Shown one piece after another: positions 1-64,000 of a DNA stretch of 64,000 bases. The stretch covers positions 53,955 to 117,954 of the IMG/VR virus record IMGVR_UViG_3300033388_002987. One strand, given 5' to 3'. The DNA is from a virus. The notes under the pieces are model-generated. The model had not been told where the DNA came from and made no database searches. It saw nothing but the letters and a program-made list of their open reading frames with translations. The translations under genes and the position numbers were made by a program. Positions within the stretch are counted from its first letter, which is position 1; each line of letters starts with the position of its first letter.

Positions 1-899
1 TAAACCGCTTAGCTGCTACACCCGGCAAAGCCGGTTGTATCTTATTCATAGATGACTTGCACCGTGTAAACATGGCAGTAGCTCCCTACTTATACGGTCT
101 CCTTGGAGAACGTAAACTAGGCTCTTATAGACTTGACGGAAAAGTGGCTATCATGGGCGCAATGAACGACTCTGACGAAGCAGGCTTCTCAGGAGTAGAC
201 AGCCCTATTAAAGATAGAATTGGTATTTTACCAGTTCCATTCGACTTTGAATACTGGTTTGATAACTTTGGTAAACACCTACACTTCTATGTAAGTTCAT
301 TCTTAAAAACTCATTCTAGCTATGTACAAGAAGATGAATCAACTATGATTGAGCAATTTGCTACACCGCGTTCGTGGTCACACCTTGCAAATGAGTTTGA
401 ACTATACGACTTGGATTTCATCCAAGCACATACTACCTTACTTGCAAAACAAAAGGTATCTATTGCAGCTGCAAATGAACTTCAAAAACACATCGCATAC
501 GTTGAGGCAATTGACTTCACAGCTAAAATCAAAGCTAAGCAACCTATCAATATAGCTGGACTTAAACCTATTGACCAGATCTTGTATGCATACATCATTA
601 ACTATGTTACTGATATAGAAGATGCAAAATACGTTATGAGTCTTATTGATGGTAATATTGATTCAGCTAACTTCATTGGCTTCATAATAGGAGAGCTTTA
701 CAACAAGTTCATCGCTAAAGAAGGTGGCAAGCATATCAACGACGGCCTTACAATTATCTTAGAAAAATTGCTTAAATCAGATTACAACCCAGAATCTTAT
801 AATAAACCTATGAGTAAGGCTGTAAAAGAAACTTATGACAAGTTATCATTCGCTGAACACGATAAGTTGTTCGCTGTAGCGTCAGAGTTTATACATTAA
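1..899 (+). CDS. MoxR-type AAA+ ATPase, 5' end cut by window
   Basis: The frame is open from base 3, so the true start and the Walker A motif lie upstream; about 298 residues are visible. The first visible residues contain a Walker B strand (ILFIDD) followed by LHRVN. Next come a sensor-1 type segment (VAIMGAMND) and a sensor-2 like ATPRSW, the usual order in MoxR/AAA_5 ATPases. MoxR ATPases typically work as chaperone-like machines with VWA-domain partners. A VWA/metallopeptidase gene lies 1 kb downstream in the same direction, so the two probably act together. N4-like phages are known to carry such an ATPase/VWA pair. What it remodels is unknown. Confidence 0.8.
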   Translation, partial: NRLAATPGKAGCILFIDDLHRVNMAVAPYLYGLLGERKLGSYRLDGKVAIMGAMNDSDEAGFSGVDSPIKDRIGILPVPFDFEYWFDNFGKHLHFYVSSFLKTHSSYVQEDESTMIEQFATPRSWSHLANEFELYDLDFIQAHTTLLAKQKVSIAAANELQKHIAYVEAIDFTAKIKAKQPINIAGLKPIDQILYAYIINYVTDIEDAKYVMSLIDGNIDSANFIGFIIGELYNKFIAKEGGKHINDGLTIILEKLLKSDYNPESYNKPMSKAVKETYDKLSFAEHDKLFAVASEFIH

Positions 900-901
900 C
901 A

Positions 902-1138
902 ATGGTTGGTAGAGTAGTACTTCCTGGTAGTACTTTAACACTACAGTGTATCATAGACGCTACTAGGTCAATGGACTACCCAAATTACGGTAAACTTAAA
1001 CGCCAGGTAGAAAGTATTCGCAATCCAATTGAACAACTCTTTCGCCTTAAAGCCCTTATTGATAATCCTATGCTTGATATTAGTACTCGTAATGCAGCTA
1101 CCTTAATACTAAAGGACTTACAAAATGGACAAATTTAA
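902..1138 (+). CDS. Small unknown protein, 78 aa
   Basis: Starts two bases after the ATPase stop and overlaps the next gene by 14 bases, so translation is probably coupled. The C-terminal half (EQLFRLKALID...LILKDL) resembles that of the gene two places downstream (EQVFVIQSLLD...ILLDL), suggesting distant paralogs. No recognised domain, no membrane segment. Confidence 0.65.
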   Translation: MVGRVVLPGSTLTLQCIIDATRSMDYPNYGKLKRQVESIRNPIEQLFRLKALIDNPMLDISTRNAATLILKDLQNGQI

Positions 1139-1340
1139 ATGGAAAATATTCATTGAAGTACTAGAAAATAGCCCTACTGAACTATCACTAGACCTCTTCG
1201 AAGAGTCCCTACTAGCTCTTCCTACGGAAGACCTAAACTCAGTTGCTGAAGCACTTAAATGCACCACATCAACACCTTCAGACGTCAAAACAGCTAAGCA
1301 TGTTATAGAAATGCTGCAAATATTATGGCACTACCAGTAG
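1125..1340 (+). CDS. Small acidic helical protein, MDKF family, 71 aa
   Basis: Begins MDKFKWKIFIEVLEN. The M-[DN]-[KQ]-F opening recurs in at least five other small genes nearby (starting at 1720, 3422, 3690, 6066 and, as MIQF, 9375). The body is helical and acidic with no known domain. Overlaps both neighbours by 14-16 bases. Function unknown. Confidence 0.65.
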   Translation: MDKFKWKIFIEVLENSPTELSLDLFEESLLALPTEDLNSVAEALKCTTSTPSDVKTAKHVIEMLQILWHYQ

Positions 1341-1543
1341 CGCTAGTAAATACTTTACGTAGTGGCTCTATAGGGGTTGCAGGACTTGCATTAAAGAACT
1401 ATATAATAAGTTTACAAAAGTTTGAGCAGGTATTTGTAATACAAAGTCTACTAGATAGTGATTTAAAGAAACTATGTGGTAGAAGTGGGGTATCCCTTTA
1501 TGTTAAGCATATACTACTAGATCTAAGGACTAAAAATGGGTAA
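1325..1543 (+). CDS. Small unknown protein, 72 aa
   Basis: Overlaps the preceding and following genes by a few bases, indicating one polycistron. The C-terminal half matches the pattern EQ[LV]F..[KQ][AS]L[IL]D seen in the gene at 902. Mildly hydrophobic N terminus but no clear membrane helix. Function unknown. Confidence 0.6.
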   Translation: MALPVALVNTLRSGSIGVAGLALKNYIISLQKFEQVFVIQSLLDSDLKKLCGRSGVSLYVKHILLDLRTKNG

Positions 1544-1727
1544 ACAGTATAACCCTTGGGACCCATGTTATCAAATGTGGAAAAGCTTTATTAATACAAC
1601 TTGCTTAGGATGCTCAAAGATGCAAATACTATTTAAAGTACAAGCCTTTAGGAATAATAAGCACCACAAATATTTAGATAACTTAGAATGTCTTGATAAA
1701 GTACTAAAAGATATTAACAATGGATAA
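1536..1727 (+). CDS. Small Cys-containing unknown protein, 63 aa
   Basis: The N terminus is rich in Trp and Cys (one CLGC pair), which could bind metal but is too little to call a zinc finger. The C terminus ends LDKVLKDINNG, similar in pattern to the genes at 902 and 1325. It overlaps both neighbours by 8 bases. Function unknown. Confidence 0.55.
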   Translation: MGKQYNPWDPCYQMWKSFINTTCLGCSKMQILFKVQAFRNNKHHKYLDNLECLDKVLKDINNG

Positions 1728-1974
1728 GTTTCAACGTGAACTAATGATAGTTACAATATGTAATACTAGCACTATTACTGAAGAGCAAGCATTAGCATTC
1801 ACTACACAGCTTGACCATGAATTTAAGCATAATGCCTATACCCTTACTTATCCTATGGTACGCCTAGCTAGACTATTAGACTACGATAAGTACCCTACTG
1901 AAGTTCATGCATTTACAACACATGTATTACTAAAAGCGGACATACAAAAATATAACAATAAAAGGGAGACTTAA
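1720..1974 (+). CDS. MDKF-family small protein, 84 aa
   Basis: Begins MDKFQRELMIVTICN, matching the opening of the genes at 1125 and 3422. No recognised domain. It overlaps the metallopeptidase/VWA gene by one base (TAATG), so it is probably translated with it. Function unknown. Confidence 0.65.
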   Translation: MDKFQRELMIVTICNTSTITEEQALAFTTQLDHEFKHNAYTLTYPMVRLARLLDYDKYPTEVHAFTTHVLLKADIQKYNNKRET

Positions 1975-3419
1975 TGAATACACAAGACTTTATAAAAGAA
2001 GCAGAAAACCTTATCTATAAAGAAGTAGCTAAAAATACTAACCTTATTTTAGGTAAGGCCAAGACTGCCTCACTAAGTACAGGACTATTCCTTAAGCTTC
2101 CAATAGAGGTAGTAGTTGAAAAAACTAGCGAACCAGTACCTAAATTATATAAAGAACTAAAGTCTTTCATAAACTACTTTGGCGCTTACGTAATGCACGG
2201 TAATAGCTCTAAAGCTTACTTCAAATTCATGTATCATGATGAGAAAGATTTAACTGTTATATCAAATCACTTACATCGTCACGGTATGTTCTTTGCTTTT
2301 GTGTACTTACACGAAATCCAACACATAATAAGAAAGCATAACACCAGCTCGTATGAAACTATGATGACCCGTATATGTGGCGACACCGCATTCCCACATG
2401 AAATAATCAACATAGCAGAAGATCATGCTATTAACTATAGCCTTAAAGATTTATTCATAGCAGCAAAACTTAATCGTCAATGGACTCCTATTGAAGAAAT
2501 TGGTATGTACAATCAAACATACCACAACGACCAACTATCAGACATTGATATCCTTAAAGACCTATTAAAGAAGAACCCTCCAATTACTAAGACACAAATC
2601 TCAGACATGATGTCTAAGATAACATGTGACGGTAAGGAGTCACTCCAACCTACTGACCCAGGAGGTAGCACACCTGCTGCCTCGAATAACGGTAAAGTAG
2701 ATAAAACAAGTACATCGTCTGACGACGCTGACATAGCACTTTCAGACCTATCTGAGTCAATACAAGATATCATACGTACCAACACTAAAGGTACTACAGC
2801 TGGCGACCTCTTCGAACAACTATTTGATTCAATTAAAGTTGAAACAGGTTGGTTCAAGAAGATCAAAGCATCATTCAAACGTCAAGTCTACTATAAGACT
2901 CATGACTACACAACTAGCTGGGCTAACCTTAACAACACATTTAGACGTATTTACAAGTCACCTAAGAAGACCTTCATTGATAACAAGATTAATATCATAT
3001 TATCAGTGGACCACAGTGGCTCTATGAGCACTGAAGACCTTCAAAAGTTACTCTACCTAGTCGAGTCTGAGTCAAACCGTATAGCATCTCTAAAGGTACT
3101 TATACACGATACTCGTGTAATTAAAGAGTTCTTAATAGAAGATGATTATGACATAGCTAACAACCCTGAATTTAAGGAAGCCCTAGCGACTCGTTACACC
3201 TCCGGTGGAACTAGTCATAAATGTGTATTTGAACATATCCAAGACTCTAAACTAGTAGACCCTAATATGGTAATCTATATGAGCTTCTCAGATAACTATT
3301 CTGACATTGAGCAATGCTTTAAGTCTTATCCAGTAATGCGAAAGCTAACTAATTACTGGATCTGTGCTGGAGCTAATAACCCTGTATCAGTTCCTGGTAC
3401 TAATATAATGATGGTATAG
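1974..3419 (+). CDS. VWA-domain protein with putative metallopeptidase domain
   Basis: 481 residues in two parts. The N-terminal part has a zinc-peptidase motif HEIQH at residues 113-117 and a downstream AEDHAIN at 148-154 that could supply a further ligand. The C-terminal part is a von Willebrand A domain with an intact MIDAS: DHSGS at 346-350, GGTS at 411-414 and D440. This is the architecture of the DUF2201-type predicted metallopeptidase/VWA proteins that pair with MoxR ATPases, and the ATPase is four small genes upstream. A low-complexity linker (about 222-262) separates the halves. Inferred role: substrate-binding partner of the ATPase, acting on a host or phage protein complex. Confidence 0.85.
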   Translation: MNTQDFIKEAENLIYKEVAKNTNLILGKAKTASLSTGLFLKLPIEVVVEKTSEPVPKLYKELKSFINYFGAYVMHGNSSKAYFKFMYHDEKDLTVISNHLHRHGMFFAFVYLHEIQHIIRKHNTSSYETMMTRICGDTAFPHEIINIAEDHAINYSLKDLFIAAKLNRQWTPIEEIGMYNQTYHNDQLSDIDILKDLLKKNPPITKTQISDMMSKITCDGKESLQPTDPGGSTPAASNNGKVDKTSTSSDDADIALSDLSESIQDIIRTNTKGTTAGDLFEQLFDSIKVETGWFKKIKASFKRQVYYKTHDYTTSWANLNNTFRRIYKSPKKTFIDNKINIILSVDHSGSMSTEDLQKLLYLVESESNRIASLKVLIHDTRVIKEFLIEDDYDIANNPEFKEALATRYTSGGTSHKCVFEHIQDSKLVDPNMVIYMSFSDNYSDIEQCFKSYPVMRKLTNYWICAGANNPVSVPGTNIMMV

Positions 3420-3421
3420 TA

Positions 3422-3688
3422 ATGGATAAGTTTAAGCTAATTATTTTAGAAAACCTTGCTAATAATACTAATCCTACCTTTGTAGGTGTAAGTACTTGCT
3501 TAGATTATTTATTAACCAAGAAGATTTGCATATGGTCAGAGACTATAGAATATCTCTCATTTAATAAACCTAGTGGTCGAACTAAGCGTATAGCGAAAGC
3601 TTTACATAGAAATACTAAAGGCCTTGTAGGGCATAGCCACTATTTAGTATTCTTTAAAAATCATATGGATAAATATTTCAAGGATTAA
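3422..3688 (+). CDS. MDKF-family small basic protein, 88 aa
   Basis: Begins MDKFKLIILENLANN, close to the start of the protein at 1125 (MDKFKWKIFIEVLEN). The C-terminal half is basic (KRIAKALHRNTKG), so nucleic acid binding is possible. Starts two bases after the VWA gene stop. Function unknown. Confidence 0.65.
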   Translation: MDKFKLIILENLANNTNPTFVGVSTCLDYLLTKKICIWSETIEYLSFNKPSGRTKRIAKALHRNTKGLVGHSHYLVFFKNHMDKYFKD

Positions 3689-3689
3689 C

Positions 3690-4382
3690 ATGAACCAATT
3701 CCAATACACACTAGCTATGAATAAAATACCTACACTTAAAACTCATAAAGCGAAAGAAGAATTTGCTAGGGAGATCTACGAAGTATTAGAGCCTCATGGT
3801 AAATGCTATTCTATGGATGTTAAAGACGACAACATACAAACTATAGTAAACGGGTATAAATGCCTTTGTGTAATAATACCTTTATGTACCAGTGCTAAAG
3901 GTTTACCACAATTTATAACTACCATACATGAGAACTGTCGTATAAGTTTACTAAGACGATGCACTAATACTAATAATATTACGTACGATGAGTATATTGA
4001 TATGTTTCAATATGAGACTAATGAATTAAATTTTAGTAATGGGTACCCTAGTAGTAGACAGCCATTTATTGACTTAATTGGAACTAACATTCAACCATAT
4101 AAAATAGATCTAAATTTACGTGCAACAAATCAAGGCACTTATAGTGTACCATCATTTGATTTGTATACCCACAATCAATTACTGACTCTAGAAATGTATA
4201 AAGACCTAGCACTAAAAAGTAAAGTATTAACAGTAGTAGAAGATGAGTTAAAACGCCTTTATAGTCTAGTAGCTTCCCTAGACACTGCAGCTATGTTAAC
4301 TGACTTAGACGATATAACACGCTCAGCTAATCTAATAACTAGTACCATAAAGGCTCGCAATGAACAAGTTGGCACCATATAA
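3690..4382 (+). CDS. Unknown protein, 230 aa, MNQF start
   Basis: Largest member of the group with an M-[DN]-[KQ]-F opening (MNQFQYTLAMNKI; compare MNQFDYIVAVEKM at 6066). No catalytic motif recognised. The last 23 bases overlap the DNA polymerase gene, so the two are translated together and it may be a replication accessory protein, but that is only context. Confidence 0.65.
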   Translation: MNQFQYTLAMNKIPTLKTHKAKEEFAREIYEVLEPHGKCYSMDVKDDNIQTIVNGYKCLCVIIPLCTSAKGLPQFITTIHENCRISLLRRCTNTNNITYDEYIDMFQYETNELNFSNGYPSSRQPFIDLIGTNIQPYKIDLNLRATNQGTYSVPSFDLYTHNQLLTLEMYKDLALKSKVLTVVEDELKRLYSLVASLDTAAMLTDLDDITRSANLITSTIKARNEQVGTI

Positions 4383-5733
4383 GATACCATACGGACGCTA
4401 CCTGAAATCAGGTGAGTACAGACCTCCAGGTAAGAAATCACTAAAGTGGTTCACAACCCCTCACAGAACTATTCACGTCACCCGTGAGGGTGACTACCAA
4501 CAAGTAAAATACGAAGCCTTCAACCCTGGCTCACGCCATAACATCCGTCAATGGATGGAAGAGGACTTCGGCTATACATTCCCTTACTACACTCCCAAAG
4601 GTAACCCTAAAGTAGATGTAGATTCCCTAGAGAACATGCAACATCCTTCAGGTAAGCTCCTTAGACGTTACCTGAAGGTAACGAAAGACCAATCTCAAGT
4701 GGGAGGAGCCGACGGTTCACTAGTTAAAAACTACAATGAAACTCAGCGTACTGTAAAGTCAAGGACTGACACTAATGGAACGGTAACAGGCAGGTTCACT
4801 AGTAGCTCAATTAACTTAGCACAGATACCTGCACAACAAGAGTTCCGAGAACTTTTCAGGGCACCTCAAGGCTGGTCCTTCTTAGGAACAGACTTTAGTG
4901 GACAAGAGAACGTCAACCTAGCAGAAATGCTCTACCCATACGACGATGGACGCCTAGCGGACATCATCGCCTCAGGTAACAAGGACGATGGTACAGACCT
5001 TCACTCCCTAAACGCTAAAGCCTGTGGCATCTCCCGTGGAGACGCTAAACCACTTTGGTTTGGATTCCTATACGGATCCTCTCCAACCTTAACAGGCTAC
5101 ACGTTACTAAAGCATGGCTTCTTTGCTGACTACACTCCTAAAGAGTTTACTGCTATGGAGAAGAAACTTAAACGTAGAGTAATCTCGCTAGACACTGGTG
5201 AATTCTACCCAATCAAGAAAGACGCACTAGTACCATTCAATAAACAGCTTATTATACAAGCGCTCTTTGGTGCTAAAGTACAAGCAGACCTTATTGCATC
5301 AACACATGGACTTGCAAGCCTCATTAAGAACTTAACTATGACAGCTAAGGCAAATGGGTATGTAACTATGTTTGGCGGCCGCAGGGTACCTATACGTCAC
5401 GCTCACGCTACACTTAACTCACAACTACAAGGTATGGGTGCTGAAGCAATGAAGCACTACCTAGTATTCTATCACGAGGAAGCTAAGCGCCAAGGTTTAC
5501 ACCATGGCCAACACTTCAAACAAGAAGCTTGTATTTACGATGAGGTAGACTTAATAGTACGTGATGATAAACGCTTTGAAATAGCTGATATCCTCCAAGG
5601 TACTTACGAAAAGGTCTCCACACACTTAGGTATGAAATGTACTTATACAGGCGAGGTCCTCATAGGAGGTCACTCTAAAGACAAGCATGGCCCTAACGGC
5701 CTTGCTGATAACTCGTGGCAAGGATGTCACTAA
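4360..5733 (+). CDS. DNA polymerase, family A, polymerase domain only
   Basis: 457 residues covering only the thumb/palm/fingers of a PolA-type enzyme. Motif A is D178-FSGQE. Motif B (O-helix) is complete: R226, K230, F234, Y238-G239. Motif C is Y393-DE, with Tyr replacing the usual His of HDE. The segment before motif A (TVTGRFTSSSINLAQIP) is also typical. Both the 5'-3' and 3'-5' exonuclease domains are missing; a separate DnaQ-like exonuclease is encoded about 1.1 kb downstream and probably provides proofreading. The ATG at 4360 lies inside the end of the previous gene. The length fits a polymerase module without exonuclease, so I see no sign of truncation. Confidence 0.93.
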   Translation: MNKLAPYKIPYGRYLKSGEYRPPGKKSLKWFTTPHRTIHVTREGDYQQVKYEAFNPGSRHNIRQWMEEDFGYTFPYYTPKGNPKVDVDSLENMQHPSGKLLRRYLKVTKDQSQVGGADGSLVKNYNETQRTVKSRTDTNGTVTGRFTSSSINLAQIPAQQEFRELFRAPQGWSFLGTDFSGQENVNLAEMLYPYDDGRLADIIASGNKDDGTDLHSLNAKACGISRGDAKPLWFGFLYGSSPTLTGYTLLKHGFFADYTPKEFTAMEKKLKRRVISLDTGEFYPIKKDALVPFNKQLIIQALFGAKVQADLIASTHGLASLIKNLTMTAKANGYVTMFGGRRVPIRHAHATLNSQLQGMGAEAMKHYLVFYHEEAKRQGLHHGQHFKQEACIYDEVDLIVRDDKRFEIADILQGTYEKVSTHLGMKCTYTGEVLIGGHSKDKHGPNGLADNSWQGCH

Positions 5734-5754
5734 CATTATTTAATAGGATATAAC

Positions 5755-6069
5755 ATGATAAGTAAAGAACTATTTAGTGCAGTAACCGGTATCCAATTAG
5801 AAAATGGTTTTGCTTATGATGGGTATAGTGATTTTCATCATATTAGTAAATGGAACATCCACGAACTTGCACACAAGTGCAAGGAGTGGGCTGCTAACAA
5901 AGGTTACTATATATCGTCATTCAGTGATTATACAGAAGACTGGTTCTGTAATATTAGATTCCCTGGTAAGGTTCCGTTTAGACAAACATTTATACATTTA
6001 AATGAGCCTGAAGCTATATTCGCAGCATGCGAATATATACTAAAGGAACAAAAAAAGGAATTACCGTGA
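5755..6069 (+). CDS. Unknown protein, 104 aa
   Basis: Preceded by AATAGGATATAAC, a usable ribosome site. The sequence is rich in aromatic residues and Trp, with no recognised domain. Its stop overlaps the next gene's GTG start (GTGA). Position between polymerase and exonuclease suggests early/middle expression only. Confidence 0.6.
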   Translation: MISKELFSAVTGIQLENGFAYDGYSDFHHISKWNIHELAHKCKEWAANKGYYISSFSDYTEDWFCNIRFPGKVPFRQTFIHLNEPEAIFAACEYILKEQKKELP

Positions 6070-6431
6070 ACCAATTTGATTACATAGTAGCTGTCGAGAA
6101 GATGAAGTCATTAGTTACCATTAAAAGTAAATCAATCTTTATTAAGGATATAAAAATTATTTGGAGCAACGTTAAAGGCATTACACCTTATAACATCCTT
6201 CTTATGGATACAGTAATGAATGAGTTTTTACCTGAAAAGATACCAGGAGCAGCTTCCTTACGAAATGCTATAAATGAATATGCTGGAAGGCTTACAGGTG
6301 ACACCTCTATTTTAGATAACATAACTAAAACACCAGTTACTGGTAGTAATGATTACCACAGCTTCATGAGTAGCCCTGGAATCCCAGCTTATTTAAAACT
6401 AGCAGTATTAAAGGCAGAACATGGCAATTGA
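6066..6431 (+). CDS. MNQF-family unknown protein, GTG start, 121 aa
   Basis: I chose the GTG at 6066 over the upstream ATG at 6027. It has a good AAAAGGA site at the right distance, gives a four-base GTGA overlap with the preceding stop, and yields MNQFDYIVAVEKM, matching the start of the 230-aa protein at 3690. No domain recognised. Confidence 0.65.
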   Translation: MNQFDYIVAVEKMKSLVTIKSKSIFIKDIKIIWSNVKGITPYNILLMDTVMNEFLPEKIPGAASLRNAINEYAGRLTGDTSILDNITKTPVTGSNDYHSFMSSPGIPAYLKLAVLKAEHGN

Positions 6432-6651
6432 TATACACTCAATGGAGCTACACGAGGTAGCTCACGAAGAAAAAGGTAATATTGAAATTACCCGCGTAGC
6501 TGGTGGGTGGCTATACTACTACTTATTTCGAAAAGAAACAATATTTGTTCCACGGCAAGATTCACAAAGCCCCATTCCCATGATCGACATCTACGGTGTG
6601 GAAAGTGTACTACGCGAAATCAAAGACATCATGTATCAAAGGACTTACTAA
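6421..6651 (+). CDS. Unknown protein, 76 aa
   Basis: ATG follows AAAGG at good spacing inside the end of the previous gene. Predicted short beta-rich protein with no recognised domain. Its stop overlaps the next start (TAATG). Confidence 0.55.
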   Translation: MAIDIHSMELHEVAHEEKGNIEITRVAGGWLYYYLFRKETIFVPRQDSQSPIPMIDIYGVESVLREIKDIMYQRTY

Positions 6652-6806
6652 TGACACCAACTAAAACAGCTCAAGAAACCTTCGAGCAGATGACACCACA
6701 AGAGTTTATGCTAAACCCGCAACTACACGCTTGGTTCGTTGAAAACGATGTACAAGAGTGTTTCAAAAACCATCCGTGCAACCAAGCACGTATAAAAGGA
6801 GCCTAA
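6651..6806 (+). CDS. Small unknown protein, 51 aa
   Basis: Found by reading from the ATG that overlaps the previous stop; AAAGGA lies 8 bases upstream. The product runs MTPTKTAQETFEQMTPQEFM and ends NQARIKGA, with its stop directly against the exonuclease start. A longer frame extending upstream into the previous gene is open, but the coupled start is better supported. Function unknown. Confidence 0.6.
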   Translation: MTPTKTAQETFEQMTPQEFMLNPQLHAWFVENDVQECFKNHPCNQARIKGA

Positions 6807-7763
6807 ATGGCAAAGACTAATAAGAGAACTAAAAATATACTAAATAGTAACTGGAAAGATATCCTTACACGTAAAGCTGCTGGAGAGTCAACTACTAGTA
6901 TAGCACAGCTATACGGTATCTCTAAACAAGCGCTAAGTGCTAGACTTAAAAAACAAGTAGTAACTACATCAATAGCTAATCCAACTCTAAAGATACTAAC
7001 ACTAGATATCGAGAACGCACCAATGATGTCATATCACTGGGGCTTATGGCAACAAAATATAGGTCAACCAATGCGTCTAGACGGAGATCGTTCTTACATG
7101 ATGACTGTAGCTGCAAAGTGGCTACACGAAGACAAGGTACATTACTTTGAAACTCGTAATGAAGACGATTCCAGCATAACTGCTGAAATCTTAAAGCTAG
7201 TTGATGAAGCTGATATTATAGTAGGGCATAACGCCCAGAAGTTTGATATGAAGAAGATTAACGCTTACGCTATTCTTAACAAAATCCCACCACCATCCCC
7301 ATACCGTGTAGTAGACACTATGCTAATTGCTAAGAAGCACTTCGCATTTGAACGCAACACTCTAGACTACTTATCACACGCATTATGTTCTGAAACTAAA
7401 TCAGCACATAAAGAGTTCCACGGCTTTGAGCTATGGAAGGAATGTATGAAGGGCAACGACGCTGCTTGGGCCGAAATGAAGCACTACAACATCCAAGACG
7501 TTAGAGTAACAGAAGAACTATACCTAATCCTTCGCCCATGGGCTAAAGGCCACCCAAGTATTGTTACTACTACAGACTCTACTGTCCACAGATGTACATC
7601 ATGTGGTTCTAAGAACGTTAGTACTGACGGTTACTCTATAACAAATGTTAGTAAGTTCCAGAAGTACAAATGTAATGACTGTGGAAGTTTCTCACGTGGA
7701 CGTAAAAACCTAGTAAGCAAAGCAGCTAGAGAAAAGCTACTTACTCCTGTAGCTAATGGCTAA
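6807..7763 (+). CDS. DnaQ-like 3'-5' exonuclease with HTH and zinc ribbon
   Basis: 318 residues in three parts. Residues about 14-48 form a resolvase-like helix-turn-helix (STTSIAQLYGISKQALSARL). The middle is a DEDD-family exonuclease: ExoI LDIEN, ExoII GHNAQKFD and ExoIII HYNIQDVRVTEELY. The C terminus is a zinc ribbon (CTSC...CNDC) followed by basic residues. It most likely supplies proofreading to the exonuclease-less polymerase upstream. The extra DNA-binding ends could instead mean a repair or site-directed role. AAAGGAG of its ribosome site lies inside the preceding gene. Confidence 0.85.
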   Translation: MAKTNKRTKNILNSNWKDILTRKAAGESTTSIAQLYGISKQALSARLKKQVVTTSIANPTLKILTLDIENAPMMSYHWGLWQQNIGQPMRLDGDRSYMMTVAAKWLHEDKVHYFETRNEDDSSITAEILKLVDEADIIVGHNAQKFDMKKINAYAILNKIPPPSPYRVVDTMLIAKKHFAFERNTLDYLSHALCSETKSAHKEFHGFELWKECMKGNDAAWAEMKHYNIQDVRVTEELYLILRPWAKGHPSIVTTTDSTVHRCTSCGSKNVSTDGYSITNVSKFQKYKCNDCGSFSRGRKNLVSKAAREKLLTPVANG

Positions 7764-7962
7764 TTATGAAAAAGCAATTAAAGCTAGGATAAAACCTATA
7801 ATCAACAAAGCTATTGAATTAATAGAACGTCAGGATGATGAGGCCTTCTTAGGAAGAATGCATATCCTTGCAGCGCAGATTCAAGGGGACGAAAGTGTTG
7901 ATGCTGCAGTAGAGCTGGCTATTCTAGCACTTACCGCAGAAGAATTTGGTAAAATTAAATAA
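7756..7962 (+). CDS. Small helical protein, 68 aa
   Basis: Overlaps the exonuclease by 8 bases. Fully helical and Ala/Glu-rich in prediction by eye; no recognised domain. Sits between the exonuclease and the helicase-like ATPase, so may be a replication accessory. Confidence 0.6.
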   Translation: MANYEKAIKARIKPIINKAIELIERQDDEAFLGRMHILAAQIQGDESVDAAVELAILALTAEEFGKIK

Positions 7963-7971
7963 GGAAATAAA

Positions 7972-9378
7972 ATGCTAGACATCTACAAAGACAGTCTTGA
8001 AAAAGACGGGTGCTTCGACGTAACATACCCAAAGGTATTCGACGCAGCATCCAAGGTCATCCCTAGCAATATCCCAGAGAAAATGCGTATGTTAATGACC
8101 GCAACTGAACTAACAGTATTTGCTGGGCACTTACGTAAACCAATAAACTGGCATGGTGCTAAGATACCAATCAACATCATAGCCTTCCTAGTAGGAGGCT
8201 CTGGTGCCGGTAAAGGCCTTTCAATTAAGAGTATCTCCTCTATCCTAGATGGAGGCAATAAGCAAATCAACACCAACAGAGAAGCCCACGCTAAACTCCT
8301 AGCAGTAGAAGACGCTGAAACTGACGGCAAGAAAGCCACTGACTGGCGTAAGTACTACTCTAAACCTCGCGACCTTAAATCAGCAATCTCTACCCTTCCA
8401 GGAACAATGAAGCATTTAGCGGCACTGGAACGTGGTAAACAAGGTGCTGGTTACATGTACGTCGATGAAATAGGTAGTGAACTTATTAGCAACAAAGACC
8501 TCTCTGAAAACATCATTGCCCTAGCCGTTGGCTACGACACTGGTGAAATAGCCCCTAAGATCCTTAAAGACGATAATAACCAAGTTGAAGGCATCAAAAA
8601 CCTTCCATACTCTGCGTTAATGTTTGGTTCACCTATGAACATTATCTTTGATGAAGCTGTTAAACGCAAATTCAAAGAAGAGTTCTCAACTAAGCTATCT
8701 CGTAGATGCCATTTCTCCTTCATAACTGAAGAGACTAAAAGGCCTACATTCAACTCAATAGAAGAGTCTCGTGAGTATGCTAAAGCAGAACGCATGCGCG
8801 TTCAGACAGCGTCAGCTGGCTTAGAGCCTTGGTTCACCGCATTAGCATCTTCAACTACAAACATCCCTCTAGAAGTAGAAGAGGAAGTAGAAGAGTTATT
8901 CAGTGATTACCACGGCTACAATGAATGGTATGCAGATACTATCCCAAACCAATTTGCTATGACTAAACTCCACCGCTTACATTTACAATGGAAAAGCCTT
9001 AAAGTAGCGGGTGCAATAGCAATCCTAGAAGGTGTAGAAGTAATTACTAAGCAACATCTCATCGAAGCAATACGCTTCTCTGAGATTTACGCTAATGACA
9101 TTTATAACTTCGAGCAGGAACTTGAAAAGGAACCTTACGAATTATTTGCTGACTATATGATATCAATAGCTGAAAAAGGCTATGCTAATATATCCATCCA
9201 TAAGCTTCGTAAAATGGGCTTTGTAAAGGGTACTGGCTCTGCTCAGAATAAGATGATTGAACTAATTGATCTTGCTAGGTCCTACGACGATCATAACAGA
9301 TATCAATACGCGGAAGGCTACATCCACTTCTACGAAGAGGCATCTATATCAGATGCTGACAGAGATGAGCTAGCATGA
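7972..9378 (+). CDS. P-loop ATPase, probable replicative helicase (DUF3987-like)
   Basis: 468 residues. Walker A is GGSGAGKG at 75-82 (K81) and Walker B is YMYVDEIGSE around 161-170 (D165, E166). The region between and after resembles DUF3987-type primase-helicase ATPases common in phage replication blocks. The C terminus looks like a winged-helix region. It lies immediately before a primase gene. I infer helicase activity from fold and neighbours; translocation direction cannot be read. Confidence 0.7.
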   Translation: MLDIYKDSLEKDGCFDVTYPKVFDAASKVIPSNIPEKMRMLMTATELTVFAGHLRKPINWHGAKIPINIIAFLVGGSGAGKGLSIKSISSILDGGNKQINTNREAHAKLLAVEDAETDGKKATDWRKYYSKPRDLKSAISTLPGTMKHLAALERGKQGAGYMYVDEIGSELISNKDLSENIIALAVGYDTGEIAPKILKDDNNQVEGIKNLPYSALMFGSPMNIIFDEAVKRKFKEEFSTKLSRRCHFSFITEETKRPTFNSIEESREYAKAERMRVQTASAGLEPWFTALASSTTNIPLEVEEEVEELFSDYHGYNEWYADTIPNQFAMTKLHRLHLQWKSLKVAGAIAILEGVEVITKQHLIEAIRFSEIYANDIYNFEQELEKEPYELFADYMISIAEKGYANISIHKLRKMGFVKGTGSAQNKMIELIDLARSYDDHNRYQYAEGYIHFYEEASISDADRDELA

Positions 9379-9527
9379 TACAATTTAATAAACTAGTAGC
9401 ATACGTTGAAAGTCGTTTGACCACTTCTGGGTTAACACTGTCAACCTATGGTAAAGGGGAAATGCTTAAACGTTTCAACAAAAAAGAATCTGAGGGTGGT
9501 TACTCTCAATACTGGAAAGAGTTATGA
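9375..9527 (+). CDS. MIQF small protein, 50 aa
   Basis: ATG overlaps the helicase-like stop (ATGA). The product begins MIQFNKLVAYVESRL, similar to the M-[DN]-[KQ]-F small proteins upstream, and ends GGYSQYWKEL. Too short for domain recognition. Confidence 0.55.
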   Translation: MIQFNKLVAYVESRLTTSGLTLSTYGKGEMLKRFNKKESEGGYSQYWKEL

Positions 9528-9575
9528 CAGTTGCCAAGAAACCATATACACTAATAGTTTACTAAAGGAGCCATC

Positions 9576-10469
9576 ATGCAACACGGAGTAAGCTTCTTAG
9601 AAGTAGACAACTCAGCCATTCAGCAAGCAATTGCTGATAAGGCATCAAAAGACCACATAAGTTACCTTAAGCAATCAGTTGCGTTTAATGCAGTTTATGG
9701 GTTTCAATACCAAGAAGTCAGCTTCGCAGACTTATCTAATATCCTAGATCACGACTACGGGTTTACTCCTTTCAAATATCGCTCCGTAGAAGAAGGTGCT
9801 ATCTACAACGTAGAAAAGCATCCTGAAGCATGGGGACGAGTTCGTGGACGTGACAACGTTAATGACTCAGTCACATGGCTCTGCCTCGATATAGATGAGA
9901 CAACAATCACTGATGAAGAGCTTCACCAAATACTGGGTAAGCTTAACCATCATATAGCTCGTACGTCAGATAAAACAAACCCATACAAATACCGTGTACT
10001 CTTAGAACTGGACCGTCCAGTTCATATGACTCATCATACTTGGAAACCTTTCCTACACTCAATTGGAAACCATCTAGGACTAAAGATTGATACGTTAGGA
10101 CGCTCTCAATGCTTCTACGGCTATAAAGGACGTCAAGTCCACTCAGTTATAGATCAACTACCTTTAACCACATCTACCCACTTAGAAATGGCCCACATGA
10201 AGGTAGCTGAACTAGAAGAGAAACGTGCAACTGCTCTACCACCTGAAATGGTAGATGCAGCCCTCAAAAGGCCTTTCTCAACATTCGAGTTTGCATATAA
10301 CGCAACCTCCGGAGAAGGTACAACTAAACTACTAGCTGCAATCCACCTCGCCAAAGAGATGGGAGCTAGTGGAGATTACATTATGGACTTAGTCCATTCT
10401 ATAAACAACTTCTGGGATCATCCGATGCCAGAGCATAGACTACAATCAACTGTAATGACAGCAATATAA
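9576..10469 (+). CDS. Archaeo-eukaryotic-type primase with PriCT-like C terminus
   Basis: 297 residues. Metal-binding DxD is in WLCLDIDE (D105, D107). A conserved basic strand follows (ARTSDK...YKYRVLLELDRPV), then a third acidic residue in KIDTLGRSQCFYGY. This is the pattern of the AEP primase superfamily. Residues about 225-297 (EGTTKLLAAIHLAKEMG...FWDHPMPEHRL) resemble the PriCT helical domain. Ribosome site AAAGGAG is well placed. It probably primes synthesis with the helicase-like ATPase upstream. Confidence 0.78.
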   Translation: MQHGVSFLEVDNSAIQQAIADKASKDHISYLKQSVAFNAVYGFQYQEVSFADLSNILDHDYGFTPFKYRSVEEGAIYNVEKHPEAWGRVRGRDNVNDSVTWLCLDIDETTITDEELHQILGKLNHHIARTSDKTNPYKYRVLLELDRPVHMTHHTWKPFLHSIGNHLGLKIDTLGRSQCFYGYKGRQVHSVIDQLPLTTSTHLEMAHMKVAELEEKRATALPPEMVDAALKRPFSTFEFAYNATSGEGTTKLLAAIHLAKEMGASGDYIMDLVHSINNFWDHPMPEHRLQSTVMTAI

Positions 10470-10479
10470 AGGAAATCTA

Positions 10480-10692
10480 ATGGAAGAACTAATACAACCC
10501 CAAATAGGAATGACCTTATATGGTTACTGCAACGGCTACTTCGGTAGAGATGGTTATGGTGACAAACGTATTGAGGTAGTTACCTTTGACTACATAGTAG
10601 TACGCACAGATAGCGACGTTGAAATACTATCTACTAAAGACTGGGATGGTAAAATATACAAATCTTGGACAATAGACGAGGCTTATGACTAA
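10480..10692 (+). CDS. Unknown small acidic protein, 70 aa
   Basis: Good AAAGGAAA ribosome site. Short, beta-rich and acidic, perhaps an SH3-like barrel, but no recognisable signature. Overlaps the next gene by 8 bases. Confidence 0.55.
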   Translation: MEELIQPQIGMTLYGYCNGYFGRDGYGDKRIEVVTFDYIVVRTDSDVEILSTKDWDGKIYKSWTIDEAYD

Positions 10693-10915
10693 CCTACCTA
10701 AAGTAGAGTATCTCTACGGTATCAACGTAAACACTAAAGTATGGGAAACAATGCATTACAAAGAAGTACTACTTCTTAAATGTAAACTAGCTCATAACCG
10801 TATAGGAGTTATTAATGAATCTCATTATATGATAAAAGATTCTCAGAACATTAATGAGTGTGTAACAGCTATCAAGTTTAACGAGAAACTACTACTAGAA
10901 CTAAAACGTAAATAA
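10685..10915 (+). CDS. Unknown small basic protein, 76 aa
   Basis: Starts inside the previous gene behind a GAGG site. Lys-rich and predicted mixed alpha/beta. No domain recognised. Confidence 0.55.
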   Translation: MTNLPKVEYLYGINVNTKVWETMHYKEVLLLKCKLAHNRIGVINESHYMIKDSQNINECVTAIKFNEKLLLELKRK

Positions 10916-10924
10916 GGAGAATCA

Positions 10925-11122
10925 ATGGAAATAGGAACTAAAATAGAAGCAACAGCTAAGTCAAAGCACGTAGGCCAGACAGGCACTGTTGTAGCAGACT
11001 ACTTAAACATGTTAATGGTAAAAGCCGATGATGAATCTTACCCTCTCTCATTTAAAAACAAGATAGGTGATGGTAAGTACTTCCAAGTTGACAGCAGAGC
11101 TGTCAAAGTCTTAAAGGACTAA
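10925..11122 (+). CDS. Small KOW/SH3-like protein, 65 aa
   Basis: The sequence IGTKIEATAKSKHVGQTGTVV resembles the KOW/SH3 barrel opening (basic residue, G-TG-V turn). A nucleic-acid or protein-binding barrel is possible. Strong AAGGAG site. Identification by pattern only. Confidence 0.55.
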   Translation: MEIGTKIEATAKSKHVGQTGTVVADYLNMLMVKADDESYPLSFKNKIGDGKYFQVDSRAVKVLKD

Positions 11123-11123
11123 T

Positions 11124-11468
11124 ATGTCTGCTAAGCATTATTTATATCGTAACTTACATACAGGTACTTTCAGCCTTAAATTTAAAGGTAAGGTAATAGC
11201 ACATCCATCTATACTAATAATGCGAGATGTGTTATTCAAAGTAAGTGCCAAAGGAAGAGCAAGAGTATTAGCCTCTAAACGTAAGAATGTACATGCTACT
11301 GTAGCAGGTACTCCTTCGTTATTACCATATACCTACACGCAAGAAGAGGTTTATTACAACCCTTATAAAACAGCTACCTTTATAAATAAGGCAACAGGGA
11401 TACCTGTACTAAGTGCAGACTTAGTACTATGCCAAGATAACAAAATATATATCCTAAAGGAACAATAA
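11124..11468 (+). CDS. Unknown protein, 114 aa
   Basis: Basic beta-rich protein with repeated Tyr/Lys strands. No recognised domain. AAAGGA ribosome site lies in the previous gene's end; its own stop overlaps the next ATG (TAATG). Confidence 0.55.
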   Translation: MSAKHYLYRNLHTGTFSLKFKGKVIAHPSILIMRDVLFKVSAKGRARVLASKRKNVHATVAGTPSLLPYTYTQEEVYYNPYKTATFINKATGIPVLSADLVLCQDNKIYILKEQ

Positions 11469-11719
11469 TGGTAAAACTAACAACACTTAAAATAAATCAA
11501 ACAATAGTACACGATCAAGGTGCATCAACATTCTTTAGTTATGACACTCCTATCTGTACTAGAAATGCAGATGGTTCAATTACACTATATACTGACTGGG
11601 CTTATAGCCCTACAACTAGTAAGTATCGTTCTCAGTTTCTTAATGGAGAAACTACAGCACAGACAAGAGCGAAGTTATTGGTGGGTACTTACACTCTAAG
11701 GAGACCTTATGAATCCTAA
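11468..11719 (+). CDS. Unknown protein, 83 aa
   Basis: Coupled to the previous gene by TAATG. Thr- and Tyr-rich, beta-type. No recognised domain. Confidence 0.5.
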   Translation: MVKLTTLKINQTIVHDQGASTFFSYDTPICTRNADGSITLYTDWAYSPTTSKYRSQFLNGETTAQTRAKLLVGTYTLRRPYES

Positions 11720-11903
11720 ATACACAGATTTACTATTTGAGTTGTTTGACTCAATTGATGGTGTAGAGGATATGGAGGCAGAGGCTGCCCTAGTATCAGA
11801 CATTCTCGACGTAATAGTAAACTATACAGTAGACGAGATATCTGATGCACAGTTAATACACCCTTCAGATATACTTGATCTAGTAAAGGAACGTTATGCC
11901 TAA
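11709..11903 (+). CDS. Small very acidic protein, 64 aa
   Basis: About one residue in four is Asp/Glu with only a handful of basic residues, so it is strongly acidic and helical. Acidic small phage proteins often block host nucleic-acid-binding proteins, but nothing here proves that. Overlaps both neighbours. Confidence 0.55.
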   Translation: MNPKYTDLLFELFDSIDGVEDMEAEAALVSDILDVIVNYTVDEISDAQLIHPSDILDLVKERYA

Positions 11904-12540
11904 AATAAGTAAAACATCTAAGATGCAAATAACAGGTAAAAAGGTTGGCTCATGGAGCCTCCCAGCTGGCAACTCTTGCCCCGGTGCCAAAGGCGCCGAG
12001 GTCTGTGAAGGCTGCTACGCCAAAAAAGGTATGTACCGTTTTCCAGTAGTTAAGAACGTACGTGAGTACAACAAACAGGACTACCATAAGGACGACTGGG
12101 TCGACCGTATGGTTAGGGAAGTTAATAAGTTTGACTATTTCAGATGGTTTGATAGTGGGGATATTGAGACGCCTGAGCTAGCTAGAAAAATAACTAAAGT
12201 AGTTGTACTAACTAAAAAGGTAAAACATTGGATACCCACCAGATCTGATAAACTAAATAAAATAGAAGGGGCTTATAGAGAAGCTCCTGCTAATTCTTTA
12301 TTTGGATTACATATGCAATTTAATGCAGTAGTACGCCCTTCAGCCGATTTCATCGGCCTCAACAACAACGAACGCCCTGGTGTAAACTCATTCGTCATCA
12401 ACAATACTACAGCCGATTTATTTGAAGCCAAGAAACAAGGCATCTACGTATGTCCTGTAGGAATAAGTCCTAATCAGAAATCTTGTGATACTTGTACTAA
12501 GTGTTATACTGATGAAAAGGTTGCTTATGTCCTCCATTAA
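11896..12540 (+). CDS. Gp88-like cysteine-rich protein
   Basis: 214 residues resembling the phage 'gene product 88' family: NSCPGAKGAEVCEGCYAKKG near residues 26-45, then FRWFDSGDI, and a C-terminal cluster CDTCTKC. Three Cys groups suggest a metal or iron-sulfur site. The biochemical role of the family is not established. AAAGGA site in the preceding gene. Confidence 0.7.
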   Translation: MPKISKTSKMQITGKKVGSWSLPAGNSCPGAKGAEVCEGCYAKKGMYRFPVVKNVREYNKQDYHKDDWVDRMVREVNKFDYFRWFDSGDIETPELARKITKVVVLTKKVKHWIPTRSDKLNKIEGAYREAPANSLFGLHMQFNAVVRPSADFIGLNNNERPGVNSFVINNTTADLFEAKKQGIYVCPVGISPNQKSCDTCTKCYTDEKVAYVLH

Positions 12541-12958
12541 GGATGAGTTTATTCATATAGTAATACCATGTTATTACACTCAACGCTTTAAAACTAAAGC
12601 AGATAAAACCTTCTTAGTTGGCCAAAATTGGTACAGAAACGCACATCACTTCATTAAAAATGAAGTTAAAACGTGGTTTACTGACGACATCTTAGCTCAG
12701 TTAAAAGCTATGAATGCCCAGCCAATTAAAGGTAAGTATGAAGTAGCCTTTGAGTATTACTACAAAAATCCCTCTTCAGACTTAATGAATGTATGTGGGC
12801 TTGCCAGTAAACACGCAAACGATGCATTCGAGAAGTACGGTTTAATAGAAAACGATAACGTTAAACATTGTGTACGTGAATGTGCACATGTTGCAGAGCA
12901 AGATAAAGAAAACCCTCGCGTAGAAATCTACGTGAGAGCAGTAAAGGAAACAGAATGA
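12527..12958 (+). CDS. rusA: RusA-like Holliday junction resolvase
   Basis: 143 residues from the ATG at 12527, chosen because AAAAGG lies 8 bases upstream; an upstream ATG at 12485 would only add a hydrophobic leader overlapping the previous gene. The core SSDLMNVCGLASKHANDAF followed by GLIENDNV matches the RusA pattern (Asp, Asn, Lys, Asp, then an acidic pair) that cuts four-way junctions. It would resolve replication or recombination branches before packaging. It sits next to the RecB-like exonuclease and Sak4-like ATPase. Confidence 0.78.
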   Translation: MSSIKDEFIHIVIPCYYTQRFKTKADKTFLVGQNWYRNAHHFIKNEVKTWFTDDILAQLKAMNAQPIKGKYEVAFEYYYKNPSSDLMNVCGLASKHANDAFEKYGLIENDNVKHCVRECAHVAEQDKENPRVEIYVRAVKETE

Positions 12959-13053
12959 TAAACCTAGAAGCAATCCAGGAATGGATTAAAAGCATTGGTT
13001 ACAAAATAGAAGTAACCTTATATAGCATCTTTCAAGATGATGGGAGAAGGTAG
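12955..13053 (+). CDS. Possible small peptide gene, 32 aa
   Basis: ATGA overlap with the resolvase stop and a strong AAAGGAAA site. The product MINLEAIQEWIKSIGYKIEV is followed by a short acidic/basic tail. Short enough that it could be chance, but the start signals are as good as those of accepted neighbours. Confidence 0.4.
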   Translation: MINLEAIQEWIKSIGYKIEVTLYSIFQDDGRR

Positions 13054-13217
13054 CCTGTTAAATAAATAACAGGAGAGACTTTACAAATACAGCCACAACT
13101 TGTGTGTATAGTGCGATATTAAGGTATTACTAAATATGATACGTGACAATGCTAACAAGAAGAATAGCTCATACAAAGGCTGGACTTTAGAACACACTTT
13201 TAATAATAGGAGACAAA
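13054..13217 (+). other. Non-coding gap with hairpin and shared TTAAGGTA motif
   Basis: Immediately after the small gene lies CCTGTTA-6 nt-TAACAGG (13054-13073), a 7-bp stem without a U-tract. At 13119-13133 is TTAAGGTATTACTAA, differing by one base from a copy at 25895-25909 in another gene-free gap. This is a candidate middle promoter or operator feeding the recombination genes. No convincing sigma70 promoter is visible. Confidence 0.4.
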
Positions 13218-14024
13218 ATGGCAATAGCTGATTACTATGATGGACTGGACCAACTTCCAGAGGGAGCTTTTAAGATAAGCCCATCAGGTGTAGATAAATT
13301 TTTCTCAGACAAGACTACTTGGTACAGAGAAAATCTACTAGGTGAGGATAAGAAATTTACTGGTTCAACTAGTACTGTACTTGGGACAATTTGTCATCAT
13401 TGTGCAGAAGTAGTTGCAAATAGTATTATGGCTAATAAGCCCCATGATTCAGAGCAATTAAATAAAGATGTGGAAGAGTACTTACAACCTTACGACGGTA
13501 ACGAAGACTACGATACTCAGAAAATAAGGGATCTCTGGCGTAACATGTCAGAGCCTCTTATAAAAGAGTACGTACTTAACGCTAATACAATAGCAACAGA
13601 AGACTATATCTCTCATGAACTACTTCCAGACATCTGGGTAGGTGGCACATATGATGCTATCACATCTACTGTTCCTAACGATGACTTACACAACCCTGTT
13701 GGGCAACTAACTGTACGTGACTACAAGACAGCTTCTAGTAAGCCATCGTCATTCTCGTATGCCTACAAGCTCCAAGCCTTTACTTACGCATACATCTTAC
13801 ACCAAAAGGGTATTAAGGTCTCTCAAGTAGAGCTGTGCTACTCTGTACAGCCTACTAAGACTTTACCAGTACGTAACTTTAATTTTACTGTACCGTTTGA
13901 TAATCAGGCTTACAAATTCATTGAAGGTATTTTGTACCTAATAGCTGACTCAGTGCAATGCTTTAAGGCAATGCCTGAGTGGAGATACTTATTAGCGTGT
14001 GATTATCGTTTAAAGGTTACATAA
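13218..14024 (+). CDS. RecB/Cas4-like PD-(D/E)XK exonuclease
   Basis: 268 residues. The nuclease core is visible as GGTYDAI followed by VRDYKTASSK (D168, K170) and a helix beginning LQAFTYAYI, the order of PD-(D/E)XK enzymes of the RecB/YqaJ type. Such enzymes resect DNA ends for phage recombination. The adjacent Sak4-like ATPase and ssDNA-binding candidate complete a recombination set. Good AGGAG site. The Cys cluster of Cas4 is not evident. Confidence 0.78.
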   Translation: MAIADYYDGLDQLPEGAFKISPSGVDKFFSDKTTWYRENLLGEDKKFTGSTSTVLGTICHHCAEVVANSIMANKPHDSEQLNKDVEEYLQPYDGNEDYDTQKIRDLWRNMSEPLIKEYVLNANTIATEDYISHELLPDIWVGGTYDAITSTVPNDDLHNPVGQLTVRDYKTASSKPSSFSYAYKLQAFTYAYILHQKGIKVSQVELCYSVQPTKTLPVRNFNFTVPFDNQAYKFIEGILYLIADSVQCFKAMPEWRYLLACDYRLKVT

Positions 14025-14185
14025 TGTGCCTTTGTGGATGTAAAACTGCAACAATAGCTAGGTTAGTTAATACATCTACAGAAACATTTGTAGCCTCATA
14101 CAGATGTAGTAATTGTGGTACAGTGATGCAAACATACGCTGGTTTCCATGGGACACTTAAACCAATGACCACGACGAAGTCTTAA
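14024..14185 (+). CDS. Small zinc-ribbon protein, 53 aa
   Basis: Coupled to the exonuclease by TAATG with AAAGG upstream. The product begins MCLCGCKTATIARL and has a second CSNCG group about 20 residues later, so a Cys4 zinc ribbon is likely. Its role is unknown; position suggests a partner of the recombination proteins. Confidence 0.6.
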   Translation: MCLCGCKTATIARLVNTSTETFVASYRCSNCGTVMQTYAGFHGTLKPMTTTKS

Positions 14186-14231
14186 AACTCATTCAAATCA
14201 AACGCGGATAGTTCCCGCATAAGGAGCCAAT

Positions 14232-14894
14232 ATGGCAATAAAATTATTAATCAGTGGTTTTGAAAACACTGGTAAATCAACAACAGCATCTAAGATTGAT
14301 AATGCTATGGTTGTGAACTTTGATAGAAAAGAGTATGGCTTCGCTGTACCTCATATGAATATCACAAACTACGATGGTATCGATGGCCTTATAAGCACAA
14401 TTAACGAAAAGCTAGGGGTATACCAAGAAAAAGTAGGTAAACTTCCAGAAACAGTTGTCTTAGACACTGTTACACAGTTCTACACAGCTATGCAGTCCTA
14501 CAACGCTAACGCGTTTAAAGGCTTTGACATCCACTCTGCAAACGGTAAAGACACTGCTAGCCTAAACGCATACGTTGAAGACGTACTAATTGCAAACGGT
14601 GTCAACGTAGTAATCGTAGCTCACACTACTTTCGACTCTGAAACAGCTCGTCACATAATCCCGGCAAGTGGTCAATTCGGAAAATCAGGTAGTTGGTTAA
14701 GTGTAGTGAACGAGGCTGTCTTTATTGAGAAGAAGTCTGGTAAATTCATAATTCACCAACGCTCTATGAAGTTCCCTTGTCGCACAACTCTACCAGATCT
14801 TGAAGATTTAATAGATAGTGACAAGTACGATATCAACGAGCATATAGCTAAACTAACAGCTTCAAAAGTTGAAGCACAAGAGTTTATACTTTAA
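14232..14894 (+). CDS. Sak4-like RecA-fold ATPase
   Basis: 220 residues. Walker A is GFENTGKST (K15) and Walker B is TVVLDTVTQF. It has no N-terminal DNA-binding extension, as in Sak4-type single-strand annealing ATPases. VVIVAHTTF is the sensor-type strand after Walker B. It likely promotes annealing or strand exchange with the putative ssDNA-binding protein 36 bases downstream. Good AAGGAG site. Confidence 0.75.
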   Translation: MAIKLLISGFENTGKSTTASKIDNAMVVNFDRKEYGFAVPHMNITNYDGIDGLISTINEKLGVYQEKVGKLPETVVLDTVTQFYTAMQSYNANAFKGFDIHSANGKDTASLNAYVEDVLIANGVNVVIVAHTTFDSETARHIIPASGQFGKSGSWLSVVNEAVFIEKKSGKFIIHQRSMKFPCRTTLPDLEDLIDSDKYDINEHIAKLTASKVEAQEFIL

Positions 14895-14930
14895 CAGTAT
14901 ATAACAAAATAAAACAACAAAGGATTAACA

Positions 14931-15602
14931 TTGGCATTTTTAATTGTTAAAGAAGAAAGCGTAAAACAAGAAGGCGGAAGCGGATACATCAACAAATCAG
15001 GTATCTTCGACTTAACACTAAAACATTGTGAGATTTCAAACACTAAAAATGGGGCAGTTCAAGCAAACTACTTCTTCGATAAGTGTATGTCTTACGGTAA
15101 CAACATCATTGGTACACAAGGGCAACCAACATTTGGTTACAAAATCCTAGAGGCACTAGCCGCAGTAATCGGTGAAGAAGAACTTTCAGATCCAGAGCCA
15201 ACTACAGTAACATTTAAAAAGGGTGCTAAAGAGTTATCTTGTATCCCTGAATTAAATGACATTGCTATCAAAGCATGGATCCAAGTATCTTACCGCATGT
15301 ACCAAGGTGAAATTCAAGAGAACGTTTCAGTAAGACGTTTCTACCGTGCAACTGATGGTGCTTCTGGTTCAGAAGTACAATCAGGTGAAAACATCGGAGA
15401 GCGTATTGCTAAAGATGCTGACTTTGCTACTGAAATCAAGTACGAAGACGGTGTAACTGAAGAAGCAGTTGCTATCTGGAAAAAAGCTCAGCAAGGTGGT
15501 GGCAGTGCTAAACCTACTACTGGTGGGTTTTCAGGAGCTGCTAATAAACCAAGTGGTTTCCCTACGAGTGCGTCAGCAAAGTCTGGATTTCCCGGGCAAT
15601 AA
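14931..15602 (+). CDS. Putative ssDNA-binding protein, TTG start
   Basis: 223 residues. Beta-rich N-terminal 150 residues and a flexible Gly/Ser/Ala C-terminal tail ending GFPGQ. The architecture and place after a Sak4-like ATPase match DUF669-like phage ssDNA-binding proteins. The start is TTG behind ACAACAAAGGATTAACA; the same ACAACAAAGGATT leader precedes the gene at 16509. In N4 the SSB also activates late transcription by host RNA polymerase; whether this protein does so is inference. Confidence 0.55.
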   Translation: MAFLIVKEESVKQEGGSGYINKSGIFDLTLKHCEISNTKNGAVQANYFFDKCMSYGNNIIGTQGQPTFGYKILEALAAVIGEEELSDPEPTTVTFKKGAKELSCIPELNDIAIKAWIQVSYRMYQGEIQENVSVRRFYRATDGASGSEVQSGENIGERIAKDADFATEIKYEDGVTEEAVAIWKKAQQGGGSAKPTTGGFSGAANKPSGFPTSASAKSGFPGQ

Positions 15603-15662
15603 TTCCCAGGTTCTATTAAGGTTAATGTAGTTATACTATTACTAGTGAATTAAAGGAACCTT

Positions 15663-16310
15663 ATGAAAACATGTACAAAGTGTAATACATTAAAAGCTCT
15701 TGATGAGTATAATAACTCATCTAAAGCTAAAGATGGTAAGAAGTCTAGTTGCAGAGAGTGTGCAAAGCTATCCGAGAAATTACGTAAGCTTGCTTATGAA
15801 GTGGCTGGTAGGCCTACTACAGCTTTAAGTGGTACAAAGGTATGCACTAACTGTATGGTAGATAAGCCATACACTGAATATTACAGACGTGGAGATGCCT
15901 CTGGTAACTACAAGTCTCAATGTAAAGTATGTGTACGTCCTATACTAAATCAGTATAAACGAAATAACCCTGCAAAACGTCAAGCTCTGAAAGTAAAACG
16001 TACTGCAGCTTTAATGAATCGTACACCAAAATGGCTTACTGCAGATGATTACTGGCTAATGGAGCAAGCATATGAACATGCTATAACACAGTCTGAAAAG
16101 CATGGGATTAAGTTTCATGTAGACCATATTATACCTCTTAATGGTAAGTATGTTAGTGGGCTGCACTGTCCAGACAACTTGCAGGTAATACCATACTACG
16201 AAAACCTTAGTAAATCTAATAAGTTTACTAACGATGGTATTCTACTGTTTATTGAATCACTCACATCTACTCAATTAGCATTAGCTGAAGAAGCTAACAT
16301 TACATTATAA
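15663..16310 (+). CDS. HNH homing endonuclease with zinc ribbons
   Basis: 215 residues. Two N-terminal Cys4 ribbons (CTKC...CREC and CTNC...CKVC), a basic linker, then an HNH core with H152-VDHIIPLNG and CPDNLQVIPYYENLSKSNK. Typical free-standing phage homing endonuclease. It sits between the SSB candidate and unrelated genes and is followed by about 200 bases without a gene. It is probably a selfish insertion. Confidence 0.88.
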   Translation: MKTCTKCNTLKALDEYNNSSKAKDGKKSSCRECAKLSEKLRKLAYEVAGRPTTALSGTKVCTNCMVDKPYTEYYRRGDASGNYKSQCKVCVRPILNQYKRNNPAKRQALKVKRTAALMNRTPKWLTADDYWLMEQAYEHAITQSEKHGIKFHVDHIIPLNGKYVSGLHCPDNLQVIPYYENLSKSNKFTNDGILLFIESLTSTQLALAEEANITL

Positions 16311-16508
16311 CAACTGGCATAGAGAACTACACCTTACTTATTAAGACCAGTAATCTCTTTACCTGAGACTAAATGAGTATCTAGGATGACAGCCTGGACG
16401 TTTCCTAACAAACTACAGACAGGCACTCACAAACGATAAGCCTCTGCTCAGACGCACTATGCAGCTGAATTACGCTTGTCTTTTCAATTAAAACAACAAA
16501 GGATTCCA
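16311..16508 (+). other. Gene-free stretch with competing hairpins
   Basis: No reading frame of note. GACAGGC (16418-16424) can pair with GCTTGTC (16474-16480), one wobble, closing a 63-nt element followed by TTTT. Its CAGGC can instead pair with GCCTG at 16392-16396. This could be a terminator, attenuator or structured RNA, or a relic of an intron linked to the HNH gene. I found no tRNA T-arm signature. Confidence 0.4.
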
Positions 16509-16682
16509 ATGAATGAATTAAATACAATAAACGACTTACTAGTAGCAGCATCTAATCAGATAGCAGCATATAATGAAAAGCCAACTAAGGCTGAATCAGG
16601 ACGTATTAGAAAAACTCTTGGTGAAATTAAAAAACAAGTAACAGGTGTTCGCGCTGCTTTAGTAGCTGCGGACAAAGTATAA
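16509..16682 (+). CDS. Small helical basic protein, 57 aa
   Basis: Start set by ACAACAAAGGATT 8 bases upstream of the ATG; an upstream TTG at 16476 lacks a ribosome site. Product MNELNTINDLLVAASNQI... is helical with a basic middle. Unknown function. Stop overlaps the next ATG. Confidence 0.6.
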   Translation: MNELNTINDLLVAASNQIAAYNEKPTKAESGRIRKTLGEIKKQVTGVRAALVAADKV

Positions 16683-16834
16683 TGGAAGTAAAAGAATACT
16701 TTAACGGCGGAGCTCGCTTCATAGGAGGAGTACCATTATTTCTATTAATGGTACTAGATGGCAACTCTGGTATAGACTTACTAGATGCAACAATTAACTG
16801 GGTAACTTCACTGGCAACAGTAATCCCACAGTAA
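16682..16834 (+). CDS. Small possible membrane protein, 50 aa
   Basis: Read from the ATG that overlaps the previous stop (TAATG). Contains a hydrophobic run GGVPLFLLMVLDG and an amphipathic C-terminal half. May be a small membrane peptide; function unknown. Confidence 0.55.
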   Translation: MEVKEYFNGGARFIGGVPLFLLMVLDGNSGIDLLDATINWVTSLATVIPQ

Positions 16835-16844
16835 AGGAATAACA

Positions 16845-17069
16845 ATGTATAAAGGAATGTCACTACCACAAATGGTTAAAGGTAAGTTAGTTACTTTTGA
16901 ATTTTATCGCAAACAAGAACTTTGGTATGTCACTGACGATGGGTTTAAATTCCCAGTGCCTATAGATGACACAGGGGATGGTACATTCCTTGCATCAGAT
17001 AAAGCTACCTTATTTATGAGATATATACGTAAACAATTAGAGGAAATCTCTAACGAAACTAAGGAGTAA
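16845..17069 (+). CDS. Unknown protein, 74 aa
   Basis: Good AAAGGAATAAC site. Beta-rich N terminus and helical C terminus ending in a charged tail. Two bases from nrdA, so part of the nucleotide-synthesis operon. No domain recognised. Confidence 0.6.
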   Translation: MYKGMSLPQMVKGKLVTFEFYRKQELWYVTDDGFKFPVPIDDTGDGTFLASDKATLFMRYIRKQLEEISNETKE

Positions 17070-17071
17070 CA

Positions 17072-19234
17072 ATGGTAGAACTCGTAGACAATAGGCAACA
17101 CCTCATCATTAAACGTAATGGTGAAGCCGTTCCGTATGACTATATGAAAATGTATAATGTGTTATTATGGGCCTGCGAGGATAACACTACCCTTGCAGAC
17201 TCCCTAACAGATGCACTTAACATAAAAATCTATAATAGGATGCCAATATCCGTACTAGTAGACGAAGTAATTGATACAGTATCAAATATGACATCTATGA
17301 TTACACCTCAATATGACGACGTAGCTAAACGCCTTTACCTCCAAAAGATGTATAAGGAAATGTATAACATGCGACGTTGTCAGTACCCAAAGTACACTGA
17401 CGTAATTGACAGCCTTATAGATAATAATAAAATAATTGATATAACATCAATACTATCCGAAGATGAGTTAACACGTCTAGGCGATGCCATAGTCCCTGAA
17501 AGGGACTTAGCATCTACTTACCTAGGCCTTAATTTATTCTTTGACAAGTACAGCTTTAAGTTCAATGGACTACCTGTAGAACTTCTACAACACGGATTCA
17601 TGAGACTTGCAATCCAAGGCTTCTTATACGAAGATGAGGCAGAACGCGTAGACCTAATAATTCAACGCTACAACGACTTATCAACATTCGTCTACACAGA
17701 AGCAACTCCAAAATGGCTTAATAGCTTAACATCTGACGCCCAGATGGCATCTTGCTGCTTACACCAAATGCCTGACAATTCTGAAGGTATTAACAAAGTA
17801 GTAGCTGATATTGGGCAATACTCTCGCCACGGTGGTGGCAACGCAGTTGACGTCAGTACACTTAGAGCTAAAGGCTCTGCAATAGGAATAGCTGGTAAGT
17901 CCTCAGGACCAATACCTTTTATCCAAAAAGTAGAGGCTTCAATTACAGCTTATAACCAACTAGGTGCTAGACCAGGAGCATGTGTAGCAACATTTCAATG
18001 GTGGCATGCAGACGTACTTGAGCTCCTTGAGCTCAAGGACGAAGGTGGTAACGAATCTAAACGTGCTCGTAAACTTCAATACTCAATTAAACTTAACCGC
18101 ATTTTTCTCCGTAGGCTACAACAAGGTGAAGACATTACCCTGTTCGACCCTAAAGTAGCTGTCAAACTACTTACCTTATATGGAGTAGAATTTGATGAAG
18201 AATACGAACGCCTTGAAAAAGATGGTTATGGTACAACAGTAATCACAGCCGCGGAGCTTGGCTATATTATTGCTAAAATACGTGCTGAGACTGGAAACCT
18301 TTATATCTTCTTTGATGAGAACTCTAACGAGCAATCTCCATTTAAAGAAAAGATTAACCAATCAAACTTGTGTCAAGAAATACACCTCCCTACGGTCGCT
18401 GCAGAGCACCTAGGGGACGAACTAACTCTTAACTTGAGTACTCAGTCCTATGAGACTACAACGCGCTCTAAAGCAGGTCTACTAGCTCTGTGTAACTTAT
18501 CTAGTATCAATGTATCCAAATGGGCTAACATGAACTCAGATGAGCGTCATACCTCAGCTTATAACTTGCTTCGCGCAAGTGATAACCTCATAGACTGGCA
18601 ATACTACCCTGTAAAAGATGGTGAGATGTTTAATCGTAACTACCGTGCAATAGGCATAGGCCAAAACAACTTGGCTTACCACTTTGCTAGTCAAGGCATT
18701 AAGTACTCTGACCCTGAAGCATTATCGGAAATGGACTTAATTAGTTCATCTATGAAAAATGTATTCACTGAAGAATCAGCTAAGCTTGCAGGAGAACGTG
18801 GAAATTTCCCGTTCTTTCACAAGACTAACCTCACTAAGCCTTCTCGCTTTAGTACATTATTTGCAATTGCACCAACTGCTACTTCTAGTATTATTATTGG
18901 AGCAACTGAAGGTATAGAGCCTGTAGCTAATTTAATTAGCGAGAAAACAGGTACTTACTCTAACAAGCAATTAGCACCAGATTTAGTAAACTTACGTGGT
19001 GAATACGAACTAGCGTTTGATGTCCCAACTAAAGCTTTATATGATCTAGCCGCTATACGTCAAGAAGTATTACTAGACCAGGGTCAATCAATCAATACTT
19101 ATGTAACAACCACTGATAGTGCTTATGAAGTACTATCAGACATTATATATGCTGAAAAAGTTGGCCTGAAATCCCTGTACTACCTTCAATCCAAAAACTC
19201 TGAAGTGGAGGTTTGTGAATCATGTGCGAGTTAG
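17072..19234 (+). CDS. nrdA: Ribonucleotide reductase large subunit, class Ia
   Basis: 720 residues with an N-terminal ATP-cone-like segment (KRNGEAVPYDYMKMYNVL). Active-site cysteines are visible: SCCL at 227-230, NLCQEI with C434 and CNLSS with C474. The C-terminal redox pair is C715/C718 in VCESCAS. It reduces NDPs to dNDPs together with NrdB encoded just downstream, supplying dNTPs for phage replication. Slightly shorter than the E. coli enzyme but complete. Confidence 0.95.
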   Translation: MVELVDNRQHLIIKRNGEAVPYDYMKMYNVLLWACEDNTTLADSLTDALNIKIYNRMPISVLVDEVIDTVSNMTSMITPQYDDVAKRLYLQKMYKEMYNMRRCQYPKYTDVIDSLIDNNKIIDITSILSEDELTRLGDAIVPERDLASTYLGLNLFFDKYSFKFNGLPVELLQHGFMRLAIQGFLYEDEAERVDLIIQRYNDLSTFVYTEATPKWLNSLTSDAQMASCCLHQMPDNSEGINKVVADIGQYSRHGGGNAVDVSTLRAKGSAIGIAGKSSGPIPFIQKVEASITAYNQLGARPGACVATFQWWHADVLELLELKDEGGNESKRARKLQYSIKLNRIFLRRLQQGEDITLFDPKVAVKLLTLYGVEFDEEYERLEKDGYGTTVITAAELGYIIAKIRAETGNLYIFFDENSNEQSPFKEKINQSNLCQEIHLPTVAAEHLGDELTLNLSTQSYETTTRSKAGLLALCNLSSINVSKWANMNSDERHTSAYNLLRASDNLIDWQYYPVKDGEMFNRNYRAIGIGQNNLAYHFASQGIKYSDPEALSEMDLISSSMKNVFTEESAKLAGERGNFPFFHKTNLTKPSRFSTLFAIAPTATSSIIIGATEGIEPVANLISEKTGTYSNKQLAPDLVNLRGEYELAFDVPTKALYDLAAIRQEVLLDQGQSINTYVTTTDSAYEVLSDIIYAEKVGLKSLYYLQSKNSEVEVCESCAS

Positions 19235-19311
19235 CAGATAAAGCAACAACAGTTGTTTCAACATTAAGTGACTCATATGAAGTTGCTGATACATCTAAGG
19301 AGTCTAAGTGA
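19222..19311 (+). CDS. Possible 29-aa peptide between nrdA and nrdB
   Basis: ATG inside the end of nrdA behind GGAGG, ending in a GTGA overlap with the nrdB start. It fills the gap exactly and has good start signals, but may only serve to couple translation of nrdB. Confidence 0.35.
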   Translation: MCELADKATTVVSTLSDSYEVADTSKESK

Positions 19312-20366
19312 ATAACAACATAATAAACATAAAAACTAAGCCAACATCTAACCCACTATTTGGTGGACAAGAAGGTGGTATATTTCTTAGAACAGACAAA
19401 GTTGAATACCCAATATATAAAAGCCTCTATGAGGCTGCCTTTGGTAAGTTCTGGACTGTTAAAATGATTGACTTCTCAGCAGACTCTCTCGGATTCACTA
19501 CACTACCGGAGGTAGCACAACGAATGTTCAAGCTTAATAATGGCTACCAATCTCTAATGGACTCAGGTGTTGTAAACATCTATAATCTATTAGCAATGTC
19601 TACAACCAACCCTGAGCTTGCAATGATATACCAATATATTGCTCAAAACGAATCTATTCACGCCATCAGTTACTCTGAAGGGCTTATAGAAATGTTTGGT
19701 GATAAAGCTACGGAAGTTATAGACATCGTCTATAGCGACCCAGTAATTAAAACACGCTTACAATCCGAGGTGGATTTCGCAGAGCAATTAGACCCTAAAG
19801 ATATGCAAAGCATATTCAAGGTAGTAGTTGCTGCATATTTACTGGAACACGTAAAATTCCCTTTCAGCTTCTTCGTTACATTTAGAATCAACAACGCATA
19901 TAACAATGCCGTTAATGGTTTCTCTATGTTACTTAAAAAGATTGCTGAAGATGAAATGGAAATCCACTATCCTACGAATGCTAACGTCATCAAAGATATG
20001 ATACGCTCTGGTCTTGTAGATAAAAAGTGGGCTCAAGAGTTCATTGCTACAGAAGCTCACAAAGTTCTCCTTGGAGAACTTGAGTGGAATAAGTACCTTC
20101 AACAAGATGGTCCTATACCAGGCTACAACGAGTCAATCGGTGATGCCTTTATACTATATCAATACAACAAAGCTATACGTGATGTTGGTATTGATGTAGA
20201 GCCTGTTCGTCCTAACGATACTATAACTTGGTTTAATCACTACCGTGATATTAGCAACCAAGTTGTTGCTCAGCAGGAAATGAAGGGTAATAGTTACCAA
20301 AAAGGAATCTTAAAGAATGACCTTAATCGTTTTACTAAAGATTTAGCAAAGGATATAAATGTCTAA
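19308..20366 (+). CDS. nrdB: Ribonucleotide reductase small subunit, class Ia
   Basis: 352 residues with a GTG start behind AAGGAG. The di-iron and radical site is intact: E115, H118 and Y122 in QNESIHAISY, and a second ligand group EDEMEIH. The tyrosyl radical residue is present, so this is a functional class Ia/b type subunit requiring oxygen. Partner of the NrdA upstream. The nrdA-nrdB arrangement is an operon. Confidence 0.95.
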   Translation: MNNNIINIKTKPTSNPLFGGQEGGIFLRTDKVEYPIYKSLYEAAFGKFWTVKMIDFSADSLGFTTLPEVAQRMFKLNNGYQSLMDSGVVNIYNLLAMSTTNPELAMIYQYIAQNESIHAISYSEGLIEMFGDKATEVIDIVYSDPVIKTRLQSEVDFAEQLDPKDMQSIFKVVVAAYLLEHVKFPFSFFVTFRINNAYNNAVNGFSMLLKKIAEDEMEIHYPTNANVIKDMIRSGLVDKKWAQEFIATEAHKVLLGELEWNKYLQQDGPIPGYNESIGDAFILYQYNKAIRDVGIDVEPVRPNDTITWFNHYRDISNQVVAQQEMKGNSYQKGILKNDLNRFTKDLAKDINV

Positions 20367-20682
20367 TCATTTTAATAAGCTAACGCCAGCGGAAGCTGAG
20401 CGTTTAGCAATACTTGTAGAAGAATGTGGTGAAGTAATCCACATGTGTGGGAAAATACTACGCCATGGTTATGAGTCCTATAACCCATACGACCCTAGCT
20501 GCACAACTAACAGAACACTTCTAGCTTATGAGTTAGGTGATCTAACCTACCATATTAAAGAAGTACGTGGCATGGATATGTACTCTAATGTGGTAGATGG
20601 CGCTGAGCAAATGCGTAATGAAAAGGTAAAGAAATTCACACACCACCAGGAGTATTCAAATGAAACTACCAACTCTATATAA
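20359..20682 (+). CDS. MazG-like NTP pyrophosphohydrolase
   Basis: 107 residues. The all-alpha pyrophosphohydrolase motif is visible: E21-E22-x-x-E25 in VEECGEV and E58-x-x-D61 in YELGDL. These enzymes hydrolyse NTPs/dNTPs to monophosphates, either cleaning the pool or lowering (p)ppGpp-type signals. Overlaps nrdB and the ligase gene, so co-translated. Confidence 0.75.
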   Translation: MSNHFNKLTPAEAERLAILVEECGEVIHMCGKILRHGYESYNPYDPSCTTNRTLLAYELGDLTYHIKEVRGMDMYSNVVDGAEQMRNEKVKKFTHHQEYSNETTNSI

Positions 20683-21748
20683 AATCTCCACAACAGGTGC
20701 TACACAAATCATTGATATGGAAATTATTGATGCTGTGTACACACGTACGTGGGGACAATTAGATGGCAAGATGCAGACTAAAGCAACTACTGCTAAAGGT
20801 AAGAACCTTGGAAAATCCAATGAATCTACACCTGCAGAGCAAGCTATCTTAGAAGCTGAGGCAGTGTGGACTAAAAAGCAAAAGGCTAATTATTCCACAT
20901 CTCAATCAGCGCCTGTAGCAGTAAACCTTCCTATGAAGGTTAAGTCATTACTAGACCAAATCAAGAACGTTGTGTACCCATGTGTAAGTACTCCTAAGCT
21001 TAACGGTGTAAACAGTACTTATCGCTTAGTGAACAACATCCTAACTCTAACAAGTCGTGGTGGTGAAACTTACCATTCAATCCCTCACCTCGAAGACGAG
21101 GTTCGTGAAGCAATGACCCAACTACACTCAACTGAGCTAAATGGTGAACTGTACATCCACGGAGAACATCTCCAAGATATCACATCAGCAGTAAAAAAGC
21201 CTAAGGAGTTATCTAAACGTCTAACGTTTAATATCTTCGACATAGCTGACTCTACTGCTGATTATGAAACTCGTCGTGAACTTATGCTTGATGCAGAGGC
21301 TATACTACTTGAAGATTCTAAAGTTCTATACCTTACTGGCCTAGACTGTGATTCGATGTATGACATCGAAGTGCACTACAACCAATGTATGGAAGCAGGA
21401 CTTGAGGGTACTGTTGTAAAGAACCTTAACGGTCTTTATAAATACAATACTAGAAGTACTGCTCAATTCAAGTACAAGAAAACTCAGGATGCTGAGTTCT
21501 TAGTATGTGGCTATGAGATTGACAAGAATGGACATGCTGTATTTAAGTGTGTAGTAGACTCCTTCACTTTTAAGGTAAAACTTAAAGGTACTAACGAAGA
21601 ACGATTAGCAATGGCAGCTGACGCTGACAACTACATCGGGAAACACTTAAAGGTTGAATACGAGATGCTGTCGAAAGATGGAATCCCGTTAAAACCAGTC
21701 GGTATTATTTTTAGAAAGGTAGACGAGAATGGTGAAGCAATTGAGTAA
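20660..21748 (+). CDS. ATP-dependent DNA ligase with WGR-like N terminus
   Basis: 362 residues. Residues about 1-80 resemble a WGR domain (YTRTWGQLDGKMQ...). The nucleotidyltransferase core has motif I K113-LNG (Asn where Asp is usual in KxDG), motif III LNGELYIHG, IIIa FNIFDIAD, IV EGTVVKN and V AQFKYKK. An OB-fold follows. It would seal nicks during replication. The Asn substitution beside the catalytic Lys is notable, but all other motifs are intact. Confidence 0.87.
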   Translation: MKLPTLYKISTTGATQIIDMEIIDAVYTRTWGQLDGKMQTKATTAKGKNLGKSNESTPAEQAILEAEAVWTKKQKANYSTSQSAPVAVNLPMKVKSLLDQIKNVVYPCVSTPKLNGVNSTYRLVNNILTLTSRGGETYHSIPHLEDEVREAMTQLHSTELNGELYIHGEHLQDITSAVKKPKELSKRLTFNIFDIADSTADYETRRELMLDAEAILLEDSKVLYLTGLDCDSMYDIEVHYNQCMEAGLEGTVVKNLNGLYKYNTRSTAQFKYKKTQDAEFLVCGYEIDKNGHAVFKCVVDSFTFKVKLKGTNEERLAMAADADNYIGKHLKVEYEMLSKDGIPLKPVGIIFRKVDENGEAIE

Positions 21749-22316
21749 TCCAGTACTAATCCTGACAGGCTTCTCCGGAGCCGGTAAGGATACAATAGCA
21801 GAAGCTTTGCGTGCAAAAGGTTACCACTCAGTCATACCTCACTCAACACGCCCTATGCGTGATGGTGAGTGTGAAGGTAATCCTTACAACTTTATAACAC
21901 ACGATAAGTTTTATTCTATGATAGACAGTAACCAATTCGCTGAACATAATAACTACACTACCATGTTCAATGGTGTCTCAGAACAACAGTACTATGGTAC
22001 ATCATACACAGCCTTAGAGGCGTTCAGTAACACTGTACTCACATGTGGTGTGCAGAGTTCTATCGCCTTGAAAGATAACCTTGAAGGTAGTGCTACACTA
22101 GTCTTTATAACAGTACCTGATGACGTGCGTGAAGAACGTGCACGTGTGAGAGGCTCATTCGACAAGGTTGAATGGGACAATCGTATGACACAAGACCGTG
22201 CCTTCCGAAAACAAACTAATATAGATGAGCTATCAGATATACAGGTTTCAAACGTTGGCATAATCGACGAGGTAGTTACAGCTATCTTAAAACAACTACC
22301 TAACAAAGGAAACTAA
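21729..22316 (+). CDS. Guanylate-kinase-like dNMP kinase
   Basis: 195 residues. P-loop GFSGAGKDT (K20), then HSTRPMRDGE and GNPYNFIT, which match the GMP-binding segment of guanylate kinases. It probably phosphorylates dGMP or other dNMPs and complements the reductase. Overlaps the ligase by 20 bases. Confidence 0.8.
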   Translation: MVKQLSNPVLILTGFSGAGKDTIAEALRAKGYHSVIPHSTRPMRDGECEGNPYNFITHDKFYSMIDSNQFAEHNNYTTMFNGVSEQQYYGTSYTALEAFSNTVLTCGVQSSIALKDNLEGSATLVFITVPDDVREERARVRGSFDKVEWDNRMTQDRAFRKQTNIDELSDIQVSNVGIIDEVVTAILKQLPNKGN

Positions 22317-22928
22317 ATGGAAGAAATAATGATGCCAATGGCTGGACCAGCTAAGCACTCAGTTTGGGACAATTATGTTCCTATACTACAAAGAGATAGG
22401 CACACTGATGTGTACCTATCTGACACTATAGAAGGACCACAAGAGTACAATCACTTATGTCACATCTTATACTCAGCGCACAAAGGTGATACAATCGCCT
22501 TACACATCAACAATGGTGGTGGCTATGTAGATGCTGGCTTCATGATAATTGATGCTATCAAAGCCTCTAAAGCAGTCGTCACAGCTAAACTAACAGGTAC
22601 TGTTGGCTCAATATCTACTATGATCACACTAGCGTGTGATGAGCTTGAGATGGCTGACAACACTGGTTGGTTATCACATAACTACTCCGGTGGAGTACAA
22701 GGTAAAGGTGGAGAAATGAAAGCCCAAATGGAATTCATGGCAGCAGAACTTGCAGCTACCTTTACTAGTATACACACAGGATTCTTCACAGACGACGAAA
22801 TCAGCAACATCATCGACGATAAAGACATGTGGATGAATAAAACTGAAGTAGTCGGTCGCTGGAATGCTCGTAAGAAAAAGGACCTAAAAGCTCTAAAAGA
22901 GATTGAGGCTACCAGGAAGGCTAAATAA
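22317..22928 (+). CDS. ClpP-like serine protease
   Basis: 203 residues with the ClpP fold signature: HINNGGGYVDAGFMIID (oxyanion glycines), S98 in GTVGSISTMI, H121 in WLSHNYSGG, and an acidic DDKDMW that can supply Asp. The N-terminal axial loop is altered relative to bacterial ClpP. Unlike prohead proteases it lies in the early/middle block, so remodelling of host proteins or ClpXP function is more likely than capsid maturation. Confidence 0.85.
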   Translation: MEEIMMPMAGPAKHSVWDNYVPILQRDRHTDVYLSDTIEGPQEYNHLCHILYSAHKGDTIALHINNGGGYVDAGFMIIDAIKASKAVVTAKLTGTVGSISTMITLACDELEMADNTGWLSHNYSGGVQGKGGEMKAQMEFMAAELAATFTSIHTGFFTDDEISNIIDDKDMWMNKTEVVGRWNARKKKDLKALKEIEATRKAK

Positions 22929-23155
22929 TGTTTGATAATACGGAATATGTATTTCCTCCAAAAAGGTATATTGACCCTTCAGACCTTGTAAAGGATCTTG
23001 ATACCAGTGCACAAAACTGGGCAAGAGCCTTTATGGGTACTATAGCAAGAGGTCATTTCACTCGTAATGACATAGACGAAGGTCTTATGATAAGTTGGTT
23101 TGCCAGTGCTATTGAAACTACAAAAGATGCTGTGCATAGCGAGAGGACTAAATAG
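22928..23155 (+). CDS. Unknown protein, 75 aa
   Basis: Coupled by TAATG to the ClpP-like gene. Mixed polar/aromatic, no recognised domain. Could be an adaptor for the protease, but only context suggests it. Confidence 0.55.
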   Translation: MFDNTEYVFPPKRYIDPSDLVKDLDTSAQNWARAFMGTIARGHFTRNDIDEGLMISWFASAIETTKDAVHSERTK

Positions 23156-24532
23156 ATGCAATACCTATGTCTTGATACTAACATTCCACTATTAGATGCT
23201 AATCACATACTAGAACTAGGCTCTCAGCCAGATACTATAATAGTACTTCCTGAAACGGTCCTAGATGAGCTAGACGCTAAGAAGTCTGGCCTAGGTGAAC
23301 TTGCCTACCAGGCACGTTCCTTTGGCCGTATGATTGCTAGTTGTGAGCATCCTGAGCGTGCTAAGCACGACAACATGATAATATCTAAATTCAAGCATAA
23401 TAATGTATCCATATGGATTGTTTCCCTAGATAAATATCCTGATTTCAAAGATGTGGCTTCTAACGTCCTCAACGATAGAAAGATAATAGAAGTAGCTTTG
23501 CAATTTGCTGGGCACTATCAACCTGTTACCTTTGTATCAAATGATGTAATGTGCCGTATACGTGCTGACTCTCTAGGTCTTAAAGTAACTGATTTCAAAG
23601 TAGTCGACAAGGTCGATTACGAGTTCACTAAAACCCTAGAAGTCTCCGAAGGAACCTTTAGAACCCTTCATAATAGAAGCATCTTAGAAGTAGACCCTCA
23701 GCATTTGATAGAACATTACAACTACAAGTTTACTACGCCTGCCTCCGCGCAAGTAAAACTTGCTTCGATTAATAACGATACAATAAACATCTTAGGAAAA
23801 GATTCAGAACAAGAGCTTCGTCGTCAAGACGTTAATCCCTCTAATGCTGATCAATTATTGTTGTCTCGTGCTATTCAAGATCCCACTATGGATATGATTG
23901 TATGTGAAGCCAAAGCCGGGTCAGGTAAAACTCTAGTAAGTATCTCTAATGCAATACGCCTTGTAAAGACTAATACTCCTTATAAATCAATTGTGTACGT
24001 TAGAGTATCAGTTAACGATGTTGAAAAGATCGAGGAAGTAGGATTTCTACCTGGTACAGCTGATGAGAAGAATGCTGTCTATTTCCATCCTTTATATGAC
24101 TCCTTAGACTATATTGCTCGCAGTAAGTTCAAAGGCAAGTCTATGAAGTCTAAAGACTTAGACGCTAAGGTTGAAGAAGAAGTTGCAAAGCTTATTGAAG
24201 ACTGTAGCATCTCAGCAATGACTGGTTTAGGTATGCGTGGACGAACGTTCAACGACACTGTTTTCATCTTTGATGAAATAGGTAATGCCTCTAAACCATC
24301 ACTTCAAAAAATCCTTACACGTATTGGTAAAAACTGTAAAGCTATTATCATTGGGTCTAACAACCAAATAGATAATCCTAATATGACTAAGTTCACCAAT
24401 GGGCTTAGCGTAATACTAAATGACTGTGCAACTCAAACTGGTGGTATCAACAAACATGTTGTGCCATTAGAAAGAGTAGTAAGGTCGGACTTCGCAGAGT
24501 ATGCGGAGAATCTATTTAGTAAGGAGGTCTAA
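23156..24532 (+). CDS. phoH: PIN-PhoH ATPase/ribonuclease
   Basis: 458 residues. N-terminal PIN nuclease domain (CLDTNIPLLD with the first Asp; LPETVLDELD; later NDV acid). C-terminal PhoH ATPase with Walker A AKAGSGKT (K258) and Walker B VFIFDEIGNAS. The fusion matches the YlaK/PhoH2 class of RNA helicase-nucleases. PhoH proteins are very common in aquatic phages. Likely role is RNA turnover during infection. Confidence 0.88.
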   Translation: MQYLCLDTNIPLLDANHILELGSQPDTIIVLPETVLDELDAKKSGLGELAYQARSFGRMIASCEHPERAKHDNMIISKFKHNNVSIWIVSLDKYPDFKDVASNVLNDRKIIEVALQFAGHYQPVTFVSNDVMCRIRADSLGLKVTDFKVVDKVDYEFTKTLEVSEGTFRTLHNRSILEVDPQHLIEHYNYKFTTPASAQVKLASINNDTINILGKDSEQELRRQDVNPSNADQLLLSRAIQDPTMDMIVCEAKAGSGKTLVSISNAIRLVKTNTPYKSIVYVRVSVNDVEKIEEVGFLPGTADEKNAVYFHPLYDSLDYIARSKFKGKSMKSKDLDAKVEEEVAKLIEDCSISAMTGLGMRGRTFNDTVFIFDEIGNASKPSLQKILTRIGKNCKAIIIGSNNQIDNPNMTKFTNGLSVILNDCATQTGGINKHVVPLERVVRSDFAEYAENLFSKEV

Positions 24533-24849
24533 TGGGAGTACTAGTAATAGCACTAGGCTTTGCCGTGCTATTTCAATTCATTATTCTACGCATCAAGTGG
24601 AATAAGGGGCACTACGCAGACGTAGGTGTTGATATACTAATGCTTGCTATCTTAAATAGTGTCTTTGGTGGGTCCATACTAGGGGTTATAAGTGCTACAG
24701 CTGGATCAACGCTGATAAGCCTTTACCTAATATGGTATCCTATAAAGCTTTTCGACGATAGTCGTAAACAACAGGATGGTAGTAGTTCACCTCCTTCACA
24801 AACTCAAGCTCAGTCAATGGCTGATAAGTTTGATAGTTTGTTCAATTAA
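24532..24849 (+). CDS. Small membrane protein, 105 aa
   Basis: Two or three hydrophobic helices (residues about 2-20, 32-50, 54-72) followed by a soluble Ser/Gln-rich tail. Strong AAGGAGG site. Not in a lysis context; an early membrane protein of unknown function. Confidence 0.65.
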   Translation: MGVLVIALGFAVLFQFIILRIKWNKGHYADVGVDILMLAILNSVFGGSILGVISATAGSTLISLYLIWYPIKLFDDSRKQQDGSSSPPSQTQAQSMADKFDSLFN

Positions 24850-24864
24850 ATCAAAGGAATGCAT

Positions 24865-25152
24865 ATGGCATTTAAAGAATACAGAAGTGACGACGTAGCA
24901 GCTTACGTAGATGCCTCAGTTTCCAGTTTACTGGAAATGTTAGAGGCTGCACTAGCTGACGATAAGCCTTCAGAAAATGTAGAGGAAACTCCTACAGTAG
25001 ACCCAACATCTGATACATTAGGAAATAAGGCTAGGACACTTGTACATAAAACACTAGACCAGCTACTTTCTGGTGATATAGTCCTGGAAAACGCACAAGA
25101 ATTAATCGCTACTATACAAGCTGTACGTGATGTACAAACAGTAGGCAACTAA
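24865..25152 (+). CDS. Unknown helical protein, 95 aa
   Basis: Start set at the second ATG: AAAGGA touches the ATG at 24859 with no spacer but stands 6 bases before the one at 24865. Acidic helical protein, no domain recognised. Its stop overlaps the next ATG. Confidence 0.6.
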   Translation: MAFKEYRSDDVAAYVDASVSSLLEMLEAALADDKPSENVEETPTVDPTSDTLGNKARTLVHKTLDQLLSGDIVLENAQELIATIQAVRDVQTVGN

Positions 25153-25625
25153 TGTCTACTTTAATAGAAGACATACACACCTTCAACGAGAAAGCAGACT
25201 TATTAGGTAAAGGAATGGATTCCTTCATGGAAACAGCCTTTATCTTAGAAGAAGCAGTGGAAGGCTATGAAGACGTATTTAATATGCCTGAAGACCCTAA
25301 AGCTCCTGTAGTAACAGCTCGCTCATGGGCCCTAGGCTTCCTTAACCAAGTTAAAGAAGCTAAAGAGTCTCGTGGGTTACCAATGCCGGCCGAAGTTGAC
25401 GAAGTCGACAAGGCAATAGATGGCGTTGTTTTCAACATAGGTAAACTAGCTAAGATGGACTTATCAGTAGACCAAATTGAACGTATGTTCAAAGTGGTCT
25501 CAGGATGTAACATGGCTAAACTAGATGGCCCTAAGGATGAGCATGGTAAACAGCTTAAACCAGAGGGTTGGACAGGCCCTGAACCAGAACTTCAAAAGAT
25601 TCTGGATGAACGTAAGGACACATAA
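25152..25625 (+). CDS. HisE/MazG-type nucleotide pyrophosphohydrolase
   Basis: 157 residues. The N-terminal EEAVEGYED, then VDKAIDGVVFNIGKLAKM, and a C-terminal segment NMAKLDGP...LKPEGWTGPEPEL are typical of phage proteins annotated as phosphoribosyl-ATP-pyrophosphohydrolase-like. It is the second enzyme of this fold here, besides the MazG at 20359. Likely substrate is a nucleotide triphosphate; histidine synthesis is not implied. Confidence 0.72.
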   Translation: MSTLIEDIHTFNEKADLLGKGMDSFMETAFILEEAVEGYEDVFNMPEDPKAPVVTARSWALGFLNQVKEAKESRGLPMPAEVDEVDKAIDGVVFNIGKLAKMDLSVDQIERMFKVVSGCNMAKLDGPKDEHGKQLKPEGWTGPEPELQKILDERKDT

Positions 25626-25822
25626 TGGCACCAGCCGATACAATAATAGACGACCCCATCCTAAACGAGGAGTCTCAACCAGCTGATGCAGAACTAGCTA
25701 GAGGTCTTAAACTAACCTCCCAGGCTATGATGCGTAAGAAGGCGGAAGCAAGTGAAAAAGCATTAAAAGGCTTATACGTAGACTGGGCTTTCGATAAGCT
25801 TAATCTAACTGAATATCGTTAG
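25625..25822 (+). CDS. Unknown protein, 65 aa
   Basis: AAGGA site in the preceding gene; TAATG overlap. Acidic N terminus, helical basic middle. Followed directly by a terminator-like hairpin, so probably the last gene of the middle operon. No domain recognised. Confidence 0.6.
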   Translation: MAPADTIIDDPILNEESQPADAELARGLKLTSQAMMRKKAEASEKALKGLYVDWAFDKLNLTEYR

Positions 25823-25830
25823 GTATATAG

Positions 25831-25858
25831 GACTCTCATAGAGGGTCTTATTATACTT
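25831..25858 (+). terminator. Probable intrinsic terminator
   Basis: GACTCTC-ATA-GAGGGTC forms a 7-bp stem (one G-T pair) with a 3-nt loop, followed by TTATTATACTT. It stands just after the stop of the preceding gene and before a new gene block. Confidence 0.55.
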
Positions 25859-25868
25859 GACATAAACC

Positions 25869-25926
25869 TTAAGGTACGAAACTATGACTATATGTTAAGG
25901 TACTACTAAGTTACTTCCATTATAAT
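25869..25926 (+). promoter_or_regulatory. Candidate promoter region with TTAAGGTAC repeats
   Basis: TTAAGGTAC occurs twice (25869, 25895); the second copy extends to TTAAGGTACTACTAA, one base different from 13119-13133. A TTGACA lies at 25857 and a perfect TATAAT at 25921, but they are not correctly spaced with each other. Probably drives the endonuclease/helicase block, by host or phage polymerase. Confidence 0.4.
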
Positions 25927-25951
25927 AAGGCTTCATTCAAAGGAAGGTATT

Positions 25952-26722
25952 ATGCCAAAACTAAAAACCACAGAAGAGTTCATAGCAGATGCTATAAAAG
26001 TTCACGGAATTACCTATGACTACAGTAATGTATCTTATAGTAATTCTCATACGAAGGTTGACATTATATGTAGCATACATGGTGTATTCAGTATGAAACC
26101 GTGTAACCACACTACCTCAAAGCAAGGGTGTGCTAAGTGTGCTGGTAACATACAGCTAACTACTACTGAGTTTATTGAGAAGGCAGTTGCTGTGCACGGT
26201 AACAAGTACAGTTATGACAAAGTAGAGTATACTACTTCACATAACACAGTGACTATAGAATGTAACGTGCATGGTGATTTTGAGCAGCAAGCGTATGTAC
26301 ATTTACAAGGGCATGGCTGTCACCCGTGTGGTTCTAAAGAAGCAGGTTTAAAAAATCAATATAACCCTGATATATGGACATATAGAGGGTGGGACGAGGC
26401 TGGTAGAAGTTCTAAAAACTTTACTGGGTACTCTATGTATATACTGAGATGTATTGGTAAGGATGAAGAATTTTTTAAAATTGGGAAAACATTTATGCCT
26501 TTAAATAGGCGCTTTTCTGGTCCCACTGCACTGCCTTACACGTGGAGTAGCCTACACAGTATTACAGGTGACTCCTTGTACATAAGTACACTAGAGGAGT
26601 ACCTCCACCGAGAGTTACGCAATTTCAAGTATGTACCTGCAAAACCATTTAACGGATGTAAAGAGTGTTACAATGCAGACATACTTGATAACTACATAAA
26701 ATTAATTGATAAATTTAAATAA
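25952..26722 (+). CDS. GIY-YIG endonuclease with two DUF723-like repeats
   Basis: 256 residues. Two N-terminal repeats of about 65 residues share F[I].[DK]A..VHG..Y.Y..V.Y and end in CxxHG...GC..C, DUF723-like zinc-binding units for DNA recognition. The C terminus has a GIY-YIG-type core beginning YSMYILRCIG...FKIGKT. It has its own promoter-like leader and is flanked by terminator and helicase, as expected for a free-standing homing endonuclease. Confidence 0.82.
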   Translation: MPKLKTTEEFIADAIKVHGITYDYSNVSYSNSHTKVDIICSIHGVFSMKPCNHTTSKQGCAKCAGNIQLTTTEFIEKAVAVHGNKYSYDKVEYTTSHNTVTIECNVHGDFEQQAYVHLQGHGCHPCGSKEAGLKNQYNPDIWTYRGWDEAGRSSKNFTGYSMYILRCIGKDEEFFKIGKTFMPLNRRFSGPTALPYTWSSLHSITGDSLYISTLEEYLHRELRNFKYVPAKPFNGCKECYNADILDNYIKLIDKFK

Positions 26723-26731
26723 GGAACCTAT

Positions 26732-28195
26732 ATGGGGTTAACACCACAACAACAGGAAGCAGTTGACGCTGTATGTAAGGAGGGCCCGCAGCTAGTTAAG
26801 ATTAAGGCAGTGGCTGGGTCAGGTAAGACACACACATTAATTGAAATAGCTAAAACGCTGGATCCTACTTCTGGATTATATTTGGCATATAATCGTGCAA
26901 TCAGCGAGGAAGCCGCTCAAAAGTTCAAAGGTACTAAAATCAAGTGCTCAACAATACACTCCCTCGCCTACGGCTCAGTCGTACGCCAGTACGGCCTTAA
27001 AGTAGGCTTCTTTGGTGTACGTAACGTGCAACCAGCTACTGAGAGTTATCCAGTACGTAAAAAGGTCGTAGACCTTTTAGAAGTCTTTTTCCTATCAGAG
27101 TATACTGATATTGTACAGTTCTTTACTGACAAAGGTACACCTACTCATATTCAAGATGTATGTATAGAAAACTTAAACCTAATGACTACTGGTAAGATAT
27201 CATGTAGTCATAGCTTCTACCTTAAACTATTTCATATTTATATGGCAACTGGTGAGATAGAAACACCTGAAGTAGACTTACTTCTAGTAGACGAAGCAGG
27301 GGATATCACACCACTTACTTTAGATATCTTTAGACTTATTAAAGCTCCTAAAAAGGTTGCTGTTGGTGATCCTATGCAAAATATCTACAGCTTTAATAAT
27401 ACTATTAATGCCTTTACAGAACTTCAAGGTGAAGGTGTTGAGATTGAGTTAACTGAATCATTCAGGGTATCTCACTTAATAGCATCTAGAGTTGGGGAAT
27501 TTGTTTGTAAGCACTTAGATTCTGACTTTCACTTTACTGGTCGTATATATCACCCACAAGCAGTGGCTGATACTAAGGCTTATATTGCTAGAAATAACTC
27601 TGGGCTACTTGAAGAGATGCTCAGACTAAAGCATGAAGATATTCCCTTTCATACAACTAGACGTATTGATACTATTCTAGAGTTGCCAATTATCTTAGCT
27701 AACCTTGGTAGTGGTAATCCTATTGAAGGTTACCAATATAAACACCTTGAAAAGTTACGTAGTGACTGGGAAAAGACTCCAATGCTACAAACTGTACATA
27801 GTACTGTGGGAAAATACGTACTTGCATCGTCTAAGGATGATGACGATATTATGCGTGCCTTTAATGTAGTAATGCGTTATGGCCCTGGAGAGTTAAATAG
27901 ACTAGTTAAGTATGCTAAGGACTGTGCTAAAAAAGAATGTTCTCTAACACTTACCACAGCTCACTCTTCTAAAGGCCTTGAGTTTGGTGAAGTTGAGATT
28001 GCACCAGATCTTAATGAAAAGGTAGCTGACTCTTTATATAAAATTACGTTTGAATATAAGCACTACAATGCTGTTACATCTGACGCTAAAATAGCTGAGC
28101 TTAAAGAAGAGCTGCGTTTAGGGTATGTTGCAGCAACTAGAGCCATGATAACGCTTACTAATGCTACTTTTCTACCTCAGGGAATAATTTCTTAA
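26732..28195 (+). CDS. UvrD/Rep-like SF1 DNA helicase
   Basis: 487 residues with all SF1A motifs: Q-motif LTPQQQEAV, Walker A AVAGSGKTHT (K32), II LLLVDEAGD, III AVGDPMQNIYSF, IV ELTESFR, V TTAHSSKGLEF and VI LGYVAATRA. Motif II has DEAG rather than DExQ. Shorter than UvrD, like phage Dda-type helicases. Probable role in replication restart or origin opening. Last gene of the rightward block apart from one tiny gene. Confidence 0.88.
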   Translation: MGLTPQQQEAVDAVCKEGPQLVKIKAVAGSGKTHTLIEIAKTLDPTSGLYLAYNRAISEEAAQKFKGTKIKCSTIHSLAYGSVVRQYGLKVGFFGVRNVQPATESYPVRKKVVDLLEVFFLSEYTDIVQFFTDKGTPTHIQDVCIENLNLMTTGKISCSHSFYLKLFHIYMATGEIETPEVDLLLVDEAGDITPLTLDIFRLIKAPKKVAVGDPMQNIYSFNNTINAFTELQGEGVEIELTESFRVSHLIASRVGEFVCKHLDSDFHFTGRIYHPQAVADTKAYIARNNSGLLEEMLRLKHEDIPFHTTRRIDTILELPIILANLGSGNPIEGYQYKHLEKLRSDWEKTPMLQTVHSTVGKYVLASSKDDDDIMRAFNVVMRYGPGELNRLVKYAKDCAKKECSLTLTTAHSSKGLEFGEVEIAPDLNEKVADSLYKITFEYKHYNAVTSDAKIAELKEELRLGYVAATRAMITLTNATFLPQGIIS

Positions 28196-28484
28196 TAGGT
28201 TCGGTATGTGAATAGCTCTAATTAATGTGAATAAGATGTGAATAACTTTAACTTAAAGGATTATCATGATGCCTGATAACTACGAATTATGTAGAATTAT
28301 AGAAGACCTCCAAACCATATTTACGTTCGAAGAGATTATAAGTATGATTAACGAAAGTGCAGTTGCTTAATTTTTATACAACTGACTGCCTAATTTTTAT
28401 ACAACTAATTGGTGTAGTATTTGCACAACTTAATGTGAATAACCACCATACCGATGTGAATAACTGTTCAATAAACAGGCAGTA
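28196..28484. repeat. Convergence region with two direct-repeat families
   Basis: The rightward and leftward gene blocks meet here. Family 1, ATGTGAATA(A), occurs five times at 28206, 28225, 28236, 28433 and 28454. Family 2, TAATTTTTATACAACT, occurs exactly at 28368 and 28391 and as TAGTATTTGCACAACT at 28415, a 23-24 bp period. Such iterated short repeats suggest a protein-binding site such as an origin, a regulatory site or a bidirectional terminator region. No strong intrinsic terminator is visible. Confidence 0.75.
28266..28370 (+). CDS. Small acidic protein in the repeat region, 34 aa
   Basis: AAAGGATTATC precedes ATGATG. The product MMPDNYELCRIIEDLQTIF... is acidic and helical. Its stop codon forms the start of the first family-2 repeat. 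Good ribosome site, but very short. Confidence 0.45.
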   Translation: MMPDNYELCRIIEDLQTIFTFEEIISMINESAVA

Positions 28485-31400
28485 CTAGCTACCTAATAAA
28501 TAAGTAGTAGGTATCTCGTGCCCTGATGGGCTTACTACTTCCCACATTCGTTCAAATACTTTGAACGGATTATAAGTATTAAGTCCTTTATCAAAGAAAC
28601 TTGCATCAAGTACATCTGCAGTATCACCAGTAACGAACTGTTGGAAAGCAATATCAGCACCTACTCTAGCAGGATTCTCTTTAACAAATTTAGCAACTAC
28701 TTTTTGAATTCTCACAAAGTACTTCACAAAAAACCATGTACCCATAGCATCCCCATATCTAATATGCTTCTCTAAAGGAGCTTCGTAGTTTACGTAATTA
28801 TCAATAGCATTACGCATAGCCTTAGCTCTAATCTTTACATTAACATCTTCAGGTATCTTATCTCTTACCTTCTCAGCTGCTTCGCTAGCTGATAATCCTT
28901 TATTAGCATACTTATTAACTTCCGATGCCAGCTTTTCAGTAGCATACTTCGTTTGTTGTGCATCAATTTCATTGTAATACTGAGCATACCTAAAATAGAA
29001 GTCACTCACTTGAGTGGCTTTTAATAACATATGATAAGGCTTAGTCTTCTGTGTTAAGAACAAGTGCTGAGCAATACTATTTAATGTTTCATTAGGTATT
29101 ACTTTATTACCAATTTCTTGTAACCAATTAGTAACTTTATTATTCTCATTAGCTGTACTAACATCCTCAACTATAGACTGATACAGCCCAGCATCCATCA
29201 ATGGTGCTACTGTATTATTAGCTACGCTCGCTGTAAGCTCACGTATTCTAGCGTCTACATCTCTAGCTCCACCCTTTTTAGCTCTTATTAAATTACCCAA
29301 CTCTCTCTTATCAAGCTCATATGCCTTTAACTCTTTAGCTGCTGTTAGCATTAGCTTAAGCCCTTTAACCGGATGCACTCCAACATATAAAAGTATCTTA
29401 AAGTTTGACCATACATTACCAAGCAGTACTTCAGGTGTCTTAATAACAATATTACCTTTAGCAATTTGCATTGTATCTTGCCATACACTTTCTATATGTC
29501 TTAGTTTCTTTTTATACTTTAATGGAAGGTTATCAAATACTTTAGCTTGTGATAAACTCCAGTCATCTTCTCCAAAAGCAATAGTTAATAATTTCTTATT
29601 AATAATAATCTTATCACTACCAAACTTCTTCGAAGCATAAGCTCTGGTTGCCTTAGGTAATCTAGCCCATAATTCTTCATAACCATTCTTAGGTGTTTTG
29701 ATATCTATATCATAATCATCACCAGTTAAATCACTGCCTTCTATTGTAATAAACTCTTTCTTACTTTTTTCATTGTAGTTATTTTCATAATCATCAAATA
29801 ATATATCAATAGTACTTTCATTATGTCTGGTAGTAGCATCTGCAGTACCCATTGTACCCCATGACTTAGCTAGGTTTTCGGTTCCTCTAGTTTCCATGTC
29901 TAAGAATTGCTTCTTATCAGTTATACTCATAGTAACTCTAAAATCAACCACTTCGCCTTGACTATTATAAATTGGGCTCATACCAAGAGAGTTTCTATCA
30001 GCCTTAAATTGTGCTAATGTAGCTTTAAATAATGTATTAAACTTTGCTCTCTTCTTAATTTTATCCCATTCTTTCACATCAGCGTCAGACTCTGCATGAA
30101 TAATATCCATTAAACTAAGGCCTCTAGATTTCTTATCTTGTAGTCCTAGTGCTCCATTAGCTCTCTTGACAGCAGGTTCACCTGTCTTAAACATACCATA
30201 GTTACGTAAGTTGCCAGGTAAATCTTTTACCTCTTTTAATAATACATACCCTTGCGCTTCAAGGTTAGCTTTCTGGCTCATAGGATGAAACTCAAGTACA
30301 TTATCAGACTTATAAGTTTCTTTGACATAACCCTTAATACGCTTATGCAAGTTACTTCTCATTTCTTCAGTTGATGCTACTTGTAGCCCAATAGATGAGT
30401 CAATAAACCCATTAACGCCTTTCATAACTTGCTTAGTATAAGCATCACGACTTAACGGCTTATCTAATGTAAGTTTATACCTCTCTTTAGCCTTACCCCA
30501 TAACGTTTGAGAGTAATCTATATAACTCTCTCCTGTCATAAAGTCTCTTAAGGTGTTTTTAGCACTATCTGCTGTAGCATCTAAGGCCTTATAGCTAATA
30601 AGTTGGTCTATTTGCTTAATAGTCTCGTCAGTTGCAGATTTTATAGCACCACCAAACCCATCAGCTATATTAGCTGCATTAGTAGCAGTCCCTACACCAG
30701 TTACCATATAAGCCACTTGTGACTCTATATCTGCTAACTGCTGTGGTGATAGCCCTTGGCTTAGCTCATCTATCTTAGTTTGTACCTTACTAGAATCCTT
30801 TAGAAGCTCTAGGAGCTCTTCAGCAGTTAACCCTAGGCTTTGTATGTCTGTACGTAGAACAACGTCTGTAAGTGACTCGTTGTTACCTAGATTAAGTATA
30901 TCATTATTGATACCAATTCCTTCGAACCAATCTTTATCAGATTGTGCTAACACGTCTTCATACGTCTTCTCACGCATCTCATCAACTGCCTTAGTAAGTT
31001 TTAATATAGCATCAGCTAATTGATTGTAAGCCCCCTTCTGTGTTAGAAAGTCTCTACCTATACTTCTAATCATTCCTTGCTCTAATAACCCTACAGCCTC
31101 AAACATAGCGTTAGTAGTCTTAGCATATGACTCTGCTACGGCTCTACTAGCCTTCGCACCCTTAGTCAGCTGATTCATCTTATACACAGTAGGCATTGCT
31201 AATATAATCCTCAGCATGTTATTCATAATGTCATAAACATCTTTAGATAATACTACTGCAAAGTTTCCTGTATTAGTCTTATCATTAGCCTTACCTATTA
31301 GCTTATCCATTTTTTTCTTTAGACTAACAAACTCAGTAAGGTCTTCAGTACTTAGTACACCATTACCTTTAGACTCAATAGTCTCATCCAGTGCTCCTCC

Positions 31401-32783
31401 TAGAGTAATCAATGGCTTAGTAATTTGACGTAGGCTTTTATTAGACATCTCTATAACCTCTTGAGCCTTCTCCATACCTTTATTAATAGTTTCCATAGTC
31501 TGACTACCAGCAACCTTCTCAGTAGCCTGGTAGTTAGCTCGCATAAGCTTGAATACAAGGTCAGCACCTTCAGTAGTAACATCTCCACTACCTTTACGCT
31601 TAGCAAATCCCACTATTCTCTCTATTATATTAAGTAACATCTTACGTAACTTATCAATGACAGTATCACTATCTTTAACAGTATTAGTAGTAACGGCATT
31701 AATGTCTCTCATACCCTCTCTAAACATAGCATTAGTTGTAATAGCAGCCATGAACTCATGCAGTCCATTACCATGAGTGTCGTTGAATATATAATCCCAC
31801 TTATCTTGTGCTTGCTTCTTCTGGTACTCAGTATAAACAACTCCATCATTGATACCTGGTAACAATGTCTCCCAAGTAGACTCTTTAGTAGCCTTAGCAT
31901 ATAAGTCTTTTAGATCTCTCTTGAACGCAATAATATCAACGTCTTTAGCTATGTTTTTACTATTACTCATAACAAAGTCCATAACAGCATGTATTGACTC
32001 ATGCACATACACTTCCTGATTCGTCATTGAAAAATTATTTCTAAACTCAGCTGCAGGCCCATGTAAATCAAGTCTTACTTCAAGGCTGTCATTATTAGGG
32101 TCGTAATGCCCTTGTGCCTCAATCACACTATCCAGTGTACTCCTCTTAAGAGTTACATCTTTATCTTTAAAATCATTAACCATATTTCTAATAGTATTCA
32201 ATGTAGTAGTAAGTAAGTTACTATGTGCCTCATTAAAGTTTTCACCCATATTAGCTTTATCAAGCTCTATGAATGCTTCATTAAGCTTAACAGTCTTATC
32301 AACACTACCATCAGTATCAATATAATACTCTTCAAACTCAAGGTGTGATATAGGCTCTGTAACACCTCTACTTCCAATAGTTATACGTCTAGTAAGCTTT
32401 ACAAGACTCTCACCCTTAGCATTTCGATAGCCATGGGCTATCTCTGCATTAAGTAATTTAGCAAAGTTATCATTACTCTTATTATTATTGAATTGGTCAG
32501 TAAGTAGCTGTACTTCTTTACTTACTTCGATATAAGGTTGCTTATCTTTAGTAAGTGGAATAGCTTGACTGGCATTAGCTCTAATAGAGGCCGTCATGTC
32601 TTTAGCATCAAACACTTCCTGCTCTGATAAGTCTTTAGCTCTGTCTACTACTTGCTCAGCTAGCTCGTAGGCCTTAACTTTAATAGCCGGGCCACCGAGG
32701 TCCGGGCTTGTCTTCTTTAACTCTACTATTGCTCTCTTAGCAATATCATCTACCATTAGCTGCCTTGCTCTACACTTTGCCAT
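28485..32783 (-). CDS. Giant virion protein with metallopeptidase motif, 1432 aa
   Basis: Zinc-peptidase motif HESIH at 261-265 and a downstream HEFMA at 342-346 that can give the third ligand, the same layout as two copies in the neighbouring RNA polymerase protein. The rest is long and mostly helical, with no other recognised catalytic site. It starts 8 bases after the virion RNA polymerase gene behind AAGGAA. The two proteins together (3374 residues) are about the size of N4's single 3500-residue gp50, so this may correspond to the C-terminal encapsidation part as a separate chain. Probably packaged and ejected with the DNA. Last gene of the late operon. Confidence 0.6.
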   Translation of the reverse strand: MAKCRARQLMVDDIAKRAIVELKKTSPDLGGPAIKVKAYELAEQVVDRAKDLSEQEVFDAKDMTASIRANASQAIPLTKDKQPYIEVSKEVQLLTDQFNNNKSNDNFAKLLNAEIAHGYRNAKGESLVKLTRRITIGSRGVTEPISHLEFEEYYIDTDGSVDKTVKLNEAFIELDKANMGENFNEAHSNLLTTTLNTIRNMVNDFKDKDVTLKRSTLDSVIEAQGHYDPNNDSLEVRLDLHGPAAEFRNNFSMTNQEVYVHESIHAVMDFVMSNSKNIAKDVDIIAFKRDLKDLYAKATKESTWETLLPGINDGVVYTEYQKKQAQDKWDYIFNDTHGNGLHEFMAAITTNAMFREGMRDINAVTTNTVKDSDTVIDKLRKMLLNIIERIVGFAKRKGSGDVTTEGADLVFKLMRANYQATEKVAGSQTMETINKGMEKAQEVIEMSNKSLRQITKPLITLGGALDETIESKGNGVLSTEDLTEFVSLKKKMDKLIGKANDKTNTGNFAVVLSKDVYDIMNNMLRIILAMPTVYKMNQLTKGAKASRAVAESYAKTTNAMFEAVGLLEQGMIRSIGRDFLTQKGAYNQLADAILKLTKAVDEMREKTYEDVLAQSDKDWFEGIGINNDILNLGNNESLTDVVLRTDIQSLGLTAEELLELLKDSSKVQTKIDELSQGLSPQQLADIESQVAYMVTGVGTATNAANIADGFGGAIKSATDETIKQIDQLISYKALDATADSAKNTLRDFMTGESYIDYSQTLWGKAKERYKLTLDKPLSRDAYTKQVMKGVNGFIDSSIGLQVASTEEMRSNLHKRIKGYVKETYKSDNVLEFHPMSQKANLEAQGYVLLKEVKDLPGNLRNYGMFKTGEPAVKRANGALGLQDKKSRGLSLMDIIHAESDADVKEWDKIKKRAKFNTLFKATLAQFKADRNSLGMSPIYNSQGEVVDFRVTMSITDKKQFLDMETRGTENLAKSWGTMGTADATTRHNESTIDILFDDYENNYNEKSKKEFITIEGSDLTGDDYDIDIKTPKNGYEELWARLPKATRAYASKKFGSDKIIINKKLLTIAFGEDDWSLSQAKVFDNLPLKYKKKLRHIESVWQDTMQIAKGNIVIKTPEVLLGNVWSNFKILLYVGVHPVKGLKLMLTAAKELKAYELDKRELGNLIRAKKGGARDVDARIRELTASVANNTVAPLMDAGLYQSIVEDVSTANENNKVTNWLQEIGNKVIPNETLNSIAQHLFLTQKTKPYHMLLKATQVSDFYFRYAQYYNEIDAQQTKYATEKLASEVNKYANKGLSASEAAEKVRDKIPEDVNVKIRAKAMRNAIDNYVNYEAPLEKHIRYGDAMGTWFFVKYFVRIQKVVAKFVKENPARVGADIAFQQFVTGDTADVLDASFFDKGLNTYNPFKVFERMWEVVSPSGHEIPTTYLLGS

Positions 32784-32791
32784 TGGGTTCC

Positions 32792-35700
32792 TTACTTACA
32801 GTTTTTTATTTTATTAGTTGTTCTAGCCACTTCCCCAGCTATGAACTTATGACTAAACACGTCTGACGCTATGTCACCACTAACAACCTCTCTAACTTTA
32901 TTGCCTTCAGCAATAGCTACATCCTTATCACTAACTGCTTCTAGTCTTACTTTAGGTAACGTAGGCCCATTCATCCAAGATTTTTTAAGTCTCTCAGTCC
33001 ATACAATTCTAGGACCAGTGCCTGTTAATGCCTTTGCGTTGACTTGCTTAATCTCTTTAACATCTTTCTTAACCTGCTCTTGCTCTAAAACCATCGCAGT
33101 AAATGAGTCTACTAAGTAATCATGCATAGTACCTTTACGTTTACCTTGCATTCCTAACATAGTTAGTACAGTATCTATTAACACATCAAGTGCGTTAGTA
33201 AAGTATTCTTTAGGATTAGCAGGTTTTATACTGGCTAGCATTTTAATAACTTTAGGGTTGCTCATACCTTCTGCTAAGAATTCTTCCTTACTCTGCATCC
33301 ATAGTGCATCCATATCTGGGTCTGGTAACATATTAAATACTTCCCAGAATAAATCTTCAACTCTTTTAGTTAACTTGTCTTCAGGGTGTGCCTGCATATA
33401 CGCAACAGACCCAGCGTGTACTAACTCATGAAATCTAACGTACTCAGCATCTTGCTCATTAATGTATTTACTTATAATCTTATAATTTTCATCTGTTAGC
33501 TCTTTAACATCAGCTACTTCTTTTGTTGTTGACGTTGGTTTCAAGTCTTTACTATAATGGCTACTAAGTGCCTCTTTTACAACTTCACCATTAAGGTCTC
33601 CAAGTACTATAGTATTAGTATCCTTAGTGTATTGTCCTAGTATAATCTTACCTAAGTACCCTTCTGTAAACTGTCTAGTAATAAACTCAGGGTCTTCTAC
33701 TATACGTGTTCCCATTACATCCATTATCTTAGCTGAGTACATATCACTCATTTGCTTGTACTGGCCATATGCTGCAGAGTGGAAAGGGTTCCCTTTTCTA
33801 GCTAGGTCAACTGGTGATATATGAAAGTTAGTTATGTCAGATCCTTTATTATCCGACAGTATACCAGAATCCATAGCATTGTCAATTGGTGATACAAACT
33901 CGTTAGGGTATGACTCCGTTGATGACCCTACCACTGGTCTAGGTATAGTAGTCTTTTCCTTAAGCTTAACGTTAGGCTCTTGCCTAGTGTAAGTCTCTCC
34001 CACTCTATCATAATGTGCACCTTCGTAAGCTGCATGCTCAAATCTTATATCCTCATTTAGCAACTCAGTTCTAGCTGTCTCTGACTCATCATGCAGTTTA
34101 ACTAAATCTTGTTGTATACTCTCTACAGTACTAGCTTTATCTTTATCTGATGTACTTTCCTTAACATACTCAGCGTCAACAGCTTTAATGTCTTCTTTAC
34201 TAGCAGCATTAATACTGCTGTTAACACTATTTAATATCTCAGTAACCATACTATACTTAGTAGATACTTGTGCCGTACCTTTATTATATAATTTAGTCCC
34301 TTCAGTAACTTTATCAATAGCAAGTACATTAGCATCATGCACACCAAGCCCCTCAACCTCACTTAATACTAATGACTGTATAGAACCATCTATAAAGTGA
34401 ATTGGCACAACAGCACCAGATGCAAATGATTCAACCATCTTGTATCTCTTAGCTTGCCCACTTAATCTCTTATTATCTGCAAGTCTTACATTAGCTTGGC
34501 CAGACTCTTTAACCCCTTTGAGCAAGTCATAGTTAACTGCCTCGTTACCAAATATCATCATCTTACTTTTAGCATCACCTAATACAGTCTTAATTGCAGG
34601 CAGTGACTCTTCTAACGTCCCAATTATCTCATTAATCTCTGAGTCTTTCAAATGTCTACCAAGTTCTTTTTGTTTATTATCTACAGCTTTATCAAGCTTC
34701 TGTTTAAACAGTCTAAACATCATAGTAAATGAGTTATTTATCTTACGCCCAGCCTCTATATAATCTCCGTATGTCTCAGTAAACGTTTCTTCTAAAGCAG
34801 TACCAACACTAGCTTTAATATTATTACGTATATTATCAGCAAGTACCTCTGGTATTGTATACTTCTTACGTTGAGCTTCTGACATTTCTTGTACTTTCTT
34901 AGCCTCATTTAATGCTAACTGTATAGTAGCTTTACTACCATCTGCAGCTACCCATCCATCTTTAGTATTTTTCATACTGACACCGGAGTCTTTAATTATA
35001 GCTATTACTTGAGCTACATCTTGAGTACTTGAAATATTAGTATATAAACTCTCAATAGCATCATCAGCTATCGTACTTATAATCTTAGGTAGTCCAGAAC
35101 CATAATTAAATACCATAAACGGGTTCTTCATAAAGTTTCTACTAATAGTTTTTATAGCCTCATCTACACCAGTACTTAACGCTAACTCGGTAGCTCTCTT
35201 GTTGGCACGTACGTACCAACTACGTCTATCACCCTTAGGTAGGTTATCCTCAATAGTTTTGGCAATCTTAGGCAGCTTACGCGTCATTACCTCAGCAGGT
35301 GTATTATACGCATCAGTATAGCCGGCTTGCTCAGCCTGTCTACCATAACTAGTATTCTCATTAAAATCAAAGAATACTCCGCCTTTAGCTAGGAAGTTCT
35401 TAACATCTTTAATAATAGGCATTTGCAATATCTTAAGTATAAACCCTGACGTAACTGCATCTGTCTCAATAGGTAACTTAGACTCAAAACCAACTAATGT
35501 TTTATTCTTAGCTTCGTATTTATTAGTAGCTCTTAGCTCGGCAAGCCCACCTATAGTGTGCTCTATATCATGTGACCAGCCATTATCTTGCACCTCTATA
35601 AGTATCTCTAAGTCAGTTTTACCATCAGTAATCATCTTATCAAGTTTGGTCTTAAGTTCACTCCATTCTTTAAGTGCGTTAGCCTTTGACTTCTTATCTA

Positions 35701-38620
35701 TATCAACACCAAACGCCATAGCTAACGCTAACCTATGATCATCCATAAGCTCTTCTGTCACAGTAGCAGCCTCTATAGTAATAGCAAACCTATGTAGCTT
35801 CTTACCTTGAGGATTAAATGTATTAGAGTCTAATATGAATCTACCATTCTTAACAAATTTGTAAGGGAAGTACATCTCTGTCACACCAGACTCCTGCATC
35901 TGCTTGTGCCAATCTTCTAAGAAATCCATATCACTTTCTATAGCAAAGTTCTTACCATTAACACTTGGCTTAATAAGGTCATGTACTGTATTAGGGTCAA
36001 CCCATCCTAGTAACACTCTTAACTGTTGTTTACCTTCTTCAGTCTTTGTCATCTCAAAGTAAGAGTCCATATAACCATCAGTCCATTCCCAGCTAGTAGC
36101 CTCTTGCTTATTAACTGCTTCTACAGTCTTAGTAGCTGTATCATAATGCTTACCAATATCTGAGGAGTTACGTACAGTACGCTCTCTCAACGGTGCAGTA
36201 GTAGAAGGATATCTCATAGAAGTCTCTGTACCAAGTACTTTATTAGCATATCTACTACCAATACTTAACAGTTTATTCTTTCTAGGATTATCAAACCAAT
36301 CGTTAGCACCAGTAAACTTAAAGTGGCCAACACTCACATCAACACCTTCTTGCTCACCAAATATCTCCGATGATTTCTTAACACCTGTCTCTATTAACTT
36401 ATTATCTTCCATAGCAGCAAGTGCAGTAAGTCCTAACTCAGTTTTGAACTTAGCTTCCGTAACTTCTCTATTCTCACCTTCAACATCTTTAATCTTAAGC
36501 CCAAGGTTCTTATATATAATACTACCAATACTATTAGCGGCTGTTGATGTTAATCCATCAATATCCCCAACTCTTTCACGCTCTTCTTTAGTTAAAGAAT
36601 CCTCTACATTCTTACCAAGTAATCTATTTATATCTTCATCAGTCCTTTTACTTGCTCTTAAACTTCCATAGTTAACCATCCAATCATTGATAGCTAATGC
36701 CATTGCAGTAATAACTTCCTTAGGAAGTGTATAGTTACCAGGCTCTCCTTGTAATAGTAACCTCGTAAGAGATTGGTATGCTTCGGACGGTGTATTACTT
36801 GTAACATCTAAGTCAGATATCCATCTTTGATCAAGTCCTTGTTTAACGAATCTTCTTATGTACTTCTCAGTAGTATTAGTAAGCTTCTTAGCACCATCTA
36901 AATACTTAGCTTCTAAACCTTCTCCAACAGTTTGTTTTATAGCTTCAAAACCTTCTCCAAATATATTAGCAACAACATTTAAGTTATTGTATACCTTCTT
37001 AACAGTAAAGAAATCTGAAAGTCTTACAGCTTCAGCATCTTTCTTAAACCTTCTAGCAGGCTTATTTGCTAATAGTCTATCACCAATAGTACCTTCAAGA
37101 CCTAACTCAGAAAGTACCTTATCAGCTCTCTTCTCAAGCTTAATAATTTCTTTACTAGTTTTAATTCGCTCAGTAATAGTCTCGGTAGCTTTTGCATCTT
37201 CTAACCATTTAATATCTTCACGGATAGCAGCTAACTCTTTATTAAGCTCTGCAGTATTTATTGTTGTAGTTATAGGCTCTTTTACCTTAACTTCAGTTAC
37301 TTCCTCAACAGGTGCTTGTGCTTCAGCATCTAGACGCTCTGCTTCAGCTATATCGTCAGCACTATAGTCTTCGTACTTCTCTATACCATCCTTAGTCTTA
37401 GTAATAAAAGCTTCGTCTCTAGCTTTATCCTGAGCATCTTCAGTACCACCAATATCCGCATTATCTTTAGTAGCAGCTTTTACTTTCTCTACTTGAGTAT
37501 TAGGCTTACCTAATCTGTACTTATACGTCTTACCATTTTTAAGTTCAGCTCTTACTTCGTCTAGGAACTTAGTAACTTCAGCTCTTTTCTTAGCAGTCCA
37601 TGGCTTAAGCTCAGCGTGCTCTTTAGCTAATTTATTAACTTTATTTTTAACGGCAACCTTTAACTTAGAAGTATCTATACTAAAAGTATCTTTAAACTTT
37701 GATTCTTTTTTAGGTTTAGTTTTTTCAGGAGTAGTAGTATCTTTTTCTGAAATTTCAGCAACCTTTGGTGCCTGCTCGTCCAACATCTTTAAATTAGCAT
37801 CTAATAGAACATCAAATAGATTATTGAGCTCTTCACCTTTAAATCCTAATATCTGTAATACATTATTAAGAACAACTTCATACATATTACTAAGTCTACT
37901 AATTGGCTTACCAGGAACTACACTCATAAGTTCTTTCATAAATTCTGGGTTTGATAACGCCTCTGCCAGAAACTCATCAACATTAGTTTCCCAATATGTG
38001 CTCTTAAACTTTAACTTATCTTTATTAGTAAGTAGGTAAGTGTAAATATCCTCTATACGCTTAGTAGCTGGCTCGTTTGGGTTAGAGCTCATGTACTCTA
38101 TAGCACCTGCGTGTACAAGCTCATGCAGCAGAAAGTGTGTCCCTCTAGCCTCTTTAATCTGGTTAAATACGTTTTCTACTTCAGCATCCAGCCTACGAGT
38201 CATATCCTCTTCAGTCTGTAACGTACCAACGCCGTCTAGTGTTCCATCAGTAACTTGCTTATAGAAGTCAATAGCTATCTGCTTCTTAACATCCACATCA
38301 ACTACACTAGCAACTTCAACGCCTTTACCAACACTAAATCTGGCAGGGCTAAATTGCTTAATACCAGTACGTATTTGGCCTAAAGTATATGCAACGCTGT
38401 CTGTGAACTTAACCCCAGTAACATCTCTTATAAGACTACCAAAGCCCTCACTAAACTCTTGTAAGCTAGTATCACTAGCAGACTTCCCTGCAGTTTTTAC
38501 TACAAGCTTACCAAACAGTTTTTCAGCTACTTTAGCGTTATTAAGTATTCTTTCAATCTTCACCCTAGCAGCGGGTGTGCCTTGTAGTAGTGCAATAGCC
38601 TCTTTTAGTTGACAAGCCAC
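32792..38620 (-). CDS. Virion RNA polymerase (N4-like) with two metallopeptidase domains
   Basis: 1942 residues. The centre carries the single-subunit RNA polymerase motifs: GR loop KNGRF with R927 followed by FNPQG; motif A D1054-AVTSG; motif B R1161-x3-K1165-x7-Y1173-G; motif C VH-D1429-A. The motif A-to-B spacing (111 residues, D to K) fits N4 vRNAP as I recall it, and is longer than in T7. Zinc-peptidase modules flank it: HELVH 166-170 with DEFLAE 215-220, and HELVH 1731-1735 with EEFLAE 1779-1784. By N4 analogy it is packaged, ejected into the cell and transcribes early genes. The peptidases may process ejection proteins or act on host targets (inference). GTG start overlaps the previous stop. 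Confidence 0.88.
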   Translation of the reverse strand: MACQLKEAIALLQGTPAARVKIERILNNAKVAEKLFGKLVVKTAGKSASDTSLQEFSEGFGSLIRDVTGVKFTDSVAYTLGQIRTGIKQFSPARFSVGKGVEVASVVDVDVKKQIAIDFYKQVTDGTLDGVGTLQTEEDMTRRLDAEVENVFNQIKEARGTHFLLHELVHAGAIEYMSSNPNEPATKRIEDIYTYLLTNKDKLKFKSTYWETNVDEFLAEALSNPEFMKELMSVVPGKPISRLSNMYEVVLNNVLQILGFKGEELNNLFDVLLDANLKMLDEQAPKVAEISEKDTTTPEKTKPKKESKFKDTFSIDTSKLKVAVKNKVNKLAKEHAELKPWTAKKRAEVTKFLDEVRAELKNGKTYKYRLGKPNTQVEKVKAATKDNADIGGTEDAQDKARDEAFITKTKDGIEKYEDYSADDIAEAERLDAEAQAPVEEVTEVKVKEPITTTINTAELNKELAAIREDIKWLEDAKATETITERIKTSKEIIKLEKRADKVLSELGLEGTIGDRLLANKPARRFKKDAEAVRLSDFFTVKKVYNNLNVVANIFGEGFEAIKQTVGEGLEAKYLDGAKKLTNTTEKYIRRFVKQGLDQRWISDLDVTSNTPSEAYQSLTRLLLQGEPGNYTLPKEVITAMALAINDWMVNYGSLRASKRTDEDINRLLGKNVEDSLTKEERERVGDIDGLTSTAANSIGSIIYKNLGLKIKDVEGENREVTEAKFKTELGLTALAAMEDNKLIETGVKKSSEIFGEQEGVDVSVGHFKFTGANDWFDNPRKNKLLSIGSRYANKVLGTETSMRYPSTTAPLRERTVRNSSDIGKHYDTATKTVEAVNKQEATSWEWTDGYMDSYFEMTKTEEGKQQLRVLLGWVDPNTVHDLIKPSVNGKNFAIESDMDFLEDWHKQMQESGVTEMYFPYKFVKNGRFILDSNTFNPQGKKLHRFAITIEAATVTEELMDDHRLALAMAFGVDIDKKSKANALKEWSELKTKLDKMITDGKTDLEILIEVQDNGWSHDIEHTIGGLAELRATNKYEAKNKTLVGFESKLPIETDAVTSGFILKILQMPIIKDVKNFLAKGGVFFDFNENTSYGRQAEQAGYTDAYNTPAEVMTRKLPKIAKTIEDNLPKGDRRSWYVRANKRATELALSTGVDEAIKTISRNFMKNPFMVFNYGSGLPKIISTIADDAIESLYTNISSTQDVAQVIAIIKDSGVSMKNTKDGWVAADGSKATIQLALNEAKKVQEMSEAQRKKYTIPEVLADNIRNNIKASVGTALEETFTETYGDYIEAGRKINNSFTMMFRLFKQKLDKAVDNKQKELGRHLKDSEINEIIGTLEESLPAIKTVLGDAKSKMMIFGNEAVNYDLLKGVKESGQANVRLADNKRLSGQAKRYKMVESFASGAVVPIHFIDGSIQSLVLSEVEGLGVHDANVLAIDKVTEGTKLYNKGTAQVSTKYSMVTEILNSVNSSINAASKEDIKAVDAEYVKESTSDKDKASTVESIQQDLVKLHDESETARTELLNEDIRFEHAAYEGAHYDRVGETYTRQEPNVKLKEKTTIPRPVVGSSTESYPNEFVSPIDNAMDSGILSDNKGSDITNFHISPVDLARKGNPFHSAAYGQYKQMSDMYSAKIMDVMGTRIVEDPEFITRQFTEGYLGKIILGQYTKDTNTIVLGDLNGEVVKEALSSHYSKDLKPTSTTKEVADVKELTDENYKIISKYINEQDAEYVRFHELVHAGSVAYMQAHPEDKLTKRVEDLFWEVFNMLPDPDMDALWMQSKEEFLAEGMSNPKVIKMLASIKPANPKEYFTNALDVLIDTVLTMLGMQGKRKGTMHDYLVDSFTAMVLEQEQVKKDVKEIKQVNAKALTGTGPRIVWTERLKKSWMNGPTLPKVRLEAVSDKDVAIAEGNKVREVVSGDIASDVFSHKFIAGEVARTTNKIKNCK

Positions 38621-38808
38621 TACGAGTTACCTAACAACTTAGACAGCTCTTTCTCTGCAAGTGCTTTGATAATAGAATTGACAGGTTGTTGGACACTATC
38701 ATAGGTACGGCTAGTTCCATTGTGATGCTCTTTAACTATCAATACTCTCTCTTCCAGAGGAAGAGAAGGTGAAACATATAAGTACCCAGGATTTTCTATA
38801 AATGTCAT
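38620..38808 (-). CDS. Small unknown protein, 62 aa
   Basis: Coupled on both sides by one-base overlaps (TAATG upstream, TAGTG downstream). No recognised domain. Presumably a minor virion or chaperone protein of the ejection group, by position only. Confidence 0.55.
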   Translation of the reverse strand: MTFIENPGYLYVSPSLPLEERVLIVKEHHNGTSRTYDSVQQPVNSIIKALAEKELSKLLGNS

Positions 38809-41800
38809 TAACAGTCCTTCATGTCTATATTATTTTTAGCTAACAGTTGCTGTAACCCTTTACTAGATTTAACTAGTAACATTACATTATCTCTAATTGT
38901 GGCATTATACTCAGATTCAGTATCTTTCGCAACACTGAGTATTTCGTTAACTGGTTTTGCTCTAGCCTTTTTCTTAGCTTTTTCTATCTTAACATCTAAA
39001 GCATCAAGCTCTTTATTAGTCTCATCCAACTCATCTTGTGTAGCAATAGGGTCAGCCTCCACAGGAGCCTCTTTAGTCTCAACAGGAGTACTTACCTTAG
39101 AAGTTTCTTTTGGAGCCTCCCCTGGTCTAATCATATTCCTTATAGATGTATCCTCAGCACCAGTAGGATCTTCTATAAAGTTGTCTTCAAATCCATATCT
39201 ACTATATAACCGTACAAGACGACTTAAAGTACCTACCTCAGGATCTGCTGTCAAAAGTATATCACTATCACCAAAGTTCTCTATAACCTTGGAAAGCAGT
39301 TTACTTGCAAGGCCCTTACCTCTACTGTCAGCACCTACAAATAGTTTACTCAAAGTAATGTCACCATTATCGCTTTGTACGATGTGTGCTGTGGCATTAC
39401 CACCTATACTGTAAATTGTAGTATCACCTTTTTTAGTGATCTTAATAGCCTCCACAAGAGCCTTCGTATCCTCTTTAGAAGTACTTACCTCAGTATCTTC
39501 TTTTGGAGCCTTCTTGACCTCTTTCTGTGACTTTGGTGACGCAGTCTTACCATTAGCAATTCGCTCAAGTTTATCTAACTCAACTTGCTCTTTCTTCATA
39601 ACCTCTGCAAGATTAGCAACTATTGCCACACCCTTATAAGGTCTACCAGCAAGCATTACTTTAATATCATTAGAAGTATTAACAGCTACAGACCTAGCTG
39701 CAGCCTTCGTATCCTCATCCCAAGTCTTCATTATCTTTATATTAGGGTTAACATCTTTAGCACCAACAACCCAAGGCATACCTTGCTCTACATCCCACTC
39801 TTCAACTGCACTAACAAACGTAGCAATCTTACTACGCTGACTTGCAACAAAGTTATTAATCTTTTCAGTGGCATTAGCATTAGGACCTTTAAGTAGCTGA
39901 TTAGCAAACTGTAAAACCCCAAGGCCAAACCTACCACCACCAATTAGTTTCTCTCTAGTAACATCGTATAACGTACTAACAGATGTCTTCTTAAGCTCAA
40001 GTAAATCAACTTGCATCTGATTTAATTCAGCCATAGCAGCTTCATCCTCAAGCACGCTATTTATATGTTTTAACGAGGCAGACGAGCTACCTATAATCTG
40101 AGCTACTTTAGTATCTAAATCAATATCTTTACTATTAATAATACTATCAAGCTCTTTACTACTAGTAGCAGTAGACAGTGCTGTCAACTGTCTTATCTTA
40201 GCATCCACAGCCTTAAGTCTTAGTGGGCCAGCTCCTGCATCCTTTAACTCTTGACGCATCTCTGTCATAGCATTAATACCAGTAGCAACAGCCTCTAACA
40301 TACCAGGCATATAATCAGTAGTATCACCGCCAGCTTCTCTAGCAACAAGCTCTGCAGTGTAATCCTTTATTTGCTGTACGCCATCGGCGTGCATATTATC
40401 AAAGTCTTTACTAATAGCTTGTAAGCCTTCAAACTGCTTCTCATTAAGGCTCTCTAAGTCTTCTAAAGACTCACCTTCAACAGAGTAAGTAGCCATATCT
40501 GCTTCTTCTAAAGCAATAGCAGATGCTTTATCAACATCTTTAGGTACAGCTCCCCCAGTAGTACTTACATCGTAAGTATCTACATTAAGGTCACCTTGAT
40601 CTCTATTACGTTGCTTGTTAGCTTCATCAATACCATCTAGGTCTGGATTAGCTTTTTTAGCAGCAGTTACTGTGTCGTGGCCTGGTCTTACAGCTTCCTT
40701 AGCTTTAGTAGCTAGGTTTTTAGCTTTGTCAACTGCAGCTTCAGTCTTACCCCCAACTATCTCAGCACCTCTACCTAGTACCTCACCACCACCTTTAAGG
40801 GCAGCACCCATACCGAATCCAATAGCAGCTTGATGTGCAGTCTCAGGATCAGTAACTATATCAAGTACAGACCTCTCACCTTCTTTTTGTGTGGCAATAG
40901 CCTCACTTACAGCTTCAGCTCCCTCTTGTAAGAACTCTCCACCACCTGATTTAGTAATTCTTTTAATAACACCACTCTTAGTGCCATCAGCAGTTTTCTT
41001 TACTATATCACTGATACCAGATTTTATCAGTAACTTCTCTGGCACTAGTACAGCTATCTCGGTAAAGAATGTCTGAGCAAGTTTACCTTTACTCATTGGT
41101 TTATTATTATTCTTTTCATACTCTTCAGCGTAGTTTGATGTTCTAGTAGCAGCAACTACTGCAGGTCCACCTGGAATACCTAGTGACAATATCTCACCAG
41201 CACTACCTGCAAGGATTCTGTCTAGTTGGCTCATACCATGTGCAAGTGACTTAATATAGTCAACAGGGTTATCTGCGTTCTTCCATAACTCAGCAGACTC
41301 TTGCATAGCAGTATTATGCTCATTAATAGTTTCTTCAGATACACCAAACTCTCTTTGAGCTGTAGTAGTATCACGAATACCTTCTATTGTTTTACGTGAA
41401 TCTTCATCTATAAAAATACCTGCTTTACCATCACCACCTAATGACTTCTCAACTTCAGATGCCCAAGCATCATACTTAGCAATATTCTCTTTACCTACCA
41501 GGTTCTCTAACATATTAACAGTATCAGCACCAAATTTAGCTACAGCAGCTTGCGCTATATCAATAGTCTCACCGATTCGGCCTTCGGAATCTGACTTAAT
41601 CAATGATGCATACGCTTCAGTACTTGATGCTTTTGTAGGAGTTAGCGGCATTTTACCAATACTAGTTATTCCATCTACAACTGTATCATCTGGTAGTGAG
41701 TACTTACCACCAATAGTACTTATCACACCTAAGTTTCTACCATAGTTATTACGTGGACTTTTATCAAAAGGATTAGGATTAACTTCTTGGTAACTCTCAA

Positions 41801-42215
41801 CTATTGCAGGCAAGTTACTGTAGGATGTCCCAGCTCCTAATATCTCTTTAGCAGAAGCTGCTTGAGCATTACCAGCAGCAAACACATCTTGCACTGATGC
41901 AGGCCTACCCAATTCAACAGATAATAGTGCTTGTTGTTCTTGGATCCTGTTTACGTTACGTGGGTTATTGAACCAAGATTGGCCCTTTGTAGTTTCGTAT
42001 GTATCTATCCCAAGAGCTCTTGTAGAGCTAGGGTCATCACGTAATGTATATGTGTCTGCATCATAGATATCAGATACAACATCTAGTTTATTACGTTTTT
42101 TAGCAGTTCGTTCTTGTAGTTTCGCAAACTTATCGTCGGCTATAGAAGTGGGATTAATAGCTGCAACTTCTGCATCTATGTTAGATAGGTATTGGTTAAA
42201 GTCAAAATTAGCCAC
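38808..42215 (-). CDS. Ejection-type virion protein with SNase-like and GNAT domains
   Basis: About 1135 residues. GTG at 42215 preferred because AAAGG abuts the ATG at 42221 but is 6 bases from the GTG. Numbered from that ATG, the N-terminal region shows the staphylococcal-nuclease active-site set: D54/D56 in YDADT, R68, D73 and E76 in RALGIDTYE, and R162 in YGR, with the same R-5-D-3-E spacing. A Gly/Ala-rich hydrophobic middle (about 340-500) could cross membranes. Near residue 968, SRGKGLASKLL marks a GNAT acetyltransferase domain ending RLYSRYGFED. A nuclease on an ejected protein could degrade host DNA or act on the cell envelope path; this is inference. Confidence 0.6.
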   Translation of the reverse strand: MANFDFNQYLSNIDAEVAAINPTSIADDKFAKLQERTAKKRNKLDVVSDIYDADTYTLRDDPSSTRALGIDTYETTKGQSWFNNPRNVNRIQEQQALLSVELGRPASVQDVFAAGNAQAASAKEILGAGTSYSNLPAIVESYQEVNPNPFDKSPRNNYGRNLGVISTIGGKYSLPDDTVVDGITSIGKMPLTPTKASSTEAYASLIKSDSEGRIGETIDIAQAAVAKFGADTVNMLENLVGKENIAKYDAWASEVEKSLGGDGKAGIFIDEDSRKTIEGIRDTTTAQREFGVSEETINEHNTAMQESAELWKNADNPVDYIKSLAHGMSQLDRILAGSAGEILSLGIPGGPAVVAATRTSNYAEEYEKNNNKPMSKGKLAQTFFTEIAVLVPEKLLIKSGISDIVKKTADGTKSGVIKRITKSGGGEFLQEGAEAVSEAIATQKEGERSVLDIVTDPETAHQAAIGFGMGAALKGGGEVLGRGAEIVGGKTEAAVDKAKNLATKAKEAVRPGHDTVTAAKKANPDLDGIDEANKQRNRDQGDLNVDTYDVSTTGGAVPKDVDKASAIALEEADMATYSVEGESLEDLESLNEKQFEGLQAISKDFDNMHADGVQQIKDYTAELVAREAGGDTTDYMPGMLEAVATGINAMTEMRQELKDAGAGPLRLKAVDAKIRQLTALSTATSSKELDSIINSKDIDLDTKVAQIIGSSSASLKHINSVLEDEAAMAELNQMQVDLLELKKTSVSTLYDVTREKLIGGGRFGLGVLQFANQLLKGPNANATEKINNFVASQRSKIATFVSAVEEWDVEQGMPWVVGAKDVNPNIKIMKTWDEDTKAAARSVAVNTSNDIKVMLAGRPYKGVAIVANLAEVMKKEQVELDKLERIANGKTASPKSQKEVKKAPKEDTEVSTSKEDTKALVEAIKITKKGDTTIYSIGGNATAHIVQSDNGDITLSKLFVGADSRGKGLASKLLSKVIENFGDSDILLTADPEVGTLSRLVRLYSRYGFEDNFIEDPTGAEDTSIRNMIRPGEAPKETSKVSTPVETKEAPVEADPIATQDELDETNKELDALDVKIEKAKKKARAKPVNEILSVAKDTESEYNATIRDNVMLLVKSSKGLQQLLAKNNIDMKDC

Positions 42216-42239
42216 GTACATCCTTTAAATTAATAAAGG

Positions 42240-42268
42240 ATTATACACTAATTAAATGCTTATTACAA
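42240..42268 (-). promoter_or_regulatory. Sigma70-like late promoter
   Basis: TTGTAA-17 nt-TATAAT in the gap before the SNase/GNAT protein. The -10 box runs straight into the palindrome TCCTTTATTAATTTAAAGGA that contains the ribosome site. Confidence 0.6.
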
Positions 42269-42269
42269 G

Positions 42270-43727
42270 CTATGGTGCTAGTGCAGTACCAGCGGCAGTA
42301 GATAGACTAAGGATATCGCCTAGGTCCCAATACCCCTGCTGTGCGTATCTAGCTTTAGCACGTGCAACAAACTTCTTCTTATCAGAAGTATTCATTTTAT
42401 TAATAGTAGATTCATTAGTTACTAAGAACTTATCAACTGCATCCACATCTTCAGCATCTGTGCTAGTAAGTCCTGAATATAGCTCAGTGGCTACACTAAA
42501 CTTACCATTACCACTAGCTTTCTTAGATTGCTTAGTGGCCCATGCCTTTGCAGCATCAACTGTACTAATACCCCTAGGCATTTTAGGAAAGATTTCTCTA
42601 TACCCACTTACAGTCTTCGCATCTCCAATAACGCCAGCTTTGTACTTAGCCATTGCTAATTGCTCGCTGATAGTTGGTCCTTTAGATTTAGGGAATACCT
42701 CATCCATTTTACTAAGTGCATCAAGCTTAGCTGTTCCACTGATATTATTGTTACCCATGATAGCAGCTCTAAGAGCCTTCTCTTGGTCAGCAAGAGGTAT
42801 ATCAGCAGTCCCTGCTTTGACAGCTTTGACTTCTTTAATTAGGTCAGGAACAGTTTCTACTTTACCAACATTGTTAAGTCTATTACTCAACTCACCAAGG
42901 CCAGATTCAGCTAAAGCTTTCTGGTGTGCTTCATCACTTCTAACCTCAGCAGCTTTAACAGCTTCTGGTGAAAGTGGGGTAACTCCTGTACCAACTCTGT
43001 CAGGAGCAACAGGGTTCAACTCATCTCTTACACCTTGCTTATCCTTCTTACCGAATGATGTTCCAAATAAATTATTAGATGCATCACCTAAGAACTGTCC
43101 TACAGTACTAACAGCGTTTGGAACAGTTAATTGATTAAGCATACGTTGGCCAGTAGCATCTATTTCATAAGGCTTTCCAGAATGCACATTATTAATCATA
43201 TTACGAAGCGCGTTAGAACGTTGCTTATGTTGTTGTGAAACTTCACGTGGAGCAACAGGCACCTGCACAGGATTGTTAAACTTATCAAATGCTATAGCGT
43301 AGTCTTCACCTTTCTTAGTAATCTCACTATCCAGCACTTCCTGCTTAGCAGTTAGAGCAGCATTCCGAGCAATGATTGCCTCACGCTCAGCTTTGTTACC
43401 TTTTACAGCTTCTATTCCAGCAGTAGGTTTAGTCTTAACTACACCAGCAAGCGCAGCAGCCAATGCTTTATCACTAGCAACTTTAGTTGCATAAGTATCA
43501 GCAGCTCTACCCTCTTGTGCTTGCTGTATACCAAGTAAGCTTTCAGCTCTTTGGTTAGTAACTACTTGTTGTGCTAGTCTATTCTTCTCTCTTTGCTCAG
43601 CAGCAAGTCTATCTTGAATAGCCCCTACTCCTGAAGTGAATCCAGAAAAACCTCTCTGAGCATTAGCTAAAGCTTGATTAGAGCCTCCAAAGTTAACACT
43701 TACTGGATTCCATCTTGGTTGTGCCAT
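42270..43727 (-). CDS. Putative internal virion (ejection) protein, 485 aa
   Basis: The N terminus (GGSNQALANAQRGFSGFTSG, then an AAEQREKNRLAQQ coiled coil) resembles internal virion proteins of podoviruses. Mostly helical, no catalytic motif. Neighbours are the 170-aa internal-protein-like gene and the giant ejection proteins. GTAGGATAATT supplies the ribosome site. Confidence 0.55.
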   Translation of the reverse strand: MAQPRWNPVSVNFGGSNQALANAQRGFSGFTSGVGAIQDRLAAEQREKNRLAQQVVTNQRAESLLGIQQAQEGRAADTYATKVASDKALAAALAGVVKTKPTAGIEAVKGNKAEREAIIARNAALTAKQEVLDSEITKKGEDYAIAFDKFNNPVQVPVAPREVSQQHKQRSNALRNMINNVHSGKPYEIDATGQRMLNQLTVPNAVSTVGQFLGDASNNLFGTSFGKKDKQGVRDELNPVAPDRVGTGVTPLSPEAVKAAEVRSDEAHQKALAESGLGELSNRLNNVGKVETVPDLIKEVKAVKAGTADIPLADQEKALRAAIMGNNNISGTAKLDALSKMDEVFPKSKGPTISEQLAMAKYKAGVIGDAKTVSGYREIFPKMPRGISTVDAAKAWATKQSKKASGNGKFSVATELYSGLTSTDAEDVDAVDKFLVTNESTINKMNTSDKKKFVARAKARYAQQGYWDLGDILSLSTAAGTALAP

Positions 43728-43729
43728 AA

Positions 43730-44242
43730 TTATCCTACCTTAGACGTATCTACATATTTTCTAGTAGTAGCAGCTTTAGAAGCAGCAATCTGATCAGCTG
43801 TCATAGCTCCACCACCAAGTGCTAACCCAACATCTGCAGCATTCTGAATCTGTTGATTAATAAGTTGTCCCTGTGTCCCAATATTTCTATTAGCAAGTCC
43901 TTTTTCAAAGTCAAATTGATCTTCTGCAAGTCCAAGAGTTTTATATCCTGTATATGCACTAGCAAGAGAACCAAGTCCTTGTGCTACGTCAAGCGCATCT
44001 CCTAACCCAAATCCGCCACCAGCATCTTGTGCCCCATATCCTTCATTAACAACAGACTGCAAACCACCAGAGCCTTTTAAATTGGTAAATGATTGATTTA
44101 CACCAGCTTGCTCCCCAGGTGTAAGTTTCATGAATGCGGCCTGATCTAATCCTTGGCTACCTAAGAACTGTCCAAAATCAGTACTATTATCCCCAAATCC
44201 GAACATGCCTAAGCCTCTAGATGTTAATGTATTCTCTGCCAT
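43730..44242 (-). CDS. Putative internal virion protein, 170 aa
   Basis: Gly-rich N terminus, a GLGDALDVAQGLGSLASAY hydrophobic helix, then LAEDQFDFEKGLANRNI and repeated Gln/Asn, a pattern common in small ejection proteins of the T7 gp14 kind. Likely inserts in the host membrane during DNA entry. Strong GTAGGAG site and an extended -10 promoter upstream. Confidence 0.55.
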   Translation of the reverse strand: MAENTLTSRGLGMFGFGDNSTDFGQFLGSQGLDQAAFMKLTPGEQAGVNQSFTNLKGSGGLQSVVNEGYGAQDAGGGFGLGDALDVAQGLGSLASAYTGYKTLGLAEDQFDFEKGLANRNIGTQGQLINQQIQNAADVGLALGGGAMTADQIAASKAATTRKYVDTSKVG

Positions 44243-44273
44243 ACTATCTCCTACTTTTTAAATTAATTCCGTC

Positions 44274-44282
44274 ATTATATCA
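44274..44282 (-). promoter_or_regulatory. Extended -10 late promoter candidate
   Basis: TGATATAAT is a perfect extended -10 (TGnTATAAT), followed by GACGG and an ATTAATTTAA leader. The -35 region is poor. The following bases match the portal promoter (TATAATGAC). Confidence 0.5.
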
Positions 44283-44294
44283 TAAAGATGTAAC

Positions 44295-46583
44295 TTATAC
44301 CATACTAAGTTTTAATTTAGCATCAAAGTAATCTTTACATTTATCATCATAACTAAACAATACATCGTTATTATACTGTATACCTACTGCTTTATAAATC
44401 ATTAAATCTACACTTTCTATATATGGACTAACTTCAGTAGTAGCTAATCCAGCAACATACTCCACACTCAAATACTTATCTAAGTTATCTTGTTTATCCT
44501 CAAACTCATCCATACGTGTATCAAACAAAGAGGCGAATATATCAGTCTCTCTTTCAAGGGCTTCATAACCTTCGGCTGTTTGCATATTAAGAGCTTGCGC
44601 ACTGACTGATAATGTTGTTGCTGTCATTGTCAGTATATTAGCATCTGTAAATCCACCTTCAAATCCCCCACCTACATAGATAGAGGCAGCTATAACAGCA
44701 ACTGTTCCTAAGGCCCTTAAGAATTCATTATCAGTAAGTTTAAATAGCATCTCTAATGCTAGTTGTATTGCCATACCCGCAGCAATATTAATAGCAAGCT
44801 GTATAAGTATATCTACAAACTTACCTCCAAGGCCTGTAACTATAGTTAAAATAACCATTATAACAAACCCAGCTATTTGCATAAATGAGCCAAATGCTTC
44901 TGTCTCATAATATTCCAAGTGTGTTACATTAGCAGCATATGTAGACACTAACATACTCTTCATTAGTAACTCTGACTGTTCTATAGGAGACAGTGAAGAG
45001 GTAAAGAAATATGAAATAGGTACAAAGAACTCAGGTGCTGAGACATTAAATGCCTTAACACCCCACAGTCCTTCTCTATCAATAGCAGTAACACTATTAA
45101 GTTCTCCTATCACTATCTGCGTGTAATATTCTTCGACTCCTTGAAACTGCATAGTAAGAGTAGACCCTACTACATTATGAGTATAATTCCCCACAGGCCC
45201 GATCACTCCAGATACCACTGTTCTAGTTTGACTTGTCCATGCCATAGCATGATTCATAGTATGCTCTTGAAAAGTAGCTACGAAATCATTATTACCATCT
45301 GTGTCTATAAGTCCTGAGTCATCATACATAAAGTTAAACATTTGAAATAATGTTCTAGATACTACTTTAGAAGTATCAGAAGGCTTAACTCCAAAGTGTA
45401 TGAAAGCATCCTCAACGTTATCAATAGTAGGACTAGCCACTAGTCCTTCGGTAAATGTTTCTAAATCAACTCCAAGTATCTCAGTCATAGCTTCAGTGTC
45501 ACTGAGTAAAGCAGATCCTACTAGATCAATAGTATTTACCGTATTAGCTCTCAAAGTTATAACTGGTAACATCTCTAACTCTCCTATATACGTGTTAGAA
45601 GAATCGAGTGTAGGGTGTAAAGCTAACTCTGGGCTATATACCCAATAAAACCACTCACCAAGGACAGTAGTATAATATTTAACAATATAGAACTGTAGTG
45701 GAGAGTATGCCGGTTCATGCAGTACTACTAAGTGTTCCCCTACTACAGTAGTAGGGCCTACAACCACTATATCAACTGAATCAACTACTGTGCCTATAGG
45801 GACAACTTCATCAATATTACTAAGCTCTATAGTAACATCACTTACAACACCTGAAATAGTACTTTCTACTAACGTTCTCTCAGAAACAACTGTATTTACA
45901 TTATCAGTAGTAACATCTATATTAGTAACTACAACAGTTGTTGTAGTAGTAATAGTTGTGGTAATATCTTCTGATGTACTAATAGTTATATCGTACTCAT
46001 TAGTAGTATAGTTATAGTCAATAGTATCTACATTATATGTAAATCCATTATACAGTAGATTATTATTGTAAGGGGTATATCCATACAGTGTTTGTAACTC
46101 AAACCCTACATATTCTTCCTTAGTGGGAACCTGTAACTTAGAGTCTATAATAGTTACATCAAGTCCAGTCTCTACATCTATTATAGTTTTAAGTATAGTA
46201 TTATCTAAGATTCTAGCACTGATATTAGACTCCGGTAACCCGTAAATAGCTGTATCTCTACCGTACTTAAAGTATCCGTTAATCCTACTTCTAGCAACAC
46301 TTGATATTTTCATGAGTTTTTCTATTACAGTAGCATCTGGATCAGCTTGATGATCTAATGCTAATCTAGACATCCATGAGTCTATATCATCATCAGTCAT
46401 CATCCGCTGAGTAACAACCTCAACATCTATAACATCCTCATCCTTTATTCCAAATAAACTAAACGTAAACTCAGCTACAGCATCTAAAGACGAAGGCCAC
46501 ACTACCGCTAATATTTGACCTAGTAGTGGTCCAACAATAACAACTGATATAATCTTAGTAATCGCTTTTACAAAACTACTCAC
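44295..46583 (-). CDS. Virion-associated membrane-spanning protein, 762 aa
   Basis: GTG start behind AGGG, overlapping the previous stop by 8 bases. One hydrophobic helix near residues 10-30 (IISVVIVGPLLGQILAVVW) and a cluster of three or four between about 565 and 650 (FVIMVILTIVTGLGG, LAINIAAGMAIQLALEM). A Thr/Val/Ile-rich beta segment lies at about 205-290. No family recognised. Position between the acyl module and ejection proteins suggests a channel-forming virion protein, and a possible target of the acyl enzymes encoded just upstream. Confidence 0.6.
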   Translation of the reverse strand: MSSFVKAITKIISVVIVGPLLGQILAVVWPSSLDAVAEFTFSLFGIKDEDVIDVEVVTQRMMTDDDIDSWMSRLALDHQADPDATVIEKLMKISSVARSRINGYFKYGRDTAIYGLPESNISARILDNTILKTIIDVETGLDVTIIDSKLQVPTKEEYVGFELQTLYGYTPYNNNLLYNGFTYNVDTIDYNYTTNEYDITISTSEDITTTITTTTTVVVTNIDVTTDNVNTVVSERTLVESTISGVVSDVTIELSNIDEVVPIGTVVDSVDIVVVGPTTVVGEHLVVLHEPAYSPLQFYIVKYYTTVLGEWFYWVYSPELALHPTLDSSNTYIGELEMLPVITLRANTVNTIDLVGSALLSDTEAMTEILGVDLETFTEGLVASPTIDNVEDAFIHFGVKPSDTSKVVSRTLFQMFNFMYDDSGLIDTDGNNDFVATFQEHTMNHAMAWTSQTRTVVSGVIGPVGNYTHNVVGSTLTMQFQGVEEYYTQIVIGELNSVTAIDREGLWGVKAFNVSAPEFFVPISYFFTSSLSPIEQSELLMKSMLVSTYAANVTHLEYYETEAFGSFMQIAGFVIMVILTIVTGLGGKFVDILIQLAINIAAGMAIQLALEMLFKLTDNEFLRALGTVAVIAASIYVGGGFEGGFTDANILTMTATTLSVSAQALNMQTAEGYEALERETDIFASLFDTRMDEFEDKQDNLDKYLSVEYVAGLATTEVSPYIESVDLMIYKAVGIQYNNDVLFSYDDKCKDYFDAKLKLSMV

Positions 46584-47052
46584 TAGTAAACCCTAATTGG
46601 TTATATAGCTTTGTGAATTTAGTAGTCATATCACTTATCTTAATTACTAATGGAGTTCCGTGATTATGATAGTTACGTATGCTATACCCTACAGTAAGAG
46701 ACTTTAAATAGACAGCATCATCTGTATGAGGTACTACAAGTATTTTGTGGGAAGGAAACTGTGTAAACACTTCGTAAAACATTGCAACAGAAGCTATAGG
46801 ATCACCCCCCCAAATACTTATACCTTCTCCATGTTTCTCAATAATCGTTGTATATATAAACCCAACAAGTTTACCATCATTCATAACTTTATATGCATAC
46901 CCATTCTCAATACTATTAATCATCCTATTCTTATATGTTAACTCATCCATATCATAAGTCACATCAGAAATATACGTGTAGTGTATATCTACATCACTTA
47001 TCTGTGCAGGAGCAACAGTATACTCTTTACCGTACTTAGTAGTATAAACCAT
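46576..47052 (-). CDS. GNAT-like acyltransferase candidate
   Basis: 158 residues. The layout resembles a GNAT fold: VMNDGKLVGFIYTTI as the beta2-beta3 hairpin and a C-terminal KLYNQLGF typical of GNAT ends. The acetyl-CoA pyrophosphate loop (RxxGxG/A) is absent, so it may use another acyl donor or be a non-catalytic relative like the T7 gp13 group. It overlaps the ketoacyl synthase stop and the membrane-protein start, so all are made together. Confidence 0.45.
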   Translation of the reverse strand: MVYTTKYGKEYTVAPAQISDVDIHYTYISDVTYDMDELTYKNRMINSIENGYAYKVMNDGKLVGFIYTTIIEKHGEGISIWGGDPIASVAMFYEVFTQFPSHKILVVPHTDDAVYLKSLTVGYSIRNYHNHGTPLVIKISDMTTKFTKLYNQLGFTSE

Positions 47053-47924
47053 TATTGAGCCTTACCGTTCTTATGAAGTACACACGAGCCATAGAACCCA
47101 CCTAGTCCAGAGGCAACACATAAAACACTAGTTTGCACTCTCACATCATCAATAGCCATACAAAGTTCTAGTACAGCACTTACACCTTGTGCGTGTCCTA
47201 CCTCATCTTTATAATACAGAACTTCTTTACCTCGAACTAGCTCTTCCTCTGCTGCATTATTAGAGGCTGTTCTAGTGCCATGTGGCTTAACTACATCACA
47301 TGGTGTACTAACAAGAGCATAACCTTCTACTGTAGTATTAAACGGGTTACGGTCATACCTATACGCCCATTTAGTATCTGTCACTTCTAGAGGTGTTACT
47401 GTATTGCTGAGCACTATAATAGCTATGCCATCTGCTACAGTAATAGGTATACCATGCTCTTTAAATATTCGCAATGTATTAAAGCTTGTGCGCTCTTCTG
47501 CAATAATAATAACTTCCTCACAGACACCGTCATTTAAAAGTCTTTGAGCTTCATAAATACTATGCATACTGCTAGCACATGTATTACTGTTTATATTAGC
47601 GTACACAACTAATTCATTATTTTCCATTTCACCTATCCACTGGTGCATACTATAAGCTGTAGACTCCTTAATAATTATAGAAGGTTTCGTGTAAGTAACA
47701 GTGCCTACATAGCGACTATTTACCGAAACTATATCTCTACTCTCTGATTGGTGAATATTAAATCCTCCAGCATACAGCACAGCTGTAGGCTTTGATAAAG
47801 TTATCTGGTTTATTAGATTTAAGTACTGCTTAGTAGTGAAATCTACCCTGTTTATATTATCAATCTCTAAGTGATCACCACAATTTATTGTAGCCTTTAT
47901 ATACTCGTAATGTTTGATATACAT
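47052..47924 (-). CDS. Beta-ketoacyl-ACP synthase, compact
   Basis: 290 residues, about 120 shorter than FabF, yet with the whole active site: nucleophile C116 in NSNTCASSMHSIYEA, H215 in VKPHGTRTASNNAAE, K239 and H244 in KDEVGHAQG (same Lys-5-His spacing as FabF KSMTGH), and a GLGG gatekeeper loop near the C terminus. The family condenses an acyl group on the Cys with malonyl-ACP. The start lies within the ACP gene (28-base overlap), so enzyme and carrier are co-translated. The deletion between the Cys and first His removes part of the cap and dimer region. Location in the virion operon is highly unusual. Confidence 0.82.
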   Translation of the reverse strand: MYIKHYEYIKATINCGDHLEIDNINRVDFTTKQYLNLINQITLSKPTAVLYAGGFNIHQSESRDIVSVNSRYVGTVTYTKPSIIIKESTAYSMHQWIGEMENNELVVYANINSNTCASSMHSIYEAQRLLNDGVCEEVIIIAEERTSFNTLRIFKEHGIPITVADGIAIIVLSNTVTPLEVTDTKWAYRYDRNPFNTTVEGYALVSTPCDVVKPHGTRTASNNAAEEELVRGKEVLYYKDEVGHAQGVSAVLELCMAIDDVRVQTSVLCVASGLGGFYGSCVLHKNGKAQ

Positions 47925-48148
47925 TTATCTACCATCTCTTTAATAGTAATATTTGAAAAATCTACTGTTGCGAATGGGTCAGTCTTAATAGGGATATCTC
48001 CAAAGTAGTTATATTTGTCATCCAGCTCCATGAACAGTACAGTAACCCCAAAGCTATCAAGGTTAGCATCGGTTAATATGTTAGCTAAGGTAACTCTATT
48101 ACCTTTTTCTTCTCGAATCTTAGAGTTAATAAACTCTAAAACTTCCAT
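47897..48148 (-). CDS. Acyl carrier protein
   Basis: 83 residues, acidic and helical. The phosphopantetheine site is S32 in NLDSFGVTVLFMELDD, matching the ACP pattern (D-S-L/F, then a helix with E/D). It would be charged by the host phosphopantetheinyl transferase. It overlaps the ketoacyl synthase and is TAATG-coupled to the upstream virion gene. Confidence 0.78.
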   Translation of the reverse strand: MEVLEFINSKIREEKGNRVTLANILTDANLDSFGVTVLFMELDDKYNYFGDIPIKTDPFATVDFSNITIKEMVDKCISNITSI

Positions 48149-48612
48149 TAAATCTCTCCAATAGGGTCAGTAGTAACAGTAATTCCAAGCCCATCCATAG
48201 CGTCTTTCATAACACTATCAACAACATTAACTTTAATCGTATCTGGTATTGCATTAGCATCTTGTGCAACAGAATAAGCAACTGACCAACTATCAAGTGT
48301 TTGCTTAAGTAACTTCTGCTTAGCATCATCATCAAAGCCTTTAGCTTGTCTAATAGCTAGTGCAGTCTGAGCTTCAGTAAGATTAACTTTCTCTTCTGTA
48401 ATAGCCTCTTGCATAGCAAATCCTATACCATTCTGGAATGCAGCAGGTATCATCGCTGTATAAATCTCACCAGCAGCTTCTCTAGTAAGTTCATTATTAA
48501 CAATCGCTTCATCAACGTGAGCTCTTGCTAACTTTAGCAAATCACCTACGTAACCTCCATCATCTATTGTTGCAGTACCTACAACGCTTTCCCATGTAAT
48601 ATCAACAGCCAT
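48148..48612 (-). CDS. Putative virion protein, 154 aa
   Basis: Helical, acidic, Ala-rich with no Cys. Lies two genes past the capsid gene (endonuclease excluded) in the place where N4-like phages have small head proteins. AAAGGATTATAA ribosome site. No family recognised by motif. Confidence 0.55.
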   Translation of the reverse strand: MAVDITWESVVGTATIDDGGYVGDLLKLARAHVDEAIVNNELTREAAGEIYTAMIPAAFQNGIGFAMQEAITEEKVNLTEAQTALAIRQAKGFDDDAKQKLLKQTLDSWSVAYSVAQDANAIPDTIKVNVVDSVMKDAMDGLGITVTTDPIGEI

Positions 48613-48635
48613 TTATAATCCTTTTAGTATTTAAT

Positions 48636-48655
48636 AGAAGGCTCGTAAGCCCTCT
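48636..48655 (-). other. Intercistronic hairpin
   Basis: AGAGGGCT-TACG-AGCCTTCT, 8-bp stem (one G-T) with a 4-nt loop but no U-tract. Could be a leaky terminator or an RNA-stabilising element. Confidence 0.5.
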
Positions 48656-48662
48656 ATAATTA

Positions 48663-49229
48663 CTAAGCCAGTTTACTATTTCTCATCTTCTGTTGGTTAG
48701 CCAACTCTTCAAACTCTTTATCAGTTAATGGGTCTACTGGTATAACAACAAATCTCTTACGCATATTCTGTGAAGCACCACCACCAGCTTTTGGTGTATG
48801 AATAGTCATATGAGACTCTTTAAGATTACTAATAGCACCTCTACGTACGTATTGAGGCTCACCACTTAAATCTATCCAATCAGTCTGTCTACCAAGTAAT
48901 CTATTACCCCATGACACTGATACCATCTCATCTTTAGTTTGAGACTCTTGCATATCACGAACAATTACACGTTCCTTTCTGAACAAGTCATCACGTTGAA
49001 GTTGCGCAGCGGTACGCTGTGCTTTCTTCGTAGATACTTTAACTTCTTCAGACTCACTTAAATCAACACCGTTAATCTCAGCTTGCTTAGCTTTAAATGT
49101 ATTAAGCACCTCTAAATATTCTGTTTTGTTTGGTTTGCCGAATGTTTTCGGATTCTCTACTTTTAAATCAAAATCTTCACAAAGCTCTTTTAGCTCAGCA
49201 TTTGTCATGTCTTTAAATTCTTTACTCAT
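48663..49229 (-). CDS. Putative virion protein with SAP-like N terminus, 188 aa
   Basis: Start set at the ATG behind CAAAGGAAATAAC; an upstream frame to 49286 has no ribosome site. Residues 1-45 (MTNAELKELCEDFDLKV...KPNKTEYLEVL) resemble a SAP/HeH helical DNA-binding unit, followed by a basic linker and a beta-rich C terminus. Likely a head protein expressed with the capsid gene. Confidence 0.6.
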   Translation of the reverse strand: MSKEFKDMTNAELKELCEDFDLKVENPKTFGKPNKTEYLEVLNTFKAKQAEINGVDLSESEEVKVSTKKAQRTAAQLQRDDLFRKERVIVRDMQESQTKDEMVSVSWGNRLLGRQTDWIDLSGEPQYVRRGAISNLKESHMTIHTPKAGGGASQNMRKRFVVIPVDPLTDKEFEELANQQKMRNSKLA

Positions 49230-49337
49230 TGTTATTTCCTTTGTATGGTTAGGATAGTTGGACGATTCCAAGGGACCTAGTGCCAAGTTGGGTTAATAGC
49301 TCAATAGCTACACATAAGTTGTAACGAGATTGTACTG

Positions 49338-50114
49338 TTATTCCTTTAGGTTGTCAAGGTATGTGGTGATTTCCTTTACTTGTGTATCTGCTAAGTTGAA
49401 CCACTCACCATGTGAGTTACACTCTTTGTATTTTATATGTAGAGACTTCTCTACTTGCTTAGCGTCACCAACATATTGTGAGTATACTAGCGTCAAAGGT
49501 ACTGGCGATGAGGTAACTAACTTCTTGAACCTACCTTCGACATTACTAGACATACCTATCTTATAAGTATTGTTATACTTAATAACATAGATATAATCAG
49601 GTGTACGTTTACTAGCCGTTATTGTAAGAGCTGTCTTTAGAGTGCTGTATTGTGCGATAGTCAGTACCTGCACAACTGTTTTAGTATTCCTAATAGTTCC
49701 TGATATTATTGTAGCAGTGGTTGTGTCTCCAAACTTCCCAGTTCGCTGTAGCGCTTTAAGTCTTCTAATAATATTAGAATGTGGCTGACTAAACTCGGTA
49801 GCAAGTATAAACGTATGTAGTGTGTCAACTGGTACACCTGCAGTATAATCAGTACCAGCTATCCTACTGCTATGTACCCTAGGATCACCGACCTTAGGCA
49901 TAAACGTCATTGTCTGTTTATTTGCAATAGTACCGTTAATAGTGTACGAAACTTTACTATGAGTATCACGTAACTCCTTATAGCACTCATACATATCATC
50001 TTTAAACTCAGTCATGGAGTTCCAGTCAACTGTAATAGTAGTATCTTTTTTAAGTAAGTTGTATTTTTCTTGGAATGCTCTGTAGTATGGAAGGGTAGTA
50101 GGTAATGGGTTCAT
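49338..50114 (-). CDS. GIY-YIG (T5orf172-like) endonuclease with Rha-like N terminus
   Basis: 258 residues. The C-terminal third (YIYVIKYNNTYKIGMSSN...VEKSLHIKYKE...GEWFNL) is the GIY-YIG variant of T5orf172/MUG113 proteins. Upstream, TEFSQPHSNIIRRLKAL resembles the DNA-binding helix of Rha/antirepressor-type domains. It interrupts the run from capsid to head proteins, has its own promoter and is followed by about 108 gene-free bases. Best read as a homing endonuclease inserted beside the capsid gene. Confidence 0.75.
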   Translation of the reverse strand: MNPLPTTLPYYRAFQEKYNLLKKDTTITVDWNSMTEFKDDMYECYKELRDTHSKVSYTINGTIANKQTMTFMPKVGDPRVHSSRIAGTDYTAGVPVDTLHTFILATEFSQPHSNIIRRLKALQRTGKFGDTTTATIISGTIRNTKTVVQVLTIAQYSTLKTALTITASKRTPDYIYVIKYNNTYKIGMSSNVEGRFKKLVTSSPVPLTLVYSQYVGDAKQVEKSLHIKYKECNSHGEWFNLADTQVKEITTYLDNLKE

Positions 50115-50138
50115 GGAACCTCCTTAAATTAATAAGGA

Positions 50139-50167
50139 AGTATACCATGAAAAGTTAGTTTGTGCAA
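50139..50167 (-). promoter_or_regulatory. Sigma70-like promoter before the endonuclease
   Basis: TTGCAC-17 nt-TATACT with an extended TGG before the -10. The leader is TCCTTATTAATTTAAGGA, a palindrome almost the same as that at 42221-42240, then GGAGG. Confidence 0.6.
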
Positions 50168-50183
50168 GTAACTATGTTACAGA

Positions 50184-51515
50184 TTAAACTAATGGAGCTG
50201 TACATGCAACTTGCATGATTCTTTCAGCTTTGTATATAAGTGTACCGAAGTACCAAGATATACTCATTGAACCCTGCTTACCAAATGGATCGTTGTGTGC
50301 ATCAGCCTTAGGCATTGCAGTCTTAATTGCAGATGAATCACCTTCGAAACCGACAGTTGCAAATGAATCAGAACCAACAAATAATACTGGGAAAACATCA
50401 AATGCTTCAACAGTAGATTGACCAGCTTGGTATGAACTGTGGTAACCAGCAATATCATCAGCTGAATCAGCAACACCATCAACAGCACCAACACCACGAT
50501 ATTTCATCATGTTATCAACTTCAATAAAACGGAAACGACCTATCTTACCAATTTCACCCATTGCAGTAGTACCAGCATCAGCATAAGCTTCGATTGGAAC
50601 CCATACGTTTACTGAGTTATGTTGCATATCTTCTAACATTGGAGTAAGTTCTTGACCTACGTAAACGTAGTAAGCTTTACCAACAACTTTAGTATCAATT
50701 TTAGTTGAACCAGAGATTAGTTTAGTATCACGTGGTACTAAAAGACGTTTAAGTTCTTGCTCCATAATACGTAAATCAGCGTAAGTTAACTCAGCAACTC
50801 TATTACAAGTAATAAGAGATGTAGCAACAGTACCAGCGAATGAGCGATTAACTTCAGATGCAGTTAAAAGGTCAGCTTGAACTTGTGCTTCATAAAGGTC
50901 ACCTTTAGCTTCACCAAGTGCTTTAGTTTTACCAGCAAGGATACCTACTCTTGAATCCATATCAATAGACTTTTGAGTGAATTTAGTATGAATACCAAAC
51001 TCGTTAACATTACCACGAACAGTCACAGACTTAGTGTTAACACCATTAACATTACCACCCTCTTCTGAAAGAGTTGGGAAAGAACCAGAAACAACAGCGA
51101 AATCAGCGTCACCACCATAAATTGCACCAGCACCATCTTTAGTAGATGTAGTTGTAGCTATAGCGTCAGCAACTACAAGAGCAGCAGCATAGTTAGCATG
51201 GTCACGTACTTCAGTTGAACCTACTAGAGAACCAGCAGCGTTATAAGAGTATATAACTTGACCAACAACAGTTGCAGTAGTAGCATCAACACCACCATCT
51301 AAACGGTTAAGTTCGTGTAAAATTGGGAACTGACGTTCTTTAACAATTTCGTCACCATAGTGTTTAGGTTGAGTTAATCTATCACCTAATTGTGTAAATA
51401 CTCTTTTCTTAGCTGCTTCTTTAATAGCACCTTTAGACCAGAATTTGTCGTTATATTGTTCGTCGATACCAGTAGTTGTTACACCACCATCATTAAATAA
51501 TGAGTTATTAGCCAT
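50184..51515 (-). CDS. Major capsid protein, N4-gp56 family
   Basis: 443 residues. Matches the N4-gp56-type capsid pattern, with an N-terminal arm (DEQYNDKFWSKGAIKEAAKK), an HK97-like core and a C terminus KQGSMSISWYFGTLIYKAERI. It follows the scaffold gene, as usual. A hairpin at 51552-51579 lies between the two. Adjacent endonuclease is downstream. Confidence 0.88.
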   Translation of the reverse strand: MANNSLFNDGGVTTTGIDEQYNDKFWSKGAIKEAAKKRVFTQLGDRLTQPKHYGDEIVKERQFPILHELNRLDGGVDATTATVVGQVIYSYNAAGSLVGSTEVRDHANYAAALVVADAIATTTSTKDGAGAIYGGDADFAVVSGSFPTLSEEGGNVNGVNTKSVTVRGNVNEFGIHTKFTQKSIDMDSRVGILAGKTKALGEAKGDLYEAQVQADLLTASEVNRSFAGTVATSLITCNRVAELTYADLRIMEQELKRLLVPRDTKLISGSTKIDTKVVGKAYYVYVGQELTPMLEDMQHNSVNVWVPIEAYADAGTTAMGEIGKIGRFRFIEVDNMMKYRGVGAVDGVADSADDIAGYHSSYQAGQSTVEAFDVFPVLFVGSDSFATVGFEGDSSAIKTAMPKADAHNDPFGKQGSMSISWYFGTLIYKAERIMQVACTAPLV

Positions 51516-51551
51516 TTTAAATTACCTTTAAATAAATTGTTTTAGGGGTGA

Positions 51552-51579
51552 AGTATTCCTAGGAACAAGTCCTAGTACT
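51552..51579 (-). other. Hairpin between scaffold and capsid genes
   Basis: CTAGGA-CTTGT-TCCTAG, extended by AGTA/TACT beyond a small bulge. It touches the scaffold stop codon and has no U-tract. May protect the capsid mRNA 5' end or reduce read-through. Confidence 0.5.
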
Positions 51580-52966
51580 AATTTCTACCGCCTGACATTA
51601 AATACTCCATATGAGCATCTAACTCCTCGCCTTCTAGCTTCATTGGGTCAAATTTAACCTTAGGCTTTGCCTTAGGCTTCTTCTTACTCATTGATGCAGC
51701 TTTCTTGCGCTGTTGTGTTATCTTAGCTTCACGCTTAGCAGCCTTCTCTTTATACTCTTCGTCCTTCCTAGCCTGTTCTATCTTAGCTTTCTCAGTTTTA
51801 ACTGATGGAGCTTTCTTAACAGCCTTCTTAGGTTCAGGAGCTTCCTGTTCTGCAACAGGTGCAGGGCTACTAGCTTGCTCAGCTTGTAACTCTTTAACGG
51901 CTGCACGGTACTTTGAAATTGAATTCATTGTACCAAATGCACCATTATAGTCTAACCTACTCATTTCAGCAATCTTATCTTGAACATTCTCAAATGCTCC
52001 AGACTCAATGTGACTAAGTAAATCATTTCGTACGGCATCGTTAGAAACAAACTCTTGGAAGCTTTCGCCATCCCAGTCCTTCCCTACAACTTGTCGTACT
52101 CTATCTTCAACACCTGAAGCCTTAGCTCTCTCCATTACATCTTCAATAACAAGAGATTCTTGAGTAGCTACATTGGATTTACCACTGTAGTCAATCTTCT
52201 CCATATCAAGATCCATTGGGTCAATACTCAATGACTGCAAATGTTGCTTAATAGCTTCCTTATCTCCATCGATAAGGTTCATTGCTAAATCGAATTTAGC
52301 CTGATCGTCCAGCATACCTCTATCTTTAAGAGGAGACATAAATGGGCGATACTGCTTAAAGCCTGCCATCTTTTCAGAAAAACCACCAGCCATTTGTTGT
52401 GACTGTATAATCTTATCTGGATCTGAAAAGCCTTTCACTTTTTTACCATTAACAACGAATTCTCTGTTTACAACAGAATCATAGAATTTTTTATAATCGA
52501 TTTCATCAGTAGTCTCAGATTCAGTGCCGTCGCCTTCATCCTCTGTGTCTGTGTCATCTTCTGATTCCTCATCAGTGTCTTCGTCCTCTGAATCATCTGC
52601 TTCGTCAGCATCTTTATCTTCGTCCTCTACATCACCGTTTTCATCATCTGAATCATTATCATCTACTAGAGAGTCTTCTTCCTCATCGTCTTCTTCGTCT
52701 TCCGAGTCTTCATCAAGCTCACCGTCGCCAGCTTCATCAAGGTCTTCATCATCTTCAGAATCTTCTTCTTGGTCTGTGTCCTCTTGGTCATCATTGTCAT
52801 CTTGGTTGTCGTCTTCAGCAGTATCTGCTTCATCTTCAACACCTTCATTAGTATCAGACTCTTGGTCTTCTACTTCAGCCTCTTCTTCGAACGTTCCATA
52901 CAGCATTGAATCAAATACATCTTGATCAAATTCTGCTTCTGTCTCTTCGTTAGTGTTATCTGCCAT
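51578..52966 (-). CDS. Scaffolding-type protein with extreme acidic N terminus
   Basis: 462 residues with opposite charge at its ends. Residues about 1-155 are more than half Asp/Glu with almost no basic residues. The middle is a helical region. The last 100 residues are Lys-rich (KKAPSVKTEKAK, KKKPKAKPKVKF). Position just before the capsid gene and the helical, charged make-up fit a scaffold. The acidic arm may mimic DNA or keep the core in the procapsid open. GGAG ribosome site. Confidence 0.75.
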   Translation of the reverse strand: MADNTNEETEAEFDQDVFDSMLYGTFEEEAEVEDQESDTNEGVEDEADTAEDDNQDDNDDQEDTDQEEDSEDDEDLDEAGDGELDEDSEDEEDDEEEDSLVDDNDSDDENGDVEDEDKDADEADDSEDEDTDEESEDDTDTEDEGDGTESETTDEIDYKKFYDSVVNREFVVNGKKVKGFSDPDKIIQSQQMAGGFSEKMAGFKQYRPFMSPLKDRGMLDDQAKFDLAMNLIDGDKEAIKQHLQSLSIDPMDLDMEKIDYSGKSNVATQESLVIEDVMERAKASGVEDRVRQVVGKDWDGESFQEFVSNDAVRNDLLSHIESGAFENVQDKIAEMSRLDYNGAFGTMNSISKYRAAVKELQAEQASSPAPVAEQEAPEPKKAVKKAPSVKTEKAKIEQARKDEEYKEKAAKREAKITQQRKKAASMSKKKPKAKPKVKFDPMKLEGEELDAHMEYLMSGGRN

Positions 52967-52968
52967 AA

Positions 52969-53346
52969 TTATTCTCCGTCAGCATAATCAGCTGTTATTT
53001 CTCTGCGAAGCTCTTCGTTCATCTGGATTTCCCCAAGTGCTCTCTCCGCTTCTATCGTAATAGTTCCTACAAAATCTGCAGTACCAACATAGCTCTTGAA
53101 GTCACTAATAGACCCAAGTTTTAACTGAATTTCTTCAGTAGTATATGTACTAGCACCAGTAGGATCAGTTAAGATCTTAAATAACCTTCTTGCTTCTTCG
53201 TCAAAATAACCATTTAGAATAACATCTATGAAATCAGGATTCTTCATTAGTTTACCTAATTTAGTCCCACGTTCAATTGCTGCATTACTTTTAGCTATTG
53301 CAGCGTCTATAGCTTTTAGTGTTTCTTTCAGATTGGAAGTATCCAT
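52969..53346 (-). CDS. Putative head protein, 125 aa
   Basis: Helical and acidic, no catalytic motif. Directly upstream of the scaffold gene (2-base gap) with AAAGGA site. Possibly a portal- or scaffold-associated factor, by position. Confidence 0.55.
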   Translation of the reverse strand: MDTSNLKETLKAIDAAIAKSNAAIERGTKLGKLMKNPDFIDVILNGYFDEEARRLFKILTDPTGASTYTTEEIQLKLGSISDFKSYVGTADFVGTITIEAERALGEIQMNEELRREITADYADGE

Positions 53347-53430
53347 TGTCTGATCCTTTAATGTGGTTGTGCTAACATTGCCACGGTATACCAGCTTTTT
53401 AGAGCGTCAGTCTATTGGCTCTAGTACTTA

Positions 53431-53712
53431 TTAAGGTTGTACTATAACACCCATTGTTGCTAGCGATACTAGTAACGCATTGAAATCTGAAACAATACCA
53501 GCTACATCAGTAGCAGTACTATTAGCAATTGACTCATCACCAAGATTACTTACAGCAGTTAAATCACTAGCTGTTAGAACTTCATACGTGCCATCAGCAT
53601 TTTGAATAGAAATACTTGCAGGAATATCTACACCTCTTCCAGATGTATCTATGTTTATAGTGAGACCGCCAGTCATTGTCCCGTTTGAATATTTAATGTG
53701 TTGTAAACTCAT
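53431..53712 (-). CDS. Putative head decoration/fibre protein, 93 aa
   Basis: Gly/Thr/Ser-rich beta start (YSNGTMTGGLTINIDTSGRG) and a helical C terminus. Resembles small head-fibre or decoration proteins in style only. AAAGGAAA site. Confidence 0.5.
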   Translation of the reverse strand: MSLQHIKYSNGTMTGGLTINIDTSGRGVDIPASISIQNADGTYEVLTASDLTAVSNLGDESIANSTATDVAGIVSDFNALLVSLATMGVIVQP

Positions 53713-53738
53713 TTAAGCTTTCCTTTATTTTTATTGAT

Positions 53739-53760
53739 AGGAGTATATATAACTACTCCT
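53739..53760 (-). other. Leader hairpin
   Basis: AGGAGTA and TACTCCT pair over an 8-nt AT-rich loop, about 26 bases before the start of the 93-aa gene. No U-tract. Confidence 0.45.
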
Positions 53761-53781
53761 TAAGTTTCCCTTAAATACTAA

Positions 53782-54225
53782 CTAAATAGTACCTAAACCT
53801 CCGTAAGCTGCCTGATCTCTAGTAGTTTGCTCTTGAGCCATACCCATAGCAGCTTGTGCTACACTAGGATCTAGCTCACCAGCTTGTATCATCTGAGCTA
53901 TTTGCTCTTGGCCAATCTGGCCTTCTAGTATACCACCGGCTAATTGCTGTGCTTGAACTTCTTGAGGCATGATAGGTGATTGCTGTTGTCTCATCATATC
54001 ACCAAGCCCTTGCATTATCTCAGCTTCTGCTTGAGCCTTACCGGCTTGTGCGCCTGCTTGTAATGTTTGAGCTTGTTTTAATTGAGCTTCACCATTAATA
54101 TTAGCAGTAGTAGCATCTAGCCCAGCATTAGACTGGTAATACGGATTCTGAGCAGTTTGCTGCTGAGGAGCTCCTAAGCCTTGTTGTGAAACTCTTGACG
54201 GGTGCTGTGGTAAATCTTGTGGCAT
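53782..54225 (-). CDS. Gln/Ala-rich virion protein, 147 aa
   Basis: Low-complexity Gln/Ala/Gly protein with repeated AQA/QAG units, helical coiled-coil type. Such proteins near portal genes often are head-completion or internal proteins. AGAAGGATAAC ribosome site; start coincides with the endonuclease stop (TAATG). Confidence 0.55.
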   Translation of the reverse strand: MPQDLPQHPSRVSQQGLGAPQQQTAQNPYYQSNAGLDATTANINGEAQLKQAQTLQAGAQAGKAQAEAEIMQGLGDMMRQQQSPIMPQEVQAQQLAGGILEGQIGQEQIAQMIQAGELDPSVAQAAMGMAQEQTTRDQAAYGGLGTI

Positions 54226-54941
54226 TAGTTATCCTTCTTTCTAGTTTTAGCTATATCTATAGCATCATTCTCATCAGCAACTACGTGCCAATCATACATA
54301 CTCTTTCGAGTGCCTTTTATTATTTTATCTAAATTCATAATACTATTTAAACTATACTTCAAACGAAGTTCAGTAGCAGTACCTATAAATACACAGCCAT
54401 TTATGTGCTTAAAGATCAGTGGTACATCCTGTAGGTACACTAGTCCGGAATTAGGGACGCCTTCTAAAGTGTAACCTTCCGTATGTGTACGCTCCCCAAG
54501 TGCTACTTTTTTTATATTTGCTATATGCAGACCAAGAGATTCTGCTAATTCAGAAATATACCCAGACATAGTTGGAAGGAATTCATGAGTTAATGTAAGT
54601 ATTCCAAACTCTTCATCCTTAGTGGAACTAATATAGTTGGAACCTCCGTTAGTTAAATTATAGCCATTTTCAAATGCATCATATTTCTTAATGAAGTAGT
54701 TCTCTAAAATATTGGCCTCTTCAATGGTATCTATCATATCAGCAAGTATTGAGTGTTCCCAGTTTAATGTGCCGTAGAATCTAATGGCTCTATGAAAGTG
54801 TAGTTCACTACCAGCATTGGAGGCTTGTACGTACTCTGTCCATCTAATACCTGCTCCACGCTTAGTCAAACCTATATAGCTTTTACCAGATTTATTGGAA
54901 GTACACTTATAAATAACCCACTGTTGACATTTAGATCTCAT
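54225..54941 (-). CDS. GIY-YIG homing endonuclease beside portal
   Basis: 238 residues. GIY-YIG core: WVIYKCTSNKSGKSYIGLTKRG, then R and the E in IEEANILENYFIKKY. The C-terminal part resembles modular intron-endonuclease DNA-binding segments (EFLPTMSGYISELAESLGLH). It overlaps the portal stop by 11 bases and the following gene by one, so the insertion kept the operon reading intact. Confidence 0.85.
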   Translation of the reverse strand: MRSKCQQWVIYKCTSNKSGKSYIGLTKRGAGIRWTEYVQASNAGSELHFHRAIRFYGTLNWEHSILADMIDTIEEANILENYFIKKYDAFENGYNLTNGGSNYISSTKDEEFGILTLTHEFLPTMSGYISELAESLGLHIANIKKVALGERTHTEGYTLEGVPNSGLVYLQDVPLIFKHINGCVFIGTATELRLKYSLNSIMNLDKIIKGTRKSMYDWHVVADENDAIDIAKTRKKDN

Positions 54942-57114
54942 TAATTACCTTGGATGGTACATTAACTACAGCTTTCTTCATACGCTCTATACCCGCTTTA
55001 GTATTCGCAGCATACTCTTGATCTTCAACATCCTCTAAACGTTGCTGGCCAGTTTGTACTCTTAAAAATTGGCTATCCAATATATCTGTCTCACTTCTTA
55101 GTTTCTCACTAGTAGCAATAGCTTGCTCTGCCTTAGCAAGTTTAAGCTCATTATCACCATTACTGTTCTCTTCAGTTCTAGAAATTCTCTCATATATCTT
55201 ACTATCGTAATCTTCAAGCTGTTTCATCGCTAACGCGTTCTTTAACTTCTGCTCTTCTAACTGCAACGCCATAAGTTCTTGTTGCATTGGGTTAGGTTCA
55301 GGAGCGTAGTTCTGTACTTGTTCAGCTAAGTCATCTAACTTCCATAGCTCAGCAAGCTTTACATAGTGCATCTTAACTATCTCTTGGTCCATACTTGCAG
55401 CATTAGTCTGCATAAGCTTCATTATCTTAGTAGCTTGGTCATCATCCTTCTCAGGAGTACTAACTTGTATCTTTAAGTCAAATTTCCCCTCAAGGTCATC
55501 TCTCTTAATAGTAACAAACTCACTATCAGTAACAGCTACCACTTCCTCTTCAGTAAGGAACACCTGATTCATACTAATAGTCATTCTAGCCATATCTACA
55601 AATAACATATCACTTAAACGTCTTAGTATGCTAAGTTCTCTTTTAGCAGTAGCGTCCATAGAATCTCTATCTTGCTTACTACCATTCATCTTAGCTCCGC
55701 CAGGGCCATTAAAAGGTTTAGTACCTGTTAGTTCATTAGCATCAGCAGTTTGCCAGTTAATAACCTCAAACGGTGTATTACCTATAGCTTGTGTATCTTG
55801 TCTATAAATAGCAGTCTTCGGATTAAATCCTGAACGATAATAAACTGTATTACCTTTCTCATAACTATTTCTTTGAGCAGGACTTGGGAAGAAGTTCTCA
55901 TCAATGAACTCCTGTCCAACGGCATGTCTAGTAGTAACATCATGTATAGCTCTAGTCATCTTACCAATAGACTCTTGGTTCTCTTTAAGCAGCTCAGCAT
56001 CAGGCTCACCATGAACTGATTTCTTAACAGGCATATAAGTAGCAATACTGAATGGAAGTCTTCCATGTGGAAAAGGATTCTCTTCAAGTCTGATAAGTGT
56101 CTTACCAACCCAAGTAGCAACAATACTAACTAAAGTACCATCCCCATTAACATCCCAATAACCCCAGTACTCATACGCACGCATTCTCTTACGTGCCTTA
56201 TCTTTAAACTTAAAGTTATTAGACTCAGATGACTTGTAAGGGTCTTCTTGTTCTTCCTCACCTTCTAAATCGGTATCAATAAAATCTAAGTTATGGTAAA
56301 TACCATACTCAGTACCATCTTCATCTTTACTGTACTCTTCTGATTTTAAATCAGAATAAGAAGTGTCATACTCATGAATAACAAATAGCGCATCAGCTGC
56401 TACACCATCACAAGTAGGATCAATAGTAACATTAGCATTAATACATACTTCATAAGATGGTTGATTTTTAGTAGTTACCTCTTTTTCAACTATAACAGTT
56501 TTAGTACCAACTTGTACAGGTTCTCCAGTCTCAAGCATAGCTTGTGCCTGTTCTTGAGACATCTGCCCAGCTCCAACAGCTTGTTGCATCAATATTAAAG
56601 ATTCTTCTGGAGTAGCATATATAGGCTGCTCTTCTTCCACATCTCTAAGTTCTGTTTCAGTATCCCAGCCAGTCTTAACTATAACAGTACCTTCATCAAC
56701 TACTGTTCTCACAATATCCGATACAAGCTTAGTTTTCTGTACTTTAGTATTCCACTGGTTATTAAGCACTAACCCGTTCTGTTTAGCAGCTTCTATATCT
56801 AGGTTTGTTGTAGGAGATACTTTGTATAAGTTACTAGTACTAAGGAATGGATCTTCTAAGGCAGGGTACTTCCACTCATTTTGTTTACGAACAAGCTTAG
56901 GCCTAGCAGTAGACTTACCAAGACCTTTAACAGTAATCTCTTTACCACCGTTCCTGGTCTCTTCCCATTCTGTAAGTTTTTCCTTAAACTCCGACTGCCC
57001 TGCTTCGGCACTAGTGTAGTCATTATTAAGGTCAGCATACGTGGGAGCGTTATTCCATTTCGGTTGTAGCTTAGTTTTCTTAGGCGTATTGTCTACGTCA
57101 ATCTCTTCTGCCAT
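54931..57114 (-). CDS. Portal protein
   Basis: 727 residues, near the size of N4 gp59. Acidic/helical wing region, RAYEYWGYWDVNGDG in the stem-crown part, NPFPHGRLPFSIATYMPV typical of podovirus portals, and a long C-terminal coiled coil (MQQELMALQLEEQKLKNAL) forming the barrel. Forms the dodecameric DNA channel at the head vertex. A sigma70-like promoter precedes it. The C terminus is joined to a homing endonuclease by overlap. Confidence 0.82.
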   Translation of the reverse strand: MAEEIDVDNTPKKTKLQPKWNNAPTYADLNNDYTSAEAGQSEFKEKLTEWEETRNGGKEITVKGLGKSTARPKLVRKQNEWKYPALEDPFLSTSNLYKVSPTTNLDIEAAKQNGLVLNNQWNTKVQKTKLVSDIVRTVVDEGTVIVKTGWDTETELRDVEEEQPIYATPEESLILMQQAVGAGQMSQEQAQAMLETGEPVQVGTKTVIVEKEVTTKNQPSYEVCINANVTIDPTCDGVAADALFVIHEYDTSYSDLKSEEYSKDEDGTEYGIYHNLDFIDTDLEGEEEQEDPYKSSESNNFKFKDKARKRMRAYEYWGYWDVNGDGTLVSIVATWVGKTLIRLEENPFPHGRLPFSIATYMPVKKSVHGEPDAELLKENQESIGKMTRAIHDVTTRHAVGQEFIDENFFPSPAQRNSYEKGNTVYYRSGFNPKTAIYRQDTQAIGNTPFEVINWQTADANELTGTKPFNGPGGAKMNGSKQDRDSMDATAKRELSILRRLSDMLFVDMARMTISMNQVFLTEEEVVAVTDSEFVTIKRDDLEGKFDLKIQVSTPEKDDDQATKIMKLMQTNAASMDQEIVKMHYVKLAELWKLDDLAEQVQNYAPEPNPMQQELMALQLEEQKLKNALAMKQLEDYDSKIYERISRTEENSNGDNELKLAKAEQAIATSEKLRSETDILDSQFLRVQTGQQRLEDVEDQEYAANTKAGIERMKKAVVNVPSKVINEI

Positions 57115-57138
57115 TACATTCCTTTTATTATTGGTGTC

Positions 57139-57167
57139 ATTATACTTAACTTAAATAGTAAAGTCAA
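57139..57167 (-). promoter_or_regulatory. Strong sigma70-like late promoter before portal
   Basis: TTGACT-17 nt-TATAAT, almost consensus for host housekeeping RNA polymerase. Followed by GACACC; the portal ATG is 25 bases downstream of the -10. Confidence 0.75.
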
Positions 57168-57207
57168 TATTACTTACCAGTTATGTATCTGTAGTTAGTA
57201 GGCACTC

Positions 57208-57747
57208 TCATATATAAAAGTCCGGAGTCCTACTTGTAGTAGCATTTCTATCAACTTCATAATGCGCATCAAGCATAAAGCCAAAAGCGCCCCCTGTATA
57301 CGTGCCATCAAGATATGTACACTTACTAATAACAATAGTATCAGGCTCTGGTGTTACTAATGAGTTAGTAGCTTCTAATATCATATGTTCACCAGCTACC
57401 TCAGTACCATCAGCTATGTAAGTTAAGTCAATAGTAGTTGTTGTAGACAGTATACTGTCACCTTGGTGATGCCCTTTTGAAATATTATATTGGATCCTCC
57501 ATATTAGTGTCTGACCAGCACTCATTGTAGTAATAGGTGCCCAGTGCACATGCATAAATATTTGGCCATTAGGCTTTATATCATGATTAATATGATGCTT
57601 TACTACAAGTGACTCATTATTTGTAAAATGGTATGCATAAAGACCATTACCAACATCCTCAAACGCTGGCTCTGTAATACCTGCTGCACTTGAATGTACA
57701 AATTGAGCTACGTTATCTCTCCAACCTTCTTCATTATATAATCCCAT
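57208..57747 (-). CDS. Putative virion surface protein, 179 aa
   Basis: Beta-rich (FMHVHWAPITTMSAGQTLIW) like phage decoration or tail-appendage jelly rolls. AAGGAG site. Lies between fibre genes and the portal. Specific role unknown. Confidence 0.55.
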   Translation of the reverse strand: MGLYNEEGWRDNVAQFVHSSAAGITEPAFEDVGNGLYAYHFTNNESLVVKHHINHDIKPNGQIFMHVHWAPITTMSAGQTLIWRIQYNISKGHHQGDSILSTTTTIDLTYIADGTEVAGEHMILEATNSLVTPEPDTIVISKCTYLDGTYTGGAFGFMLDAHYEVDRNATTSRTPDFYI

Positions 57748-57756
57748 AAATTCTCC

Positions 57757-58746
57757 TTAGTACGGTGTTTTTTCTATTGTTACTGATGCAGTATGTATAG
57801 TTATTTCAGTCCCATTACTTTTAACGTATAAATGAATATCATCATTAACATTAAAACTTGACATGAATGAATACTGAAAAGTGACAGTTGCTAATGTACC
57901 TTTTCCAACTTCTGATGCATGAAATCCTGTAGGTAGATTATCTACATATAATTCTACCTCACATATATCATTAATAGGTATATTAGCAGTAATAACCCCA
58001 TAAACTTTGTATATACCTACAGATTCTATAAGCATACTACTAGTAGGTATATCATAACTAATATCAGTTCCCCCATTATCAACAACTGCTGATGTCATCC
58101 ACAGTAACTTTTCAGCGACATCACCAACTAGCACCTGTGGTGCTAGAGGAGAAGTAGTAGCAATACTAATTGCTGACGGTGTAGTGTTTACTTGTTGACT
58201 AAGTGAAGAAATGAGAGCACTTAGGCTGCCCTCAACCCATGCACCCCATACAGCTACACCAACTTTCTGTCTTATATACTCTTTACCGTCAGACGTCTCT
58301 ATGAGCCTCTGAACAATGATATCTGTTCCACCAGTAACTTCAGTAGTTACAGTTAGTTCACCACTAGTTAAGCTAAACGGTAAGTTGTTTACGTCTGTAA
58401 CATTATACATACCAGCAATGTATAACCCTGTATCATCAATATTATTAGTACTAACTACTGTAGTGAGCTCACCACGTACTTTATTCGCTGTAATAGCTGT
58501 AGTATTAACCTTACGATTAGCCTCTACCTCATCAATAGCTGTTGTAGTAGTTACTGCTGCTATTCCTTCAGTAGATGTAAATGTCACATCATCTGCACTA
58601 ACATCAATCCAGGCAACATCATAATCAGTACCTGTCTGCTTAGCTAGAACTTGCTTAGTAACACCACCTGGATGTGTACTAGCCCCTGGAGTACCTGGTG
58701 CACCTTGTGGACCTGCTACTATAACCTCTGTAACTGTAATTCCCAT
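57757..58746 (-). CDS. Tail-fibre-type protein with collagen-like start
   Basis: 329 residues. A short collagen-type run GPQGAPGTPGAS near residue 13, then Thr/Val-rich beta repeats and a C-terminal jelly-roll-like region from about 190. Pattern of receptor-binding appendages. Overlaps the upstream 137-aa gene stop. Confidence 0.65.
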   Translation of the reverse strand: MGITVTEVIVAGPQGAPGTPGASTHPGGVTKQVLAKQTGTDYDVAWIDVSADDVTFTSTEGIAAVTTTTAIDEVEANRKVNTTAITANKVRGELTTVVSTNNIDDTGLYIAGMYNVTDVNNLPFSLTSGELTVTTEVTGGTDIIVQRLIETSDGKEYIRQKVGVAVWGAWVEGSLSALISSLSQQVNTTPSAISIATTSPLAPQVLVGDVAEKLLWMTSAVVDNGGTDISYDIPTSSMLIESVGIYKVYGVITANIPINDICEVELYVDNLPTGFHASEVGKGTLATVTFQYSFMSSFNVNDDIHLYVKSNGTEITIHTASVTIEKTPY

Positions 58747-59159
58747 TATTTAACCCTTCCGCTTATACTTCTTGAAATTGTAAAGTCTCCTGATAAAATA
58801 GTAGTAATCTCATCAGCTCCTAAATGTGTATTATGTAATTCTATATCATAGTATGCAGTAAGTTTCTTACGTTCTTTGCTATCGTAGTTAAGTATAGCAA
58901 CAGTGTCATCACTAGAGAACTTAATCTCTATAGTGTACGTTTGTGTGTTTACATCATACACAAATGTAGTACCTTCTTGTTCTGGAACTATAAAGGCATC
59001 ATCCAGAGCTTTCCGTTTAATCCCCATAACAATAGAGACATCAGTAGATACATCAATAACAGCCCCGTCCTCGTCTTTTACTACTAATCTGATAAACTCA
59101 GTATCACCAGCTATAAAATGTATTGGATAATTAACCTCTTTAACCTTATTAAATGCCAT
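58746..59159 (-). CDS. Tail appendage-associated protein, 137 aa
   Basis: Beta-sandwich type sequence (GDTEFIRLVVKDEDGAVIDV...TILSGDFTISRSI) resembling small baseplate/fibre-attachment proteins. TAAGGAG site; coupled to the collagen-like fibre gene. Confidence 0.6.
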   Translation of the reverse strand: MAFNKVKEVNYPIHFIAGDTEFIRLVVKDEDGAVIDVSTDVSIVMGIKRKALDDAFIVPEQEGTTFVYDVNTQTYTIEIKFSSDDTVAILNYDSKERKKLTAYYDIELHNTHLGADEITTILSGDFTISRSISGRVK

Positions 59160-59171
59160 TTACTAATCTCC

Positions 59172-59609
59172 TTATATTATCTGAAGGGTGATATCCTCAC
59201 CTCGTCCAATTGCTTCTATTACTTGGGTATACAGTTCTATGTAGTTTAATACACTTCTACCAACTGATTGAGTGTTACCAAATACACAGCTATTACCAAT
59301 AAGTATACATCCATCAGTATCCTTATTAGTATTACCTGTATGGATATACACCCATTCAAAGCCTGGAACATCTTGTAACCATAACATCCCATGATGTTTA
59401 TTACCGTACTTATTAGTATACTTACTATGCATTCCACCAGTAGCACGTAATTTAACCTGATACTCACCAGCAGGTATCCTAGTCTCTCCAGGAATCTTAA
59501 TATCATTATGAGTGTCCTCTAAAGTAAACCCATTAAACAATCCATTCACATGCATAGTCCCGATAGTACTGCGTCCATTATCATTTAACCTAAGTAACTG
59601 TAAAAACAT
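59172..59609 (-). CDS. DUF5675-like protein, candidate cell-wall enzyme
   Basis: 145 residues. Matches the DUF5675 pattern: LEDTHNDIKIPGETRIPAG, GMLWLQDVPGF and YIHTGNTNKDTDGCILIG. The His and Cys at the end (IHxGN...DxxGC) recall L,D-transpeptidase-like active sites. It stands next to two small membrane-type genes, so a lysis role is plausible. Enzymatic activity of the family is not proven. Confidence 0.65.
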   Translation of the reverse strand: MFLQLLRLNDNGRSTIGTMHVNGLFNGFTLEDTHNDIKIPGETRIPAGEYQVKLRATGGMHSKYTNKYGNKHHGMLWLQDVPGFEWVYIHTGNTNKDTDGCILIGNSCVFGNTQSVGRSVLNYIELYTQVIEAIGRGEDITLQII

Positions 59610-60103
59610 TACTGCACTTTACTAAGTTCAGATAATGCACCATAGTTCCTGTTAAGTAATCCGCTATGTTCTATCAATTTATCATCCACATACTTATCTC
59701 TGATAACACTAGCAGAGGCATGTGAAGTACTGGCATTATCAAGTTTATGTATTTGCTGTGTGGCATATACTCCAAAGATTATAGCATATGTTACAAGGGA
59801 ACCTAGTACCCACTTTAACACCCAATTAGGTAGCTTATTGCGAGATTCCTCTACTATATCACCTAACTTATCAGCATTATCCCTGATATTAGTATGTACC
59901 CTACCAAAAGACTCTTTAAGATTCTCATCTATATTATTAACACGCTCCATTAATACATTTTGGGTTGAAAGTACATCTATAATATCCTCCATCTTTCTAT
60001 TAGTGGTCCCAACAGCTTCTGCTAAATGTTCTATAGATTGACTCATAACTTCTATATGCTTATCATGAGTAAATACTAGATCTTTAACCTCTTCGTCTTT
60101 CAT
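59609..60103 (-). CDS. Coiled-coil membrane protein, lysis-cassette candidate
   Basis: 164 residues. Long N-terminal coiled coil (about 1-90), one membrane helix WVLKWVLGSLVTYAIIFGVY at about 95-114, then a short outer tail. Layout resembles XhlA-type or spanin-like lysis proteins. TAATG-coupled to the DUF5675-like gene and preceded by a promoter. Confidence 0.6.
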   Translation of the reverse strand: MKDEEVKDLVFTHDKHIEVMSQSIEHLAEAVGTTNRKMEDIIDVLSTQNVLMERVNNIDENLKESFGRVHTNIRDNADKLGDIVEESRNKLPNWVLKWVLGSLVTYAIIFGVYATQQIHKLDNASTSHASASVIRDKYVDDKLIEHSGLLNRNYGALSELSKVQ

Positions 60104-60161
60104 GCCTTACCTTTGTTATTTTATACTTCCAATACTACTCAAGCAGTTTAAAAGTATTTGT

Positions 60162-60189
60162 ATTCTACCATATTCTAAAGCAAACTCAA
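60162..60189 (-). promoter_or_regulatory. Sigma70-like promoter before lysis-type genes
   Basis: TTGAGT-16 nt-TAGAAT, with TGG just before the -10 (extended -10). Lies in the 96-base gap upstream of the coiled-coil membrane gene. Confidence 0.5.
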
Positions 60190-60199
60190 TTAAAGTTTA

Positions 60200-60433
60200 C
60201 TAACTTCTCCACCGCTTAAGCATAAGCTTAGTATGTAGTATCCAGCAAAAACATTGAGCAACTACAGCAATACCTGTGCCAAACATTATATGCTTACTCC
60301 AAAGACATTTAGTAAATGCACTAAAACTACACTTTACATCATGCACCTTACAGCACGGCCATATGTCAACTAGCACACCACTCCAGTTAATCCATCTCTC
60401 AAAAAATAAACTACAGTAATCTTCTTGAATCAT
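60200..60433 (-). CDS. Small Cys-rich membrane protein with CCxxHD motif
   Basis: 77 residues. WPCCKVHDVKC at about 25-35 is close to, but one residue longer than, the phospholipase A2 His-site pattern CCxxHxxC. A hydrophobic helix follows (MFGTGIAVVAQCFCWIL) and a basic end KRWRS. Coupled to the 99-aa gene. It may be a holin-like or membrane lysis factor; the catalytic Asp of PLA2 is not evident. Confidence 0.5.
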   Translation of the reverse strand: MIQEDYCSLFFERWINWSGVLVDIWPCCKVHDVKCSFSAFTKCLWSKHIMFGTGIAVVAQCFCWILHTKLMLKRWRS

Positions 60434-60729
60434 TTACTAAGCTCTACTTGTATAGCTGCAAATACTTCTAATGCTACACTCACAGTAGGTGATGGGTTAA
60501 CATCTAATCCTAAATGTACTATTAATTCTTGTAGAGTACTTGCCATTAGATTTAACTGTGTGTCTCTATCTGCTATACTACCAGTAATTGCTATTTCCTT
60601 GTTGGCACTTTCTTTACTTTTAGTAGTAGACACTAGTGTAGCCGTTTGAGGCTTTACTAGGAAGCTTGCGCTTCCGTCAATATTTTTACTTCGTTCTCTA
60701 GGATTATTTATATATTCTACGGCACTCAT
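60430..60729 (-). CDS. Unknown protein after tail fibre, 99 aa
   Basis: Starts two bases from the fibre stop. Polar Ser/Lys-rich N terminus and an amphipathic helical C terminus. Could be a fibre chaperone. No recognised domain. Confidence 0.55.
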   Translation of the reverse strand: MSAVEYINNPRERSKNIDGSASFLVKPQTATLVSTTKSKESANKEIAITGSIADRDTQLNLMASTLQELIVHLGLDVNPSPTVSVALEVFAAIQVELSK

Positions 60730-60730
60730 C

Positions 60731-63700
60731 TTATGACTCCTCAGTTAATGCTATATAGATATTTTCAGTTTTAGTATCTATATCTTTGTGGGTAGGTTTA
60801 TGTGCTATCTGAGTACCCTTTACTGCACTCATTTCATTCGCTTCGTAAAGCTCTTTGATTAGTAAATCTTCAGGAGTATCTTTAGCTATTGCTAGAAATA
60901 TGTAAGTACCGCCATTGCTATTTGAGTTTGATACATCAGCAAGATGAGTAAACCCAGTTGAAGTTAAATCTATATAATCATTCCAAAGTGCATTTTCAAT
61001 ATCAGATGCACTAGCTTTCAGCCCTCCTTCGTTTCTAGCAGAATCAATTATTAACCAATCACTAACACCATCAGTTCTCTTAATCATAACCCAAGCTGGT
61101 TCAAAACCACAATCAACTACATTACCAGTAGCACCAGTACCAGTATAACTACCTACTTTACATAGTCCTTCTACTGATGTGAATAGGTAAGCAATCATGT
61201 TACTTCCACTGTTGTTAGGATAATCTGTTGCAGACACAGTGAATGTATCTACACCATAGCCTATATCGAAGCCACCAGTAGTTACCGCTTGTGTTGTATC
61301 TAGGTACATATAATCACCAGTATCAGAGTTAGGTATATAAGTACCTTGTACTACCCAATTACCAGTACCACCATCTCTCTTTTTAATTATAGAAAGGACT
61401 TCACCGCTAAGGTCTAATCCACTTCCAACTGTTCCAACCGCACCAGTACCAACATAACTTGCTACACTCATAAAACTATTAGCCATAGTATTACTTGTAA
61501 TAGAACCAGCAGTGTTAGTAGGATTTTTAATAGGTAGTGAAGCACACCAAGCTACAAATGTTATAGAGTTTTCGTTTCCATTCACTTCACTGCCTAAATC
61601 TATACTAGATGCGTTAAAAGAAGTTAAAGAAGCTGCAACATTAACCTCTACATCTGTGTTGTCAGTTCTTAATCTATTTAAAGCTCCTCTTGTTGAGTCA
61701 TATATAAAGTTAGGTCTTGTTCCATTTCTTGATTTAATCCAACTAAAATCTACTCCACTAGTTATGCTAGTCATATCTATTGTCTGTGTAGCTCCATTAC
61801 CAGTATAAAGTACAGTCTCAAACTCATCATTAACATGAACTGCATTACCCTCTAAAGTAGCACCAATTTTCTTAATTAATGAAGTAGAGTTAACCCAATT
61901 ATCAAATGTTAAGTCCATACCTACATTGTCCGCTTCGCATACAAAAGTAGGAGTAAAAATTTGTTGATGTGGTAGGGTTGTTTTGCCTCTATTGTGGTAG
62001 TCAGTCTTTTCTTGGGCAGTCCATAAACCACTTATTATTTCAACTTGGTCTAGTGAGCCTCCATAGAAATATCCAAGTCCAGCTGCTCCTTCACCACAAC
62101 CAATTTTAGTTAAGTATGTTGATGTAACACTAATTGCACTAACTCCAATTGAAGATGCTACTAGAATATCATCAATGTATAATCTTAGAGAATCTACATC
62201 TCTTTCTGCCACTAATGAGTGTTCAACATTATCATCATATAACACTCCACTATTAGCACCAATATCAACTGTTGCCAATCCTACAACAAACCTAAATCCA
62301 GAAGCAGCACCAGTGTACTCTCCTATTGATATTGTATTAGAGTCACCAGTTCTTCCTGATTGAAAAATAAAGCTATTTGTTATATTGGAATGTTTAAATT
62401 TCATAGCTATTGTAAAGTTACCAGTGCCAAACTCACAAATTTCCGAGCCAATAGTATAATTAGATGTTGTTCCGTTAAATATGGCTCTTTGACCTAAATT
62501 ACTATCCTCATAAGCTACATCAGTTTGTGTGCCATTATACACACCAGTTGCATCAGCAACATTACTATCTAACATATATACAGCTAATTTACCAGTAGTA
62601 TAACTAGGGTCATTATAACTAGCACCAGTAGCAGTAATCTCTGCCATTGTCTCACCATCAGCACCTATATATAGCTTATCAGTAGCTAAGATTTCTCCGT
62701 TGACTATAAGGTTTCCAGTAGATTCTATAAGTTCCATTTCACCAATACCAAGATATGAAGCATCACCATTGTTTGCAGTCACAACTATTCTATAATAGCT
62801 ATATGTAGCTTCATTGTCGAATTCAAAATATTGAACTACATCATTCACCCAATTAGTAATTCCAACTTGTGTGTCTAGTATAACTTCTTCACCAGTAAAT
62901 GCACCAGTATTTGAACCTTCAATAGTCCAATCTTTAGGCATCCTATCTGTAAGGTTTATGTATGTTAATAGTGAGTATCTATTAATAGCTTTATCTGTAT
63001 TGAAGTAATATTGTAACCATCCAGTAGTTACAGCATCAGTCATCCATCCATTAGATGCACCTCCATCATCTGCTAAAACCTCCCAAGCTAGTGAAGTGGC
63101 CTCTTCTGTACTTGCACTTGCTGTTCCATTCGTTCCTACATTAGCACTATGAGTTTCTACTGCATCAACTGTACCATAAGGGATACTACCCAACACATTA
63201 GGTAACTCACTTATACTATAAGCATTAACTTGTGTACCACTCCAGTCACCAGTATTCAATGCAGTAGTAGGAGTAAAAGATTGACCGTGAGTATGTGATG
63301 TACCAGTAACAGTAACAGTAAACCATCCGCTATTAGAAGCACCATCAGTTAAATAAATACTATCTCCAGCAGTTACAGATACACTTGTCGTCAATGTTGT
63401 AGCATCAGCAGAAGTAAATACATTAGTACCATCTTGCTTGTCTATTTTAACTGACTCAAAAGAAGCTTCAGAAAGACTTACTTGTGCTTCAATATATTCC
63501 ATAGAGCCTATAGCTAATAATCCATCCCCATTATTTGCTGATACATTGATTCTATAGTATGCAAATGATGTACTATTAGAGAATGTAAAAGTGCGAGTTT
63601 CTGTAGTCCATCCAGTTTGATTTGTAACAGTATCTACAACAACTTCCTCACCAGTAAATGCACCAGTATTTGAACCTTCAATAGTCCAATCTTTAGGTAG

Positions 63701-64000
63701 TCGTGCAGGAACAGTTCCAAGTAGCGTGTTACTAGATACAGTATATTTATTGTAAACTTTTGTAGATTCAGGATTCCATACCACCCATCCAGTTGAAGAA
63801 GCCAAAGTTAGCCAATAATATGTATCTCCAATGCCTACATCATTAAACATTAAGTAAGGCTCATATGAAGAACTTTGAACTGTAGATGCACTTAAGACTC
63901 CACTCGGAGCAGTATTACTAGTCATTGTTGGTACATCATCAATAGTGCTACCATTACTAGTACCATCTCCACCTATCATAGTAGCTAGTAAACCTTCGTC
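60731..64000 (-). CDS. Tail fibre with discoidin- and LamG-like domains, 5' end cut
   Basis: Reading is open to the window edge (an ATG at 63979 is internal); 1089 residues are visible. Two discoidin-like (F5/8 C) units share PKDWTIEGSNTGAFTGEE and end ANNGD...IG.ME.IE. A LamG/concanavalin-like domain follows (RAIFNGTTSNYTIGSE...LRLYIDDILVASS). The C-terminal 350 residues hold about three copies of a DUF7483-like module (SY.GTGA.G.V followed by IK.R.G..W). All are carbohydrate-binding type folds, so this is the probable receptor-binding protein. Confidence 0.75.
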   Translation of the reverse strand, partial: DEGLLATMIGGDGTSNGSTIDDVPTMTSNTAPSGVLSASTVQSSSYEPYLMFNDVGIGDTYYWLTLASSTGWVVWNPESTKVYNKYTVSSNTLLGTVPARLPKDWTIEGSNTGAFTGEEVVVDTVTNQTGWTTETRTFTFSNSTSFAYYRINVSANNGDGLLAIGSMEYIEAQVSLSEASFESVKIDKQDGTNVFTSADATTLTTSVSVTAGDSIYLTDGASNSGWFTVTVTGTSHTHGQSFTPTTALNTGDWSGTQVNAYSISELPNVLGSIPYGTVDAVETHSANVGTNGTASASTEEATSLAWEVLADDGGASNGWMTDAVTTGWLQYYFNTDKAINRYSLLTYINLTDRMPKDWTIEGSNTGAFTGEEVILDTQVGITNWVNDVVQYFEFDNEATYSYYRIVVTANNGDASYLGIGEMELIESTGNLIVNGEILATDKLYIGADGETMAEITATGASYNDPSYTTGKLAVYMLDSNVADATGVYNGTQTDVAYEDSNLGQRAIFNGTTSNYTIGSEICEFGTGNFTIAMKFKHSNITNSFIFQSGRTGDSNTISIGEYTGAASGFRFVVGLATVDIGANSGVLYDDNVEHSLVAERDVDSLRLYIDDILVASSIGVSAISVTSTYLTKIGCGEGAAGLGYFYGGSLDQVEIISGLWTAQEKTDYHNRGKTTLPHQQIFTPTFVCEADNVGMDLTFDNWVNSTSLIKKIGATLEGNAVHVNDEFETVLYTGNGATQTIDMTSITSGVDFSWIKSRNGTRPNFIYDSTRGALNRLRTDNTDVEVNVAASLTSFNASSIDLGSEVNGNENSITFVAWCASLPIKNPTNTAGSITSNTMANSFMSVASYVGTGAVGTVGSGLDLSGEVLSIIKKRDGGTGNWVVQGTYIPNSDTGDYMYLDTTQAVTTGGFDIGYGVDTFTVSATDYPNNSGSNMIAYLFTSVEGLCKVGSYTGTGATGNVVDCGFEPAWVMIKRTDGVSDWLIIDSARNEGGLKASASDIENALWNDYIDLTSTGFTHLADVSNSNSNGGTYIFLAIAKDTPEDLLIKELYEANEMSAVKGTQIAHKPTHKDIDTKTENIYIALTEES
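62891..62938 (-). repeat. 48-bp exact direct repeat, copy A, in fibre gene
   Basis: Identical to 63650-63697 over 48 bases, in the same frame 759 bases (253 codons) apart. It encodes the KDWTIEGSNTGAFTG core of the second discoidin-like unit. Confidence 0.9.
63650..63697 (-). repeat. 48-bp exact direct repeat, copy B, in fibre gene
   Basis: Identical to 62891-62938. Encodes the same core in the first discoidin-like unit. Exact identity inside diverged domains suggests recent gene conversion or duplication. Confidence 0.9.

Follow-up and report, generated by a model that had tools for sequence, protein, structure and literature searches.

A phage acyl carrier protein, ketoacyl synthase and GNAT-fold gene cassette beside a tail plug gene, and its possible role in tail-tip acylation

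Gene content and organization of the locus

The window analyzed here is a 64,000-nucleotide stretch (positions 53,955 to 117,954) of the IMG/VR virus record IMGVR_UViG_3300033388_002987. Three overlapping minus-strand open reading frames were found in its virion operon, matching the initial annotation of an acyl carrier protein (ACP), a beta-ketoacyl synthase (KAS) and a GNAT-like protein. The genes and features of the locus are listed below in the direction of transcription.

50184..51515, minus strand: N4 gp56-like major capsid protein (MCP), which puts the phage in a Schitoviridae-like group
48148..48612, minus strand: virion protein of 154 aa at the N4 gp54 (tail tube) position (phrog_2050; tail-tube assignment by position)
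47897..48148, minus strand: ACP, 83 aa, with predicted phosphopantetheine Ser32 in DSFG (profile comparison with AcpP)
47052..47924, minus strand: KAS, compact FabF/KS-alpha-type, 290 aa, with Cys116-His215-Lys239-His244 (profile matches)
46576..47052, minus strand: protein of 158 aa with a GNAT fold and no CoA loop, a proposed acyltransferase (predicted fold, motif absence, alignment)
44295..46583, minus strand: N4 gp53 (tail plug) homolog, 762 aa, proposed substrate (phrog_2220; family HMM)
46452..46583, minus strand: N-terminal plug extension linked to the trio, residues 1-44, beginning MSSFVKAITKIIS from a GTG start, proposed N-terminal acylation site (plug alignment)
43730..44242, minus strand: protein of 170 aa at the N4 gp52 (ejection) position (weak BLAST match to N4 gp52, E = 0.012)

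The ACP and KAS genes overlap by 28 bases, the KAS gene and the third gene by 1 base, and the third gene and the 762-aa gene by 8 bases; a single base is shared by the ACP start and the 154-aa gene upstream of it. All three cassette genes are genuine and intact, and their translation is coupled. In N4-type loci the gene order is MCP-gp55-gp54-[trio]-gp53-gp52.

Families and active sites of the three cassette proteins

Single-sequence searches of Pfam, NCBIfam and PDB gave no matches strong enough to classify the KAS, for which the Pfam matches were weak, or the third protein. When compared with solved sequences, a 4-member KAS profile matched the actinorhodin KS (1tqy, E = 3.4e-8) and FabF (E = 1e-6), and a 65-member profile matched E. 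coli FabF at E = 1.3e-24 (E = 0.04 for the N4-type members alone). The Cys/His/Lys/His site was invariant in 65/65 relatives. The KAS can thus be assigned by profile, and by its Cys-His-His triad and Lys, to the family of FabF and type II PKS KS-alpha, with predicted condensing activity. It is compact, with 290 aa compared with 413 in E. coli FabF, and its N-terminal part is little similar. The ACP profile matched E. coli AcpP (E = 4e-6), an Alteromonas homolog matched PF00550 just under the cut-off (E = 5e-4), and Asp-Ser was invariant in 70/70 relatives, the motif tested being Asp-Ser-[Leu/Phe/Met]. Membership in the ACP family, with 4'-phosphopantetheine predicted at Ser32, is supported by these matches. 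Both identities proposed earlier, with their complete active sites, were thus borne out, and a conserved loss of Cys116 or Ser32, which would have spoken against them, was not seen among the relatives.

We next consider the third protein, whose AlphaFold2 model (pLDDT 82) had a GNAT topology. The top 50 PDB matches in a fold search were all of GNAT type, with weak scores (E > 1e-3, TM 0.3-0.47). A GNAT from P22-like phages carrying the same cassette (see below) was modeled at pLDDT 92, and its best Foldseek match was a protein-lysine acetyltransferase (E = 8.8e-5); RimI- and Ard1-type enzymes were also among the fold matches of the GNATs. A GNAT fold is therefore predicted for the third protein, clearly for the P22-like member and with weak scores for the member in the window. 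The acyl-CoA loop motif [QR]xxGx[GA] was absent from all 11 N4-type GNATs and from the beta4-alpha3 turn of the P22-like GNATs; it does occur in the canonical GNAT domain of a 1137-aa protein encoded in the window. Predicted fold and motif absence thus agree with the earlier description of a GNAT-like protein lacking the usual acetyl-CoA loop. Because this loop is absent, acyl-CoA is an unlikely donor. In the alignment of N4-type GNATs, no catalytic His or Asp was fully invariant; one helix-1 column holds His or Asp, and Asp or Asn mostly follows beta4, residues whose equivalence to the HlyC His/Asp dyad was not demonstrable. No Pfam match to the HlyC family or to N-myristoyltransferase (NMT) was found at E <= 1. 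NMT acts on N-terminal Gly, and NatA on Ser, Ala or Gly, after Met removal, and both have the GNAT fold that is predicted for the phage protein.

The plug extension and a second phage lineage

The initial annotation had treated the 762-aa neighbor simply as a membrane-spanning virion protein. This is corrected by its family HMM, which matched N4 gp53 at E = 1e-46 with homology over nearly the whole length; by this homology and by gene position, the protein is assigned to the tail plug family of Schitoviridae (N4 gp53, DEV gp74). In N4, a single copy of gp53 at the tail tip corks the tail tube, with the N-terminal region of gp53 contributing to the cork (PMC12633501). When plugs were aligned, an N-terminal extension of 42-56 residues was present in 13/13 plugs adjoining ACP-GNAT genes and absent in 11/11 plugs from phages without them, so that in the set examined it occurs only alongside these genes. 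The association is significant (Fisher p = 4e-7) with kinship ignored, and it is inflated to the extent that the trio-positive phages are mutually related. Five further trio-linked plugs likewise begin with a leader that precedes the plug core. Nearly all extended plugs begin with M-[G/S], and the off-pattern starts among trio-linked plugs include MPFV (L002), MAKP (L307) and MCDP (L309). Gly2 alone is not specific, because trio-negative plugs also start mostly with M-G.

A survey of related phages, which had been suggested as a check, revealed that the trio is conserved in two groups: Schitoviridae (N4-like phages, including that of the window) and P22-like podoviruses. By BLAST, the order ACP-KAS-GNAT was found in 59/64 distinct KAS loci, and the remaining five were four contig-end or divergent cases and locus L068. 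Unannotated "phage" records matched by the P22-like KAS, many of which look like bacterial contamination, were left out of the counts. A scan of genome contigs returned one MAG fragment only. The KAS is optional: Alteromonas phages carry ACP and GNAT without KAS, and 10 P22-like loci carry GNAT and the N-terminal signal described below without ACP or KAS. The KAS groups of the two lineages are homologous by profile comparison (99.4% probability), a relationship that does not by itself indicate one shared acquisition. Profile comparison gave no sequence link between the N4-type and P22-like GNAT families.

The protein downstream of the GNAT gene in P22-like phages appears unrelated to the plug, as judged by its different make-up and family matches, yet it starts alike (MSAVV.., MGAVV..), with Ser, Gly or Ala at position 2 in 75/75 proteins. 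When a profile of these starts was applied to the N4-type phages, 12/17 trio plugs ranked above practically all of the ~316 remaining protein starts (2e-10 by a rank test, and 6e-5 when the comparison was with trio-negative plugs).

Proposed acylation of the tail tip and alternative explanations

These results suggest a mechanism in which the cassette N-acylates the downstream tail-tip protein from the phage ACP, with the acyl chain tailored by the KAS; we would give this reading about an even chance. A host enzyme would load phosphopantetheine onto Ser32 of the phage ACP, and the acyl chain would come from host fatty-acid synthesis and be tailored by the phage KAS. The GNAT-fold protein, without a CoA-binding loop, would take acyl-ACP and pass the acyl group to the alpha-amine of the Gly or Ser that begins the plug extension once Met is removed. 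The lipid may close off the tail tube or, upon unplugging, fix the tail tip in the host outer membrane. Neither a FabG-type reductase nor a phosphopantetheinyl transferase (PPTase) was found in the 118-kb record, so the phage must rely on host enzymes. The initial annotation had envisaged a mini acyl-building and transfer module that lipidates a virion protein, the 762-aa neighbor being the first suspect. Transfer to this neighbor is favored by the co-occurrence, the plug extension and the same signal in an unrelated lineage, whereas the acyl-building part is weakened by the dispensable KAS and the lack of both enzymes in the record.

The closest known enzymes, HlyC/ApxC/RtxC and CdiC, have a GNAT fold without CoA-binding elements and use acyl-ACP as donor (PMC8339906, PMC8510554). 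Their genes lie directly upstream of that for the acylated membrane-active or delivery protein, a placement shared by the phage GNAT gene and its proposed substrate. The phages differ in bringing their own ACP and often their own KAS, and their target would be a virion tail plug, probably at its N-terminus rather than at an internal lysine. If instead a lysine within the plug, or within another virion protein, were acylated, the chemistry would be that of these toxin-activating enzymes (PMC8339906), whose substrates include the delivery protein CdiA (PMC8510554). In the plug alignment, Lys occupies column 410 of 12/13 trio-positive sequences and of 0/6 trio-negative ones. However, this column was selected from all columns, and it is kept only as a rival site because the window plug has Arg there. 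Internal acylation also leaves the N-terminal signal shared by two protein families unexplained and lacks the HlyC-family match sought above; we regard it as possible but rather unlikely.

Phage ACPs have been annotated as auxiliary metabolic genes in Alteromonas phage R22Y, Rhodobacteraceae prophages and Erythrobacter phage vB_EliS-R6L. The R22Y ACP has the same gene position as that of the window. These reports interpret the genes in terms of host lipid metabolism, and their available text makes no mention of a coupled GNAT or a plug extension. That the genes redirect the host's synthesis of fatty acids or membrane lipids in the late stage of infection was proposed by the R22Y authors (PMC11705849), and it would fit the reported prophages with acpP-fabF-fabG (PMC8224337) as well as the intact KAS and ACP active sites. 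We consider it unlikely, since the genes lie within the virion operon and overlap the tail-plug gene, away from other metabolic genes, are linked to the plug extension, and have no accompanying FabG-type reductase or PPTase. Remodeling of host lipid pools, the other option of the initial annotation, also leaves the N-terminal signal unexplained.

The GNAT-like protein might instead lack catalytic activity and serve the hydrophobic N-terminus as an assembly factor or chaperone. Ejection genes are likewise directly preceded by those of T7 gp13, a probable scaffold according to Pfam, and of P22 gp14, a head morphogenesis protein, and the N4-type GNATs are very divergent. This explanation is improbable, because it assigns no role to a dedicated ACP with an invariant Ser and a KAS with an invariant site, and profiles gave no link from T7 gp13 or P22 gp14 to the cassette proteins, including the phage GNATs. 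Pfam and PDB searches did not identify T7 gp13 or P22 gp14 as GNATs.

YiiD/MadA carries a GNAT domain. A similar malonyl-ACP decarboxylase or loading enzyme that primes the KAS, with the short or beta-ketoacyl product used elsewhere, would explain a GNAT beside KAS and ACP. YiiD/MadA is reported as a malonyl-ACP decarboxylase of Proteobacteria (PMC8666670). This explanation is very improbable, as the GNAT also occurs without KAS, or without KAS and ACP, yet the protein that follows it still bears the N-terminal signal. Synthesis of a small acyl-homoserine-lactone- or N-acyl-amino-acid-like molecule, suggested by the acyl-HSL synthase TofI, to which the P22-like GNAT has one of its best fold matches, is scarcely credible, since it gives no role to the virion-operon location, the N-terminal signal or the plug extension.

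Our searches of open-access literature turned up no machinery that lipidates a virion protein of a tailed phage. More broadly, and with somewhat less than an even chance, two unrelated podovirus lineages may carry dedicated machinery, with its own ACP and acyl-tailoring KAS, for N-terminal lipidation of a tail-tip protein, which in N4-like phages is the plug. Such machinery would be the counterpart, in viruses of prokaryotes, to N-myristoylation, and it would act so that the cork seals the tail and then anchors in the outer membrane of the host. N-terminal acylation by the cassette would give a concrete role to phage ACPs now read as metabolic genes and connect them with the tail plug, whose description is recent. 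It also suggests where to look for the role of the small proteins preceding ejection genes, such as T7 gp13 and P22 gp14. The cultured Alteromonas phages R22Y and PT11-V19 carry ACP and GNAT, which makes the prediction testable by mass spectrometry: a lipid would be expected exactly at the point of contact between tail and outer membrane.

Identity of the trio proteins

The initial annotation described three overlapping genes encoding an acyl carrier protein (ACP), a β-ketoacyl synthase (KAS), and a GNAT-like protein. The ORFs were found where it placed them, with the 762-aa ORF next.

47897-48148, minus strand, ACP
47052-47924, minus strand, KAS
46576-47052, minus strand, third protein (158 aa)
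44295-46583, minus strand, 762-aa protein after the third protein

Of the 118-kb virus record, the window covers the 64 kb at the right-hand end. Because its capsid protein is N4 gp56-like and a virion RNA polymerase gene was also found, the phage groups with the N4-like Schitoviridae. The polymerase is seemingly split into adjacent ORFs (28485-32783 and 32792-38620, minus strand; 1432 and 1942 aa); in a family search covering the first ORF, this one corresponded to the C-terminal part of the polymerase (phrog_2206). A T5orf172/MUG113 (GIY-YIG-type) protein (49338-50114, minus strand) separates the capsid gene from the gene at the gp55 position, and a similar-looking ORF (54225-54941, minus strand) adjoins 54931-57114. 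A different, HNH-like ORF lies nearby in a relative's locus (L002:6618-7256). Homing endonucleases thus seem mobile within the operon.

Single-sequence family matches were weak for the trio proteins. Unlike these, profiles settle the proposed ACP and KAS identities at the sequence level: the KAS profile matched E. coli FabF (E = 1.3e-24) and, among solved structures, actinorhodin KS and FabF, and the ACP profile matched AcpP (E = 4e-6). Conserved loss of Cys116 or Ser32 in relatives had been named as contrary to the acyl-module reading; the opposite was seen. Cys116, His215, Lys239, and His244 were unchanged across 65 KAS and the Asp-Ser across 70 ACPs: the active sites are under purifying selection rather than decaying.

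The third protein showed no sequence similarity between N4-type and P22-like relatives by profile comparison. However, a GNAT fold with identical helix/strand order was predicted for both. For the window protein (pLDDT 82), the top 50 PDB matches were all GNAT-type with modest scores, a moderate match to the GNAT fold. The P22-like protein (pLDDT 92) matched the protein-lysine acetyltransferase Rv0998 (E = 8.8e-5), as well as NcdE and the acyl-HSL synthase TofI. As the initial annotation had noted for the window, the CoA pyrophosphate loop was missing at its usual GNAT position, and this held for both types; by contrast, it was present in the canonical GNAT domain of the window's 1137-aa protein. 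N4-type third proteins showed no catalytic pair conserved without exception. The 1137-aa ejection-region protein (38808-42221, minus strand) carries its domain near the C-terminus (residues about 938-1013), with an intact RGKGLA loop (Acetyltransf_10, E = 5e-5, just over the cut-off), and is a possible injected acetyltransferase.

The downstream protein and its N-terminus

In other Schitoviridae, the order is MCP, gp55, gp54, gp53, gp52; the trio is inserted after gp54 and before gp53. A profile built from the 762-aa family matched N4 gp53 (E = 1e-46), with gp53 residue 1 aligned at profile position 42. N4 gp53 is the tail plug, present in one copy at the tail tip, and its N-terminal stretch joins the hydrophobic knot corking the tube (PMC12633501); DEV gp74 is the corresponding tail plug (PMC12892993). 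An N-terminal extension of 42-56 residues was found in 13/13 aligned plugs adjoining ACP and GNAT genes and in 0/11 plugs from phages without them (p = 4e-7 in a two-by-two count assuming independent phages, which they are not). One of these 11, 1.097.O, has 13 annotated extra residues resembling a misplaced start. At five further trio loci, the plug also opens with an added leader, two having unusual starts. Among the lysines of trio-positive plugs, the one at the column of window residue 410 is the best conserved (12/13, against 0/6 trio-negative plugs); the window has Arg there.

Next after the GNAT in the P22-like group comes the gene for a protein different from the plug, starting MSAVV, MGAVV, or MGGVV. 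In a separate GNAT-anchored scan, position 2 was Ser, Gly, or Ala in 75/75 readable downstream genes and position 4 was Val in 70/75. With a position profile built from P22-like starts only, 12 of 17 N4-type trio plugs outscored practically all other protein starts in the loci (rank test, 2e-10), and trio-negative plugs scored like background. Departures among trio plugs were MPFV, MAKP, and MCDP, and a Met-Gly start is also usual in trio-negative plugs. The gp53 proteins of N4, LIT1, DSS3phi2, Presley, 12VC501, and D505 (loci L294-L298, L215, and L216), all trio-negative, start with MGLFS and Lys-rich residues, resembling a myristoylation motif, yet no ACP or GNAT gene lies between gp54 and gp53 there.

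Distribution of the trio

Scans of viral contigs gathered many relatives in two groups, N4-like phages and P22-like podoviruses, MW202545.1 being the first P22-like member found. In the latter, a gene annotated as phage stabilization protein immediately precedes the trio and a 600-700-aa protein immediately follows it; past that, an SLT transglycosylase protein is encoded. In the survey of co-occurrence that had been suggested, 59/64 distinct KAS loci had ACP immediately upstream of KAS and the third gene immediately downstream (BLAST); the exceptions were loci at contig ends, one with a divergent third gene (L003), and L068. KAS is missing from the Alteromonas phages R22Y and PT11-V19, which retain ACP and GNAT along with the extended plug. 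Both KAS and ACP were present in 63/76 P22-like loci of the GNAT-anchored scan and both absent nearby in 10 (L246, L247, L271, L276, L278, L283, L285, L286, L287, and L292); these kept the signal, on an MSAVV-type protein following the GNAT, wherever readable. From the KAS-less Alteromonas phages and these ten loci, the stable unit is therefore the GNAT plus the N-terminal signal, and ACP and KAS look like supply-side additions.

T7 gp13 and P22 gp14 occupy the same gene place as the GNAT here. In T7-like loci (L184-L212), T7 gp14-type ejection proteins right behind gp13 nearly all start MCW...AIP (one MCEP).

Proposed acylation of the tail tip

The gene, fold, and signal anatomy leads us to infer that the downstream tail-tip protein is acylated at its N-terminal residue by the GNAT-fold protein. 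Acyl-ACP would be the donor, the GNAT-fold protein the acyltransferase, and the exposed N-terminal residue the target. Because no PPTase or FabG was recognisable in the 118-kb record, host enzymes would have to load the ACP and finish the acyl chain, and KAS would determine the chain length or leave a β-keto group. The plug lipid could seal the tail, then enter the outer membrane on receptor binding; such lipid entry has been proposed for CdiA lipidated by CdiC (PMC8510554).

The authors describing R22Y read its ACP as a host-lipid gene (PMC11705849); our analysis favours a virion role over a host-lipid role. HlyC-type enzymes, which use acyl-ACP, are distinguished by a GNAT fold without CoA elements (PMC8339906); the predicted GNAT fold of the phage third proteins also lacks the CoA loop. 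The proposed mode of action resembles HlyC/CdiC or N-myristoylation, although sequence-family tests for both were negative for the phage protein and, unlike either, the phage brings its own ACP and KAS. We file the trio as a putative new form of acyl-ACP-dependent protein acylation; alternatively, it may be categorically newer, a system dedicated to the N-terminal lipidation of virions.
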